The notes under the pieces: generated by a model
What the model was told of the DNA's origin: nothing
Seen by the model: the letters and a program-made list of their open reading frames with translations, nothing else
Database searches by the model: none
Position numbers and translations under genes: made by a program
In this document: positions 1 to 64,000 of the stretch, in pieces
How positions within the stretch are numbered: the first letter of the stretch is position 1
Layout: every line of letters begins with the position of its first letter
DNA from: Pomphorhynchus laevis
Taxonomy: Eukaryota > Acanthocephala > Palaeacanthocephala > Echinorhynchida > Pomphorhynchidae
Reading direction: 5' to 3'
NCBI GenBank assembly: GCA_012934845.2
Contig: WNNJ02003637.1
Location: 20,501 to 84,500, forward strand
DNA: 64,000 nt

Positions 1-590
1 TCTTTTTCTAGTTCACTTACCCGACACTTTTGAAGAAATCGCGCTTCTGTTAGTAACTCATTAAGTTTTCCCCCTCTCCAAAGTAGTATTCTCCGTTCCA
101 GTGTTTTCCTAGTTAGGTTAACTTTCCGTGTCGGAATTCTCTGCAAAAGAATTTGGCATAGCACGGTGGCCCTTTTCAAAGGATCATTTCGATCTATTCT
201 TGCTTTATTAAAGTCATCGAAACACGTTGTAATTAGACCAAGAAATTCCTTGCTTGCACTACACATCGGTAATTTAAAAAGATTTGGACACCATTGGATT
301 ATTTCGTCGTACACAATGTCAAGTGAGCATTTTTCCAAATTTCTCTCTGTCATGGATATTGGATCGTGTGATGCTCGTACGTTCGAGGGTTGAAGCTCCT
401 GTACAATTTGAAACTCGCTGTTACCGTGATTGCTGAATTCCTGAACACATTGAGTTTTGCGCAGGTAGTTTGGAGCTGAGCAATTAAGACATGGTTTATT
501 CGATCTTGCGCATCGACACCTCAGGCATTTGGCAACCACGCCATTGCACGAACAACACTTTTGTATCGAAGAGGGGATGCCTCGTGGCAT
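1..590 (-). CDS. N-terminal part of Cys-rich RT polyprotein, runs off left edge
   Basis: A frame starting at an ATG at 588-590 reads without a stop to the window edge, at least 196 codons. The first ~50 residues form a cysteine cluster with motifs CCSCN, AKCLRCRCA and KPCLNC, which looks zinc-binding. After a short linker comes a predicted helical segment ending in RKTLERRILLW. The protein from 41103 leftward shares both parts (MPKGVPSS start, AKCLRCKCA, then ERRLALW) and continues into an RT-type KTKSGAGPSGLD-like motif, so this is the N-terminus of the same retroelement polyprotein class. The region is visibly GC-richer than its surroundings. The GTAAGT read on the minus strand near position 15 lies inside the open frame, so I do not treat it as a splice site. 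Function is inferred from the homologous copy; the RT domain itself is outside the window. Confidence 0.65.
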   Translation of the reverse strand, partial: MPRGIPSSIQKCCSCNGVVAKCLRCRCARSNKPCLNCSAPNYLRKTQCVQEFSNHGNSEFQIVQELQPSNVRASHDPISMTERNLEKCSLDIVYDEIIQWCPNLFKLPMCSASKEFLGLITTCFDDFNKARIDRNDPLKRATVLCQILLQRIPTRKVNLTRKTLERRILLWRGGKLNELLTEARFLQKCRVSELEK

Positions 591-1093
591 AACTGTTCGA
601 CGGCCGGATCTTTTTTATTCTTTTATCTTGGGATGACTCTTGTATGGTTTATTGTGATTGTGTTTAAACTTGTATGTTATTTATTGTATCGTTGTATGTA
701 TTGTATTTAATTCATCTTGCGGCACAGCAATTGTATGTATATTAGATTGTAAGTAGTTAATAGGGATAACAATATTGTTTAATTGTATGTTATTTTATTG
801 CATGTTGATTAGAAACCAAAATTTTTTTAAGGTAAGATTATTTAACAGTTTAAATAATATTTAATTAGAAATATGCTACATTAAAGTATACTCTATGAAC
901 TGACTTCTGAAAACACGTGGCTTGATTACAAAGATCTACAAACACGAAAATCGCAATGAATTAGTAATAAAATCGCGGCATAGCATTGTTACATATTGCT
1001 TATCACGATATAGTAATTAATATACTGAGAATGGTATACTTTTTGAGATGATTGCCAAACGTATTATAAATTGATTGTTCACTCATTAGGATT
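591..1093. other. AT-rich spacer
   Basis: No gene seen. It may hold the 5' flank of the minus-strand element at 1-590 and the flank of the ubiquilin-like repeat. It contains scattered TTGTAT-type runs near 650-790. Confidence 0.5.
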
Positions 1094-1102
1094 GTTTACA
1101 AA

Positions 1103-1139
1103 AAGTAGAGAGTGAAAATTTTATTTTCACTCTCTACTT
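1103..1139. repeat. Perfect 16-bp inverted repeat at 5' end of retrocopy 1
   Basis: The left arm at 1103-1118 is aagtagagagtgaaaa. Its exact reverse complement is at 1124-1139, with a 5-nt loop. The right arm lies in the coding frame (FSLSTS), so the left arm is probably a fold-back copy of coding sequence made when the retrocopy formed. Confidence 0.9.
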
Positions 1140-1215
1140 CGGCATATCACTCAACATCTAAACAATCAAATAATGCTTCTTTGTCACTTCAGCAATCACC
1201 AACAATTAAGGAGGG

Positions 1216-2619
1216 TTGATATCGCTTCAACCGAATATTGATCAACATACCTATGGAACTGCAACATTATCCAGATTAACACTTGCACCATTTTTGAACC
1301 TTCCATTTGGAAATTCAAATTGTACTGAAATACAACAAAATATTTTTGGCACTATTCAGACAAATCCACATGCAGTTCAAAACCTTCTAAGTAATAATTT
1401 GGCTCAAAGACTTATGAGTAATCCTGCATTGCTTAGTTCAATTAAGCTTAACAATCCACAAATGCAAAGAGTGAGGGAGCAGAACCACGAGGTTTCACAA
1501 TTCGTTAACAATCCGGATTTAATGTGTCAAACAATGGAAATGATTCGTATTCCTACAACTATACAGGAAATTACGAGAAACCATGACAGAGCCCTGATTA
1601 ACCTTGAGAGATTACCGAGCGGATATAAAGTTCGACAGAGAATTTATCGCGATTTTCAAGAACCAATGCTTAATGTGGCACATGAGCAGTTTGGCGATAA
1701 CCCTCTGAATACTTATTCTAGTTCATCTGGTACAGCTAACACTAGTCAAGTAGGAACTGAAAATACAAACCTCCTGCCAAACCCGGTGGCATCTCAGAAT
1801 ACTACATTTCAAATCGATTCGTCTAGTTCATATGTATCTAATTCAAACCGTTTAGAGTCGCCTTTGCAATCTACGTCAAGCGAAAACACTAATCGGTATT
1901 CTACGATGAACCCTCAACAATTATTAGTAGTCGATGCTGAAAATCCTCTCATGTTATTCGACATGTTGCGGGCATCCAGTTTTAACCCAAATATGAATAA
2001 TTCTCTTTGCGATCCTGGTATTCTACTTAATCTGCTTAAGATTCTTCTTAATCTGCTGCGTACATATGAATTTATACAGGACGAAGGACAAAGAGAACAA
2101 GTACATCGTGTAATTCATGAGTTTATGAGTCAGTGGCCAATACCTGAAATTTGTGCTCTATGCACAAATACTCGAGCATTGAGGACGATTGTACAAATTC
2201 TAAAGAATCTAATTCGTCTTAGGGACACATCCCCACAAGTATATTCACAGTTGATATCTTCAAATATAAGCGGTCTAGTCGATAATCAAATGAATAGTCA
2301 ACCTACTTCATCTGATGTGGATTCTTTTCGATCACCAAGCAATAGACAAACAGCTTATGCAACAACAGTATTTCAAAATTTACAATACTCAAATCAAGAT
2401 TATACTGCTTCGTTGTTTCAACCATTAGATCGTCTTCATCTCCAGCAACATCAGCCGACAAATCAACAACCAAACCAAACTCAAGAACATCTTTATGCAT
2501 CCGAACTTGTACAAATGCAGACATTGGGATTCCATAGCCGTGATACTAATCTGGAAGAGCTTGCTGCATCTATGGGGGACGCAAAAATGGCTGTGGAACG
2601 TAATGAAGATTTTGATTGA
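1216..2619 (+). pseudogene. Ubiquilin-like retrocopy 1, frameshifted near 5' end
   Basis: The conceptual protein of about 467 residues resembles the middle and end of ubiquilins, the shuttle factors that carry ubiquitinated clients to the proteasome. Visible parts are an STI1-type region (NNPDLMCQTMEMIR, then NHDRALINLERLPSGY and QEPMLNVAHEQFG), a second STI1-like stretch with LLNLLKILLNLLR, a Gln/Asn-rich linker (LQQHQPTNQQPNQTQ), and a UBA-like C-terminus (MQTLGF, NLEELAASMGD). There is no N-terminal ubiquitin-like domain. The frame begins after a TGA created by a missing G at about 1213, and its first codon is TTG, so there is no credible start. Compared with copy 2 it has L for M, G for R, M for I, C for R, and IS for KG. 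No introns interrupt it, and its 5' end is a fold-back hairpin. I infer a 5'-truncated processed copy. Confidence 0.75.
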
Positions 2620-2636
2620 TTGACTATGTTTACAAA

Positions 2637-2673
2637 AAGTAGAGAGTGAAAATTTTATTTTCACTCTCTACTT
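2637..2673. repeat. Perfect 16-bp inverted repeat at 5' end of retrocopy 2
   Basis: Identical to the hairpin at 1103-1139: arms at 2637-2652 and 2658-2673 with loop TTTTA. Confidence 0.9.
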
Positions 2674-4154
2674 CGGCATATCACTCAACATCTAAACAAT
2701 CAAATAATGCTTCTTTGTCACTTCAGCAATCACCAACAATTAAGGAGGGGTTGATATCGCTTCAACCGAATATTGATCAACATACCTATGGAACTGCAAC
2801 ATTATCCAGATTAACACTTGCACCATTTTTGAACCTTCCATTTGGAAATTCAAATTGTACTGAAATACAACAAAATATTTTTGGCACTATTCAGACAAAT
2901 CCACATGCAGTTCAAAACCTTCTAAGTAATAATTTGGCTCAAAGACTTATGAGTAATCCTGCATTGCTTAGTTCAATTAAGCTTAACAATCCACAAATGC
3001 AAAGAGTGAGGGAGCAGAACCACGAGGTTTCACAATTCGTTAACAATCCGGATTTAATGTGTCAAACAATGGAAATGATTCGTATTCCTACAACTATACA
3101 GGAAATTACGAGAAACCATGACAGAGCCCTGATTAACCTTGAGAGATTACCGAGCGGATATAAAGTTCGACAGAGAATTTATCGCGATTTTCAAGAACCA
3201 ATGCTTAATGTGGCACATGAGCAGTTTGGCGATAACCCTATGAATACTTATTCTAGTTCATCTGGTACAGCTAACACTAGTCAAGTAGGAACTGAAAATA
3301 CAAACCTCCTGCCAAACCCGGTGGCATCTCAGAATACTACATTTCAAATCGATTCGTCTAGTTCATATGTATCTAATTCAAACCGTTTAGAGTCGCCTTT
3401 GCAATCTACGTCAAGCGAAAACACTAATCGGTATTCTACGATGAACCCTCAACAATTATTAGTAGTCGATGCTGAAAATCCTCTCATGTTATTCGACATG
3501 TTGCGGGCATCCAGTTTTAACCCAAATATGAATAATTCTCTTTGCGATCCTGGTATTCTACTTAATCTGCTTAAGATTCTTCTTAATCTGCTGCGTACAT
3601 ATGAATTTATACAGGACGAAAGACAAAGAGAACAAGTACATCGTGTAATTCATGAGTTTATAAGTCAGTGGCCAATACCTGAAATTCGTGCTCTATGCAC
3701 AAATACTCGAGCATTGAGGACGATTGTACAAATTCTAAAGAATCTAATTCGTCTTAGGGACACATCCCCACAAGTATATTCACAGTTGATATCTTCAAAT
3801 AAAGGCGGTCTAGTCGATAATCAAATGAATAGTCAACCTACTTCATCTGATGTGGATTCTTTTCGATCACCAAGCAATAGACAAACAGCTTATGCAACAA
3901 CAGTATTTCAAAATTTACAATACTCAAATCAAGATTATACTGCTTCGTTGTTTCAACCATTAGATCGTCTTCATCTCCAGCAACATCAGCCGACAAATCA
4001 ACAACCAAACCAAACTCAAGAACATCTTTATGCATCCGAACTTGTACAAATGCAGACATTGGGATTCCATAGCCGTGATACTAATCTGGAAGAGCTTGCT
4101 GCATCTATGGGGGACGCAAAAATGGCTGTGGAACGTAATGAAGATTTTGATTGA
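2646..4154 (+). pseudogene. Ubiquilin-like retrocopy 2, open frame without ATG at its start
   Basis: The frame is open for about 502 codons, including the upstream linker that copy 1 loses to a frameshift. The first codon is GTG inside the hairpin arm. The first in-frame ATG is far downstream, near the STI1 region, so an intact ubiquilin cannot be made. Domain order is as in copy 1: Ser-rich linker, STI1-type region (DLMCQTMEMIR, QEPMLNVAHEQFG), second STI1-like region, Gln/Asn-rich linker, UBA-like end (LGFHSRDTNLEELAASMGD). The stop codon is followed by about 45 nt of AT-rich trailer and a 12-nt A run, which supports a processed retrocopy. The frame has stayed open despite intergenic-looking surroundings, so either the copy is young or a shorter protein is still made. 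Usual ubiquilins are longer and carry an N-terminal UBL domain. Confidence 0.7.
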
Positions 4155-4162
4155 TTGACTAT

Positions 4163-4212
4163 AGATTTATTTAATTATTTAATATAAAATACGTAGACTC
4201 AAAAAAAAAAAA
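4163..4212 (+). other. Retrocopy 3' trailer with poly(A) tract
   Basis: A short AT-rich 3' UTR follows the stop codon. It contains AATATAAA (4181-4188), resembling a polyadenylation signal, and ends in twelve A residues at 4201-4212. Confidence 0.7.
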
Positions 4213-5435
4213 TTTTATTTTATTATATTATTAATAAAACATTTTTTCCACTATCTTCTGTTTGTAGCAAAACGTATTTTTGAATCGAGAAAAATCTGAT
4301 TAGCATCTCTACTAGGAGTAATTACAAATCTGCGTGGACGTCCTCTCTGCATTAAAACTTGCCATCAAAATACAGTTAATGAAACAAAGTTCTAATTAAT
4401 CAATCAAGCATTTCATTCATCGAAAGCTTAGATAATAATGACAAAATGATTTATTTTCTTTTTTTCGCTAATCTGTGGCTGGTGTTGCAAATTCGATTGC
4501 AGTAAAGAACGCATTGTGGGCTCACAAGCCATAAATAATAAAGGACCTAACCATTTGAAAAATAAAGTGTAATTCATTTGATTATCCGTTGTCTTAGAAT
4601 TGTCAGTGTTATGTGACACTCTGATCAATATTTAATCAGATTGAGTGTGACTTTTAGTGATTTGAGTTTAGAAACCATTATTACAAGTCAATGTTCTATA
4701 ATGGTCTAAAAATGTATGAAGAATATTGGTATCTAAAATTACAAAAAAATCCAATAAAACCTAGGTTCATATGTAGTACTTTTAATCAAAATTTAATAAT
4801 TAAATAATAAAATTAATAATTAATTTTAGATTTTCTATAATTCAAATCAAGTTAAAAAATGAAATTTAAAATAAACGTCATTTTTATGAATTGACTAATA
4901 AATAACAGACGTTTTAATTTTATTGCATTACATAAATTTAAACACGAAAGAATTTATTAATTTTCGATAATATTTATATTATTAATTAACACAAATTTTT
5001 TACTGATATGAACCGTTACACCTCCTGTCAAGACATGGGAACATCGGTCTAGACAAATGTCGTTTTACATCCATATTTAAATTCATAAAGTATTCGGAAT
5101 AGCTTTTTGTTTTATTGACAAAAGCTTAGTAGGCGTCTGTTATTCGTCTTTTGCAAGTACTCTTATTCAAAAATGTAGTAACAAGCACCGATACTTTATG
5201 GTTCAATATATTGTAGATTAAACAATTCTGCCTATTTTGAAATTAACGCTTTACATATAGATCGAAATTCAATTATTAAATTATATGGTTTTAAATTATT
5301 TGACCTTACAACGTTTAAAAGAGAATAAATCGTCATTAATTAATTTTTATCCATATGTAAACGTACTCCAATGCAGTGTGTATTGCGAATTGCGATAATT
5401 GCATGGCAATCGAGCAAATGAGCAAGCAATATGGT
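4213..5435. other. AT-rich spacer with Penelope-like fragments
   Basis: About 4659-4790 (+) matches the N-terminal RT segment of the permuted Penelope family seen at 15.5 and 52.7 kb (SLETIITS, then KNPIKPRFICS). About 4860-4915 is the reverse complement of that family's 3' end (compare 15000-15060). Nothing else recognised. Confidence 0.6.
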
Positions 5436-5441
5436 TGTATA

Positions 5442-5463
5442 TTAATAATAATAATAATAATAA
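5442..5463. repeat. (AAT)n microsatellite, LINE 3' tail
   Basis: Seven AAT units on the plus strand lie just beyond the 3' UTR of the minus-strand LINE. Simple-repeat tails of this kind are typical of Jockey/I-type non-LTR elements. Confidence 0.8.
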
Positions 5464-5571
5464 AGACTTTCTTAACTACACAAAAAAAAGAAAAAGAAAC
5501 ATGCAATAAACCAGATTAGACACAACAATAGAAAGTCAGTAGCTCTTCAGTCTTCTAACTCTTTTCTTCTT

Positions 5572-7458
5572 CTATGGCCTCAGGTCCAGGGGGATCTGAG
5601 CCCCCCAACCGATCCAACACGCCGCCTTCCGACTGAACCACCCGGGGTCTTTCACCCCCCGAAGAATCCAATCGGCGCGGACTATGCTGGGTAAACGAGA
5701 GACGAGGAGCTCAAGAAACCTTAGCCTTTGCTCTGGGGGACGTCCTCTTGAAAAGAAGACAAGTCCCGAGATAGCCCAGGTACCCCAAAGGCGCACCTGG
5801 GTTTTCCCTTTCAATAACAGATGCTGAGCCCGTTTCAGGGCCCACCTAGCTTTCTTCAGGATACGTTTGAGTCTATCCAGGTCAGCTTTCGCCGACCAGT
5901 TCACCGTAACAGTGAACCCCAGGTATTTTACTCGACTTGTGAAGGTGGGAAGTGGTTCAGAGGCAAATATGGAGGAGAGCGCAGAGAGTGCTAATCTCTT
6001 AAGTTTTTTCTTTGTAGCAGGTGTGCCATGAAAGACAACCACCTGCGATTTAGCTGAGTTTAAAATAAGATTGGATATGGGTAACTGATCTTTTAATCTT
6101 AAAAAGAAACGGCTGATGTCAGAGACTACGTCTTTACACCTGTGCCCAGTGAACAGTGCTGTGGTGTCATCAGCGTACACCACAAGACGTTGTTCGCGTT
6201 TAAATATTTTGAATAGTTTAATAGAGGCAGCAAGATATAAGATAGGAGAAAGTGGGGATCCTTGAGGTACACCCGTAATAGGGTAGAACTGACGCGCATC
6301 AGGGTCGTCTTCATAGTAAAATCGCTTGGTAAACAACAGGATCTCCACTCTGTTCAAAATTCTCGCAGGCAACCCGAGGGACCTGAGAGAAGAGATCACA
6401 AAAGGAATGGAGATGCGGTCAAATGCAGCAGAAAAGTCAAGGAAAACAGCCACAACTAGACGATGGCTATTATCCCGACAAAACTGCTCCACCTCACCAA
6501 CTGCTGAATGGACCGAGCGACCTTTGACGAACCCATGAAAACCTGGAGGGATCAAATTACGCCTACTTAAATGGTCGCGGATTTTACGCACAAGCGCTTT
6601 TTCGTAAATCGACACGAGGGCATTTTGAATCGAAATGGGTCGCAGATCTTTAGGGCATGAGCAGGATTTTTTCTTAGGAATAAAAACACGCTTACTAATA
6701 TTGATGCCTGCTACATCGGATGGGGAGGCTAAAAGCATTGTGACGGCCACCTCCCTTCTCTGATCAGCTGTCAAAAGCTGACAGACCCGAGAGGAAAGTG
6801 GAACGACGGATTTGGAGATGCCTGGGAGTGGACCCCAGGAGTTAAGGATATCCGTAACAGATAGATCCCTACTCCTGAAGTTACACCAAGGCGGGATTGG
6901 TTGAGGTGATAGAGTGGCTCCATAGTTGTGTAGGGCCAGTGACTCCTCTAAAACTTTATAAAGGCCTACATTCCCTATCCAACGCAATGCTCTATCCTTC
7001 CAGCAAACAAACTTCTCCTTCTTGAAAATCTTCCAAAAGGAAGACTGAGAAGGATTAAGGCGAGCTATACTCGTCCTATCCCTACTCAGCTGGAACCTGT
7101 ATCTAGTGCTCCAGTATTCATTCGAGAGAGCCTGTTTGGCGGAAGCAGAGAGATTAGGGATGTTCAGTAATTTTGCTAGGACCTTGAGTTTTGTCGGAGT
7201 GGGATTGTATATACGACCTTTATAGGTAGTCGATAGAATCGCGGTAGCTTGCGAAAAGAGGTAGGTATTAAATTTGGTCAAACTCTCATTTCCTATTAAG
7301 GGAAAGAGTTGGATAGCCGCCTGGAAGAAGGTTACTCTGATCGGATCAAAGTGAAACCTCCTTCGAAGCAACATATCTTCCTCAATCCTCCAACGAATTA
7401 GGTCATGAGAGGTGGACAATTGCTGGCGCGACTGCTCCGTGCAGAAGGGTTTTAACAA
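5572..7458 (-). pseudogene. LINE ORF2, reverse transcriptase part
   Basis: A 628-codon open frame encodes a non-LTR RT that would copy LINE RNA at a nicked target site. Visible blocks are RVFIPKK and DLRPISIQNALVSIYEK (fingers), GFVKGRSVHSA, the catalytic FLDFSAAFD at about residues 339-347, GVPQGSPLSP at about 396-405 and the catalytic YADD at about 428-431. The thumb includes KYLGFTV. The C-terminus ends in KDPGWFSRKAACWIGWG, and this end recurs at 12.0-12.1 kb. The frame begins in a different phase from the endonuclease part, overlapping its end at 7452-7458, so ORF2 is frameshifted or deleted there. All catalytic residues are intact, which suggests a fairly young insertion. Confidence 0.9.
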
Positions 7459-8030
7459 CCACCTCGAGTGAAGCAGTAAAATGTCGAGGATAGAATTTGT
7501 TGATGTGCAATGAAAGGTAGGTGACGGGGTTTGTGAATAAGAAAACCGTTCCTAGCTCTGCGAAGTGCTGCATTGATCCAACGACCAGTTCTGTCGTTGA
7601 AATTTCCAAGTAACATGTCATAACCGCTGTCAATAATGCTATCCAGAAGGTCACGGTTCTTGTGAATTTCCCCTGGACGGATATAGACATTGGCTAGACT
7701 TATGCGTTTACCGTTCTTACTGAGTGAAACTACTAAACAAGAAAGGGCTGGACATGAGTAGTTTAATAGGAGGGAAGACCTTAAGGAGCACTTAACTAAG
7801 GTCAAGAGTCCTTGAGATGAAGAGGAGTGAGGTGGGGTTATGTACGGAGTATAGTGGGAACAAATATGCTTTGGGATAAATCGAGTAATGTCCTGGGGGA
7901 GACGGATAGACCGCGTCTCCTGAAGGACTATAACATCTGCATCTCTACCAGATAGAAGTCTAAGGGCGGAAGCACCTCCCGAGTTCCACTGAAGGATATT
8001 CAGTGAAAAAGGCTCACGAGTACTCTGCAT
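7452..8030 (-). pseudogene. LINE ORF2, endonuclease part, C-terminally broken
   Basis: This 192-codon frame starts with an ATG 33 nt after ORF1 ends. It matches the N-terminus of APE-type (EEP) endonucleases: NILQWNSGGAS, VIVLQETR (catalytic Glu), ANVYIRPGE and LLGNFNDRTGRW (normally GDFN). The usual C-terminal SDH block is absent. The frame ends at GGC-stop, and the RT frame picks up at once in another phase, so I infer a small deletion with frameshift that removed the end of the domain. The nuclease would be inactive. Confidence 0.85.
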
Positions 8031-8063
8031 TGTGATGGATTAGTTGGATGGGGGATTGCCTAC

Positions 8064-9268
8064 CTAGACAAAGCTAGGTGCAGGAAGGTTGCCCTTCCCA
8101 CCACTAGCCCCCTCCAAGGAAGGTACTTGCCCCTGGGCAGTATCTTCATTTCCCCTATTAGTCTTCTGTTGGATTAGCTTCCCAATCTTGAGCGGGGGAA
8201 CGGCATGGGCTGAAGCCCCTCTTTTTTTCGACTCCGGAACCGAGGAAACAGGAAGCACAGGATTAGTCCCGATAACGGTTAGGATGGAGCGTACTAACTC
8301 CTCCATCTGCCGAAGAGCATTCGAAGTCTTTAAGTCGATAATCCGTAGAATGTCAGCGTCATCCATACGTGGAGCTGCAGCGACCGCGAAGGACTTGGCC
8401 GGATTGGGCGGTTTCAACAAGAATAATTGTCTATATTCTTTGAATAGAGAGCATTTCCTGCTCCAAGCAGGATGGCACCCCCCGCAATTCGAGCAGGAAA
8501 GGGGGGCATCACAGCGATCCGTAGTTGTAAGAGATGGACAGCTGGTGGAGCTACAGACCCCACAGGAAAGGGTCCCACTGCAGCTGGAGGCCCAGTGTCC
8601 CCATTTGTGACACCGGCTGCAGTGGGGATAGGTCAGATCATCCCTCTCTGTGATCGTGAATTTAATATTAAAACCCATAAAGGGATTCGACGTAGAATTA
8701 GACAGGGATTCAGCAATATTTACGGGAGCATTGCAAAAGCCAACCGGGATAGGGTTCCCGTCCTTACCCCGGATTGACCTCAGATTGGTGACTTTGAATG
8801 TTTCCATAAAAGAACGTATATCTTCTTCTTCCATTGAGCAGGGAAGATTTGAAACTTTTAGCGATGCTAGGATAGGCTTGGATGAAATTTCACCATATTC
8901 AGCTAAATTGGCGGAGAAGTACTCCATGTAGTTTGCGGCAAGGTCATTCGAGACAAAAGATATCTTCACCTCCGCAGGGTGTAACCTAACAGAGTTAAAT
9001 AGAACCCTGTTCTGAAACTGTTTGGTGAAGGATCTCAAAAATTTGTTGTAGAGATCATGTTTTTCAGTCGGTTTCTTAACTTTAATTATTAGCAAATTCT
9101 TTAATTTAGGAATGGGGGAAGCACCTCCCCATCACCTGATACCATAGAAAAATTACTAACCTTGTTATTTGGATCTGTAGTTAGATTTACCTTTAATTTG
9201 CCTTTTTTTGTAGGATTATCGTTGATTTTTGAATAATTTTTGCTGTTATCGTTTGATAGCTCCGACAT
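8064..9268 (-). pseudogene. LINE ORF1, nucleic-acid-binding protein with one frameshift
   Basis: The likely start is the ATG at 9266-9268 (MSELSNDNSKNYSK). That frame is open to a C5 run near 9110, where a one-base slip moves into the main frame, which is open from about 9107 to 8064. The main part carries LHPAEVKISF, an RRM-like stretch (LKVSNLP, then FNIKFTI) and Cys-rich knuckles. The first is CSRCHKWGHWASSC (CX2CX4HX4C); others follow at CGVC and CSNCGGCH. ORF1 proteins of this type coat LINE RNA. The frameshift in a homopolymer may be a real mutation or a sequencing error. Confidence 0.85.
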
Positions 9269-10640
9269 TGTATCTGTTTAAAACTAATAATGATCAGCGA
9301 ATGCAAAACTGCTTTAAAACAATTTGTATAAACGACTATGAAATTGATAAAATAATACATTTAATTTTAGCCTACTGTTCAAAATTCTTTAGAAATTGTT
9401 GTTCAAAAATGTAGCCGTTCCTTTATTTATTTTTTTCACACTGTTATTTTTGGGCAAGAATATGATGTTCAAAAGGCATTTTGGTCATTGCAATGACGTC
9501 GAGTGACTAGAAATGCGCTATATATAAGTATTACTTTGAATCTATTATAAATCAAAAATTATTTAGTAAAGCGATTAGTTTATTAGTCGGATCATAAACT
9601 ACCAACAATGTATTGCTTTATCAAAATCACATTACCTGAGTGACTCTAAGATTTTGATGTTCAAAGATTTTAATGTGCATGTATATAATGATTCAGTTTT
9701 TTGAATTGTCTAAAAGTTTGAACTTTTGAAAACATAATAGATTGACCATGTCCAGAACCAACTTTGATCTTATCTAGAATTAAAAAATTGATTGTTGAAG
9801 TTAGGTAATGATTGCTATAGTAGTTACTGAAGTGGACGCAAACAGACCTTCTTTTTTATTTACATAGTCACACTGCAATTAGTAAACTTGCCAAGCAATT
9901 GGTAAATATCAAAAATGTATTTTGTTACGATATCACGAACCCCTATTTATATTGTATCTTCTATTATTTGTATACATCGATTTGTATCATTAGTGTTGAT
10001 ATGCTTTTAATTATTTAATAATAGTATTTGATACTTCCTATTGCTGATTGGGACCTGATATTTCTAAACTGCGTAACACTTTTATTTAAAAGAATATATT
10101 TTAGTAAATACTCTTTTTAAGAATACAGCAACATTTACCAGTTTCATTGTTGATTCTAAAATTTTTGCTTATTTTTCTTAGATATTCCCTTTGCATCCAG
10201 CACTCAATAATAAAGTCTAAACAATATCAATTGACCAGAATACTTCAATTAACAACTATTTGATGACATAAATTAACTGTTTTTCGCATATTATTTACAA
10301 ATTTAATAAATTTTATCAATGCTAACTAGTAATTTAAATTTCAAATTAGAGTTTATTAATTTTATTCATCAATTGTTTCGTTAACTTCTCAAATTTGAAA
10401 GTATATAACATATGATGATTTTGTTAAACAAAGCATCGAAAAAATATAAATGTTTATTGTTGAATATATTACCACATCATTGAAATGTGTGAAGTATTAT
10501 ATAATCTCTTTACCTACATTTTAGATATTTTATTTAATTCATAATCTTCACAATACACAGTTCTTTAATCGTAAATTCACAAAATATTGAGATTAAATTT
10601 CAAAAACTGATACGAATTTGTTATAAAGAAGACAAAAAAA
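9269..10640. other. AT-rich spacer
   Basis: No coding region or repeat recognised in about 1.4 kb. It probably holds the insertion flank of the LINE. Confidence 0.5.
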
Positions 10641-10654
10641 GGATAAGCTGTGAT

Positions 10655-11560
10655 ATGAAATACTGATGAACAGGTAGAGGGTGTTGCTATGGGCAGCCCC
10701 CTTGGCCCCACTTAAGCAGATATTTAAATGAAGAACTGTGAGGGATTTCACATAGCAGAAACATCCCAACTTATTATGTGGAGACATTATCTTGATGATA
10801 TTTTCTGTATTTATACAAATTCAACACTATGTTCTAGTGAATTTTTTCATAGCCTAAAAAGAAATATCCCTCCATCCAATGGGATATTGAATTGGAGAAC
10901 AATGTCTGTTTTTATTTTCTTGATATGTATATTCCTCGATCTGGATCGGGTATTCACACTGATGTCTGTAAAAATTTAATGTACAATACGTTATCATACA
11001 TTGGACCTCTGCAACCTCGACACCGTTAAAGATTAGTGGATTGAAATCACAATTTCAGCGTTGTTTGACACACTGTATTAATGTACCTGATCAATTAACT
11101 GAGATAAATAACGTCGTTTCGTTGTATATAAAAAGTAGATACCCATTTGATCTTATTGATACAACACATAAGTTTCTGTTTTGTAAGAAAACCAGCATAT
11201 TACATCTGTAGATGCTTATAATCTAGACATTTTGTAACGATAACGGGGCCTAGTAACAAAGCTGCTAAATATTTTCGTAAAATACTCATTCAATTAACAC
11301 GTGATTGTAAATGCAACATTATTAGTTACTTAAAATCCAACAGTAAATTATCCGGCTTCCTAAATCACAAAATAAAATGGAAACTCTTAGTGTAGTTTTC
11401 AGTATCCTTTGCTCCTCGAGTCAGAAATTATATGTTAGACAAACTCGTGGACACCTACAATAGATGCTTATTGTACACGCACATGTGGACACCCAGAAAT
11501 AGTAAATGTGTTGCACAATATGTTAGGAAGACTGGTCACTGCCTGGATATTGACTCTGTA
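10655..11560 (+). pseudogene. Penelope-like RT relic with decayed GIY-YIG end
   Basis: Across several frames the sequence gives the RT motifs GVAMGSPLGPT, followed by ADI and MKNCEG, and then WRHYLDDIFCIYTN. These are the motif B' and catalytic YLDD blocks of Penelope-like elements. Towards 11500 is VAQYVRKTGHCLDID, resembling the end of a C-terminal GIY-YIG nuclease. Multiple stops (for example inside GPT-stop-ADI) show it is dead. It is a different lineage from the permuted elements at 13.7 and 34.8 kb. Confidence 0.7.
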
Positions 11561-11984
11561 AAGATTGAGTTAGTTCAACTTAATATAAACCTATGCTTGG
11601 TCATTATTGATTTGGTTATACGGAAGGAAATGTTTAGAGGGCAATACTTGATATTATAATATATCCTTACAATGATATATGTTTTGCAGTTATTGTCTTA
11701 TTTGTATTTTGGTTTTTATGATGTCTGGTGTATTTTTAATATAATTTAAATTTGCTTGTTTGCAGTTGATTTTATTGCCTCTGTAATTTTAATTGTATTA
11801 TGCTTAATTGTTTTATTTGTACGGTATGTACTAATTTTATTTTGAATTCAATGAATTCTTGGGAATTACTAAATAAATAAATGATTCTTTTAACATACAA
11901 AAGGTTAAATAGAAAATAACAGGGATAACAAAAATTTAAGTCATCTTCGTACTTCATAATTTCCTCTTGAAGATTTCTCCCATT
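11561..11984. other. AT-rich spacer
   Basis: No gene seen; probably the Penelope 3' region followed by the tail of the LINE fragment. Confidence 0.4.
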
Positions 11985-12140
11985 TCTTATGGCCTCAGAT
12001 CTAAGGTGATATGAGCCCCCCCCAACCGATCCAACACGCCGCCTTCCGACTGAACCACCCGGGGTCTTTCACCCCCCCCCGAAGAATTAAATCGGCGCAG
12101 ACTATGCTGGGTAAACGAGAGACTAGGAGCTCAAGAGACA
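11985..12140 (-). mobile_element. 3'-end fragment of the Jockey-like LINE
   Basis: The minus-strand translation repeats the C-terminus of the LINE ORF2 at 5572 (LELLVSRLPSIV, then KDPGWFSRKAACWIGWG), with extra C/G bases in the homopolymer runs. This is a 5'-truncated copy of the same family. Confidence 0.88.
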
Positions 12141-12424
12141 AAAATGCACGGTTAGATATTGGCTGCAATAGCCTTTTTTGCGGAAACACAGAGCGCACTT
12201 TCATAGATATTTGTATTTTTAATATACATGCATTTAACTACCATGTCCAACGTAAGTTGTCCAAATATAACGAAAGAATACGCGAAGTCGAACACGCCAG
12301 TTTCTTACCATTTGTCGTCTTCAGTTCAGGGAGTCTCGCTATCGATTCAAATCGTTGCTTACAGACAATCGAGCACAAGCTTGCAGACAAGTTTCAGACA
12401 AACTACGTTAGTGTGATCAAGTAG
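12134..12424 (+). pseudogene. C-terminal fragment of a restriction-like-endonuclease RT polyprotein
   Basis: The frame contains ARLDI, then TFIDICIFN about 20 residues later, then YNERIREVEHASFLPFV and KLADKF. This follows the R-x-D...D pattern and trailing helices at the C-terminus of the RT relics at 29.4-32 kb and 45.4-46.8 kb (minus). Only the final nuclease-like part remains. The upstream end abuts the LINE fragment, so the long frame starting at 12011 is a chimera of two repeats. Confidence 0.65.
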
Positions 12425-12824
12425 CTCCGAGGATCCGTTGGATTACTTCTTATGCACGGAATTTCTATGAGTATTCGACTGCCCCGTTCAAAACTTCATC
12501 ATCCTGTTGGAAATTGCTTCAATCGCTGATTACAAAAATCCAATATTTCGACGGCACTACGGCATGTCATCTTCGTGGTCTAGAAATAAAACACATTGGT
12601 AAAAGGAATTAAAAAGTGCAAAAGACAAATACAAAAACACTCCCTACTGATTGTTCATCCATTGTCCATCTGTACTGATGGTTAGCGATATAATTACTTA
12701 CTACATAAGAATATGTACCATAACTAGCAATAATGGATATGACAGAATGGACTTTTTATGGACTCGGCAAAATGTACATAAAACCATAATATTTCGCTTA
12801 CTGAAAAATACTAAAAGTATTTTT
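12425..12824. other. Spacer without recognised gene
   Basis: Moderately AT-rich. An open frame at 12651-12896 has no recognisable domain and is not called. Confidence 0.4.
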
Positions 12825-12944
12825 CTGTTGATGCTAACAGAAGTTAGCAAATATAATAAATTTCTCAAAGTTGAAATGACAAGACGCCTCGCATGAGGTA
12901 GAAAATTTATTGAATTTTCGATTCCAGTTTGGAATCATCTTCAG
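12825..12944. ncRNA. Two hammerhead-like cores in inverted orientation
   Basis: On the minus strand 12944-12901 reads CTGAAGA, then a 7-bp stem (GATTCCA/TGGAATC) with a 2-3 nt loop, then GAAAA, then an A/T stem ending in TTC. This fits the hammerhead core CUGANGA - stem II - GAAA - stem III - NUH. A degenerate plus-strand partner at 12825-12868 shows TTGATGCTAACAGAAGTTAG. A matching stem I is not obvious, so activity is doubtful. Such motifs are known from Penelope-like element termini. Confidence 0.45.
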
Positions 12945-13074
12945 AAATCTGAAACAAGTAAAATGTTAAGGATATAAAAAGAAAAAGGTAAAAACAAAGA
13001 TGCACATTAGGTAGATCCTCACGTTGTGCTGCCAGGTCTACGAATGTGTTAGCAAACTTCACAAAGAACGATGA

Positions 13075-13536
13075 TCAATCACGATTTAGAATTAAACGGT
13101 AGCCATCATTCTCATTTAAGTCCGGCTTCAATTCTTCAATCCAGAGTGACTTGCATATTCGCCTTTCAAATTTTCTTTGGATAGAATAAATAACTTCAAC
13201 ATTATTAAAATCAATATTGTGTCCTGTACTTAAGGCATGCTGAGCCACAGCTGAGTGGGCAGTAGTGCGTAGGGCTGAAGGATGCTCTTTCACCCTGGTT
13301 TTTAAAACCCTACCAGTTTGTCCTATATAAAAGAGAACGCAATCAAGACAGTTTATCCGATAAATTACTCCTTTTATCTCATTGGTCCTTTTTACACTAG
13401 TCATCATTCTAATTAATTTATAATTGCATTCATTGTAGATAGGACTAATGGGCAAATTAGACTCCATTATAAGCTTTCTCACCCTATTTTTAACGAGCTT
13501 TGACACCCATCCACACTCAGGTATCAAAAATTTCAA
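13075..13536 (-). pseudogene. GIY-YIG endonuclease C-terminus of a Penelope-like element
   Basis: The 153-codon frame contains the linker KLVKNRVRKLI, then KGVIYRINCLDC, YIGQTGR and TRVKEH, then SAVAQHALSTGHNIDF and ending in WIEELKPDLNEND. These are the GIY-YIG core (here GVIY...YIG), the catalytic Arg region and the conserved C-terminal Glu segment of canonical Penelope-like elements, where the nuclease follows the RT. No RT lies upstream (rightward), where a low-complexity AAATTT stretch begins, so this is a 5'-truncated copy. The nuclease core looks intact. Confidence 0.9.
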
Positions 13537-13640
13537 AATTTGAAAATTTTTGTATCTTTATCAAATTTCAAAAATTTCAAAAATTTGAAAATTTTTCAAA
13601 TTTCAAAAATTTGAAAATTTTCGTATCTTTATCTCTTTGA
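13537..13640. repeat. Low-complexity AAATTT-rich repeat
   Basis: Alternating TTTCAAAAATTTGAAAATTT words form overlapping short palindromes between two retroelement fragments. Confidence 0.8.
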
Positions 13641-13710
13641 AAAAAGAGATAAAGACTTTCTGTTTATATAAATAAAATATTTAAAGTAATTAATTATTTA
13701 ATATTTAAAG

Positions 13711-14859
13711 GGTATAAAAATTGAATCAGATGATAAAACTACACCTATATTATATTGGAATCCAAAATTACATAAAAATCCAATAAAACCTAAGTTCATA
13801 TGTAGTGCGTTTAAATGTACATTAAAACCACTTTCTGTCTATATGAATAAAATACTTAAAGTAATTAAAGCACACTTTAAAAGATATTGTAAGGTAATCG
13901 AAATTAACACTGGTATAAAACACTGTTTCAGTATTAATTCTACAAAAGAACTTTTAGAACAGGCAAAAGGAATAAATTTTCAAAATATAAATGCATCCGA
14001 TTTTAGTACGCTTTATACAAATCTAGATTTAGTAGATATTAAAGAAGCGTTAGTAAAATTAATTAATCTTATATTCGGAAAAATATATACATATATATGT
14101 TATAATAATTATAACGCCTATCTAACAAAAATTAAACCATCAAATAAATATAAATATATGGATAAAATTGAATTAATGGAATCCTTAAATATTTTGATAA
14201 ATCAAAATTATTTAAATGTAGGGACATCTCTATTTAGACAAGTAAAAGGTGTTCCAATGGGTGGTAATAGTAGCCCAATTATAGCTGACTTGTTTTTAAG
14301 CTTTATAGAATATGAATTTGTTCATAACTGTGTAAAAACTAAATCTAAGCAATATAAATATATGAAATATATGTTTCGATACATTGATGATATATGTGTA
14401 TTTAATTCTAATAATTTTTATTCAATTAGTGAGCACATTTATCCAGAAAGCCTTATTCTTAACAAAACCAATATGAATGATAAAGAAGGTGTATATCTAG
14501 ATATGAACATTAAATTAACATTTTCTAAAACTACTATTAATTTATATCGTAAAGATGACATATTTAAATTTACAAGAAACATATTTTTGCATGAGCATTC
14601 ATGCATACCATATAATATAAAATATAATACATTAAATAATGAAATTTTAAGAATTGCAACAATATGTAATGATATTGACTTTCTTCAAAATCATTTAAAT
14701 AATTTAATAGATACATATTTTAAACTAGATTACTATAAAAATAATATCAAGCAGAAAATAGTAAAATATATAAATCAACACAATAATATACAGAATAAAT
14801 TTAAACTCTTAAGTGGCAAATTTTTATGGATGCATAATAAATTATATACTTTGTATTAG
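13711..14859 (+). CDS. Penelope-like reverse transcriptase, 5'-truncated open frame
   Basis: The frame is open from about 13711; the first ATG is at 13843. It carries KNPIKPKFICSAFKCTLKPLS, catalytic DFSTLYTNLDL, VKGVPMGGNSSP (motif B') and catalytic FRYIDDICVF, followed by YLDMNIKL and a thumb with FLHEHSCIPYN. These are the RT blocks of Penelope-like elements, which use a free 3' end to prime cDNA synthesis. The end KLYTLY-stop is followed by the family 3' UTR. Codon usage is extremely AT-rich, like the genome background and unlike the GC-richer RT relics, which suggests long residence. It lacks the N-terminal GIY-YIG domain present in the 51.3-kb copy. Confidence 0.85.
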   Translation, partial: GIKIESDDKTTPILYWNPKLHKNPIKPKFICSAFKCTLKPLSVYMNKILKVIKAHFKRYCKVIEINTGIKHCFSINSTKELLEQAKGINFQNINASDFSTLYTNLDLVDIKEALVKLINLIFGKIYTYICYNNYNAYLTKIKPSNKYKYMDKIELMESLNILINQNYLNVGTSLFRQVKGVPMGGNSSPIIADLFLSFIEYEFVHNCVKTKSKQYKYMKYMFRYIDDICVFNSNNFYSISEHIYPESLILNKTNMNDKEGVYLDMNIKLTFSKTTINLYRKDDIFKFTRNIFLHEHSCIPYNIKYNTLNNEILRIATICNDIDFLQNHLNNLIDTYFKLDYYKNNIKQKIVKYINQHNNIQNKFKLLSGKFLWMHNKLYTLY

Positions 14860-14923
14860 AATAAGATACTATATAATCAAATTTAATAAGAAGAAATACG
14901 TCCTTATAACACATTCGGTTCCA

Positions 14924-14972
14924 CTGCTATGTTGGGTAGAGTAGTTAGGGGCCGAAACTTGATAGCATAGCA
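14924..14972 (+). ncRNA. Decayed hammerhead-like motif in Penelope 3' region
   Basis: CTGCTATG pairs with the downstream CATAGCAG arm to form an outer stem. Inside are a degenerate CUGAUGA box (TAGAGTAG), GGGGC, then CGAAAC and a cleavage-like ATA directly before the 3' arm. The copy at 35651-35698 has a better box (CGATGA) and GAAAC. It resembles a type I hammerhead that has lost stem II pairing. Confidence 0.4.
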
Positions 14973-15129
14973 GTTCCTCCTGATGGCCTCTAATCCTTAT
15001 TATGATACAACGTCTGTTATTTATTAGTCAATTCATAAAAATGACGTTTATTTTAAATTTCAATTTTAATAAGTAGTACGCTTTCAATTTCAATTAGTAC
15101 GCTTTATACAAATCTAGATTTAGTAGATA

Positions 15130-15475
15130 GAATAGAATAGAATTTATTTAGAGTGGCCTTTGTGGTGAATAGAACCACTTACAGGCCAACTATAAAAATT
15201 AAAAGACAAATTTACGTCCGATGAATGTTTGAACTTGTATGTAGAGTTATTGAAATGACTGCGGGTTAAAGTGTTATTTTAGTTCGTTTGCAAGAAGTAA
15301 GGCGATCAAGGAAGTTTTGAAGTGTTTAAGCGACGTCAATGATTTTGTGTCACGAGGAGGTTTGATCCAAAGGCGTGGTGCAGCGATGGTGAGCGAACGA
15401 TATCCATGATTACCGTTGTGACGGGGGACGAAAAGCGAGTAGGAGCGATGACTTCTTAGGGAGAGACCTAAAAAG
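15130..15475 (-). mobile_element. 3' end of a CR1/L2-like LINE
   Basis: Reading leftward the translation gives SLFVPRHNGNHGYRSLTI, AAPRLW and then LKHFKTSLIALLL. This is the conserved ORF2 C-terminus of CR1/L2-type LINEs (R-S-F...AAP-LW-LP). It ends leftward in AATAGAATAGAAT, a short tandem tail typical of that group. It sits between two Penelope fragments. Confidence 0.75.
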
Positions 15476-15904
15476 CTTTATTATGTTATACTAATGAAAG
15501 AGGTTAATTCTAATGATTTAAATGTAAATCCAACATATGAACGTAGTGAGTTGAGTTTAGAAACAATTATTACAAGTCACTGTTCTATAATGGATAAAAA
15601 GGGTATAAAGGTTGAATTAGATAATAAAACTATACCTATATTATATTGGAATCCAAAATTACATAAAAATCCAATAAAACCTAGGTTCATATGTAGTGCG
15701 TTTAAATGTACATTAAAACCACTTTCTGCCTATATGAATAAAATACTTAAAGTAATTAAAACACACCTTAAAAAATATTGTAGGGTAATCGAAATTAATA
15801 CTGGTATAAAACACTGTTTCAGTACTAATTCTACAAAAGAATTTTTAGAACAAACAAAAGGAATAAAGTTTCAGAATATAAATATGTATATAATTTATGA
15901 CAAA
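15476..15904 (+). pseudogene. Penelope-like RT N-terminal fragment
   Basis: The frame has KEVNSNDLNVNPTYERSELS, LYWNPKLHKNPIKPRF and ICSAFKCTLKPLSAYMNKIL, the segment just N-terminal to the catalytic palm in the copy at 13711. It ends after GIKFQNIN, where homology stops. It is 3'-truncated by a break before the first catalytic Asp. Confidence 0.85.
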
Positions 15905-16404
15905 TAATTTATAATCAATTACAGGCATAAGCCTGTATACTGGCTTAGAAGGAAGAAAGTGTCCGAAAAGCAAAATTTCAACTGACTAATGCTGGTATAC
16001 AGACTATGATAAACCGACAGGGGCTATATTAGTTAATCTATAATAAAATAACAATTTATAGGTTAGTCAGTTAATCTGTAGTAAATGTACTACAATCATC
16101 CCCTCTGTGGAAATCTTTCAAATACTGTGGAGGTCTTCATACTCTTCTTGGTCGTTCGATGTGATCGATCCTCGTTGACTGTTCGAGTAATGACAAGGTG
16201 TCACTACTGGTCGATGTGTTTTGTTCCTCCTCCAAAACATCTCATTTCGGATATTTCAAGTCTACGCTCACGGTGACATATTTACCTATATTTAATCTTT
16301 TAATGCATGCATCAAATAGATAGTCTCATTCTTCTGAATCTAGAGTCTGAAAATACTGCTAGTATTTCAATTTTATCAGACAAGCCTTCGAGTCGCTATA
16401 AAGT
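15905..16404. other. Spacer
   Basis: No gene recognised. A small perfect hairpin ACAGGC-ATAA-GCCTGT lies near 15921-15936. Confidence 0.4.
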
Positions 16405-17112
16405 ACTAAATTGTTGTGTTTTCCAACATTGCAAATCAAACGCTCAATGGTAATTTTTAGTACAAGCAAACACAAGCGTCTACAAATGACTGTCCGCAAA
16501 AATATCGGCATGAGATTTTTGGCGTAAAAATCTCCTGAAAATTTATTCACCCCTAAAATGAAAAATTTCAAAGAAAATATAATCAGGAGCAATAAAGGAA
16601 AGGAAAAGATAGCTTATGAAGGATATTTCTACACTATTTTTGGCGTAAAAATCTCCTGGAAATTTATTCACCCCTAAAATGAGAAATTTCAAAGAAAATA
16701 TAATCATATGAATGTAATCATAAAAATATAATCATAAAAATGATACTTGCTTTGAGCTTTATTCCCCCTTCCTTTATTGCTCCTGATTACCTAAATTGCT
16801 TCACTACCTAAACACTACTTAAACACTACCTAAGCACTACCTAAACACTACCTAAACACTAGGTAGTGTTTCTACACTACTTAATAGTGTAGAAATATCC
16901 TTCATAAGCTATCTTTTCCTTTCCTTTATTGCTCCTGATTTTATTTTCTTTGAAATTTTTTATTTTAGGGTGAATAAATTTTCAGGAGATATTTACGCCA
17001 AAAATCTCCTGCGGAGATTTTTGCGCTCAACTAAATTTTTGTGTTTTCCAACATTGCAAATTAAACGCTCAATGGTAACTTTTAGTACAAGCAAACACAA
17101 GCGTCTACAAAT
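16405..17112. mobile_element. Fold-back element bounded by ~84-bp direct repeats
   Basis: Direct repeats at 16405-16488 and 17030-17112 (TTGTGTTTTCCAACATTGCA, then CAAACACAAGCGTCTACAAA) flank a large inverted repeat of about 120 bp. Its left arm is about 16518-16640 and its right arm about 16880-17003, sharing GGCGTAAAAATCTCCTG and CAGGAGCAATAAAGGAAAGG. A partial second copy of the left arm lies at 16640-16706. The centre holds a CTACCTAAACA-type tandem repeat at about 16800-16865. No transposase is encoded. I infer a non-autonomous element, type unknown. Confidence 0.75.
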
Positions 17113-17639
17113 ATATAATTTATAATTTATTAAAGTAAAAGCTAATGTTTTATATACATATTTCTTCTTCTCCTCCTTTTTGCTTCTCGACTCCAACCAA
17201 ATATGGGGTCCTAATCTAGCTTCCCTTTTATTCTTTTCTTCAGGCATCGATTGAAATGTTTGCCCGGTATTAGAAGCACGTAAGGTCAAGCGCATATGAA
17301 AAATTAATTAAACTAATAAATCCGCACACTTTCAAAAATAAGAAAAAAATCAATCTAGTACAAAAAAATAAAAATTATTCAAAAGCCTTAATTTTTCTAT
17401 TGTAAAATAAAACATTTATTTATTATTATTTTTTTAATTTCTATTTCATTCAAGAAAAATTTAGTAAGATGCACAGTCGTTTTAAAAATAGATAGCGTTG
17501 TTCTGCAGGGCGATTGTTTGAGTAAAAATACAGTCTGCTCAATGCGAACGCATTGAGCACGATTACAATCTACCCAAACTGACATTTAATCGTCTCGCTC
17601 TCTCAAATATACGTATACCTTTTCGAACTAATTTAAAAC
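17113..17639. other. AT-rich spacer
   Basis: No convincing coding region. Confidence 0.4.
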
Positions 17640-18410
17640 ACCTAGCCATATCTGACCGATGATGCAAACATGGTTCGAAGACGGATCCTAGAATGCGCAC
17701 ACGACGATTTCGATTCACTGGAAGATAATCAAGGAGACGAGTGTGCTTTCCAGGACGCTGAAATCTCTAATGAATAAAGTTGCTCTTCGTTGGGTTTAAA
17801 GACAAACCTAACTTCGCTAAGCGATGAGCAACAATACCCATTACAGACTTCATACGCCCTTCGAACCTTGCATCCGACAGAGTGTTTCTTTTAAATGCAA
17901 TCGAGATGTTGTCCGCATAAATGATGGGGTGGGTGTTCCTACCCAAAACCCTCCAGAACTCCCGTTGTCACTATCATATAAACGATAGGAGACAGAGAAG
18001 AGCCCTGAGGAAGTCCTTTGTTGAGATGATAGTAATTACTTGCGTCATCATCCAAGTAGAAAGTTCTTTCTTTCAAAATGCCTAGGACACGACGCAACAT
18101 ATTACTCGGCATCCCATCACCGGTCAACGTTGTACTTATTGCATCATGCCCCAGGTTGTCGAAGGCTGTCGACACATGCAGCGAATAGATGACTGCAGGT
18201 CGACTGTTGCTAGTGAGAAAACTCTACATGAACCTTACTGCCTTAACAGTTCCCCTTCCTCTACGAAAACCGTGTTTGAGCTCTCCCAACATATCACGAT
18301 CCTCGTAGAATCGGGAAAGGTTCCTAGCAAGAGCCGTCTTATATACCATAACAATATTATTACATATTGTTATGGGTCTTGTGTCTTTAGCACTGTTCCT
18401 GAATATTAAA
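17640..18410 (-). pseudogene. Non-LTR reverse transcriptase relic
   Basis: Reading leftward in broken frames: a GFRRGRGTVKAV-like block, the catalytic VSTAFDNLGHDAIS, then FYLDDDASNYYHLNKGLPQG, SSLSPIVYMI and, with a shift, a IIYADNISIAF-like motif C in which the second Asp is changed to Asn. The post-palm part gives LGLSLNPTK. This is a Jockey/I-type RT without its flanking domains. Several stops and frame changes show it is dead. Confidence 0.75.
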
Positions 18411-18414
18411 AATG

Positions 18415-18850
18415 CAGATCAGGATGGGTATATTTCAAACAAAAATTATAATTATTATGTATGCCGATGATCTAGTAATTCTGACTTCAGATGTTGTTGA
18501 CGGTCACTATCATAAAAAACTAAATTGATTTAATTCAGAAGAGGAGATAGAGTAAAACTAGATGACAAGATTTCATAAAAAAATTCTATAGTTTAAGATT
18601 AAAACTAGATGACTAGAGTTCTATGAAATTCTACCAAGTCTCACAAGTAGTTTATCTTTCAACCAAATCCCCCAAGTACTTTAGAGTTGATCTTACAACT
18701 TGATGGTCATTTGGCAGTCATATGAAATATAGGCGTCAACCTTAGTTCGGCTGTTAACAGGCAAGCAGTTCATTTCAGAAAAATTCGTATAGAAGAAAAA
18801 TATGAAGCAAACAATATATTTTGAACAGAACATATAAACCACGAGAATAC
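18415..18850 (+). pseudogene. RT palm/thumb fragment (YADD)
   Basis: About 18450-18530 reads IIMYADDLVILTSDV in frame, the catalytic motif C of a non-LTR RT. A decayed thumb follows with GVNLSSAVNRQAVHFRK and RIEEKYEAN. It lies head to head with the minus-strand relic that ends at 18410. Confidence 0.65.
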
Positions 18851-19165
18851 AAGATATTTTATTTGATAAAGAATTTCTAGCATCAATAGCAATGCAACAA
18901 ATCTAGAAAAAGTTTAATAGCCAAAAAGGCATTTAACACGACGAGTTACACGGACAATGTTTTACGCACGGATACCATAATAAACTATGTCTATTCGGCT
19001 CTAATATGAACAACTGGCAAGTAAACTTGAAATTTCTTAATCATTGCGTAAAAAGGCATTTGTATTTAAATGGTTTAGATACAATATGATAAGATGAGAT
19101 TATTCAGGATCAATTTTAGACCTTTGAAAAATATATTTATTGATTTGGTTCTTTTTTCAATTGAA

Positions 19166-19241
19166 TATTTTCTTAAGGTATTTATGTTAATTTATTTTCT
19201 TAAGGTATTTATGTTAATTTATTTTCTTAAGGTATTTATTA
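19166..19241. repeat. 27-bp tandem repeat, ~2.8 copies
   Basis: The unit contains TTTTCTTAAGGTATTTATG. Its length is a multiple of three, so the frame through it (19094-19417) stays open as a YFLKVFMLI repeat. I regard that frame as incidental. Confidence 0.85.
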
Positions 19242-19499
19242 TAGGGCTTGGTTATATTATTCCCAAGAACCTTAGTACGTTTTACGGTTGCGATTTCTTT
19301 TATTTTGGTATGATTTGTGTAAATATATTTGTCAATTTATTTCTGCCAACATCCAAAGATAGAGGTGCAGAGCCTGTAATAAAGTATCTCAGAAAACTAA
19401 TATCGATGATATGGTGATTAATAATTTGAAACTTTTTTGATATGAATTTAAATAAAAAAAATAATACAAAAATTATATAGTTTTAATTTTATAAATTTA

Positions 19500-21260
19500 T
19501 TATAATGAATAATAAACTAGATAATCAAATTTTATCAAAGGAAATACATCATTAACATGTACACGACATCGCTAGATAAAGATCAACTAATTTATCATTT
19601 ACGGTAATATTAATAAAACCAAAATTGATGATAAAGAAGGTATATATCTAGATATAAGCATTAAATTAACATCCATTTAAAATGCTTTTAATTTATATCG
19701 TAAAGATGTAAATATTTATTAATTATTTAATAAATATTATTATTTAATACGTAACTATTTAGTATTACGGTAATTATAAATAAATCTAAATTATATAAAG
19801 ATATTAAATATATGTTTTGATATATTGATGATATATGTGTATTTAACTCTAATAAGTTTTATTCAATAAGCGAAGAGTTTTATTCAAATAGCTTTGTTCT
19901 TAATCAATCAATTAATAATCCTTTAAGGGTTGAAACGTGAAATGTAGGTCTGGGCCAGCAGTTGATGGGAACTACCTAGGCTGATTAGTAGCGTCCTGAT
20001 GTATCAAGAATTAAAATAAACCTATAAAAACACAGAAGAATTTCATCTCACATATGCAATCAAGTTAGATTAAAATATAATTATTTCAATCAATCAATCA
20101 ATAATCCTTTATTTTTACAAGATGAACATGTATCTTTGTTCATACGATAGACAAAATTTGAAGGCATGAAAAAAATATATATACAAGTAGGAAAATTAAA
20201 ATTACACATAATATTCTCAAAATGTCTTAAAATTACACAATAAACAGTTAAATAGCAGACGTTCTGAGTAGTAATGCTGTAAGTAAGAAGCTGCGCTTTA
20301 GCTTTTTTGTATGAGCAAGCTTAACTATGTTATTTGACTTTCGTAGATCGTATCGCTTTTCCATCCCTAAATATTGTGATGATGAAATTGTCAATAAATA
20401 TTCTACAATGGATGCACGCGATTTCTTTTTTAAAATTCTGCTCATTGAAACTTCAAGTGGTTCTATATTCTTGCCACATATTTGCTGCCCTCAATTATGA
20501 ATGCAAAAAAGCTTTTTAATTTCAAACGATGTCATGTCACAAAGTGTAGGATATGCATATAGTAGAATTGAACGTATGGTTACATTGTATACAAGCTCTA
20601 GCTGGTAGTCAAATACACCATTTTGCTTAAACACTTTTAAAAAGTATAGACGCCTAACACATTTAGATGCGGTATCTTCAACATGCCTCTTCCAGACAAG
20701 TTCGAGTCAAATATCAAGCTCAAAATCTTTAAGTAACTGACTCGCTCTAGACCAAAGTTTAATAACATTGAATTAGAATGAGGTCGTTTAAACGCAAACA
20801 TATTTTTGCATGAGCATTCATGCATACTATATAATATAAAATATAATACATTAAATAATGAAATTTTAAGAATTGCAACAATATGTAATGATATTGGCTT
20901 TCTTCAAAATCATTTAAATTATTTAATAGATACATATTTCAAACTAAGTTACTATAAAATAAAATCAAACAGAAAATCATAATAGAAAATTATTTTAAAC
21001 TATGTTATAATAGTAAAATTTATTAATCAGCACAATAATATTATAAAAAATAATACATTAAATAATAGCATTATAAGAATTGCCATAATATGTATTTGAC
21101 TTTCTTTAAAATCGATATAGTTCTTTTAAATCGTATTATTTATTAGTCTATTAATAAAAATTGGTTTTTATTTAAAATTTTAATTTTTATTAGAATAAAA
21201 ATTGGTATTAGAATATAATCCTAGATAGTCAAATTTCATCGGAGGAAATACGTCATTTAC
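19500..21260 (+). mobile_element. Cluster of Penelope-like fragments interrupted by a LINE
   Basis: 19500-19560 resembles the family 3' end. About 19606-19700 and 19790-19910 are two partial RT palm fragments (DDKEGIYLDISIKL-like; YIDDICVFNSNKFYSIS). 20795-20960 matches the thumb (IFLHEHSCI-like, then NIKYNTLNNEILRIATIC). About 21190-21260 is the 3' end again. All are broken. The LINE fragment at 20090-20800 separates them. Confidence 0.7.
20090..20800 (-). mobile_element. CR1/L2-like LINE 3' fragment
   Basis: Leftward translation shows RPHSNSMLLNFGLERVSYLK, a LIFDSNLS block (RT thumb), then SILLYAYPTLCDMTSFEIKK, SMSRILKKKSRASI and KLKRSFLL. This is the thumb and C-terminus of a non-LTR RT. 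The left end is AATCAATCAATCAATAATCC, a (CAAT)n tail. The right end joins Penelope thumb sequence at about 20797. Confidence 0.7.
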
Positions 21261-21576
21261 AAAAATAATAATGTCTTTGTATCATTTATCTGCAACAAAA
21301 AAACTGACAAATGTGAGTACGTAACAAAAAGAGAAGTGTACATAGATATACTGTTAAAAACTTTGTCGTTCTTTCGGAGAAAATTTGCTATTTAAGCAAC
21401 TTGATCAGTACATTTTTACAATATTGAAACTGTTTCACGATTTTTACATTCATCCGAGTAAGGCACTTAAATCTTCAAAATATCACGAGCAAACGGTAAG
21501 TCAAACGTTTTTGTTATGCTAAAATATGTTGCGATGCTTTATTACTATTTGTTACCTCTGAATTTGATTTATGCAT

Positions 21577-21735
21577 AACAACATATATGGGGATATATAA
21601 GAATACATATATGGGGATACATATATGGGGATACATATATGGGGACATATATAGGGGATCTCATATACATATATATCCCTATACATATCCTATATATATC
21701 CCTATCCCCTATACATATATAGGGGATATTGGAGG
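21577..21735. repeat. ATACATATATGGGG minisatellite followed by its inverted counterpart
   Basis: The left half repeats CATATATGGGGATA about five times. The right half (from about 21665) carries the complementary TATATCCC/TATATCCCCTA words, so the whole can fold into a long hairpin. Confidence 0.85.
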
Positions 21736-23950
21736 ATCGTTACATCACTATAAAAATGAATTTGTAATATAAAAATAGGTTTGACAGAATTTAATGAAAA
21801 ACCAACTATCTGAAAATATTGTAAACTTGCAAAATCGTTTAGAATATTATGGTGTTTAATTATTTATTGTTTATGTTATTAGAGAATTGTTCACAGATCC
21901 TAATGAAAAGTTTGATATATCAAGGAAAGTCAAATCAATGATTGTCTTAAATTATTGATTTAACAGAAGAATTTTAAATAAAATCAATTACAGTTCTCTA
22001 TAGTTGAACCATTAATTTATTTTAAATATCGTTAGCTATTGATATTATACTATTCGTAATAAATTTGCGATAATGTTTTAATTAGTTCAGAAATATAATA
22101 TTTTTTTGCTAATTGTTAAAGGATGTGATCTCAGTACATGCATATAAGGCTGTGTATTCTATTAATTCGAATCCTATTTAACATTGCTCTGCATCAAGAT
22201 GCTAAACATTATCTCGACAGGATAGTGATACATTTGTTCAAGCTTATAAATGATCGTATCATATCTAATGCATAAACTCCTTGTATCAGTATTTATACTA
22301 ATAAAATTACTACTATTATTTTAAATGGAGCCCAATCGTTTCAAATTAAAAGTTTGATGCATTCAATCTCGATTTGGAATCGAGATTTTATTTTGCAAAC
22401 GCAGTATGTTTTTAGCCTTGAAAAAGATGTTAAACGTTTACAATTTCACATAAATTTCTTTTATGTATTCTCTACAAACAAAGATTCTTTAACATTCCTG
22501 ACAAATGTCATTCATAGTATCGTGTTATTTCAGATTTGCATGTATACTTCAAATATTCAGTAAATGTCATTTTTAACGCTTAAATCAAAATATATATTCA
22601 AAGTGTCTAAACGTTTAGTAATTAGATGCCAAGATAAATCGTTATGAAATTTATACATATTAAATCGTAGAATCAAATCAAGTATAAAACATTAAAAAAC
22701 ATTGAAATCAATAAATTGCAGAATATTTGGTTACAAGCGATCAAATAAATACTATATTCAAGTCTAGAACTTTAGCGATTATTAAATTAAATCCATATTC
22801 TACTTTATTACTAGCGACTTTATATAACTTCATAACTGTTCAAAAAGTGTAATATGTTGAGTTTAATATTTTTAAGCGAGACGTATCAGAGTTAATTGTT
22901 AATATTCTACTTTGTTACAAGCAGCTTAAAATATTAGTCTTTAACAATTAAGATGTTATTGATACTCTGATTCATAACTGTTCAAAAAGTGTAGTAAATA
23001 TCATGATGTTGAATTTAATATTTTTAAGCGTTAATTTGAAGTCAACAATTTTTATTTCATAATTTGATTAACTTTGATGATCGCTTTATTAACTTCGTTT
23101 CAGATAAATAAAAGCTTTTTATCATAAGGTCATGCCAGATCAGCAATAGATGGTTAAACACCTTATTTTTGTAAAGCTTAAAACTAATTATAATGAATAT
23201 TACCATAAACTATTATTAACGATTGATTGTAATCGTTCATCAATGTTTCTATAAGAGTAATTAAGTTATTACCACCATATACCACAATAGTAAATATTAC
23301 TGCAATAAGATTTGTACCTTCTGAGTTTTCTAATCGCGAATGAAACTTGTCTCGTTTTTCTTCGTGATGCCTAAATGTGTGTAGGAGTAAAATTGACATT
23401 GGACTAACATCTAATATATAACGCTCAAACTATACGCCAGATAGTTTTATACATTTCACGTCTAAGCGAGCATTATCTTCTGTTGAGGTTGTTCAACGCT
23501 TAAAAACAATACTAGAGTGTGTTAGAGATAGTACTCTAAATCGATACACCAATGTACACTTCGTTTAGCTTGCAATAACGCCACGCACATTATTATGTCG
23601 CGCTATAGCAATTACTAGTTTACATAGATAGGCGTGCTAAATTAAAATAATCACCACAAAGGCATCGTTTACATACATATTTAGTAGTTTTTACATGTCT
23701 TACTGCCAATGCATTTCTGAACTACGTGTATGACGCTTATCCGTGTATTTCAATGGTAAATCCGATAACCAAGAAGTTTATTTTCTTTTCGCTTGGATCA
23801 ATGTTACTTTGAACATCGGGTGTAATTTAGTCAACTTGTCTTTTATTCGTTCAAGATTCTTATTCTTTTCTGTTTTATATTTCGTTTCTTTTTACTTTTC
23901 GCTTACCTATCGCCGTTAGAGAAGTCTTTCGACGTCTCATTTCTAAATGC
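21736..23950. other. AT-rich spacer with one diverged duplication
   Basis: About 22790-22885 and 22905-23030 share TCATAACTGTTCAAAAAGTG and TTTAATATTTTTAAGCG. No gene recognised. Confidence 0.45.
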
Positions 23951-24133
23951 ACATGCATTCGTCTCCTGAGTTGCATGCTCTAACTTGTCAGTTCGGAGGC
24001 TTTTGAGTCGTCAGGCATGATGCTATTCTAAACGTTTTCTTTCGCGACGCCCAATGAGCGAGGATGCACGTGGGGTTGGAAACGCGTTACCTCCTATCGG
24101 ACTTACAGTAGAGACCGGCAGATATCCTTCTCT

Positions 24134-24500
24134 ATGGGATCCACCCGAGGCTATAGATTTCGCGGTGTCAAACCTTTTAAACCGACATACGTATCGATGG
24201 CCGCAACGATAGGAGGTTCGACAGCACAAGCTTACGCAGAAGGCGTCAAATGTCGTAAATATAAACAACGCGTGGATTCCGTCGGCTACACCTTCAGGCC
24301 AGCAGTATTAGAGAGCTTTGGAGGATGGTACGACAGGGACGAAACTTTGGTTCGTAAAATCGCCACTTTTGAAAATCGGGTAGTAGGCACCCTGTACACA
24401 ATAGCAGCTACAAGGATATTCCAGGAAGCGTCGGTTGCCTTGATGCGCGGAAATGCGCGAGCGATTTTGGCTTCATTGGAAAACAGCGAAGTAGCAGTAG
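24134..24500 (+). pseudogene. C-terminal fragment of an RT polyprotein
   Basis: The frame gives FKPTYVSMAATIGGSTAQAY, KCRKYKQRVDSVGYTFRPAV, LESFGGW and later ASVALMRGNARAI. This matches, block for block, the tail of the RT relics at 47.7-48.0 and 56.0-56.3 kb (KRTKYSCL, FFAIETLGE, QRISAAVQRGNAEFF). It is a related but clearly different family member. The region is much GC-richer than its flanks. No RT palm lies upstream. Confidence 0.65.
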
Positions 24501-24599
24501 CTACAGTAGTGATCGTGCCCCCTCCCGAGCCACACATATTCACAGAGAACGACGTCCTGTCATTTCATCGAACAAACCTGTGACGACGATACCTCACGT

Positions 24600-25369
24600 T
24601 ATTAACGACATAAATTGATCTGCAGGATACAATTAACTTGGTGGTCGCGGAGAACAAGGGATCTTTTGACTTTACCGATCCCCTCAAGATGACAGGTACG
24701 AAAATGAGGGAAACTGAGAGCGAGGAATAATACTGCGAATCCTTCAAGGTTTTGGATAAGGGCGAGAACGGTTTAACATAGGCATCCGAGCTACAGCAAA
24801 TCATGACCAACCTAGGATAAAGTTGAAATTAATTATTTATTATATCACTATAATTTTGTTTTCTTAAATTACTTAACCACATTTCCTAACTTTTCAATGC
24901 GAATAAACCCTTGATTGTATTGAACACAGCATTCATATTATGCTCTTAATTAACCTGACAAATCGGCACATTCCAGCTTTTCAGTTAACCCATATATTAT
25001 TTTTCCACCCTAATCACCACCTCTACTACACCACGTCTGTCCTATCATGTAATCTTTACTGTTATGCTGCTTGTAAACTTCATGCTTTTCGCGATCGTAG
25101 CATCATTTTGAAAAATATACCTTTTTCTGATTCTGATCAAGTACAATCTCGCCTTGATCACGATATTAACGCATTTTATTCCATTCCTAAGGAATAGAAT
25201 AAAATGCGTTAATATCGTTCTCTGTCTAATACTTTCTTTGCTGAATTATCTTATATGCTCTTATATATCTCGCTCTCCTTTTCTTATTCTCTTGCACTGG
25301 ATGATATCAACATTCGTTTGACCGTCCTTGGCTCCTTAATATTCAAAAATTTATCATCGTTTTCCACGA
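24600..25369. other. Mixed spacer
   Basis: It includes a short inverted pair around 25160-25215 (ATTCCATTCCTAAGGAATAG, with an ACGCATTTTAT-type arm). No confident coding region. Confidence 0.4.
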
Positions 25370-26290
25370 TTGCAACTATTTTATCACTTCTTCGCTACCC
25401 ACTCTTCTTCAACTCACATTCTTGATGATGTTCTTGATTTAATCGCTATTCCTGATAACCTATCTTCCTTCACCATTATCTTTACTTTGAATCCCGGCTT
25501 ATCTGACTATTTTGAATCCCGATTCAGTTATCCTAGGCACGCATTTTGCTCTTATTACGTCTTTTTTGCTGGATCTTCATCGGCCTGAACTCTTTCATAT
25601 TCTTCCTGTATCTGTGGACGAGATTTTTCTGCGATTTTATCTTTACCAAGCAAAACGTATGATGATCCTCTTCCTACTTATAAACATAAAATCTTTAATA
25701 AGTCGACCTGCTCCATTCATAACCTCAATGTTTATGAAATCCGCAATAGTTCGACCATTACTTAAAATGTATTCCTTTAATCCTTTGTCGCCTTCCTCAT
25801 ATAGCCCTATCTCTAACCTTTCAACTGTATCTAAGCTTTTTGAACCAGGTTAACATATATATCTCTTCATCCAAACTCTATCATCCTTTTCCATATGATT
25901 CCCGATCTCACTATTCTTTTGTGTTGGCTCGCAACAGATTTTCTCTTACTTACTTCTTGCTTGTGATAAGAAACTCTGCAGTGTCGTAATTTCCCTCGAC
26001 CTTTCTTCTGTGCTTGACATTGTTGACCATTTCATCCTCTTTCATCGCCTTTACCTAGTTATCACCTCTTTTATCGCCTTCTTGTATCCTAGTTATCTTC
26101 TTATCCCTCTAACGATCTTTCCGTGTCTATTCAAAATCGTATTTCGCTACCCTTTCCTCTATTCCGTTAGGTTTCTCAAGGATCTGTGATCGGACAAACT
26201 TCTTTATCTCTTCTACTTGGTGATCTCTCCATCAATGCTATTGAAACATTCATGGTCAAATGTGATGCTAAGTATGAACTCTTTCTTTTT
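25370..26290 (+). pseudogene. CR1/L2-like LINE relic (endonuclease end plus RT)
   Basis: About 25370-25510 reads ATHSSSTHILDDVLDLIA, then a LSDYF block, like the C-terminus of an EEP endonuclease (normally SDH). About 25735-25855 reads KSAIVRPLLK, then LSPSSYSPISNLSTVSKLFE, the RT finger block. About 26000-26060 reads VISLDLSSVLDIVDHFILF, the first catalytic block with the second Asp retained, and about 26170 is a decayed QG-V-GP block. Many stops; dead. Confidence 0.7.
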
Positions 26291-27890
26291 TCTTAACATT
26301 TAAATTTTTTTAAATTCCAAATATAAAAACGGAATTATATAATAATAGAATTATTTTATCAAATATATTGCAATGGAATTTATTGTAAAGTTCATTAAAG
26401 TACTGCTATTTCCTCGACCTTTTATTATAAAATTGTCATCACTAAGTTTAATTACAGTAATCTGTATTTTATAGATTTACGCAGTCTGATTTAAAATCTT
26501 GTTATACAAATTTGGTTAAATGAGTGTGATTACCACAACAAAAATTTCAAATAAGTTAAATATTTACAATGATTAAAAGCAACAAAGAACGATATTTTTT
26601 AAATTTCGAATATGCTGTCTTGATAACTTCATGCCGGACCGACGTAGATGCTGAAATATCACGCTACTGCCCATCATGTATTTCTCTTCGAAAAATATTG
26701 GTTCGAAAATGTGATCCTCACTAATATATTAGATCTTGCTTCACTTCTTTCTCGTTACTTCTTTCTCGTTATAAAGAAAATTATCGTTAACTACTTTTTC
26801 TTGTCACAAATCTCATTAGTTGAAAACCTACGATTTTTGAAACTCACAGGGCTATAAAGAGCTATACATCTTGAGTTTTGCATTGGTAGGAATAACCTTA
26901 ATGTGATTGACCTTTTTAATTGGTGTATTCATTTGACTTTGGAATATCCGTTAAAATTACGTTTGAATTAAATTTATTGAAAATAGGAGATCGACATTGT
27001 AGTAAAATTTACCTGATTGTAAATCGTCAATTATTGTCAAAAAGTGCAGAAAGCTTTTATTAATAAAGCTTTATAAAATTATAATTATAATTTAATATTT
27101 TTAATTATTACTTTATAGCAATGACTTCAGTTGTATATTACTGATTTGGTTTATAATCCGAATCGATGCTTACTTTATTAAAACTGCTCAATTAAATAAA
27201 GTCGCTTTTGCAAGGAATAAATTACTTTGTTTTTAGGTCAACTGAATGTCACCGCATCTAAATATGTTTCCTTTATATTTGGTCGGATTTATTGTAGCAT
27301 TAATGGTCAAATGTGATGCTAAGTATGAACTCCGTCTTTTTTCTGGACATTTAAATTTTTTTAAATTCCAAATATAAAAACGAAATTATATAATAATAGA
27401 ATTATTTTTTCAAATATATTGCAATGGAATTTAAAAGTTCAATATATTAGATATTGATTCCCCAAAATTTCCAGTTTCCTTAAAATCTTTATTTTTAAAG
27501 AATAAAAAATAATAACCGTAAGGTTTCAGTTATCTTTATTTCATCTAACTAGCTTTTTATTTGGTTTGATGTGGAAAACACCTTAGATTTACAAAAGTTG
27601 ATTTAATAGTCCAACGAAATTGTTTTGTTGAACAATGCTAACAGGAGGACACCTTGTTTTTATCTGGTTGAAATTTTTAAATTATCTTTAAATGAGTACT
27701 AAATTATCTTTATATGAGTACTAAATTCTCATCAATCGTTTTTTAATGTGATTGAATTTTTTCATATTTTCATTTGATTTATGAATATCCGTTAAAATTA
27801 CGTTTGAATGGAATAACATTTTCCGAAAATAGACGATCAATATTGTAGTAAAATTTAGCAGATTGCGAAGTGCAGACAGCTTATATAAAT
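26245..27890. repeat. Diverged tandem duplication (~1.05 kb apart)
   Basis: 26245-26385 matches 27300-27435 nearly base for base (TGGTCAAATGTGATGCTAAG; TAATAATAGAATTATTTT). A GATCGACATTGTAGTAAAAT block near 26990 recurs near 27830. It is non-coding. Confidence 0.75.
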
Positions 27891-28636
27891 TGAAATATAA
27901 TCAATCAATACCATTGTTTTAGTTAATCAGAAATGCAATTGTACATTCTATTCACCTTGCTTTTTATCACAAATTGGAAATTAAATTTTAAAATAGTGTG
28001 CTTATTAATGAGTCAAGACCTTTAATTATTTTTGTAAATTATTAAAAGCAAAATTTTCAGATATGCTTAATTTAGAAATAACTGCCAAAACCTTACAACA
28101 TAGCAGTTTCTTCTAAAGTAGCATTTCTATAAAATAAAATAAATTTATAATCTATCGATAAATTTATAATAATATTTTTTGAAGTTTATTATTTAATGGC
28201 ACATTTTATTTGTAGTTTTTAAACTTGACATCTTATTATAATAAATGATTATAAAATAATTATTGTTAATTAATTATTTTTGTAAATTGCTAAAATCAAT
28301 TTACAGATAAGTTCAATCTGGGAGCTTTCTTAAACATCGTATTACGCTCTATATTCATATTACATTAAAAGACAATGTATCATCTGTATGTAAATAAACA
28401 CGTACCTATGCTAGGTTTAGAAATATCGAACGAAAACCAAACAGCATAGCAGTTTTGTATTAGATACTTTCTAAAACTTTGTTGTATAATACACCAGTTA
28501 TTTATATTGTTTAAAACTGTAATTTTGGAATAATAAATTCATTCAATTTTTTCTGCTAAGGTAAATTTCAATATAACATACAATTAATTTAATGATTATG
28601 TTTCATTCATAAACGAATTATGATTGATCTGTTTAG

Positions 28637-28702
28637 AGAGTATTTCAATATCAACATCTTACCAGATTCTGTTTTGGATATTTTTGATAATACTACTGTG
28701 TT
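28637..28702 (+). CDS. LRR micro-exon 1 (L-type)
   Basis: A 66-nt exon lies between TGTTTAG and GTAAGT, phase 2 at both ends. It encodes one 22-residue leucine-rich repeat: EYFNINI, LPDSVLDI, then DNTTV and a split TT|A Leu codon. It follows the repeat grammar V-x-x-L-x-F-x-x-T-x-I less well than the others (Ile for Thr). The intron downstream (to about 28820) is recognisably homologous to those after exons 5 and 10. No other exon of this gene is seen to the left in the window. Confidence 0.75.
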
Positions 28703-28838
28703 GTAAGTATCCGTGAATATAAGGTATTTATCGTATTTATGTGAAATCTGTTTAATCAGATTTTAGAAAATTAAATGTGTCATAATCCTAATTGTTATCG
28801 CAAAGGCACAATTTACAGATTTCATTTATAATTAATAA

Positions 28839-28945
28839 ATGTATTGTCTTCTATATGTATGTAGAAGACAATACATATATGTATGCATATATGTATTGCA
28901 ATGCATATATGTATATGTAATACATATATGTATGTATATGCATTC
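28839..28945. repeat. Palindromic ATGTATTGTCTTCT hairpin plus (ATGTAT)n
   Basis: ATGTATTGTCTTCT at 28839 is followed after about 10 nt by its exact reverse complement. ATACATATATGTATG-type microsatellite continues to about 28940. Confidence 0.85.
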
Positions 28946-28947
28946 TA

Positions 28948-29390
28948 TTGTCTCTGTCGAAAATATTGAAACTATGTACTATTGGTTACGAGGTTATTAT
29001 TATTTCTTATTTTCATACAAGTTTGACGAATTATTAAATTTTAAAATGGGAGAAGTTTGCATCCCAAGGTGTTTACACTTTAAAATGTAAACTGCTTCAC
29101 GTGATCACGTTTAAGAGACCAGGTAATGACCAATAGCTAGGTTGCGTAGCGCGTGGAGTGTAGGTCGTAGATCTTTAAATATCTTTGCCTCAAGCAGGGC
29201 AGCCCCCTTGTCAGATGCTGCTGCATGGCCCGTTGTAAGTTTAGTCTGAGTCAACTAAACTAGGTGGCGACACCGAAAAAGCAACGTTAAAAATTATGAC
29301 TTAACAAAAGTTACATGTGCTCAACCAGATTGAAAAATACGTAAGTACTAATGATTTTAATTTTAGATCTTTTAAATGTATTTTTTTATT
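28948..29390. repeat. Dispersed repeat, copy 1 (copy 2 at 50790-51240)
   Basis: The two copies share AGAAGTTTGCATCCCAAGGT, ACTGCTTCACGTGATCA and TGAGTCAACTAAACTAGGTG. The central ~200 bp is GC-richer than the flanks. Identity unknown; it could be the end of an RT element, because a leftward frame is partly open. Confidence 0.75.
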
Positions 29391-29439
29391 ATAGTAGTTT
29401 TATTATTAGATTCCCTCAAATGGGCCTTAAAAATATATT

Positions 29440-32086
29440 ACATTGTTATTGTTATGTATACGTGAATTGCGATCGGCTCATCACCTATCTGACGAGATAA
29501 TGGAGTTAACCATTCTATCCGGGCGACAATACTCAGAGCGGCTTGCTCTTAAGCACATCAAAGCAGATTTGGCCAGTGACATGGATATACGAGATCTGAT
29601 TCTTGCTATGCAAACAGAGTACTGATCATTGCGCTTGTCTGCCAGTTTCTTTGAGATGGTCTTCAGAACCGCAGTAGCCTGAGTTCCCATTCCCCCAACT
29701 GATGACGTAATGAACAAAACGAAAGATGAGCGTTCGGCAAGTTGTACCCTTTCAATATATTTCCTTGATTTCCTTCTTTCATGATATTCGTACGATGATG
29801 TACTGGCATTTGATAGAAGTTAATGTATTGAATATGCAAATGTCCAAAATAGACCGCTCCAGACGTGTGCCAAACAAACCGGTCACAACCACATCCAATC
29901 GCGCATCATGATCACTTGTGGTAGTCCCAACTTCAAAGATAATATTTGGATGAACCGGTTGTAGAACAGGCTCTACTCCAACATCATGGCAGATCTCGGT
30001 TTACGTTTCGGAAATAATATCTCGAATTATATTATGCCTAATCGTGGAGAGTTCCCCAGTTGGACAGGACAGTGCATGCGACATGCGCAATGTTTCTCCA
30101 CATGAGCACACGGTGAAGCTGTCTGATGGCAGACTGTATGATATTAGTTGTCTGATATCGCTGTCTGATATTAGTTCGAAAATATCGAACTAATATCGCG
30201 TCTCGAAACTCTTTGCAGCTCATGCGACTTTCTTTATCGTCCCGATAGAGCATACGCAGCCATTATGATGGACCTTCTCACTGGCCAATTTCAACGCGAC
30301 TCTAACTTCAAGAGATAGCTTGTCTTGCAGACTACTCAAATTTTCCTTTACCTTGATACTTTCTTCATCTCTTAAAGATTAAATATAGAATGTTCCTCTT
30401 CAAAACATTCTTCAGCACTTCTGCCTGTCAGAAATGGCTGACAAATTCTGAGTGACCTCGAGTATTCCAGTGCTGTGTCAATAGTATGGTCGCGGATTCC
30501 GAGTCCTCCATCTCTCAATGGCAGTCCATTAATGACTTCCTCCTCTGATGAAGTTGACACTTTACCCAGTATTTTTGGAATCAGTTCTTTTTGAATTGCA
30601 TCGCTTAATATCGTAAAGTGAGTTGGTTTCAGTGGACACGTACGCATCACATACAACCATCTTAATTACAGGGAATGTGTAAATGCCGAATATGCTACCT
30701 GTTCATCTATTTCTGCTATATTTGCTAGTTTCCTAACATCCTAAACCCACACCTTTACCTTTTCCTCAATCACCTCAGCAACATAGTCATCCGTTCCATT
30801 CGGGGATCCCAGCACTTCAGCTACTGTACTTGTCACAGTGACTCATGTGCCTTCGAATGCTAACAAGGCATCTTTTTCAATCGTTGGATGAACCAATAGC
30901 TCGCTTTTTGAAGCATTTGTCTTGAATCCGTAGCCTTGTTCAATGCTTGCAATTTCCTGTCACACTTATCTGATACTACTTAGATTTTCAATGCAAGTGG
31001 CATCATCTGCATACCAGCTGTGAAGAACTTCAGAAACTTTAGCTTTAAGCGACCTAATAAGAGGAATCTTTGCGACAGCATACTCTAACATTGCCAACGA
31101 ATCTCCCTGTGTAAAGCCTTCGCGTGACCAAAGTATATCATCCTCAATCAGAAGTTCAGCATTATGCAGATAGTAATTTTTTAGAATGTACTGTTGTGAA
31201 GGGCATACTTGATTAATATTTCGGAGTGTTAATGCTTTGCTGACTGTGTTGAAGGCATTGTGTTCATCAACGAGGAGTACACATTGCTCTGAAGACGATT
31301 CAAAGAGACGTCGGATGTTATGAACAATCTTCTCCGTAGCACATCGGTAGCCAACACATAATTGATCTCCTAATGCCACATCTTGTAAATCTCAGAAGAT
31401 TGTGTGTACGAGAGCTTTCCCGATAATACGACTGGAAACTTCAACGATACCTATAGGCCTTACCCCTGGCATTTTATCAATATATATCAACCTGCAGGCA
31501 GTGAAAGCAGTCAGAAATTCATTGTTTATCTGTTTGGTGACAATAAGCGTTGCGAACTTATGAGAGCATTTGCTAATTTATTAAGCGCATAACCAAAGTC
31601 GTGCAAAAGTGCGCATCAACTGCGAGAACTGAGCTCGGAAGGTTCTACACTTCCTTTTGTTCTTCGGGTCGCAGCCTTAATCTGGACGGCATCTAGATCT
31701 GAGAATAGCGCTTCTCGATGATTCACAGATCCTTGCAGTGGCCATTCAAGTACCAAATCTCTGTTGAGATCTTGAACAATAGGATGTAGTTGTCCAAGGC
31801 GCTGACGTACCATTTGGCAGTTTAAAGTGTCTTTTAGTGATAATATCCTTCCCAGTTTACCTTCACCCCTGAGGCATCTAATGGAAGCTGTAACTTTTCC
31901 TCTGCAAAACATATTGATGAATTCCTTCCGCCAATCGACTTTATTACTTGGATGGAAAGTCCTGTGTTTCGCCATATGTTGTCTGTGCTTTTGTAGGCAA
32001 AAGCATATTTTAAAGTTTTTAATTTTTAATCTTAAATACATTCTAATAAATATGGCATTATTTTTATCAAACGTTATAATTTTCAC
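29440..32086 (-). pseudogene. Restriction-like-endonuclease RT polyprotein relic, nearly complete
   Basis: Reading leftward in broken frames: ILSLKDTLNCQMVRQRLGQL, then RRTKGSVEPSEL (normally GPSGLD) at about 31620-31700; at 31379-30966 CVGYRCATEKIVHNIR, catalytic VLLVDEHNAFNTVS, SREGFTQGDSLAM and catalytic SWYADDATCIE; at 30656-30372 LPLRDGGLGIRD; near 30240-30190 FRDAILVRY; and at 29717-29481 VGGMGTQATAVLK, RIRSRISMSLAKSALMCLR. This is RT followed by a C-terminal nuclease-like domain. It lies in the intron between LRR exons 1 and 2, on the opposite strand. Frame changes and stops show it is dead. The RT start at 31620 directly follows an upstream Cys-poor segment, so the N-terminal zinc cluster is missing. 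Confidence 0.8.
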
Positions 32087-32111
32087 ATTTTATAAAAATG
32101 TTAATGTTTAG

Positions 32112-32177
32112 GAAGTTTTACAATACTACTTTTGAATCAAACTCTTCACTATATATTTCTGGCAACGTAGATAATAT
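32112..32177 (+). CDS. LRR micro-exon 2 (M-type)
   Basis: A 66-nt phase-2 exon lies between TGTTTAG and GTAAGT. It encodes KFYNTTF, ESNSSLYI, GNVDN and a split AT| codon. The ESNSSL core is identical to exons 3 and 11. It is the only exon starting with G instead of A. Confidence 0.85.
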
Positions 32178-34749
32178 GTAAGTACCGACAAATGTTATAA
32201 TAATTTTTTTTGCTTAAAATCTTTATAATGTTATTTTACAAATTTGTTTTCTTATTATTAGCTTCACGCTTCCGCTATCACTATATCGTGCATATAACTC
32301 ACATAGCTTTCTTCTTAGCTTGTTTTTAAGACTAGAGAGCATATGATTAAATATATGTAATCTCAATATTATAATATTGAGATATTATAATCTCAATGTT
32401 TAATATCTTAATATTACAATACAAAATTGAACAACACACATCTTTAAACAAACAAAAAGAAAATCATAAAACAGAATAAAAGCAAAATCTCAAAACAAGT
32501 GATAAATACATAAAAATAATGTAAAAAATAATTTAATAAAATATTCAATAAAAATAATGTAAAAGTAGAGTAATAAAGTGTAATTTAATCTAAACAAAAA
32601 CAAAATAATAATCCAATTAGAAAGCACAAATGAATTTAAAAATTAAAATAATGTAATATTAGAATAATTAATTATAATTTAATTTAAGGTTGAAATCAAA
32701 TTTATTATTTAGCATTAAATAGGTTCCTTATGTATAAAGTACGCTCCTTGAATGATGTGAGATAACAGGTTACTTTCAAATGATAAAATGTACGCATTTT
32801 CGAAATTAATGGAATGACTCAAACTTGCAATCACAATTTATTTTATTTTATTTTTGGCTATAACACATAATTTACTAAAAAAGTGGTTTTCCGTTTTGGG
32901 ATATTAAGAAGGCTAAGTTTAAATCTTTAGCTTAGAAAAATAGTATTTGTCCTAAAAATGATTTTATCATATAGGAAGGCCTTTTGTTGGTAACAAGTGG
33001 AATTCAGCGTTTTCTAAGTTTATTAACAATAACATAAAGATAGATTAATTATATATTGATTAAATATTAATTAGATATTGGTGATTTTGATTAAAGATTG
33101 TATAGGGCTTAAAAATAAAATCTCCTTTATCAGATAGCTTCTCATTGAAAAAGTTGAAGTATTTTTTAGCAACATCAACACAAGCAAATATACAAATATA
33201 CAGTTCTTAAAAATATGGTTTTCATTTTTACAAAATAATCACATATAAATTATTACAACACAACAGCATGCGCTTGGGATAAGAACTTTATAAAAATAAA
33301 ACGCAATAATGATTAATAATATTCAATTTAATAAATTTTCAAGATAAATATTTATTATGAAAAGATCAATAATTGTACAATAGATATAATATCCATTATT
33401 ATATTTATTGATTGACAAACTTAATTATTGAATATTCAAAATTTTGTATTCGTTACATTTTTTAAATCTAAATGCATAGATGGATTTGATTTCATGACGA
33501 ATTCTGAAAATCAAAATGTAAAACTTAAAATATGATTGGTCTTTACGTAAAATAGTTTACTATTTCGCTTTTATTTTAAATAATACTTATTTTTCTTCAT
33601 TGGTTAATATAATTTCAATCTATGAATTCATGGATCCCTCTACAGGTTTTTCTGAATTGCCTTTATTTTTTGGTCGTTATGCTATCATATAAATTATTAT
33701 TTTATATTTTTATTATGCATTGAGAATTTGATTTTTATTTAGTATCGATGCTTTCTTTATTAAACTACTCAATTAAATAAACACCCTCTAATAAAACAGG
33801 CAATTTATAAACTAATAATTTGTTCTACATAAATAAATATTTAGGGAAATTGTGTTAAACTTGCAATTTTAATTGTTTTATTAAAATATATATTTTTTTC
33901 TTAAATAAGTTTCTCTATATGCATCTATCTTATGTTTTCAAGTTAAATATACATCATAAAATTGTGTAATGAGAGATTAAATTGCAAGACTCAATAAACA
34001 AAAATAAAATTTAAAAATAAACGTCATTTTTATGAATTGACTAATAAATAACAAACGTTGTATCAGCATAAGAGTTATAACTTTGTTTAAACTTATTTTT
34101 TAAAGTGATGCTATATTGTGTTGATATTTCTTAATTTCGAACCGTTTGTGATCGAAAAAGATTTTTTTTGTATGGTGCTCATAGCTAGTATTTGTTTAAA
34201 TGATTTTTCTATTGATTGTACAAATGTAATGATTAATAACATTACTTTATTAAAATGTAGATTTTTAAAATTAAAACAGGACTGATGTTTACAAACATTA
34301 ATATATTTGAGAATATATTAAGATAATATATATTTCCTGTTCTACCCGTACGCGTGTTTTTATTTTACTGCTATTGTTATTATATGTATATATCATGATT
34401 TATAAACTTGACTAAATGATGCTTCTTTATCAATCGAAAAATTATTTGAAAAATACTTTATTGACTACTAAGAAATGTAAATAATAGAGAAGAAATGCAA
34501 GTTTTATGTAGAATATTCGTTAAACAAAATATATAGTATTCTCTAGCGGTCAGCTACAGACCAAAAATGAGTTGGTTCAATTTAAAAATTTTTCCTACTT
34601 CGCGTTTCGACTAGTATTTTTGAAATTTTGAGTAGTAGTATTGACTGATGCATCAGTGTTCGCAACATTCTATTCAACTGTCGTTTTGTAAATAACAACT
34701 ATCTAAGAAAAATTAAACCATTAAAATTTGAAACATTTTTTTTGTAATC
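32178..34749. other. Long AT-rich intron-like stretch
   Basis: It holds a perfect palindrome TCTCAATATTA/TAATATTGAGA at about 32364-32385, a segment near 33750-33790 that repeats 27160-27200, and an inverted Penelope 3' end at about 33990-34075. No gene recognised in the rest. Confidence 0.5.
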
Positions 34750-34792
34750 CTGATGATGATAGCAGAAGCTATTGAAATATAAAATTTTTATC
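34750..34792 (+). ncRNA. Hammerhead-ribozyme-like core
   Basis: It reads CTGATGA, T, then GATAGC-AGAA-GCTATT (6-bp stem II with one wobble), GAAA, then an A/T stem III and ATC. All invariant core bases of the hammerhead are present. A stem I closing the two ends is not evident. It lies 50 bp upstream of the Penelope-like fragment at 34845. Confidence 0.5.
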
Positions 34793-34844
34793 AAATAAAG
34801 GTTAATTTCTGCTTCTTCGTTCCTGTAATAACTATATATTTGAA

Positions 34845-35780
34845 ATGGAAGAAGATTGTGGGTTTAGTATTTATTATAAATATATGGATAAAATTGAATT
34901 AATAGAATCCTTAAATATCTTAATAAATCAAAATTATTTAAAGATAGGGACATCAATATTTAGACAAATAAAAGGTGTTCCAATAGAAGGTAATAGTAGT
35001 CCAATTATATCTGACTTGTTTTTAAGCTTTATAGAATATGAATTTGTTCATAACTGTGTAAAAACTAAATCTAAACAATATAAATATATGAAATATATGT
35101 TTCGATACATTGATGATATATGTGTATTTAACTCTAATAAGTTTTATTCTATAAGCGAACAAATTTATCCAGGTAGCCTCATTCTTAATAAAACCAATAT
35201 TGATGATGAAGAAGGTATATATCTAGATAAGAACATAAAATTAACATCAATTAAAACTAATTTTAATCTATATTGTAAAGATAACATATTTAAATTACAA
35301 AAAACATGTTTTTGCATGAGCATTCATGCATACCATATAATATAAAATATAATACATTAAATAATAAAATTTAAAGAATTGCAACAATTTGAAATGATAT
35401 TAGATTTCTTCAAAATCATTTAAATAATCATTTAATATATGAATATTTTAAACTAGGTTACTATAAAAATACCATCAAACAGAATATAGTAAAATATATA
35501 AATCAATACAATAATATTAAAAATATATTTAAAATCATCAGAGGAAAATATTTATGAATAGATAATAAATAATATACTTTGTATTAGAATATAATATAGA
35601 TAATCAAATTTCATCAAAGGAAATACGTCATTAGCAAGTGTTTGGTCTTGCTGCTATGCTAGGTCGATGAATAGGAGTAGAAACATAATAGCATAGCAAT
35701 TCCTCCTGATGACATCTAATCCTAATTCTGATACATCGTTTGTTATTCAATAGTTAATTTATAAAAAATGAGTTGTTTTT
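34845..35780 (+). pseudogene. Permuted Penelope-like RT fragment with 3' end
   Basis: The 34845-35345 frame carries MDKIELIESLNILINQNYLK, IKGVPIEGNSSP (motif B') and catalytic FRYIDDICVFNSNKF, close to the copy at 13711. It then frameshifts in the thumb (LHEHSCI continues in another frame near 35310). 35530-35780 holds the family 3' UTR. It starts abruptly in the palm, without the first catalytic Asp block. Confidence 0.85.
35651..35698 (+). ncRNA. Hammerhead-like motif in Penelope 3' region
   Basis: A perfect 9-bp outer stem (TGCTATGCT/AGCATAGCA) encloses CGATGA (one base short of CTGATGA), AGGA, GAAAC and an ATA triplet immediately before the 3' arm. The layout is that of a type I hammerhead with a collapsed stem II. 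The equivalent in the 13.7-kb copy is at 14924-14972. Confidence 0.45.
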
Positions 35781-36949
35781 TAAATTTCAATATTTTATTT
35801 TAACTTGACATAAGTTATATAAAATCTTATAGCAATTATTTATAATTATTTATTATATAATTATTTAATTTTGATTTATTGAGTTTGCATTATTATTTTT
35901 ATTTATTTATTTTTATATTTTTGTATTTACTTTTATTTATTTATTTTTATAATTTTATTAAATACGTAAGCACAGTTAGCTGAATTAATTAAAATGATGC
36001 AAGAGGATATACATGGTCTGTTATGCTGCTGACTCGTATTGAATCCATTCTGCTATTATATTGTTTATCGGAAGGGATCTCAAAACTTGGCTGTTAATAC
36101 ATTATCACGAGTTGAAGTTAATCGTGCAGTCATTGTTACAATTGAAAGTTTAATGGCACTGCACGTTGCTTTTATTTTTTCTTTAAACCAAGGAAAATTG
36201 ATTTAGTATTGGTGGATCTCATCATCTACTGATCCAATACATACATTTCACGTTTCGGTCCTTTAAATGTTGGCCAACGATCACTCGACAGTAGATTAAA
36301 TCAGATTTAATCTGATTTCAAATTAAAGCAGTGTTGGTAGATAAATATTCTAGCTTAAATTTGAAAACACAATGTTTTTCTATTAATTACTATTATCAAG
36401 CTTCTCATCTATTGTTTGCTTACTAACTAACTGATGTGCATTCATTGTTGCAATTGAAAGTTTTGAAGACACCCTCACGTTTTCTTTAATCATTCAACAG
36501 CAGTACGTTACATTCAAGTATTGGTGGATCTCATCATCTACTTTTCCAATACCTACGTTTCACGTTTCGGTCCTTTTAATGTTGGCTGACGATCACTCGA
36601 CTCGTCTATTTTTATTGCCAATTAGATTTAATGAAAGACTTTTGTCTTACATTTTGACTAATTGTATAATTGAACATTTGTACAAATCAATAAACTTCTG
36701 ATATAATCAGAAATTGATTTTAACAATTTTGTCAAAGAACATTTTAAACATTAAAAATATGTATCTATTTGAAATTGAAAACTGCATTGTAATTTAGCAG
36801 TACAATGTAAAAATTAAACAATAGTATTGATAATTTAATTTCAGAAAATAAAACTACAAAAGAAAATAAATAAAACTACTAGAAAAATAAAACTACTAGA
36901 CGACTCAACAAGAAACATGGCAACGACAACTGAACGTGGATGAAGATCG
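35781..36949. repeat. AT-rich stretch with a direct repeat pair
   Basis: 36131-36295 and 36441-36603 share AGTATTGGTGGATCTCATCA and CACGTTTCGGTCCTTT, then AACGATCACTCGAC. A third piece, GGTCCTTTTAATGTTGGCTG, is at about 37388-37421 inside an RT relic. It looks like a small dispersed repeat. The remainder is AT-rich. Confidence 0.75.
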
Positions 36950-37385
36950 ACCACTAGAACGCATTTAACTTAGTGTATAGAGCACACTTACGAGTGTCAA
37001 TCCGAGATAACGTCACAAAGCTTTTGCCGTAGTTTGACCTTACGTACAAGCGTAAGGCACTCCTCCGTTTCGGCTAACTCGACCCTCTCACTTCATGTAA
37101 AGGAGTCCAGCAGGGTGATCCATTGGGCCCGTTCCTCTTGTTGGCTATAAATGGTACAATTGAACATGTATCCCATATCTTCGGAATCAACTTCAACATG
37201 TGGTACCTGGACGACGGGATAGTCGTCGGTACTACATCGGCAATCGCATTCGCATTCGGCTGACTAGAACCGAGATTTAAGGTGATAGAGCTTTAGCTAA
37301 ACTGGCGAAATACAGAGGTAATTATCTCGCCTGAAGTCGTAAACGCTTACATGGCCTCTTATCTGATAAAGTTATGGAGAACACT
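36950..37385 (+). pseudogene. RT palm relic of the 54-56 kb element family
   Basis: In one frame with two stops: NAFNLVYRAHLRVSIRDNV, a TYKRKALLRFG block, SCKGVQQGDPLGPFLL (motif B') and NMWYLDDGIVVG (catalytic motif C). It then reads LEPRF, which aligns with LTEPRL at the point where the 54.5-kb relic resumes after its missing palm. The two relics therefore cover complementary parts of one family. GC-rich against its surroundings. Confidence 0.78.
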
Positions 37386-37638
37386 TCCGGTCCTTTTAAT
37401 GTTGGCTGACGATCACTCGACAAAAAAATTGCACATTTTTATTATTCCTTTAATATGTTTTATCAACCACTTCTACGAAAGAATACAGCTTCTTAAAATA
37501 TTACTCTATTCTTTTATTAAAAAATATCAAACGGTCCTCATCATTAATAAAAATAGTATGAACATTTTTTGAAATTTTAACATTTAAGTTGTTTTTAAAT
37601 TTGCTTTTGCTCTTAAGGATTATAATTTTTCTGTTTAG

Positions 37639-37704
37639 AGAATTTTGGGATACAAAATTTGAATCAAACTCCTCTTTGACTATAAGTGGAACCGTCGAAG
37701 ATGT
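37639..37704 (+). CDS. LRR micro-exon 3 (M-type)
   Basis: A 66-nt phase-2 exon between CTGTTTAG and GTAAGT encodes EFWDTKF, ESNSSLTI, GTVED and a split GT|A Val codon. About 600 bp of downstream intron aligns with the introns after exons 6 and 8, followed by the same LINE relic, so exon, intron and relic were duplicated together. Confidence 0.87.
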
Positions 37705-38391
37705 GTAAGTCCAAAACTTTTAATAATCAATTTCTGCGTTTAAAATATTGAATTTGTTTTTTTTATAAAAGTATTTATTTTTATTTCAGTAATAATTCGT
37801 AAGTTTTTGTAAATTAGAATAAGTTTTATTGAATTTAATTGTATATTTTCATCGCCGTATAATTAAAACTTATCTCAAATAAAAAGAAATAATTTACTTA
37901 CATTAATAATTTTTACTTGAAGGTTATTTTTAAATTATAACATGAATTAAATAATTTTTCATATTCAAATTTAATTCGTCTTCTGATTCCAATATTTCCT
38001 GCCGAATTCATGTAAATCGCATTTATATCGCGTTTATTTATTTATAAAAAATATCGCGTTTATTTATTTATCTCGTTTATTATTTATTTTTGTATATCGC
38101 GTTTTCTTAAACTTACAAAGAAAACGTATAAATTACGTGAACTGTTAATTTAAAACTCTATATTTACACTTAATTAATTAGCCTTTATTAATTACTTAAT
38201 TAATGATTAATTTCCAATCGTTTGTAATCAGAATAAATTATTATTTTTGATATTTTGGTACTACCACTATTTGGTTGAATAATTTTCAGGTCTGTGAATA
38301 ATGTGCGTAAAATATAAACATATTTAATGACTAATATCATTATTTTAACTAGTTAATAATTATCCAAATAATGTTAACACATTATCGGAGC

Positions 38392-38532
38392 TGGATCAAA
38401 GAAAGAAGGAAAATTTTATTTGATTTTCGATAACTTCTGTTAGCATCTTCAGAAAATTACTTCAGTAATTTTCTGAAGATGAAACAGAAGTTACCAAAAT
38501 ATCAAAAATAATTTCTTCTTTTCTTTGATCCA
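38392..38532. mobile_element. MITE-like fold-back element with TIRs and 4-bp target duplication
   Basis: Terminal inverted repeats TGGATCAAAG/CTTTGATCCA are extended by near-perfect inverted sequence over the full 141 bp. GAGC flanks it on both sides (38388-38391 and 38533-38536). The matching introns after exons 6 and 8 lack it, so it inserted after the duplication. Each arm contains a hammerhead-like core (CTGAAGATG, then AACAGAAGTT). Confidence 0.85.
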
Positions 38533-38829
38533 GAGCTTCAATAATTCTTGATATTATCATTCAAATGTGGGGTTTTCCTTTTTTAAATGGGCGTGATGTT
38601 TAAAAGGCTTAATAAATTGTCACAATATATTAAGATAATATATTTTTTGTTTCAGCTGTACACGTGCTTTTATGAATTTTATTGTTAAATTTTATTGTAT
38701 TGATAAACCCATCAGAGGGTAACCAATATTGAAATAACTGTTTGTCAAGTTGTATTGATAAATAATATTGTAATAAAAAAATTAATTGTCTCTTTAAGAT
38801 TGAAGTGAATATTTTTTGTTTGACTTCAT

Positions 38830-40015
38830 CGCTTTTATCAGCTTGCAAACGCGATTCAAATATATCAAAAAAAGGGTAATTTCAACGAATCCTGTTTATT
38901 CAGGAAATTACAACACTGCATGATTGCATTAAATAAACGTCTTCTCTTTGATTTGTCATCTAAAAATTGCTGTATACAGATGCGTTGATTATATGATCAA
39001 CTTGTAACTTAATTTCCAAAGCTAGATTCCCAAAATAGGAACAACGAATTTTACTCAAAGCATAGTATGCTCCATGGTTACTTTGCAAATGAGATCACAG
39101 AACCAGCTCTAAAATGTCTTTATCGACTGGTCTTTACGTTTAAAATATGTTCCCGGTCATTCAGTCTTACAAGAAACTTTTGTTTTATTGCCCATTATAT
39201 TAAATTTAAATGTTATTGACGATACTGATTCGCTTAATTCACCATTTACGTCTAGTGATGTGCACAGATCCCTTTATATCATAAAGACTTATAAAGCTGT
39301 TGGGTTAGATTAGCTTTACGTTGAACATATAACATTGACCTTTCGATGGTTGGATAATTACTGTACGCACTTATTAAATGTTTTGTTTAATTGTTATTCG
39401 ATTCCATTATCTTGCGTGACGGTGTAATAAAAATTCTTTACTTTAGTAAAGGATCTTAATTTTTTTTAGTTTTTTTTATCACGGGATTGATATTCTTAAT
39501 CCTGTCTTTAATTTATTCACACGTATTATGCATACGCGATTAATTAGCTATCGTTGATATTTTCTGGATGAAGAGCAATATAGCGCACAAATCCCCACCG
39601 ATTTACTTCATATGCTATAAAGATGGTCGTGATGAAGGTGATGGCTATTTTTGGAGGCATATTACGAGCTTTTGATTCAGCTAATCTGATCTTCTATGCT
39701 GTAATCTTGATAGCACATTTTGTTAATAATCGGTTTTTACATCTTCTACAGTTCTTTAATTCAACTGTCTATGAGTCTCCAACGGTCTAAGCGTTTTAGC
39801 GCCGTTTATATCTGATCGTAATGTATTGCATGGCTATCCTCTGAGCCCACTGTTATTTTCGTATTTTGTACTCGATCGTACTAGAGCTCCTTCAAAAATG
39901 CAATCTAAACGCCGATGATCTTTTGATATTATCCAAAAGTCTGTCCTCTTCCCAACTATCACTAAATGAACTTTCTATTATTTTACGAATGAAATTAAGG
40001 TTAACATTAATAAAT
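38830..40015 (+). pseudogene. Non-LTR LINE relic, most complete of three copies
   Basis: Blocks in order: CMIALNKRLLFDLSSKNC-like N-terminal coil (about 38900), FTSSDV followed by an IIKTYKAVGLD-like RT start (about 39250), HTRLIS (39530), DEEQYSAQIPTDLLHML (39570) and LNADDLLILSKSLSSSQLSL (about 39898), the catalytic motif C. Stops and frame changes throughout. Copies at 49.6-50.56 kb and 57.85-58.25 kb follow LRR exons 6 and 8 in the same position. Confidence 0.72.
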
Positions 40016-40020
40016 AAAAT

Positions 40021-41103
40021 GTTGTGGAAATTCGCTTAGGTGGTCCACTCCTTCTCTGCCACAGGTAGATTCGGTAGTGATGCGAATCGCAAAGCGAGTG
40101 AGAGCTTGTGCTAAAGTTCGAGACTGTGAACTAAAACGTGTAAGCATGTTCCGCCAAGATGTTGAATCAAGTTCAGAAGGCTCTGCACCACTTTTAGTTC
40201 GTTCACGTGCGGAGATGATACAAGTTTTGTCCAAAGCATAAAATCTGCTTGCGTGATGCATTATTGGACCAGGAAATTGTGACGATAAAAATATTTCTGG
40301 TGGTGGGACTTTTGCGAAGGGATGAAGATCTTGTAGTCATGATTTTAATGATCTAACGTGCACGTTTTCGTCTGGGCTCAGGACTATGGATTATGACTTA
40401 TCTTTTAGTACTGATGTAGACGCCGTCACTTTCACTGTGGTCAGAAATTTACAATAACGACCGATTCAATCAGTTTTCTTGAGGGGAACGCGATAAGTTA
40501 GTCCCAACTGAAAGTGCTTAGCATCATGGAACAATGCGTCGTACTTATTTTTCTCCCATAAAGCTAAACGTCTCTCTATAATTTTGCGAATGAGCGACAT
40601 CTTTGTGGTAGGGACTCGTAGCCGTACGCATTGGGAGAACACCGTGGCTTTTTTTAAAAAGGACGGATCGCAAATTTCTTAAATTGATGCCTTTACGTAT
40701 AAATCGTCGAGAGTTGCTACAAACGTATGACTGGCGTTGCATTTTCGAAGGGTAAATAGATTTGATCGCCATTGCATGACCACAGAGTATATTTCGTCAA
40801 TGGTCATCGGTGTCACTATTCGATTTTCGTGGTGTAGGGGACTAGTTCTGATTCAATCTACGATAATCGCTGGCATGTCACCTTAAGGTCTATATTGTTG
40901 ACTATCAGATGCGGAGAAGTAGGCAGCTCGTTTGTAACGATGGGTGATTGATTCGAGTCCAGCGTTGATTTGCATGAGCAATTATTGGCTAAACAATTAA
41001 AGCATGGCTTTCCAGCTTTAGCGCACTTGCATCTTAGGCATTTAGCTGCTAATGTGTTGCAATCGTAGCATTTGACGCTGGATGAGGGAACACCCTTCGG
41101 CAT
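40021..41103 (-). pseudogene. Cys-rich RT polyprotein, N-terminal part
   Basis: The start MPKGVPSSSVKCYDCN at 41103 leads into AKCLRCKCA, GKPCFNC and NNCSC, a nine-or-more-Cys cluster like that at 1-590. A frameshifted helical segment (RRLALWEKN, about 40560-40600) follows, then a linker, and near 40200-40040 ARERTKSGAEPSELDSTSWR, the entry to an RT domain, ending at 40021. The palm and nuclease are missing. At least two frameshifts and a stop; the C-terminal break meets the plus-strand LINE relic. Confidence 0.75.
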
Positions 41104-41577
41104 TCTCTTAGTTATTTATGTGCTGGTTATTTTGTCCAATGATTGTATGTAATCCAAGTGTATTGTAAAATCCAAGTGTGTTGTAATCCAAGTGTATTGT
41201 ATTGTGTGTATTATGGTATTATTGTGTGTTTAAGGTTACGCTTCCAGTAATATTTATATTAATAAAAATTTTAATCTTTGTGGACAAGATTTAAGAATCA
41301 AGACAATTTTTTAGCCAGTGCAAACATTATAATACGAAGTTATATCCCGCCTCAATCATTTTAGCACGGTACTTTCTATCTTTGACCGATGATGCGTACT
41401 GCGCAGCTGCATAACCAGGCACAATAGCTGACTGGCGAAGAAACGATTACTGTAGTGGATGTGTTACCGCGAAGTCTATAGCATCTGAAGGATCCCCGTA
41501 GATCTGTATATATGTATGTATATACATATACATGTTATATATAACATGTATAAGTATATATGTATTGATACATTGTT
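41104..41577. other. Spacer with AT-palindrome
   Basis: It holds tandem TCCAAGTGTATTGTA words near 41150-41200 and, just left of the array, the perfect palindrome TACATGTTATATATAACATG with flanking ATACATATA repeats (about 41515-41560). Confidence 0.6.
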
Positions 41578-44500
41578 TCGTATGGGATCATGAAGATCGA
41601 TTGAAATCGGGACTGGTGATCCTTTGATGGATGCTTATTTATGTATTGAAAAGTTGCTAGGTCACACAAGGTGACTTTCACATTGAAAACCAGCTACAGA
41701 ATTCGTCCTTCATGATGTTCAACTCAACACACCCTGACAACCAACGGAACCATTGCCACAGCCGTTTTCGTTTCGCCCGCTTTTTGCCACATGTTGGTAG
41801 TCCCGGGCTCGTCAGAAGGCTAGCTACCAACTCTTCACCTTTTGAAACTTGACACATCCGAGATTCGAGCTGTTGCTCTCCGTACTTTAGCTTGCGCTCT
41901 TGACTGCTAGGCTACGAATCCAGGATTACCAAATTTCACACAGTATATGAAACTTTCCATCATGATATCCAGAAATTGTATTATCCGAGATACTTTCTGG
42001 CATGCTTATTATAGATTATTTCGTATGGGATCATGAAGATCGATTGAAATCGGGAATGGTGATCCTTTGATGGATGCTTATTTATGTATTGAATAGTTGC
42101 TAGGTCACACAAGGTGACTTTCGCATTGAAAACCAGCTACAGAATCCTTCTTTCATGATATCCAATTCCATACACCCTAACTACTAACGGCGCCAATGCC
42201 ACAACCGTTTTCGTTTCGCCCGCTTTTTGCCACATGTTGGTAGTCCCGGGCTCGTCAGAAGGCTGGCTACCAACTCTTCACCTTTTGAAACTTGACACAT
42301 CCGAGATTCGAGCTGTTGCTCTCCGTACTTTAGCTTGCGCTCTTGACTGCTAGGCTACGAATCCAGGATTACCAAATTTCACACAGTATATGAAACTTTC
42401 CATCATGATATCCAGAAATTGTATTATCCGAGATACTTTCTGGCATGCTTATTATAGATTATTTCGTATGGGATCATGAATATCGATTGAAATCGGGAAT
42501 GGTGATCCTTTGATGGATGCTTATTTATGTATTGAATAGTTGCTAGGTCACACAAGGTGACTTTCACATTGAAAACCAGCTACAGAATTCGTCCTTCATG
42601 ATGTTCAACTCAACACACCCTGACAACCAACGGAACCATTGCCACAGCCGTTTTCGTTTCGCCCGCTTTTTGCCACATGTTGGTAGTCCCGGGCTCGTCA
42701 GAAGGCTGGCTACCAACTCTTCACCTTTTGAAACTTGACACATCCGAGATTCGAGCTGTTGCTCTCCGTACTTTAGCTTGCGCTCTTGACTGCTAGGCTA
42801 CGAATCCAGGATTACCAAATTTCACACAGTATATGAAACTTTCCATCATGATATCCAGAAATTGTATTATCCGAGATACTTTCTGGCATGCTTATTATAG
42901 ATTATTTCGTATGGGATCATGAAGATCGATTGAAATCGGGAATGGTGATCCTTTGATGGATGCTTATTTATGTATTGAATAGTTGCTAGGTCACACAAGG
43001 TGACTTTCGCATTGAAAACCAGCTACAGAATCCTTCTTTCATGATATCCAATTCCATACACCCTAACTACTAACGGCGCCAATGCCACAACCGTTTTCGT
43101 TTCGCCCGCTTTTTGCCACATGTTGGTAGTCCCGGGCTCGTCAGAAGGCTGGCTACCAACTCTTCACCTTTTGAAACTTGACACATCCGAGATTCGAGCT
43201 GTTGCTCTCCTTACTTTAGCTTGCGCTCTTGACTGCTAGGCTACGAATCCAGGATTACCAAATTTCACACAGTATATGAAACTTTCCATCATGATATCCA
43301 GAAATTGTATTATCCGAGATACTTTCTGGCATGCTTATTATAGATTATTTCGTATGGGATCATGAAGATCGATTGAAATCGGGACTGGTGATCCTTTGAT
43401 GGATGCTTATTTATGTATTGAAAAGTTGCTAGGTCACACAAGGTGACTTTCACATTGAAAACCAGCTACAGAATTCGTCCTTCATGATGTTCAACTCAAC
43501 ACACCCTGACAACCAACGGAACCATTGCCACAGCCGTTTTCGTTTCGCCCGCTTTTTGCCACATGTTGGTAGTCCCGGGCTCGTCAGAAGGCTGGCTACC
43601 AACTCTTCACCTTTTGAAACTTGACACATCCGAGATTCGAGCTGTTGCTCTCCGTACTTTAGCTTGCGCTCTTGACTGCTAGGCTACGAATCCAGGATTA
43701 CCAAATTTCACACAGTATATGAAACTTTCCATCATGATATCCAGAAATTGTATTATCCGAGATACTTTCTGGCATGCTTATTATAGATTATTTCGTATGG
43801 GATCATGAAGATCGATTGAAATCGGGAATGGTGATCCTTTGATGGATGCTTATTTATGTATTGAATAGTTGCTAGGTCACACAAGGTGACTTTCGCATTG
43901 AAAACCAGCTACAGAATTCTTCTTTCATGATATCCAATTCCATACACCCTAACTACTAACGGCGCCAATGCCACAACCGTTTTCGTTTCGCCCGCTTTTT
44001 GCCACATGTTGGTAGTCCCGGGCTCGTCAGAAGGCTGGCTACCAACTCTTCACCTTTTGAAACTTGACACATCCGAGATTCGAGCTGTTGCTCTCCGTAC
44101 TTTAGCTTGCGCTCTTGACTGCTAGGCTACGAATCCAGGATTACCAAATTTCACACAGTATATGAAACTTTCCATCATGATATCCAGAAATTGTATTATC
44201 CGAGATACTTTCTGGCATGCTTATTATAGATTATTTCGTATGGGATCATGAATATCGATTGAAATCGGGAATGGTGATCCTTTGATGGATGCTTATTTAT
44301 GTATTGAATAGTTGCTAGGTCACACAAGGTGACTTTCACATTGAAAACCAGCTACAGAATTCGTCCTTCATGATGTTCAACTCAACACACCCTGACAACC
44401 AACGGAACCATTGCCACAGCCGTTTTCGTTTCGCCCGCTTTTTGCCACATGTTGGTAGTCCCGGGCTCGTCAGAAGGCTGGCTACCAACTCTTCACCTTT

Positions 44501-44899
44501 TGAAACTTGACACATCCGAGATTCGAGCTGTTGCTCTCCGTACTTTAGCTTGCGCTCTTGACTGCTAGGCTACGAATCCAGGATTACCAAATTTCACACA
44601 GTATATGAAACTTTCCATCATGATATCCAGAAATTGTATTATCCGAGATACTTTCTGGCATGCTTATTATAGATTATTTCGTATGGGATCATGAATATCG
44701 ATTGAAATCGGGAATGGTGATCCTTTGATGGATGCTTATTTATGTATTGAATAGTTGCTAGGTCACACAAGGTGACTTTCGCATTGAAAACCAGCTACAG
44801 AATCCTTCTTTCATGATATCCAATTCCACACACCCTGACTACCAACAGAACCATTGCCACAGCCGTTTTCGTTTCGCCCGCTTTTTGCCACATGTTGGC
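41578..44899 (-). repeat. 443-bp tandem array, 7.5 units, four-unit higher-order pattern
   Basis: The landmark TCGTATGGG occurs at 41578, 42021, 42464, 42907, 43350, 43793, 44236 and 44679, an exact 443-bp period. Units alternate between type A (ATGATGTTCAACTCAACACA) and type B (ATGATATCCAATTCCATACA). Among A units, 1 and 5 share GGGACTGG/AAAAGTTG while 3 and 7 share GAATATCG, giving a 1772-bp four-unit super-repeat. On the minus strand each unit holds a tRNA-like block: GTAGCCTAGCAGTCAAGAGC (box A-like) followed about 35 nt later by CAGCTCGAATCTCG (box B-like), for example 41925-41855. I infer a SINE-like or tRNA-derived satellite. The last unit stops at GCCACATGTTGG. Confidence 0.92.
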
Positions 44900-45429
44900 A
44901 AACATTACATAATGTTTGCATTATATTAATGATAATAATATAATACAAATTTTATTATTAATATAATTTGTAAATAATTAATTTACATAATTACAAATTA
45001 CATTTAATTATACAAATTACATTTGTATAATTTTATTATAATATTATATAAATATTTATATTATTAATATAATATTATTTATATTGTTAATATAATGCAA
45101 ACATATATTCATAATAAAAATAATGCTTTTTAAAATATAATTTTGTTTATAATAAAGAAATTTATTAATAATACAATATACAAGTCAAGGGTTACTCGCA
45201 AATGGGTCCTTATGTTTATATTTAATTGATCATTTCGCTTGTTTGTAATCACTGGAGAATTAATCCTCGACCTTTGTGATCGGATCGATAACGAAACATA
45301 AAGTGTTAATGCAATGCTTATTTTATTTCGAAACTCTCTTATCGCATGATAATACTCACGTTTATGTTTTTCAGCTGTTTAACGTGCCATTGCTTTTATT
45401 AGAATAGAAGCTGATAGCTAAGTTAATTT
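44900..45429. other. Extremely AT-rich stretch
   Basis: TTATAATATTAT-type low-complexity DNA to about 45180, beginning and ending with GCAAACAT words, then an ordinary AT-rich spacer. Confidence 0.6.
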
Positions 45430-46760
45430 GTTGCAGCGATAACAATATGACAAAATGAGAAATTTTCAATCTCACTATTTCGTTTTAAATACTTGGCACG
45501 CTTGCGCTGCTCGTCATATTCGATTCATCCTTCTAATGATTTTGCATGATACAACGGAGCTGGATTATTAAATACATATGTCCATAAACGTCCGCTAAGT
45601 CTACCACCAAAAATACCATTCCATACAATGTTAGACGAGGCATCGTTATATCTGGTAGATGTTAATCGTACGAAATCTACATTATCTTGAACACACTGCA
45701 AGGTTGGTTCAATACCAACACTGTGCATTTATAACTAGTTACTGTTGCTAAAATATCACGTACATTATTATGACGGTATATGGGTAACGTTTTAGCTTTG
45801 CAAGATAACACATGTGCAATGCTAACTAAACAGTAACTTTAGCCAGTTCAAATATGACTGTCCAATTTTTCACTAGCCATATACATTTATTATTAATAAA
45901 TTTATCAGTTCCTACAGGAAAACCAAGTATCATTATGCCTTCAGTTTTGAGTGATATACTTGTCTCATGAAATTTCTGTTTGGCATTTTAAGTTTATTGG
46001 TATGCATTAATTTACTTGAATTCTTTGCATTCACAAAATGACCGTAATTGTGACCAATGTCCGACAATATTCGTCATACCTTTTAAAGATCTTCAATATG
46101 TCCAATAGTTTTCGTCATCCGCATACCATAACTGCGTTACTGTATGTACTTGCTGATCGATTCTGTCAATTATTGTTATGGAAAAAATTGCGAATGCGGT
46201 TATAGCGAGCGGGCCACGTTGAGTAAAATTCTCACGAATTTCAATAATTCTTACTCGCAAGCCTAGTCCGAATGAATCGTGTATGTGCTCACGAACTGCA
46301 TTGAAACACTGGACACACATTGCCTTTGTTTGATATGGTGACCTTGCGATTAGCATAATTTAAAACATTTTGAGCATCTACTATAGTATTACACAGTCTT
46401 CTTTTTTAATTAATTTTTTTAGTTGTTTTGTGAATAATATATTCCAGTCCACCTCGTTGTCCTGCTCACATCTGTTCACTACCAGAATAAGCTTGCAGAT
46501 CTTGCTTTGCAATGTTAATAATGATTTTCCCTATCACTCGTCGAGCAATCTCACCAACCCCAATCGGGCGTACTTCAGGAATTTTATTTAATGTGATAGA
46601 CCTGCTAGCAACATATGTATCAAAGATGTCAGGATTTAAAGATTCGCTAGAAATTTTAATGGCAAAATCCGCAATAACCTCAGACAACTTTGACGAGTGT
46701 TGTCCGAAGGAATTTAATCACCACCGAAGAACCAACACCTCCATGTATTCTTGATGATGC
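45430..46760 (-). pseudogene. Restriction-like-endonuclease RT polyprotein relic
   Basis: Leftward: VIADFAIKISSESLNPDIFD, PEVRPIGVGEIARRVIGK (RT finger block) at 46687-46466; after a gap, IARSPYQTKAMCVQCFN, FTQRGPLAI (degraded motif B') and QLWYADDENYW (catalytic motif C, 46356-46093); then FPVGTDKFINNK; and at 45728-45440 FVRLTSTRYNDASSNIVW, GIFGG, LWTYVFNNPAPL and KRAKYL, the nuclease-like C-terminus. The first catalytic Asp block is missing between 46466 and 46356. Same superfamily as 29440-32086. Confidence 0.75.
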
Positions 46761-47226
46761 TGAGATAATTATTGACGCATTAATTACCAAAAACAAGGAA
46801 CTGTGCTGTTGTTACCAGTTTTGCACTGGTATTTCTAAGATCACATCGATTTGAAGTTATTGTTTTCACGAATGAAGATCATTTCTAATATTACGAACAC
46901 GGTGGTTTTCAACAACGTCATCTAAATTTAAAACAGGCTGATTCATGTGATATGATTTAAAATATAACAATACTAATAATAATTTTATAACCATAATATT
47001 ATAATATTTACAATATCTATGTACTAAATAAATATTTATATAATAATTTATGCAGTAATCTTTATGTAAACGAGGACAATATTTATGTTCTATTAACAAT
47101 TTTTAAAAAAGAATATATTTTCTTCAAATATTATGAAACTGTAATTATTTAATCGAAATTATTTAAATCATCAAATATCTTTTTTATAATTATAAATTAT
47201 AAAACTATTATAATTTTCGTGTTTAG
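46761..47226. other. AT-rich intron-like spacer
   Basis: No gene recognised up to LRR exon 4. Confidence 0.4.
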
Positions 47227-47292
47227 AAAATTCACGAGTACAACATTTAAATCAAACTTCTCATTGATTATTTGCGATAGCGTCCCAAACAT
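47227..47292 (+). CDS. LRR micro-exon 4 (M-type)
   Basis: A 66-nt phase-2 exon between GTGTTTAG and GTAAGT encodes KFTSTTF, KSNFSLII, DSVPN and a split AT|A Ile codon. The SVPN ending is shared with exons 6 and 8. It is followed after 320 bp by the truncated RT relic at 47614. Confidence 0.85.
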
Positions 47293-47613
47293 GTAAGTCT
47301 AAGACGTTTAAATAATTATTGTTTCGTATAAATATCAAATTTGTTTCTTATGAAAACATTTATTTTTATTTCCGTGATCATTTGTTTGTTTATGCGAGTA
47401 AGTTTTATTAAATTTAATTGAATATTTTCATCTATTTATAATTGAAATTTATCTCAAATAAAAAGAAATAATTTACTAAAAGGTCAAAAAGAAATAAAAG
47501 ATCAAATTTAAATACCATTCATTAAAAAATTTTTCATATTCAAATTTCATTCGTCTTCTGTTTCAAAAATTTCCTAATGAATTCACGAATTCGGCAGGAA
47601 ATATAAAAAAAAT

Positions 47614-48062
47614 TCGAACCGGCATACTTAGCGCGAGACGATGGCATTCAACCCGATGGTGCAACTCTTATGTCATGAGAAGCTGGCCGTATACTCGTTT
47701 GGGATTTCACTTGCCCGAACACCCCGGCCGCCAGTCATGTCGCACATGCTGTGTCTTCTGCTGGCGCTGTTGCAGCCCACACTAAGCAGCTCAAACGAAC
47801 CAAATACAGCTGCTTGGAGGATCGACAGTATTTGTTCTTCGCCATCGAAACACTTGGCGAGGTCCGTCCCAGCGCATCTGCGTTTTTGAGGCAGCTTGTT
47901 TCGAGGTTGGTGCGGACAACCGGTGATAAATGCGCATTCAGCTGGATCATTCAACGAATCAGCGCAGCCGTGCAACGAGGGAATGCAGAATTCTTTTTGG
48001 AATCGGCTAAAGATACCTACATAGGCAACTACCTTATTATTTTATATTTAATTTTGATATAA
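47614..48062 (+). pseudogene. RT polyprotein C-terminus (copy A)
   Basis: One frame reads through with a single TGA: LARDDGIQPDGATL, then stop, EAGRILVWDFTCPNTPAAS, SSAGAVAAHTKQLKRTKY, FFAIETLGEVRPSASAFLR and QRISAAVQRGNAEFF. The PDG...WDFT spacing fits the restriction-like nuclease (RPD...D) of site-type non-LTR elements, with the basic residue changed to Gln (IQPDG). The TGA replaces what is probably Trp. The same TGA is in copy B, so it predates the duplication. Confidence 0.8.
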
Positions 48063-48325
48063 TGAAATGGTTTATTTGTTAATAATTTTACTTGAAATCT
48101 ATTTTTAAATTATAACATTCATTGAATAATTTTTCATATTCAATTTTCATTCGTCTTCTGTTTCAAATATTTCCTGCCGAATTCATGTATATCGCATTTT
48201 TCTTAAAACTTATAACGAAAATGCATAAACTATGTGCACTCTGTTAACTTAAAACTTTATTAAGTTAAACGTAGAGTTAGTTTATTTGTTCTGTCTAATT
48301 CATGAATGATAATTTTTCTGTTTAG

Positions 48326-48391
48326 AGAGTTTCATAATAGTATCACCTGGTTGAATACGTCATTGAATATTTTTGGTAATGTCACTTTGCT
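48326..48391 (+). CDS. LRR micro-exon 5 (L-type)
   Basis: A 66-nt phase-2 exon between CTGTTTAG and GTAAGT encodes EFHNSIT, WLNTSLNI, GNVTL and a split CT|A Leu codon. Its twin, exon 7, differs at three bases, all replacing amino acids (I to M, T to I, L to S). It lies 481 bp before exon 6. Confidence 0.9.
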
Positions 48392-48872
48392 GTAAGTACT
48401 AGTGAATTTAAGGTATCTATCGCATTTGGGTGAAATCTCTTTCAGATTTTATAAAATTTTGCCACAATGATTGGTTAGATTTTATCGTAACGGCACAATT
48501 TACATGTTATTGGCACATACTTGCTTTTCTAAGCACAAATGATATAAAAATGTCAACTACAATACTTTTTAAATGAAATCAATTAAATATTTTGTAGTTT
48601 ATATTTATAAATCTGCACAATTTTATTATTTTGTTTTATTATGTTGTTTTAGAGCAACATAAAGTGAAAATAAAATATTAAATATTAAATCAATATTGTA
48701 TTTAATAAAAATATACGGTAAATTAAAACTCATTGTAATTTTTTAAATTTCAAGTTTGAATGTTTGCCCTTTTATAAAATTGTATTCTGTTGTTTTAAAT
48801 AACAATTTTCGAATGTTTCCTTGTTTAAAAACATTATAAAATATTTATATTTTTACTTTTTTTTGCATTTAG

Positions 48873-48938
48873 AAAATTTAGAGGCACGACATTTGTATCA
48901 GACTTATCACTGACTATTTACAATAGTGTCCCAAATAT
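48873..48938 (+). CDS. LRR micro-exon 6 (M-type)
   Basis: A 66-nt phase-2 exon between GCATTTAG and GTAAGT encodes KFRGTTF, VSDLSLTI, NSVPN and a split AT|A codon. Its twin, exon 8, differs at six bases in five codons, all amino-acid changing (G to D, T to I, V to L, S to T, L to V). Confidence 0.9.
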
Positions 48939-49589
48939 GTAAGTCCAAAATGTTTTAACTATCAATTTCTGCGTTTAAAAAAATGATTTGTTTTAAAAAC
49001 ATTTATTTCTATTTCGGTAATAATTTGCTGGTTTTCATATATTCGATCAAGTTTTATTGAATTTAATGTATATTTTCATCGCCTTATAATTAAAACTTAT
49101 CTCAAATAATAAGCAATAATTTACTAACATTTATAATTTTAAGTTTATTCTTAAATATAACACGCATTGAATAATTTTTCATATACATTATTAGCGTTCT
49201 GTTTCCAATATTTCCCGCTAATATTGTGTATATCGCGTTTATCTTTAAACTTACAAAGAAAATGTATAAATTATGTGAATTCTGTTAAGTTAAAACTTTA
49301 TATTTACACTGGTTTTTAAATGTTGTATTATATTATTTAGCATTCGATTAATTTCCAATCGTTTGTAATCAAAATAAATTATAATTTTTGATATTTTTGT
49401 ATTACTACTATTGGCTTGAATAATTTACTGGTCTATGAATAATGTGCGTAATAAATATATATTCTCTTATTAACATGTGTGGTCTTCTTTTTTAAAATCG
49501 GAATGTTGAAAAGTTTTAATGAATAATAAATATTTCATGTTCTATCTGTACGCATATTTTTCTGAATTATTCTACTTGAATTACTCAAG

Positions 49590-50560
49590 ATTGAAGTGAA
49601 TATTTTTTGTTTGACTTTATCGCTTTTATCATCTTGCAAACACGATTCAAATATATCAAAGAAAAGGGTAATTTCAACGAATTCTGTTTATTCAGTAAAT
49701 TACAACACTGCACGATTGCATTAAATAAACGTCTTCTCTTTGATTTGTCATCTAAAAATTACTGTATACAGATGCGTTGTTTAAATGTTCAACTTGTAAC
49801 TTAATTTCCAAAGCTAGATTTCTAGAATAGGAACAACGAATTTTTACTCAAAGCAGAGTATGCTCCATGGTTACTTTGCAAATGAGATCACAGAACCAGC
49901 TCTAAAATGTCTTTATCGACTGGTCTTTACGTTTAAAATATGTTCTTGGTCATTCAGTCTTACAAGAAACTTTTGTTTTTTGCCCGTTATATTTAATTTA
50001 AATATTATTGACGATACAGATTCGCTTAATTTACCATTTACGTCTAGTGATGTGAACAGATCCGTTTACATCATAAAGAATAATAAAGCTGCTGGGTTAG
50101 ATTAGCTTTACGTTGAACATCTAACATTGACCTTTTAGTGGTTGGATAATTACTGTACGCATTTATTAAATGTTTTGTTCAATTGTTATTCGATTCTATT
50201 ATCTTGCGTGACGATGTAATAAAAATTCTTTACTTTAGTAAAGGATCTTAAATTTTTTTAGATTTATATCACGGGATTGATATTCTTAATCCTGTCTTTA
50301 ATTTATTCACACGTGTTATGCATACGCGATTAATTAGCTATCGTGGATATTCTCAGGCTAAAGAGCAATATGGCGCATAAATCCACACCGGTTTACTTCA
50401 TATGCTATAAAAATTGTGCGTGATGAAGGTGATGGCTATTTTTGGAGCCATGTTTCGCTTTAGTCTATAGTCATATATTTTGAACGAGCTTTTGATTCAG
50501 CTAATCTGATCTTTACGCAGTAAGCGTAGATCTTCTGCGAGTACTTTGTAGAAGAATATG
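49590..50560 (+). pseudogene. Non-LTR LINE relic (copy of 38830-40015)
   Basis: Blocks: CTIALNKRLLFDLSSKNYC, LNLPFTSSDVNRSVYIIKNN followed by KAAGLD (RT entry block), then HTRLIS and KEQYGA (normally EEQYGF). Stops throughout. It sits in the intron downstream of LRR exon 6, like its copies after exons 3 and 8. Confidence 0.75.
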
Positions 50561-50789
50561 ATCTTAAAATATGATCTTCTACGCACAGAGGCATATATTA
50601 TATTTCTAACTTGTAATTGAATTTCGCAAAGCTTTACTTCTAAATAAGGAACAATTAATTTTGCAGAAAGCAGAGTTAATAGTTACTTTTTAAACAAATT
50701 TTACATAGACTTAAATACGTAACTTCAAATACGTAAAGTCAGTTAGCTGAATTATTTTCTTCTACTGACATGTTATTATTGACCTGTGA
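50561..50789. other. Short spacer
   Basis: It contains a TAGATCTTCTGCG/CTACGCA-type inverted segment near 50510-50585. No gene. Confidence 0.4.
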
Positions 50790-51240
50790 ACTTTGTTTTC
50801 TCTGTCAGAAATACTGAAACTGTGTATTATTGGTTACGACTTTACTATTATTTTTTCTTATTTTCAAACAAGTTTGATGAATTATTAATTCTTAAAAAAG
50901 GGAGAAGTTTGCATCCCAAGGTGTTTACACTTAAAATGTAAACTGCTTCACGTGATCATGTTTAAGAGACCAGGTAATGGCCAATAGCCAGGTCGTGTAG
51001 CGCGTGGAGTGAAAGTGGTAGATCTTTATAGATCTTGTTCCATCCAGCAATCGCCTTGAACAGGGCAGCCTTCTGTCAGATGCTGCTGGATAGCCCGTTG
51101 TAAGTTTTATCTGAGTCAACTAAACTAGGTGCCCAACCCGAAAAACAACGTTAAAAATTACGACTTAACAAGATTTACATGTACTCAAATAGATTGGAAG
51201 CATAAGTAAGGACTAAATATTTTAATTTTAGATCTTTTTA
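50790..51240. repeat. Dispersed repeat, copy 2 (copy 1 at 28948-29390)
   Basis: It shares long near-identical stretches with copy 1, including GAAGTTTGCATCCCAAGGTG and TTACAAGTTTGATGA-like flanks, so the homologous unit extends well into AT-rich DNA. Confidence 0.75.
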
Positions 51241-51289
51241 ATGTAACAGATAAATTGTATAGTTTGTGATGCTATAAATAATAATTGTA

Positions 51290-51777
51290 TTAAAAGTAAT
51301 ACGTTAATCGAATGTTTTTCATCAAATATTAATAATAATTGTAACTGCAATACCGCAGGTGTAGTATATCTAATACAATGTACATGTTGATTGCAATATA
51401 TTGGAAAAACATATCAAATGTTAAAAACTAGGTTTAGGCAACACATATATAATATACAGCATAATAGTCAAACTATATTTTATAAACATATGAGATTAAT
51501 AGGACATGATATAGGATATTGTAAATAATTTATTTTAGAACATATTGTTGAAGAAAATTAGACAATATTGAATCAAAAACTATTAGAAAGAGAATATGTT
51601 TGGTTTAAAACTCTTAATTCCATGTACCCATTAGGATTGAATGACGTGGTACAAGTAATTGGCAGAAGTAGTATAGTAAATAATGAACAACTATATTATA
51701 ATAATCCGGTTAAATGCAAGCTAAGAAGTCATTGCGACAAAAGGAAAAAGAAAAATAAACTTAAAAATATCATTTAA
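51290..51777 (+). pseudogene. GIY-YIG endonuclease, N-terminal domain of a permuted Penelope-like element
   Basis: In one frame with three stops: CNTAGVVYLIQCTC, TGA, LQYIGKTYQMLKTRFRQHI, FYKHMRLIGHDIGYC, then FILEHIVEEN and KLLEREYVWFKTLNSMYPLG, ending LNDVVQ. These are the GIY (VVYLI), YIG, catalytic Arg and Glu blocks of a GIY-YIG nuclease. It lies upstream of an RT of the same AT-rich family, the reverse of the canonical RT then GIY-YIG order at 13 kb. Confidence 0.82.
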
Positions 51778-52428
51778 ATGGAGTAAATAAATATTTAAAA
51801 AGTAAATAATCATTTAAATAGTTAAAAATATTAAAAAAGGTATGTATATAAATGAACAATTAGAAATATTAAAAAACTTTAAGGAGATAATAAGCTAAAT
51901 GATCTTTATGTAAATAAAAGAAGTTTTTTCAAATATTATTTACTCATCAAATCAAAGATTAATTAACTACTATTATAGGCTAAGTCGTATAATAGACAGT
52001 TATTGCAATATAAAATACTATAATCGTTCAATAAATGTTAATAATAACAATAAACAATATACACTGCCCATAAAATTCATTAATAAAAGTAAATAAAAAA
52101 TTCATTCTAAAAGAAAATAAATAATAGGATCGGATTTAAGTTAATATATTCCATAAAGAAGGTGTAAACTGTCACCGCATTACAACGGTAAATTTGTAAT
52201 TATAATAGAGTTGAAATCTATATGTAATGCTGATATTAGAAACGTTATAAAAACAGAATGCAACCGCAAAAGTCTTAATTTTGATAAAATTAATGAACAT
52301 ATGTACACATACACTCGAGTTATTTGAAAATAGTGAGTTTAGAGAGATGTTATGATAAAGGTATAAATGTAGATTAAATAATAACAATAAAAATAAAATT
52401 TAAAATTTTTTATACAATGACTTAAATG

Positions 52429-53165
52429 CTTACTTTGGTAAGCTGAATAATCGTGGAAGCTTAAATACATCAAAGATAAACATTTGGAAAACTTATATAT
52501 TAGATAAAATAAAAACGAAAATGAAAATCACAAACAATTATAAAAGCAAAGGTCAAATTAATAAAGATATGTATACAGAACTTGTCAAATTTAAGGATAA
52601 CTATATAATAACAACTATTGATAAAGCTGGTAACAACTTTGTCTTCATATGCAAAAAGCTTTATTATGATATACTGATAAAAGAGGTTAATTCTAACGAT
52701 ATAAATGTAAATCCAACATATGAACGTAGTGAGTTAAGTTTAGAAACAATTATTACAAGTCATTGTTCTATAATGGATAACAAGGGTATAAAGGTTGAAT
52801 CAGATAATAAAAAATAACTGTATTACATTTGAATCTAAAATTACATAAAAATCCAATAAAACCTAGGTTCATATGTAGTGCTTTTAAATGTACATTAAAA
52901 CCAATTTCTGTTTATATGAATAATATACTTAAAGTAATTAAAGCACACTTCAAAAAATATTGTAGGTTAATCGGAATTAATACTTGTATAAAACACTATT
53001 TCAGTATTAATTATACAAAAGAATTTTTAGAACACACGAAAAGAATAAATTTTCAAATTACGATTTTATTACGCTTTTTACAAATGTAGATTCAGCAGAT
53101 ATTAAAGCAAAATTAATTAATATGATATTCGATAAAGCAATAGATATTAAGGCTATAATATTTTA
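52429..53165 (+). pseudogene. Permuted Penelope-like RT, N-terminal half
   Basis: 52521-52817 reads MKITNNYKSKGQINKDMYTE, IITTIDKAGNNFVFICKKLY and NVNPTYERSELSLETIITS. A stop and frameshift follow, then LKLHKNPIKPRFICSAFKCT and CIKHYFSINYTKEFLE. Homology ends near 53165, before motif B'. It belongs with the GIY-YIG domain about 650 bp upstream. Confidence 0.8.
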
Positions 53166-53191
53166 CATATAATATCTTACATATTTTATTG

Positions 53192-54300
53192 TCAAGCTCT
53201 TTTAGTACTTTTGTAAACAACAATTTTTCAGATATTATCAATTGAGAATCTTTACTACTTTAAAATTATATTGCTCTTTATAATCCTATCGCATCAAAGC
53301 AAAATGTATCATTTGAATTTAAATAAACATTTTTCTAGGTTAGGCTTAGAAATAGCTGTCGTAATCTGACAAACTTGCAGTTCCTTCTATATCATTGTCT
53401 TTCTAATTAAATCTGTGTTTACATGCACAACACATGTCTGTGATTGAGATTTAGGTTTTTACTAATGTATCATCGACTTCACTCTAGTACTTCCCTCGTA
53501 ATAATTTGTGGTCATTAGTATGATGAAACCTTTTTATGGTCGGATGTTATTTTAACGGCAAAACACAGTTGAAGGCAGTAGGCCTATCTTATGCATTAAC
53601 ATTGGCAAGCAACCTGAGAATAGATAAATAAGTTTATATTAAATATTTGCAAATCATTTGTCCGAAATGTTTGCATCTACTTATAGTTTTCTCAAAAATC
53701 AATCACTTTTGCTTATATCTCGTTCAACCATATTTTCTCCCCTGCCATTTTGCTTCTGCGTAAGCTATTGTTAATTTGCATGCCATATACAAGTCATAAT
53801 ATGGTTCGCATGTTGCCGGCTATATTTCTTATATTTTGTAGATGCTTTAATTTGTCATTTAATTTGATTGTGTTCATATATTTTGTTGATTCAATTTAGT
53901 ATATCCGTTTTGATGTGATAAAACATTTCAGTTTAAATGTCAATAAACACAGATTAATTTTAAACTTAAAACACTATTAATAATGTGTCTATTTATAGTG
54001 TGCAATTAATTAGTCAAGCTCTTTTATTACTTTTGTAAACAGCAATTTTTCAGATATTATCAATTGAGAATCTTTACTACTTTAAAATTATATTGCTGTT
54101 GATAATCCTATCGCATCAAAACAAAAATATCATTTAAATTTAAATGAACACGTTTCTATGTTAGACTTAAAAATAGCTGTCGTAACCTGACAAAGTTGCC
54201 GTTCCTTCTATATCATTGTCTTTATAAAATTAAATGTATTTATAATCTATCAATAAATTTATAAAATAATATTATTTGATTTTTATTATATAATGGCTAA
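53192..54300. repeat. Diverged direct repeat pair
   Basis: 53192-53400 and 54013-54215 share TATCAATTGAGAATCTTTAC and ATAGCTGTCGTAA, then TTCCTTCTATATCATTGTCT. The second member is also the start of the 9.3-kb unit that recurs at 63363. Between them is AT-rich DNA with no gene. Confidence 0.8.
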
Positions 54301-54698
54301 ACATTCTTTTCTTATAACTTTATACAATAAAATACACAACGAATATACGTATACAACTGACTATACAACTATATGCATACAACTAACGAATAACCCAATA
54401 CGATGTGTCACATAACTCAACAGAACAGGAAAGGCCAATCAACAACATAGTTCTCTCAGCATATTGACGCAGTCGTGGAGCAACCTTCTAACGAGACGGT
54501 AGTGGTGTCTACTCAGCTTTCCTAAAATTGTGCATTGCGTGCATTAGCAGAACAAGAGTACTCCTTCTCATCCCTCTCAATCTGCAAAGATTCGAGCTGC
54601 ATGCGCCCGCCACCAATTTCCTTCTGAGGTTAGTCTGGAGGAACATAACCGATGCAACATCACAAAGAATAAATCCTCCGTGGATGAACTACGCCGAA
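54061..54698. repeat. Start of 9302-bp-spaced duplication (pair at 63363-64000)
   Basis: The two stretches match nearly base for base to the window edge; the differences I see include CACG/CATG and CTGAC/CTGGC. They cover AT-rich DNA and the first part of the RT relic. Confidence 0.93.
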
Positions 54699-56323
54699 AG
54701 ATTTCTGAAAAAATTGAGGACGGCGACATCCGCGGCGCTGTTCGTTTTGTATGCAGAGACTCAGGACACCTTTTTTTGCGACGAAAACACAACTACAACT
54801 CTCGATTGCTGCCCTGTTGTTATTGTCGCATCTTTACTTTGCTGTTTACGGTCTTTACCGCCCCCGCCCGCGGGTGGCCCTGACGGCTTAAGGCAAATAC
54901 ACCTTCGAGATCTAACAGGATTATCTGATGTTAGGCTGACGGAGCCGAGATTGGATTACGATTAAATTTCCAAAAGTGCGAGGTGATCACCGAAAGCAGG
55001 AATGTGATCCAAGCTATCACGTGCAAGCTAACAGGGTGCAAGACTATCACATCTGAATACGCACAGCTTATGGATGCGCCGCTTAGGAAGCAAGCAAGCA
55101 TCGACAACCCATTAAGCTGCGCAGTGGACGAGTTTCATAACGCCAGAATCCAGTTGACCGAATTGGCTTCCTTCTTCGATGTGCCCCCTGCTACGGAAGT
55201 GAAATGCTTCAACTTTTCGACACTGAAGTTCGAAGAATATTGAGCGAAATACTCAATGTGCCACTACCCAACGAAGCCTGGAGCCCAGCGACCTTACGAA
55301 TCCGTCTTGGAGGTCTCGGTGTTTGCAAGTATTAGAGGCTGTCCTTCCTGCGTTCGATTCATCCATCAAGAACACAATTGAACTTAAGAAGATATTGCTA
55401 CGGAACTTTCCGCCGTTAACCCTTCGCACTTTTGAATCAGACCGGGAAAATACCACAAATCAATGGAACGTGGAGTATCGGATGACCATTCCATCGGATC
55501 AAATATCACAAAAATGATGGATTGCTGAAGACTACGAAGCGTGCCAACGAAGATTTGTTTACGAAGCACTGACAACTAAATCTCGAGACTGACTCATCGC
55601 AGTAGCATCAAAGTGATCCGGGGCGTTCTTTGAAGCACTGCCGATCACATCTGTCGGTACACGACTTGATGACCGATCTATTTCTATCGCCATAGCGTTG
55701 AGGCTCGGTGTTTAATGCTTTCAACGGCATCGGTGTATCTGCGGAGTGTCGGTCCCGCATGTCACAGTTCTCATGCCTTAGACTGCAACAGGATAACGTA
55801 TCGTCACCACTGACATGTTGCGGTCAACGACATTTTGAGAATGGCTCTCGCTGCCTCTCGATCACCCTCCAGATTCGAACCGGCATGCTTAGCGCGAGAC
55901 GATGGCATTCAACCCGATGGTGCAACTCTTATGCCATGAGAAGCTGGCCGTATACTCGTTTGGGATTTCACTTGCCCGAACACCCCGGCCGCCAGTCATG
56001 TCGCACATGCTGTGTCTTCTGCTGGCGCTGTTGCAGCCCACACTAAGCAGCTCAAACGAACCAAATACAGCTGCTTGGAGGATCGACAGTATTTGTTCTT
56101 CGCCATCGAAACACTTGGCGAGGTCCGTCCCAGCGCATCTGCGTTTTTGAGGCAGCTTGTTTCGAGGTTGGTGCGGACAACCGGTGATAAATGCGCATTC
56201 AGCTGGATCATTCAACGAATCAGCGCAGCCGTGCAACGAGGGAATGCGGAATTCTTTTTGGAATCGGCTAAAGATACCTACATAGGCAACTACCTTATTA
56301 TTTTATATTTAATTTTGATATAA
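54430..56323 (+). pseudogene. Restriction-like-endonuclease RT relic lacking its palm
   Basis: In shifting frames: VDELRRKISEKIEDGDIRGA then VRFVCRDSG (54670-54780), PAGGPDGLRQIHLRDLTGLS (54870-54930, RT entry), then, with the whole catalytic palm missing, the post-palm LRLNFQKCEVITESRNV (54970-55010) and LDVPPATEVKCFNFSTLK-like helices; near 55270 PLPNEAWSPATLRIRLGGLG; near 55874 EPACLARDDGIQPDGA and the nuclease tail identical to copy A. The missing palm is represented by the relic at 36950-37385. GC-rich (about half) in an AT-rich setting. It co-duplicates with LRR exons 7 and 8. Confidence 0.8.
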
Positions 56324-56586
56324 TGAAATGGTTTATTTGTTAATAATTTTACTTGAAATCTATTTTTAAATTATAACATTCATTGAATAATTTTTCATAT
56401 TCAATTTTCATTCGTCTGCTATTTCAAATATTTCCTGCCTAATTCATGTATATCGCATTTTTCTTAAAACTTATAACGAAAATGCATAAACTATGTGCAC
56501 TCTGTTAACTTAAAACTTTATTAAGTTAAACGTAGAGTTAGTTTATTTGTTCTGTCTAATTCATGAATGATAATTTTTCTGTTTAG

Positions 56587-56652
56587 AGAGTTTCATAATA
56601 GTATGATCTGGTCGAATACGTCATTGAATATTTTTGGTAATGTCACTTTGCT
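56587..56652 (+). CDS. LRR micro-exon 7 (L-type, twin of exon 5)
   Basis: A 66-nt phase-2 exon between CTGTTTAG and GTAAGT encodes EFHNSMI, WSNTSLNI, GNVTL and a split CT|A codon. The three differences from exon 5 fall in module residues 6, 7 and 9. About 240 bp on either side is identical to block A. Confidence 0.9.
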
Positions 56653-57134
56653 GTAAGTACTAGTGAATTTAAGGTATCTATCGCATTTGGGTGAAATCTC
56701 TTTCAGATTTTATAAAATTTTGCCACAATGATTGGTTAGATTTTATCGTAACGGCACAATTTACATGTTATTGGCACATACTTGCTTTTCTAAGCACAAA
56801 TGATATAAAAATGTCAACTACAATACTTTTTAAATGAAATCAATTAAATATTTTGTAGTTTATATTTATAAATCTGCACAATTTTATTATTTTGTTTTAT
56901 TATGTTGTTTTAGAGCAACATAAAGTGAAAATAAAATATTAAATATTAAATCAATATTGTATTTAATAAAAATATACGGTAAATTAAAACTCATTGTAAT
57001 TTTTTAAATTTCAAGTTTGAATGTTTGCCCTTTTATAAAATTGTATTCTGTTGTTTTAAATAACAATTTTCGAATGTTTCCTTGTTTAAAAACATTATAA
57101 AATATATATATTTTTACTTTTTTTTTGCATTTAG

Positions 57135-57200
57135 AAAATTTAGAGACACGATATTTTTAACAGACGTTTCACTGACTATTTACAATAGTGTCCCAAATAT
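57135..57200 (+). CDS. LRR micro-exon 8 (M-type, twin of exon 6)
   Basis: A 66-nt phase-2 exon between GCATTTAG and GTAAGT encodes KFRDTIF, LTDVSLTI, NSVPN and a split AT|A codon. The six base differences from exon 6 fall in module residues 4, 6, 8, 9 and 11. About 650 bp of downstream intron shows no difference that I can see. Confidence 0.9.
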
Positions 57201-57849
57201 GTAAGTCCAAAATGTTTTAACTATCAATTTCTGCGTTTAAAAAAATGATTTGTTTTAAAAACATTTATTTCTATTTCGGTAATAATTTGCTGGTTTTCAT
57301 ATATTCGATCAAGTTTTATTGAATTTAATGTATATTTTCATCGCCTTATAATTAAAACTTATCTCAAATAATAAGCAATAATTTACTAACATTTATAATT
57401 TTAAGTTTATTCTTAAATATAACACGCATTGAATAATTTTTCATATACATTATTAGCGTTCTGTTTCCAATATTTCCCGCTAATATTGTGTATATCGCGT
57501 TTATCTTTAAACTTACAAAGAAAATGTATAAATTATGTGAATTCTGTTAAGTTAAAACTTTATATTTACACTGGTTTTTAAATGTTGTATTATATTATTT
57601 AGCATTCGATTAATTTCCAATCGTTTGTAATCAAAATAAATTATAATTTTTGATATTTTTGTATTACTACTATTGGCTTGAATAATTTACTGGTCTATGA
57701 ATAATGTGCGTAATAAATATATATTCTCTTATTAACATGTGTGGTCTTCTTTTTTAAAATCGGAATGTTGAAAAGTTTTAATGAATAATAAATATTTCAT
57801 GTTCTATCTGTACGCATATTTTTCTGAATTATTCTACTTGAATTACTCA

Positions 57850-58255
57850 AGATTGAAGTGAATATTTTTTGTTTGACTTTATCGCTTTTATCATCTTGCA
57901 AACACGATTCAAATATATCAAAGAAAAGGGTAATTTCAACGAATTCTGTTTATTCAGTAAATTACAACACTGCACGATTGCATTAAATAAACGTCTTCTC
58001 TTTGATTTGTCATCTAAAAATTACTGTATACAGATGCGTTGTTTAAATGTTCAACTTGTAACTTAATTTCCAAAGCTAGATTCCCAAAATAGGAACAACG
58101 AATTTTACTCAAAGCAGAGTATGCTCCATGGTTACTTTGCAAATGAGATCACAGAACCAGCTCTAAAATGTCTTTATCGACTGGTCTTTACTTTTAAAAT
58201 ATGTTCTTGGTCATTCAGTCTTACAAGAAACTTTTGTTTTTTGCCCGTTATATTG
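57850..58255 (+). pseudogene. LINE relic, truncated third copy
   Basis: It repeats the CTIALNKRLLFDLSSKNYC block of 49.6 kb and stops at GCCCGTTATATT. Dead. Confidence 0.75.
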
Positions 58256-58419
58256 CAATTTTATTAGATCTTTGTCTTTATTGAGGACCTCTATATTGTT
58301 TGTATTCTATCATAAGGTTTTATAGCAGCGTTAATTTGCTTATGTATCTGTTAATTTGCTCATGTTTTGCTGATTTTGAGGACGATCATCTGGAGTACGA
58401 TCAGGAACCTTCGTGTTGG

Positions 58420-59345
58420 GAAACAGAAAACTCCTCACACTGTCTATGACAATAGATTGTATTTGCTGACTAACATAGAAGAAATTATTGGTTGTTAGAA
58501 AGATCATTTTAGGAGTCTCTTTAAGCTCATCTTTTTGGAAGAGGTCATTGCTGTTGTTAAAAGACTTCGTAATTTCAAGTCTTTTAAAGCATATGAGATT
58601 CGACCTCAAGCTTTAAAGGATATCGACGTTTTTGGCACCAACTGGCTAACACGGATCTTCAACGTGTCATTGAAGTCAGTCAAGGTTCCTAATGAGTGGC
58701 GAACTGGGGTTGTGGTACCGATCTTTAAGAAAGTTGACTGAATAGTTTGTTTCAATTATCGGGGCATACCTCTTTTTATCCAAACTGGTAAGCTATTTGC
58801 AAAGATTCTTGAGTTAAGGATACGGCATATAGTTGAGGAACAGTTGCAAGAGGAACAATGCTGATTTCGTCCAGGCCGTGGAATTACGGATCAGCTCTTC
58901 ACTCTCTCAACTATCCTTGAATGGTCTTAGGAGTTCGCTCTACAGGTCTACATGTTTTATTTGTAGATTTGGAAAAGGCGTTCAACCGAGTTCCGCGTTT
59001 GAGGTTGTGGAAAGTACTAAGAGAGAATAGAGTACCACACTATCTTCGGGTAGCTGTGGCTTCTCATTATTAACAAAGCATGAGTTGTGTTCGTGTTCTA
59101 GGTAGGAAGTCTGAATCATTTTCAGTAGGCGTTGGGCTACGTCAGGGTTGTTCTTTGTTTCCACATTTGTTCCTTGTTTAAATGAAAAATTTTTTGAGAC
59201 AAGCTGCTCTGCCGGATGTCGGTTTCCAGTTTGGTTCCATCATGATACAATCTCTGCGTTTTGCAGTGATTATTCGTTTTTTCTTGTCAAGAAAGTGTTG
59301 CTATTGCTGATTTGTGTTTATCTATTTTCCTTTGAACATACCTAA
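58420..59345 (+). pseudogene. RTE-like non-LTR RT relic
   Basis: Blocks in order: RLYLLTNIEEI (58450), LEEVIAVVKRLRNFKSFKAY then EIRPQALKDIDVFG (58535-58630), PNEWRTGVVVPIFKKVD (58690), FNYRGIPLF (58755), EEQC-stop-FRPGRG then ITDQLFTLSTILEWS (58850), a degraded WKRRSTEFRV for the first catalytic block (58970), and after frame changes VGSLNHFQ and GLRQGCSLF-like motif B' (59130). No motif C is visible. This is a different family from the LINE relic that ends at 58255. Confidence 0.82.
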
Positions 59346-59807
59346 ATAGAAATTATTATTTTTAAATAATTTAATATTATGTCTTTTGATAAGTCAAGTT
59401 CTTTAATTATTTTTGTAAATTATTAAAAATCAATTTTTCATATATGATTTATTTATAAACTTTAGTTCTTGAACATTGTATTCTCAATGTTACATAATAT
59501 CACATTATATTTAATTAAAGAAAATATATACTATTTGCATTTAAATGAAACCGCTTGTATGTAAAGTTTAGAAATCTCGGGACGAACTTGACAACATAGC
59601 AGTACCTTTAGATCACTATTTCTATAAAATAAAATACATTTATAATCTGTCGATAAGTTTACACAGTTTATTTATTGTGTTATAAAATTGTAATTTTATA
59701 ATAATAAATTCACTCAATATTTTCTGCTAAGGAGAATTTGAATTAAACCTAAAATTAATTTTCTTGTTCTGTTTAATTCATAAATTAATAATAATTTACC
59801 TGTTTAG
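59346..59807. other. Intron-like spacer
   Basis: AT-rich. About 59391-59650 is related to 28010-28160 and 53190-53400 (a shared AACATAGCAGT motif within an imperfect hairpin). No gene. Confidence 0.5.
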
Positions 59808-59873
59808 AGAGTTTCACAATACTAAGGTCTTGTCAAAGACGTTATTGCGTATTTTTGGTAATAATACTCTATT
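59808..59873 (+). CDS. LRR micro-exon 9 (L-type)
   Basis: A 66-nt phase-2 exon between CTGTTTAG and GTAAGT encodes EFHNTKV, LSKTLLRI, GNNTL and a split TT|A Leu codon. It lies only 193 bp before exon 10, the closest pair in the series, so two adjacent L-type modules would be joined. Confidence 0.88.
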
Positions 59874-60066
59874 GTAAGTACACGCTTATGCTAATTAATT
59901 GTATATCAACACAGATTATTAATAGTGCATTAAAATTGTAATTTTTTAATAAAAAATTCAATATTTTTTTATTTAATATTTTCTTCAAATGAGAATTTCA
60001 ATTCAACGGACAAATAATTTACTTATTCTGATTTATTCATAAACGAACTATGATTGATCTGTTTAG

Positions 60067-60132
60067 AGAGTTTTTCAATACTCGGATCAGCGCAAAGTCG
60101 GTTTTGGATGTTTTTGCTAATGTTAATTTGTT
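60067..60132 (+). CDS. LRR micro-exon 10 (L-type)
   Basis: A 66-nt phase-2 exon between CTGTTTAG and GTAAGT encodes EFFNTRI, SAKSVLDV, ANVNL and a split TT|A Leu codon. Both flanks resemble those of exon 1 (AACGAACTATGATTGATCTG upstream). Confidence 0.88.
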
Positions 60133-60628
60133 GTAAGTGCACTTTAATTTAAGTTATTTATCGTATTTGGGTGAAATCTGTTTTATCAGATTCCAGAAAA
60201 TTTTAATTATTTTTTCATATTTTATTTTATTCGTCACAATCAGTAGTCGTTTATCATCGCAAAGGATCAATTCATAAATGATTTAGAAATTTTACTTTCC
60301 AAAGGACAAATGTATTACGAAATAGTTACAATAATATTTGTATAAAATCAATTGGTTAGTTTGCATTTCAAATGCCGTATTTAGCACATAATATAGTATC
60401 TTAATATTGTATTTTTCACAATTTTATTATTTTGTTTAAATGTTTTATTAATCAATTTATGAAAAGAATACAATTTATTATAAAATATTATTGCATTTTT
60501 TTATATATAACATATCAAATGTATCTCGTCATTAATTCAAATAGTTTGAGAACGAATTTTTAAATTTAAACATTTATTTCTACTTGAAATTTTTGTTCAG
60601 CTTTTACGATTATAACTCTTTTGTTTAG

Positions 60629-60694
60629 ACAATTTATAAATACAAGATTTGAATCAAACTCTTCATTAAATATTTACGGAGGCGTGCAAAATAT
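60629..60694 (+). CDS. LRR micro-exon 11 (M-type)
   Basis: A 66-nt phase-2 exon between TTGTTTAG and GTAAGT encodes QFINTRF, ESNSSLNI, GGVQN and a split AT|A codon. The ESNSSL core matches exons 2 and 3. It is the last module seen before the window ends. Confidence 0.88.
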
Positions 60695-61109
60695 GTAAGT
60701 TCAAAATATGATTAATTTCAGTAATCATTCGTTTGTTTTTATAAATGTGAACAGGTGTCTTTATTGAATTTAATTGTATATTTTCATTGTCTTATAATTG
60801 AAATTTTACTCAAATAAAATGTCAAATTTTAATTTACTAAATTAAATTGTAAAAATTTAAATTGTAAATTTAAATTTTAATTTACTAAATTTACTTTATT
60901 CATCGCTAGTATAGGGTTAAATGATTTTTCTAGTGAATGTACAAATGTAAGTAGCATACACAAAACTAGTAGATTCTACATATGAGTCTGTTGGATATGA
61001 ACAGTTTTTTACATCTAACAATTTAGTGATAGATCATGTAAACGAATTTATATAAAGAAAAATATTAATGCCAAATGATGTAGATAAATTAGTTTAAAAC
61101 ATCCGCAAA
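60695..61109. other. AT-rich intron-like spacer
   Basis: It contains repeated TTTAAATTGTAAAT words near 60840-60900 and a stretch (60900-60960) similar to 34180-34230. No gene. Confidence 0.45.
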
Positions 61110-61990
61110 TTTGGAACATTTCATTATGTCGACAGAAGTGCATAAGTTACAATTACTATATGTCGGACGACCAATAGTGAGCTGCATATGAACGCCAACA
61201 GAATTGCCATTTCGACGTATACACGAACTACCCAGGCCTCTCCTAAAATTTGTACAGGCTCATTTTGATTGTTCGTTATAGTTCCTTCGGTTCTTTGAAT
61301 CCCAAAGAGAAACATGGCCATCTGAGGACATATTAGTCTCCGCAGATGTAAAGAACCTTGTATTCAAACATCCCTACGAGTGAAGCATTGAGAGCGATTG
61401 CCTTAATAATGGAAAATACTGATTTGTATAGTTCTATGAAAGACTTCATTTTGAAGTCAGCTAGAATAATTTTGGAGAATAACGTTCTTGAATTCGATGT
61501 TAATTATTTTATTTAACGAGAAATAACAGCCATGATTCATTTGCACCAATTCGTGCTCAGTGATGTATAGTGATGTATATGTGACTGGTTGAGACCAAAT
61601 GGTTGTCTAATAATTCTATAAAGCCTCTGTGCTTTTGTTGCTATATAGATGACATTTTCTTTGTATGGCCTGGCAGTGAGTTAAGTTGAGAAAACTTTAA
61701 AAGTTCAGTCGATTCCATAACACCACTGAAACTGACGCTCTAAAAAGGTATATTGGTGAACTTCTTAGATCTTACAATATATCGGTCTGATAGAGGGTAC
61801 TAAACAACATTTTATAGGAAACCTGTATCCCTAATGTTACATTTACACGCTAGGATTTGTCACCCTATGTCACTAAGAAGGCATGTTAAATTTAACGAAA
61901 CTCTACGTGTAAGAAGATCATGTTATATATGCGACTAGCGAATTGAAGCTATTAAGCTTGCAATACTTTGTTTCTGCATAAACCCTTACC
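61110..61990 (+). pseudogene. Penelope-like RT relic (canonical lineage)
   Basis: In broken frames: GRPIVS, then LPRPLLKFVQAHFD (61160-61270), EDILVSADVKNLVFKHPYE (61325-61380, first catalytic block with SADVKNL), YIDDIFFVWPGSEL (61640-61690, catalytic motif C), VNFLDLTIYRSDRGY (61750-61795) and TFYRKPVSLMLHLHARICHP (61810-61865), then a SLRRHVKF block. The order matches canonical Penelope-like RTs. The C-terminal GIY-YIG is not seen. Confidence 0.78.
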
Positions 61991-63362
61991 TATGATAAAC
62001 GTTTAGAAAACAATAAAATATAGTTATAATACGTTAATTTTGTTTACCTCAAATAGGCAGCGGTTAACATTACGTATTAGTTGAGTTTAGAAAATCAAAT
62101 TTTCATGTATATTGACTCAACAATTCACTACCTATCTTGCTTTTGGCATAAGCTATAATCCGGACGTTACTTGCTTCAATGTTATGTCAAGTTTTGAAAG
62201 ATAGTTTTCAGACAATTTTGAGTTTTTAATTTTGTTTTACACTCACACAACTTGTCATTTAATTCTGCATTCCATCCTAGCGAGAGTGTTTCGAATTTTT
62301 CTTTAATCACTAGACAACAATCATTTAAATTCATAAGCTTCATTAGATCTCTAAATGATATTGATTTTAGTTTTGTGTAAAAAAATTATAGAGAAATATT
62401 TTAGTCGATAGTTACTTTAATATTGCAATATTTATCTTTTTTCATTAATAGCTATTTAATCTTATTCAATTCATTCTGTAATAGTTGGTTAGATCTACAT
62501 AATTGATATTAGCCATTTAACGATGCCATGGCCATCTCCTTGTCAGTTTCGCAAAAAAATGTTTGTCTTTGTGTACTTGCATTGTTTTGCCTTTGTTTGA
62601 TATTCGTTTGATTTTATTAAACAGAAAATTTAACGTTTAATATTGCTGTTTAATCTCAATCTCTAATTAAATAGATTTACGTTGATGATTTAGAAATTCA
62701 TGACCGTCGGCGGCTTTCTGCTAACTTGTAAGGTCAACTTGTTATTTATCAACATAACGCCCATAAATCTTCCTGATATCGTTTCCATAATACTTTTTGT
62801 AACTGACACTTGAATTTTTTGAGATTATACGGCTTATTTAATTACTAATCGCCACTACGTATTTTTGAAAAATAATTGTTTATTAATTGTAAAATGATTA
62901 ATACACATTGTTCAATAGTTATTCAAATTTATTGTTTAAATTTATTGTTTTATTAAACAATAACTTTTCAAGTAATCAATATTTTATGAACTTTAAAATA
63001 TATATATTTTATAAATGTATATAAATATATTATATTATATATATTATATATTATATAAAAATACTAAGTAAATAAACAGATTACATTAATGTATATACTT
63101 CGTTAGCATAATTTCGACTCTATTTAACATTAATATTAAAAAATCTTAAATATTAATATGTTCATTAAATTTTTAAAAACTACATATATATGCTAAAAAT
63201 GTGATTAACAAGCTCAAATAGCTTCGAATGTAATGTGAAAGTAAAATAAATTCGAAAATACATTAATATTTACTTATTAAATTAAAATTTTTCTGATTAC
63301 AATGAAGTTTTTTATCGACCTCTAAATTTTCAATACGTGATATATTATTTATTTGTTCATAA
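61991..63362. other. AT-rich spacer
   Basis: No gene recognised in about 1.4 kb. A TATATATTAT-type low-complexity run is at about 62998-63060. Confidence 0.5.
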
Positions 63363-64000
63363 CAATTGAGAATCTTTACTACTTTAAAATTATATTGCTG
63401 TTGATAATCCTATCGCATCAAAACAAAAATATCATTTAAATTTAAATGAACATGTTTCTATGTTAGACTTAAAAATAGCTGTCGTAACCTGGCAAAGTTG
63501 CCGTTCCTTCTATATCATTGTCTTTATAAAATTAAATGTATTTATAATCTATCAATAAATTTATAAAATAATATTATTTGATTTTTATTATATAATGGCT
63601 AAACATTCTTTTCTTATAACTTTATACAATAAAATACACAACGAATATACGTATACAACTGACTATACAACTATATGCATACAACTAACGAATAACCCAA
63701 TACGATGTGTCACATAACTCAACAGAACAGGAAAGGCCAATCAACAACATAGTTCTCTCAGCATATTGACGCAGTCGTGGAGCAACCTTCTAACGAGACG
63801 GTAGTGGTGTCTACTCAGCTTTCCTAAAATTGTGCATTGCGTGCATTAGCAGAACAAGAGTACTCCTTCTCATCCCTCTCAATCTGCAAAGATTCGAGCT
63901 GCATGCGCCCGCCACCAATTTCCTTCTGAGGTTAGTCTGGAGGAACATAACCGATGCAACATCACAAAGAATAAATCCTCCGTGGATGAACTACGCCGAA
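63363..64000. repeat. Start of another copy of the 54.06-kb unit, cut by window end
   Basis: It matches 54061-54698 nearly perfectly and ends inside the RT relic at the VDELRRK-coding position. If the unit is complete, LRR exons corresponding to 7 and 8 should follow at about 65.9 and 66.4 kb. Confidence 0.93.

Follow-up and report, generated by a model that had tools for sequence, protein, structure and literature searches.

Exon-concentrated divergence between two near-identical blocks of a 66-nt module family in the acanthocephalan Pomphorhynchus laevis

Introduction

How can a protein encoded by many small, similar exons change quickly in some of its residues and remain the same elsewhere? 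Several known systems come close to this question from different sides. The variable lymphocyte receptors of cyclostomes are built as leucine-rich repeat (LRR) cassettes, and bicycle genes are composed of many short exons. One fold, the right-handed parallel beta-helix, is shared by pectate lyases, phage tailspikes, the CAP C-terminal domain and the SV2 luminal domain. The bicycle genes of gall aphids are described, in part of a paper devoted to them, as showing fast protein change and having few detectable relatives (PMC9168663). In snake venom genes, a pattern named accelerated segment switch in exons (ASSET) has been reported, and its mechanism is left open by its authors in the portion of the article used here (PMC2711939).

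Here we analyze a cluster of short exons in Pomphorhynchus laevis (Acanthocephala), a thorny-headed worm living in fish. The window, i.e., the whole stretch of 64,000 nucleotides under analysis, corresponds to C2485:20501-84500 of its 249-Mb assembly. Besides the exons treated below, the window carries at 1093-4162 an open ubiquilin-like reading frame in two tandem copies (99.5%). Ten P. laevis proteins match it: for eight, identity is 87-98% and covers 17-25% of the query, and the remaining two match at 62% over 62% and at 73% over 18%. At 41563-44898, a 443-bp unit is repeated 7.5 times in tandem, and at least part of this array is present on contig C141.

A Family of 66-nt Module Exons

Eleven exons of exactly 66 nt are found in the window, all on the plus strand, with TTTAG/GTAAGT borders and in one phase, so that the module exons are read through in frame once joined. 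Four of them lie in the two blocks discussed later. As for the others, those at 28637..28702, 59808..59873 and 60067..60132 are of the E type, the second of which differs at residue 6 (K/Q) from its counterparts on C141 and C2963; those at 32112..32177 and 47227..47292 are of the K type, the latter being colinear with C2740:58066; that at 60629..60694 starts with Q and is otherwise K-like; and that at 37639..37704 has an identical copy on C141. E-type and K-type exons frequently alternate.

The family extends over the genome. A scan with the splice pattern gave 163 matches, compared with 11 when the pattern was reversed, and 52 of 62 places tested, a set that omits most tandem-array copies and comprises 54 distinct sequences, 44 of them intact, were open 66-nt exons with a correctly placed GT donor. 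From the fetched loci, 122 open modules were gathered, of which 74 are distinct. Strong constraint acts on residues 1, 2 and 5, where N is 9 and S is 18 (ratio to neutral 0.14, p=1e-6), which speaks for a real reading frame. There is an enrichment of N-glycosylation sequons (67 versus a mean of 41 and a maximum of 58 in 500 shuffles) and cysteine is scarce (6 of 1554 residues), a composition that would fit a secreted protein. We infer that the module exons are expressed.

What is known about this family? Only one annotated relative, GJ496_000637, was found in 5.8 billion proteins at E <= 0.01 among proteins of lengths near that of the query. It is to be noted that the first exon of GJ496_000637 precedes a poor splice donor, and its gene model may be wrong. 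No match was obtained by tblastn of one module against phage records, no title or abstract opening among those listed by literature searches dealt with this module family, and the term 'leucine-rich' occurs 0 times in the P. laevis genome paper (PMC7310846). The modules constitute an uncharacterised modular repeat-protein family.

Several features of its arrangement are worth recording by themselves. Tandem arrays with units of about 3.94 and 6.2 kb, each with several module exons, occur at C1405:1-75000 and on C2100, C2611, C3010 and C342; their units are nearly identical, and they are possibly very long repeat genes. Two stretches of 181 bp that surround module exons show 98-99% identity between window 59752-60189 and C2740:93870-94310, and the colinear pieces adjoining them show about 85-93%, which suggests another recent copy or recombination.

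Predicted Fold of the Modules

The sequence-only reading that drew attention to this locus had taken the modules for LRR exons, an assignment that finds no support here. Pfam searches with three single modules and with four multi-module translations gave no LRR family, a profile search against PDB gave four TLR4-containing chains in the LRR register only at E 0.39-0.44, and the better fold model matches right-handed beta-helices. An AlphaFold2 model of five modules, aided by module fragments that aligned to one of the five only, has a mean pLDDT of 67, with the modules mostly at 71-84 and the last one lower. It consists of parallel coils with three strands per turn and one exon per coil, and structurally resembles right-handed beta-helices, the best match having 8% sequence identity. 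No LRR chain appeared among the best 24 and best 50 matches of the structural aligner, nor among 22 further matches. At the sequence level, Pfam gave no match to a known beta-helix family; Chlorovi_GP_rpt came up three times below the cut-off, as did other unrelated names, and one DUF723 score above the cut-off came from a highly repetitive query with no passing stretch. The module family is predicted, on the basis of this model, to form a right-handed beta-helix with one 22-residue coil per exon.

Exon-Concentrated Divergence between Blocks A and B

Two blocks in the window, A at 47612..49993 and B at 55873..58254 (both plus strand), are about 2.38 kb long and 99.1% identical. Each contains two module exons: A1 at 48326..48391 (E type; EFHNSITWLNTSLNIFGNVTL) and A2 at 48873..48938 (K type; KFRGTTFVSDLSLTIYNSVPN) in the former, B1 at 56587..56652 (EFHNSMIWSNTSLNIFGNVTL) and B2 at 57135..57200 (KFRDTIFLTDVSLTIYNSVPN) in the latter, all on the plus strand. 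The initial count by eye, nine exon substitutions against about ten elsewhere and two indels, agrees well with an exact alignment, which gives nine substitutions in 132 bp of exons (three in A1/B1 and six in A2/B2) and 11 in the 2249 other columns, plus two one-base indels (48856, 49841). Divergence is 6.8% in exons versus 0.49% elsewhere, and the odds ratio of 14.9 (Fisher p=3.8e-7) bears out the estimate of about 15 times the background rate. The exon-concentrated difference between A and B is real in the assembly.

The nine changes fall in eight codons, at residues 6, 7 and 9 in A1/B1 and at residues 4, 6, 8, 9 and 11 in A2/B2, so that their reported confinement to module residues 4-11 holds. 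As had also been claimed, none is silent and all eight codons specify a new residue, with the nuance that codon 11 of the second exon was changed twice (TTA/GTT) and one step alone could have been silent. Since a random change is a replacement in about 73-78% of cases, all-replacement among eight or nine changes is not unusual alone; by our own arithmetic, its chance is 0.75^8 to 0.75^9, or about 0.1.

Might the difference have been created by the assembly itself? According to the part of the genome paper available to us, the PacBio reads were obtained from a pool of ten worms, and contig correction relied on Illumina reads (PMC7310846), which could mis-map in exons common to many paralogues; moreover, the assembly contains, next to the window contig, the contigs C141, C2963 and C2129, which overlap and are nearly identical. 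However, such miscorrection should paste in the sequence of another module, and the assembly contains no exact second copy of the patches; all four exons are open with intact splice sites, and the residue is altered in every changed codon. We regard an artefact as rather unlikely.

History of the Blocks and Timing of the Changes

A colinear cluster on contig C2740 serves as the outgroup for polarity. It is colinear in pieces with window 45698 to 60189, the counterpart of block A lying at 58 kb (a) and that of block B at 84-89 kb (b); the left part and left flank of block B are colinear with C2740:82986-84649. A genome-wide repeat of about 432 bp, with a copy at 47614..48045 on the plus strand, is present at A, B and b, sits inside conserved sequence at B/b, and is absent at a. 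Because this repeat is colinear at B/b but missing at a, block A was most likely copied from block B, its probable source, ectopically and recently, to a locus 8.26 kb away. Contig C141 is 99.94% identical to the window at 34000-40707 and jumps directly from window 45416 to 59704 with matching flanks, and thereby lacks a 14.3-kb stretch with five module exons, namely that at 47227 and the four of A and B. As C141 makes this passage without any copy of the blocks, A and B seem to vary between haplotypes. No further copy above 90% covering the A/B exons was found in the assembly, so that each exon sequence is represented there once; C2963 starts 9 bp past the second exon.

Eight of the nine exon changes can be polarised: three are derived in A1, B1 having the outgroup base at all three sites, one is derived in A2, and four within 12 nt are derived in B2, while the remaining one, in A2/B2 at 48890, is ambiguous. 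When did the exons begin to diverge so quickly? In a four-way alignment of 132 exon and 1040 other columns, 11 exon and 116 non-exon changes fall on the branches predating the copy, compared with 9 and 4 on the tips of A and B (Fisher p=2e-6, or p=1.8e-4 when the 11 non-exon changes found over the full blocks are taken). The exon replacement:silent ratio was 5:6 before the copy, as sorted by eye from the codon table, and 9:0 after it (p=0.014, with the unpolarised change at 48890 included among the nine). Thus, older branches of the same exons have no excess, and no other evidence favours selection after the copy as strongly as this shift of exon rate since the copying.

How Many Independent Events?

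Substitutions that are close to each other may not have arisen one by one. The 20 substitutions between A and B form 10 clusters, the two largest of which are the exons, and the exon changes amount to just three or four patches. The result then depends on how events are counted: 4 or 5 exon versus 9 other events give p=0.004 and 0.0006, and 2 or 3 exon versus 8 other events give p=0.10 and 0.02. Counted as events, the exon excess is modest.

This invites an explanation by chance, namely that a small number of multi-nucleotide mutations, or of patches left by error-prone repair, happened to fall in exons with little or no selection. Clusters do exist outside the exons (48157/48160; 49821/49823/49825), and when rigid clusters are placed at random, 11% of the placements bring two or more of them onto exons (p=0.11). 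In contrast, at least nine substitutions fall in exons in only 0.5% of the same placements (p=0.0047), and the turn from 5:6 to 9:0 after the copy speaks against chance as well. Such an accident appears rather improbable to us.

Search for Donors and Mutational Signatures

If the patches had been imported from other module exons, as the sequence-only reading proposed as one possibility, where are the donors? The patches whose donor in register was at issue are ATATTTTTAACAGACGTT and AGTATCACCTGGTTGAATAC. Whole-assembly scans gave no exact second copy of the A1 or the B2 patch. With up to two mismatches, the B2 patch has 24 places besides B (25 in total; reversed control 79), of which 14 were read; with up to three mismatches, the A1 patch has 10 places besides A and B (12 in total; control 6), of which nine were read. 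None of these 23 of the 34 near-matches lies in a module exon (20 by a 66-nt frame test, three from context). Among the places read, there was thus no donor module for an import of short exon patches.

Short-tract gene conversion could still be considered with module exons that are absent from the assembly, which may be incomplete, or unrecognised in it. The family copies and homogenises itself, the changes within the exons are patchy, and the best partial match, an 11-nt in-register run between the A1 patch and the module at C560:9036, spans two of the three derived sites. Yet, out of 27 random combinations of bases at these sites, three attain a run of this kind, and outside the A/B/C2740 group no module matches more than one derived B2 site in one run. 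With these scans also against it, we think conversion unlikely.

Targeted mutation had been suggested too. Diversity-generating retroelements change adenines only, and deaminase hypermutation makes only C to T or G to A changes. For the eight changes that could be polarised, the original bases are G, T, C, A, G, T, T and A; neither an adenine-only nor a C-to-T-only signature emerges, which speaks against this idea.

Is the Divergence General in the Family?

In most pairs other than A/B, exon divergence is near or below that of non-exon sequence. C2740a and b differ at 5/132 exon versus 49/1036 non-exon positions; the members of a trio on C798 at 2, 3 and 5 of 66 versus 3.2-3.6%; and a pair on C569 at 1/66 versus 4.4%. 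Similarly, the exon and non-exon counts are 1/198 and 37/4618 for C2485/C2963, 0/264 and 11/2919 for C2963/C2129, and 0/132 and 4/4028 for C560/C2735. The tandem arrays of C1405 and C2100, whose non-exon divergence of 0.50% equals that of A/B, have 0 exon changes in 10296 bp over 78 non-independent pairs, and units of the 6-kb array differ by 1.52% in exons versus 1.38% elsewhere.

N and S were also counted on minimum spanning tree edges of at most 16 differences among the 74 distinct exons of the 122 modules, after five low-scoring exons had been removed. The family as a whole has a dN/dS of 0.78; for residues 4-11, N is 116 and S is 42, a ratio to neutral of 0.89; positions 3, 4, 6 and 8, a post hoc pick, give N 92.5 and S 15.5 (ratio 1.56, p=0.15). 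With these values of 0.78 and 0.89, no standing positive selection is seen across the family. Comparison with other copies thus leaves the exon excess of A/B in place but finds little or none in other young duplicates, and a diversification mechanism acting on the whole family is not supported by them or by the ratio of residues 4-11. What stands of the strong diversifying selection originally proposed is exon-concentrated replacement change after a recent duplication, in both lineages.

At three places, C2963:4969, C560 near 8.5/17.9 kb and C489 near 51/67 kb, the start of high similarity between copies coincides, exactly or to within about 10 bp, with the 3' end of a module exon. Exon swaps were considered at C560 (17.9/8.5 kb) and C489 (51/67 kb), where 24 and 25 of 66 nt differ, and were rejected; since the upstream intron diverges too, these cases are edges of homology near the exon 3' end.

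A Possible Course of Events

Taking these results together, we give about an even chance to a short burst of selected, partly multi-nucleotide change that followed ectopic copying in an uncharacterised modular family. The cluster is built from single-phase 66-nt exons, each encoding one 22-residue coil of the predicted right-handed beta-helix. About 2.4 kb with two module exons were probably copied recently from locus B to locus A, and both copies have since gained replacements at coil residues 4-11, which the model puts between the first and third strands of the coil, with the surrounding DNA nearly unchanged. The likeliest cause is ordinary diversifying selection, for which three or four mutations, two or more of them patches of several nucleotides, would have provided the material. 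The pattern of divergence, its polarity and the shift of rate are shown; selection as the cause of the exon change after the copy is what we infer from them.

A far more speculative extension is that ectopic copying homogenises a large family of beta-helix genes with one exon per coil, and that a process acting on exon patches, be it strong episodic selection or template-free patch mutation, makes one face of the coil diverge anew after a copy. The outcome would be a repertoire of surfaces open to change, with module number varying between haplotypes; we hold this reading to be very unlikely.

If the burst comes from selection, it marks one-sided residues of a repeat-protein coil in a fish parasite as worth testing. 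The module clusters, with their near-identical arrays and differences in module number, also offer a tractable case of concerted evolution versus exon diversification.

Comparison with Known Systems

How does this locus stand among known systems? Compared with known right-handed parallel beta-helix proteins, the modules have no detected sequence relationship and one coil per 66-nt exon. Cyclostome variable lymphocyte receptors resemble the module family in having modular repeats with variable positions; however, the modules are germline exons split by introns, the LRR assignment is unsupported, and no donor patch was found. Many short exons are a trait of bicycle genes and of the module family alike. 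With bicycle genes, as far as the consulted part of their description goes (PMC9168663), the modules share fast protein change and few detectable relatives, but the modules are uniform 66-nt repeats of one motif. ASSET is the closest described pattern that we met. In the sections of its account drawn on here (PMC2711939), short exon segments change, duplicates including their introns stay alike and framework residues are kept, and A/B are similar in this; faster divergence of exons than of introns between duplicates is present in the A/B pair. The two differ in scale: ASSET, as described there, extends across venom protein families and replaces whole segments, whereas A/B are one pair with three or four small patches, in a worm.
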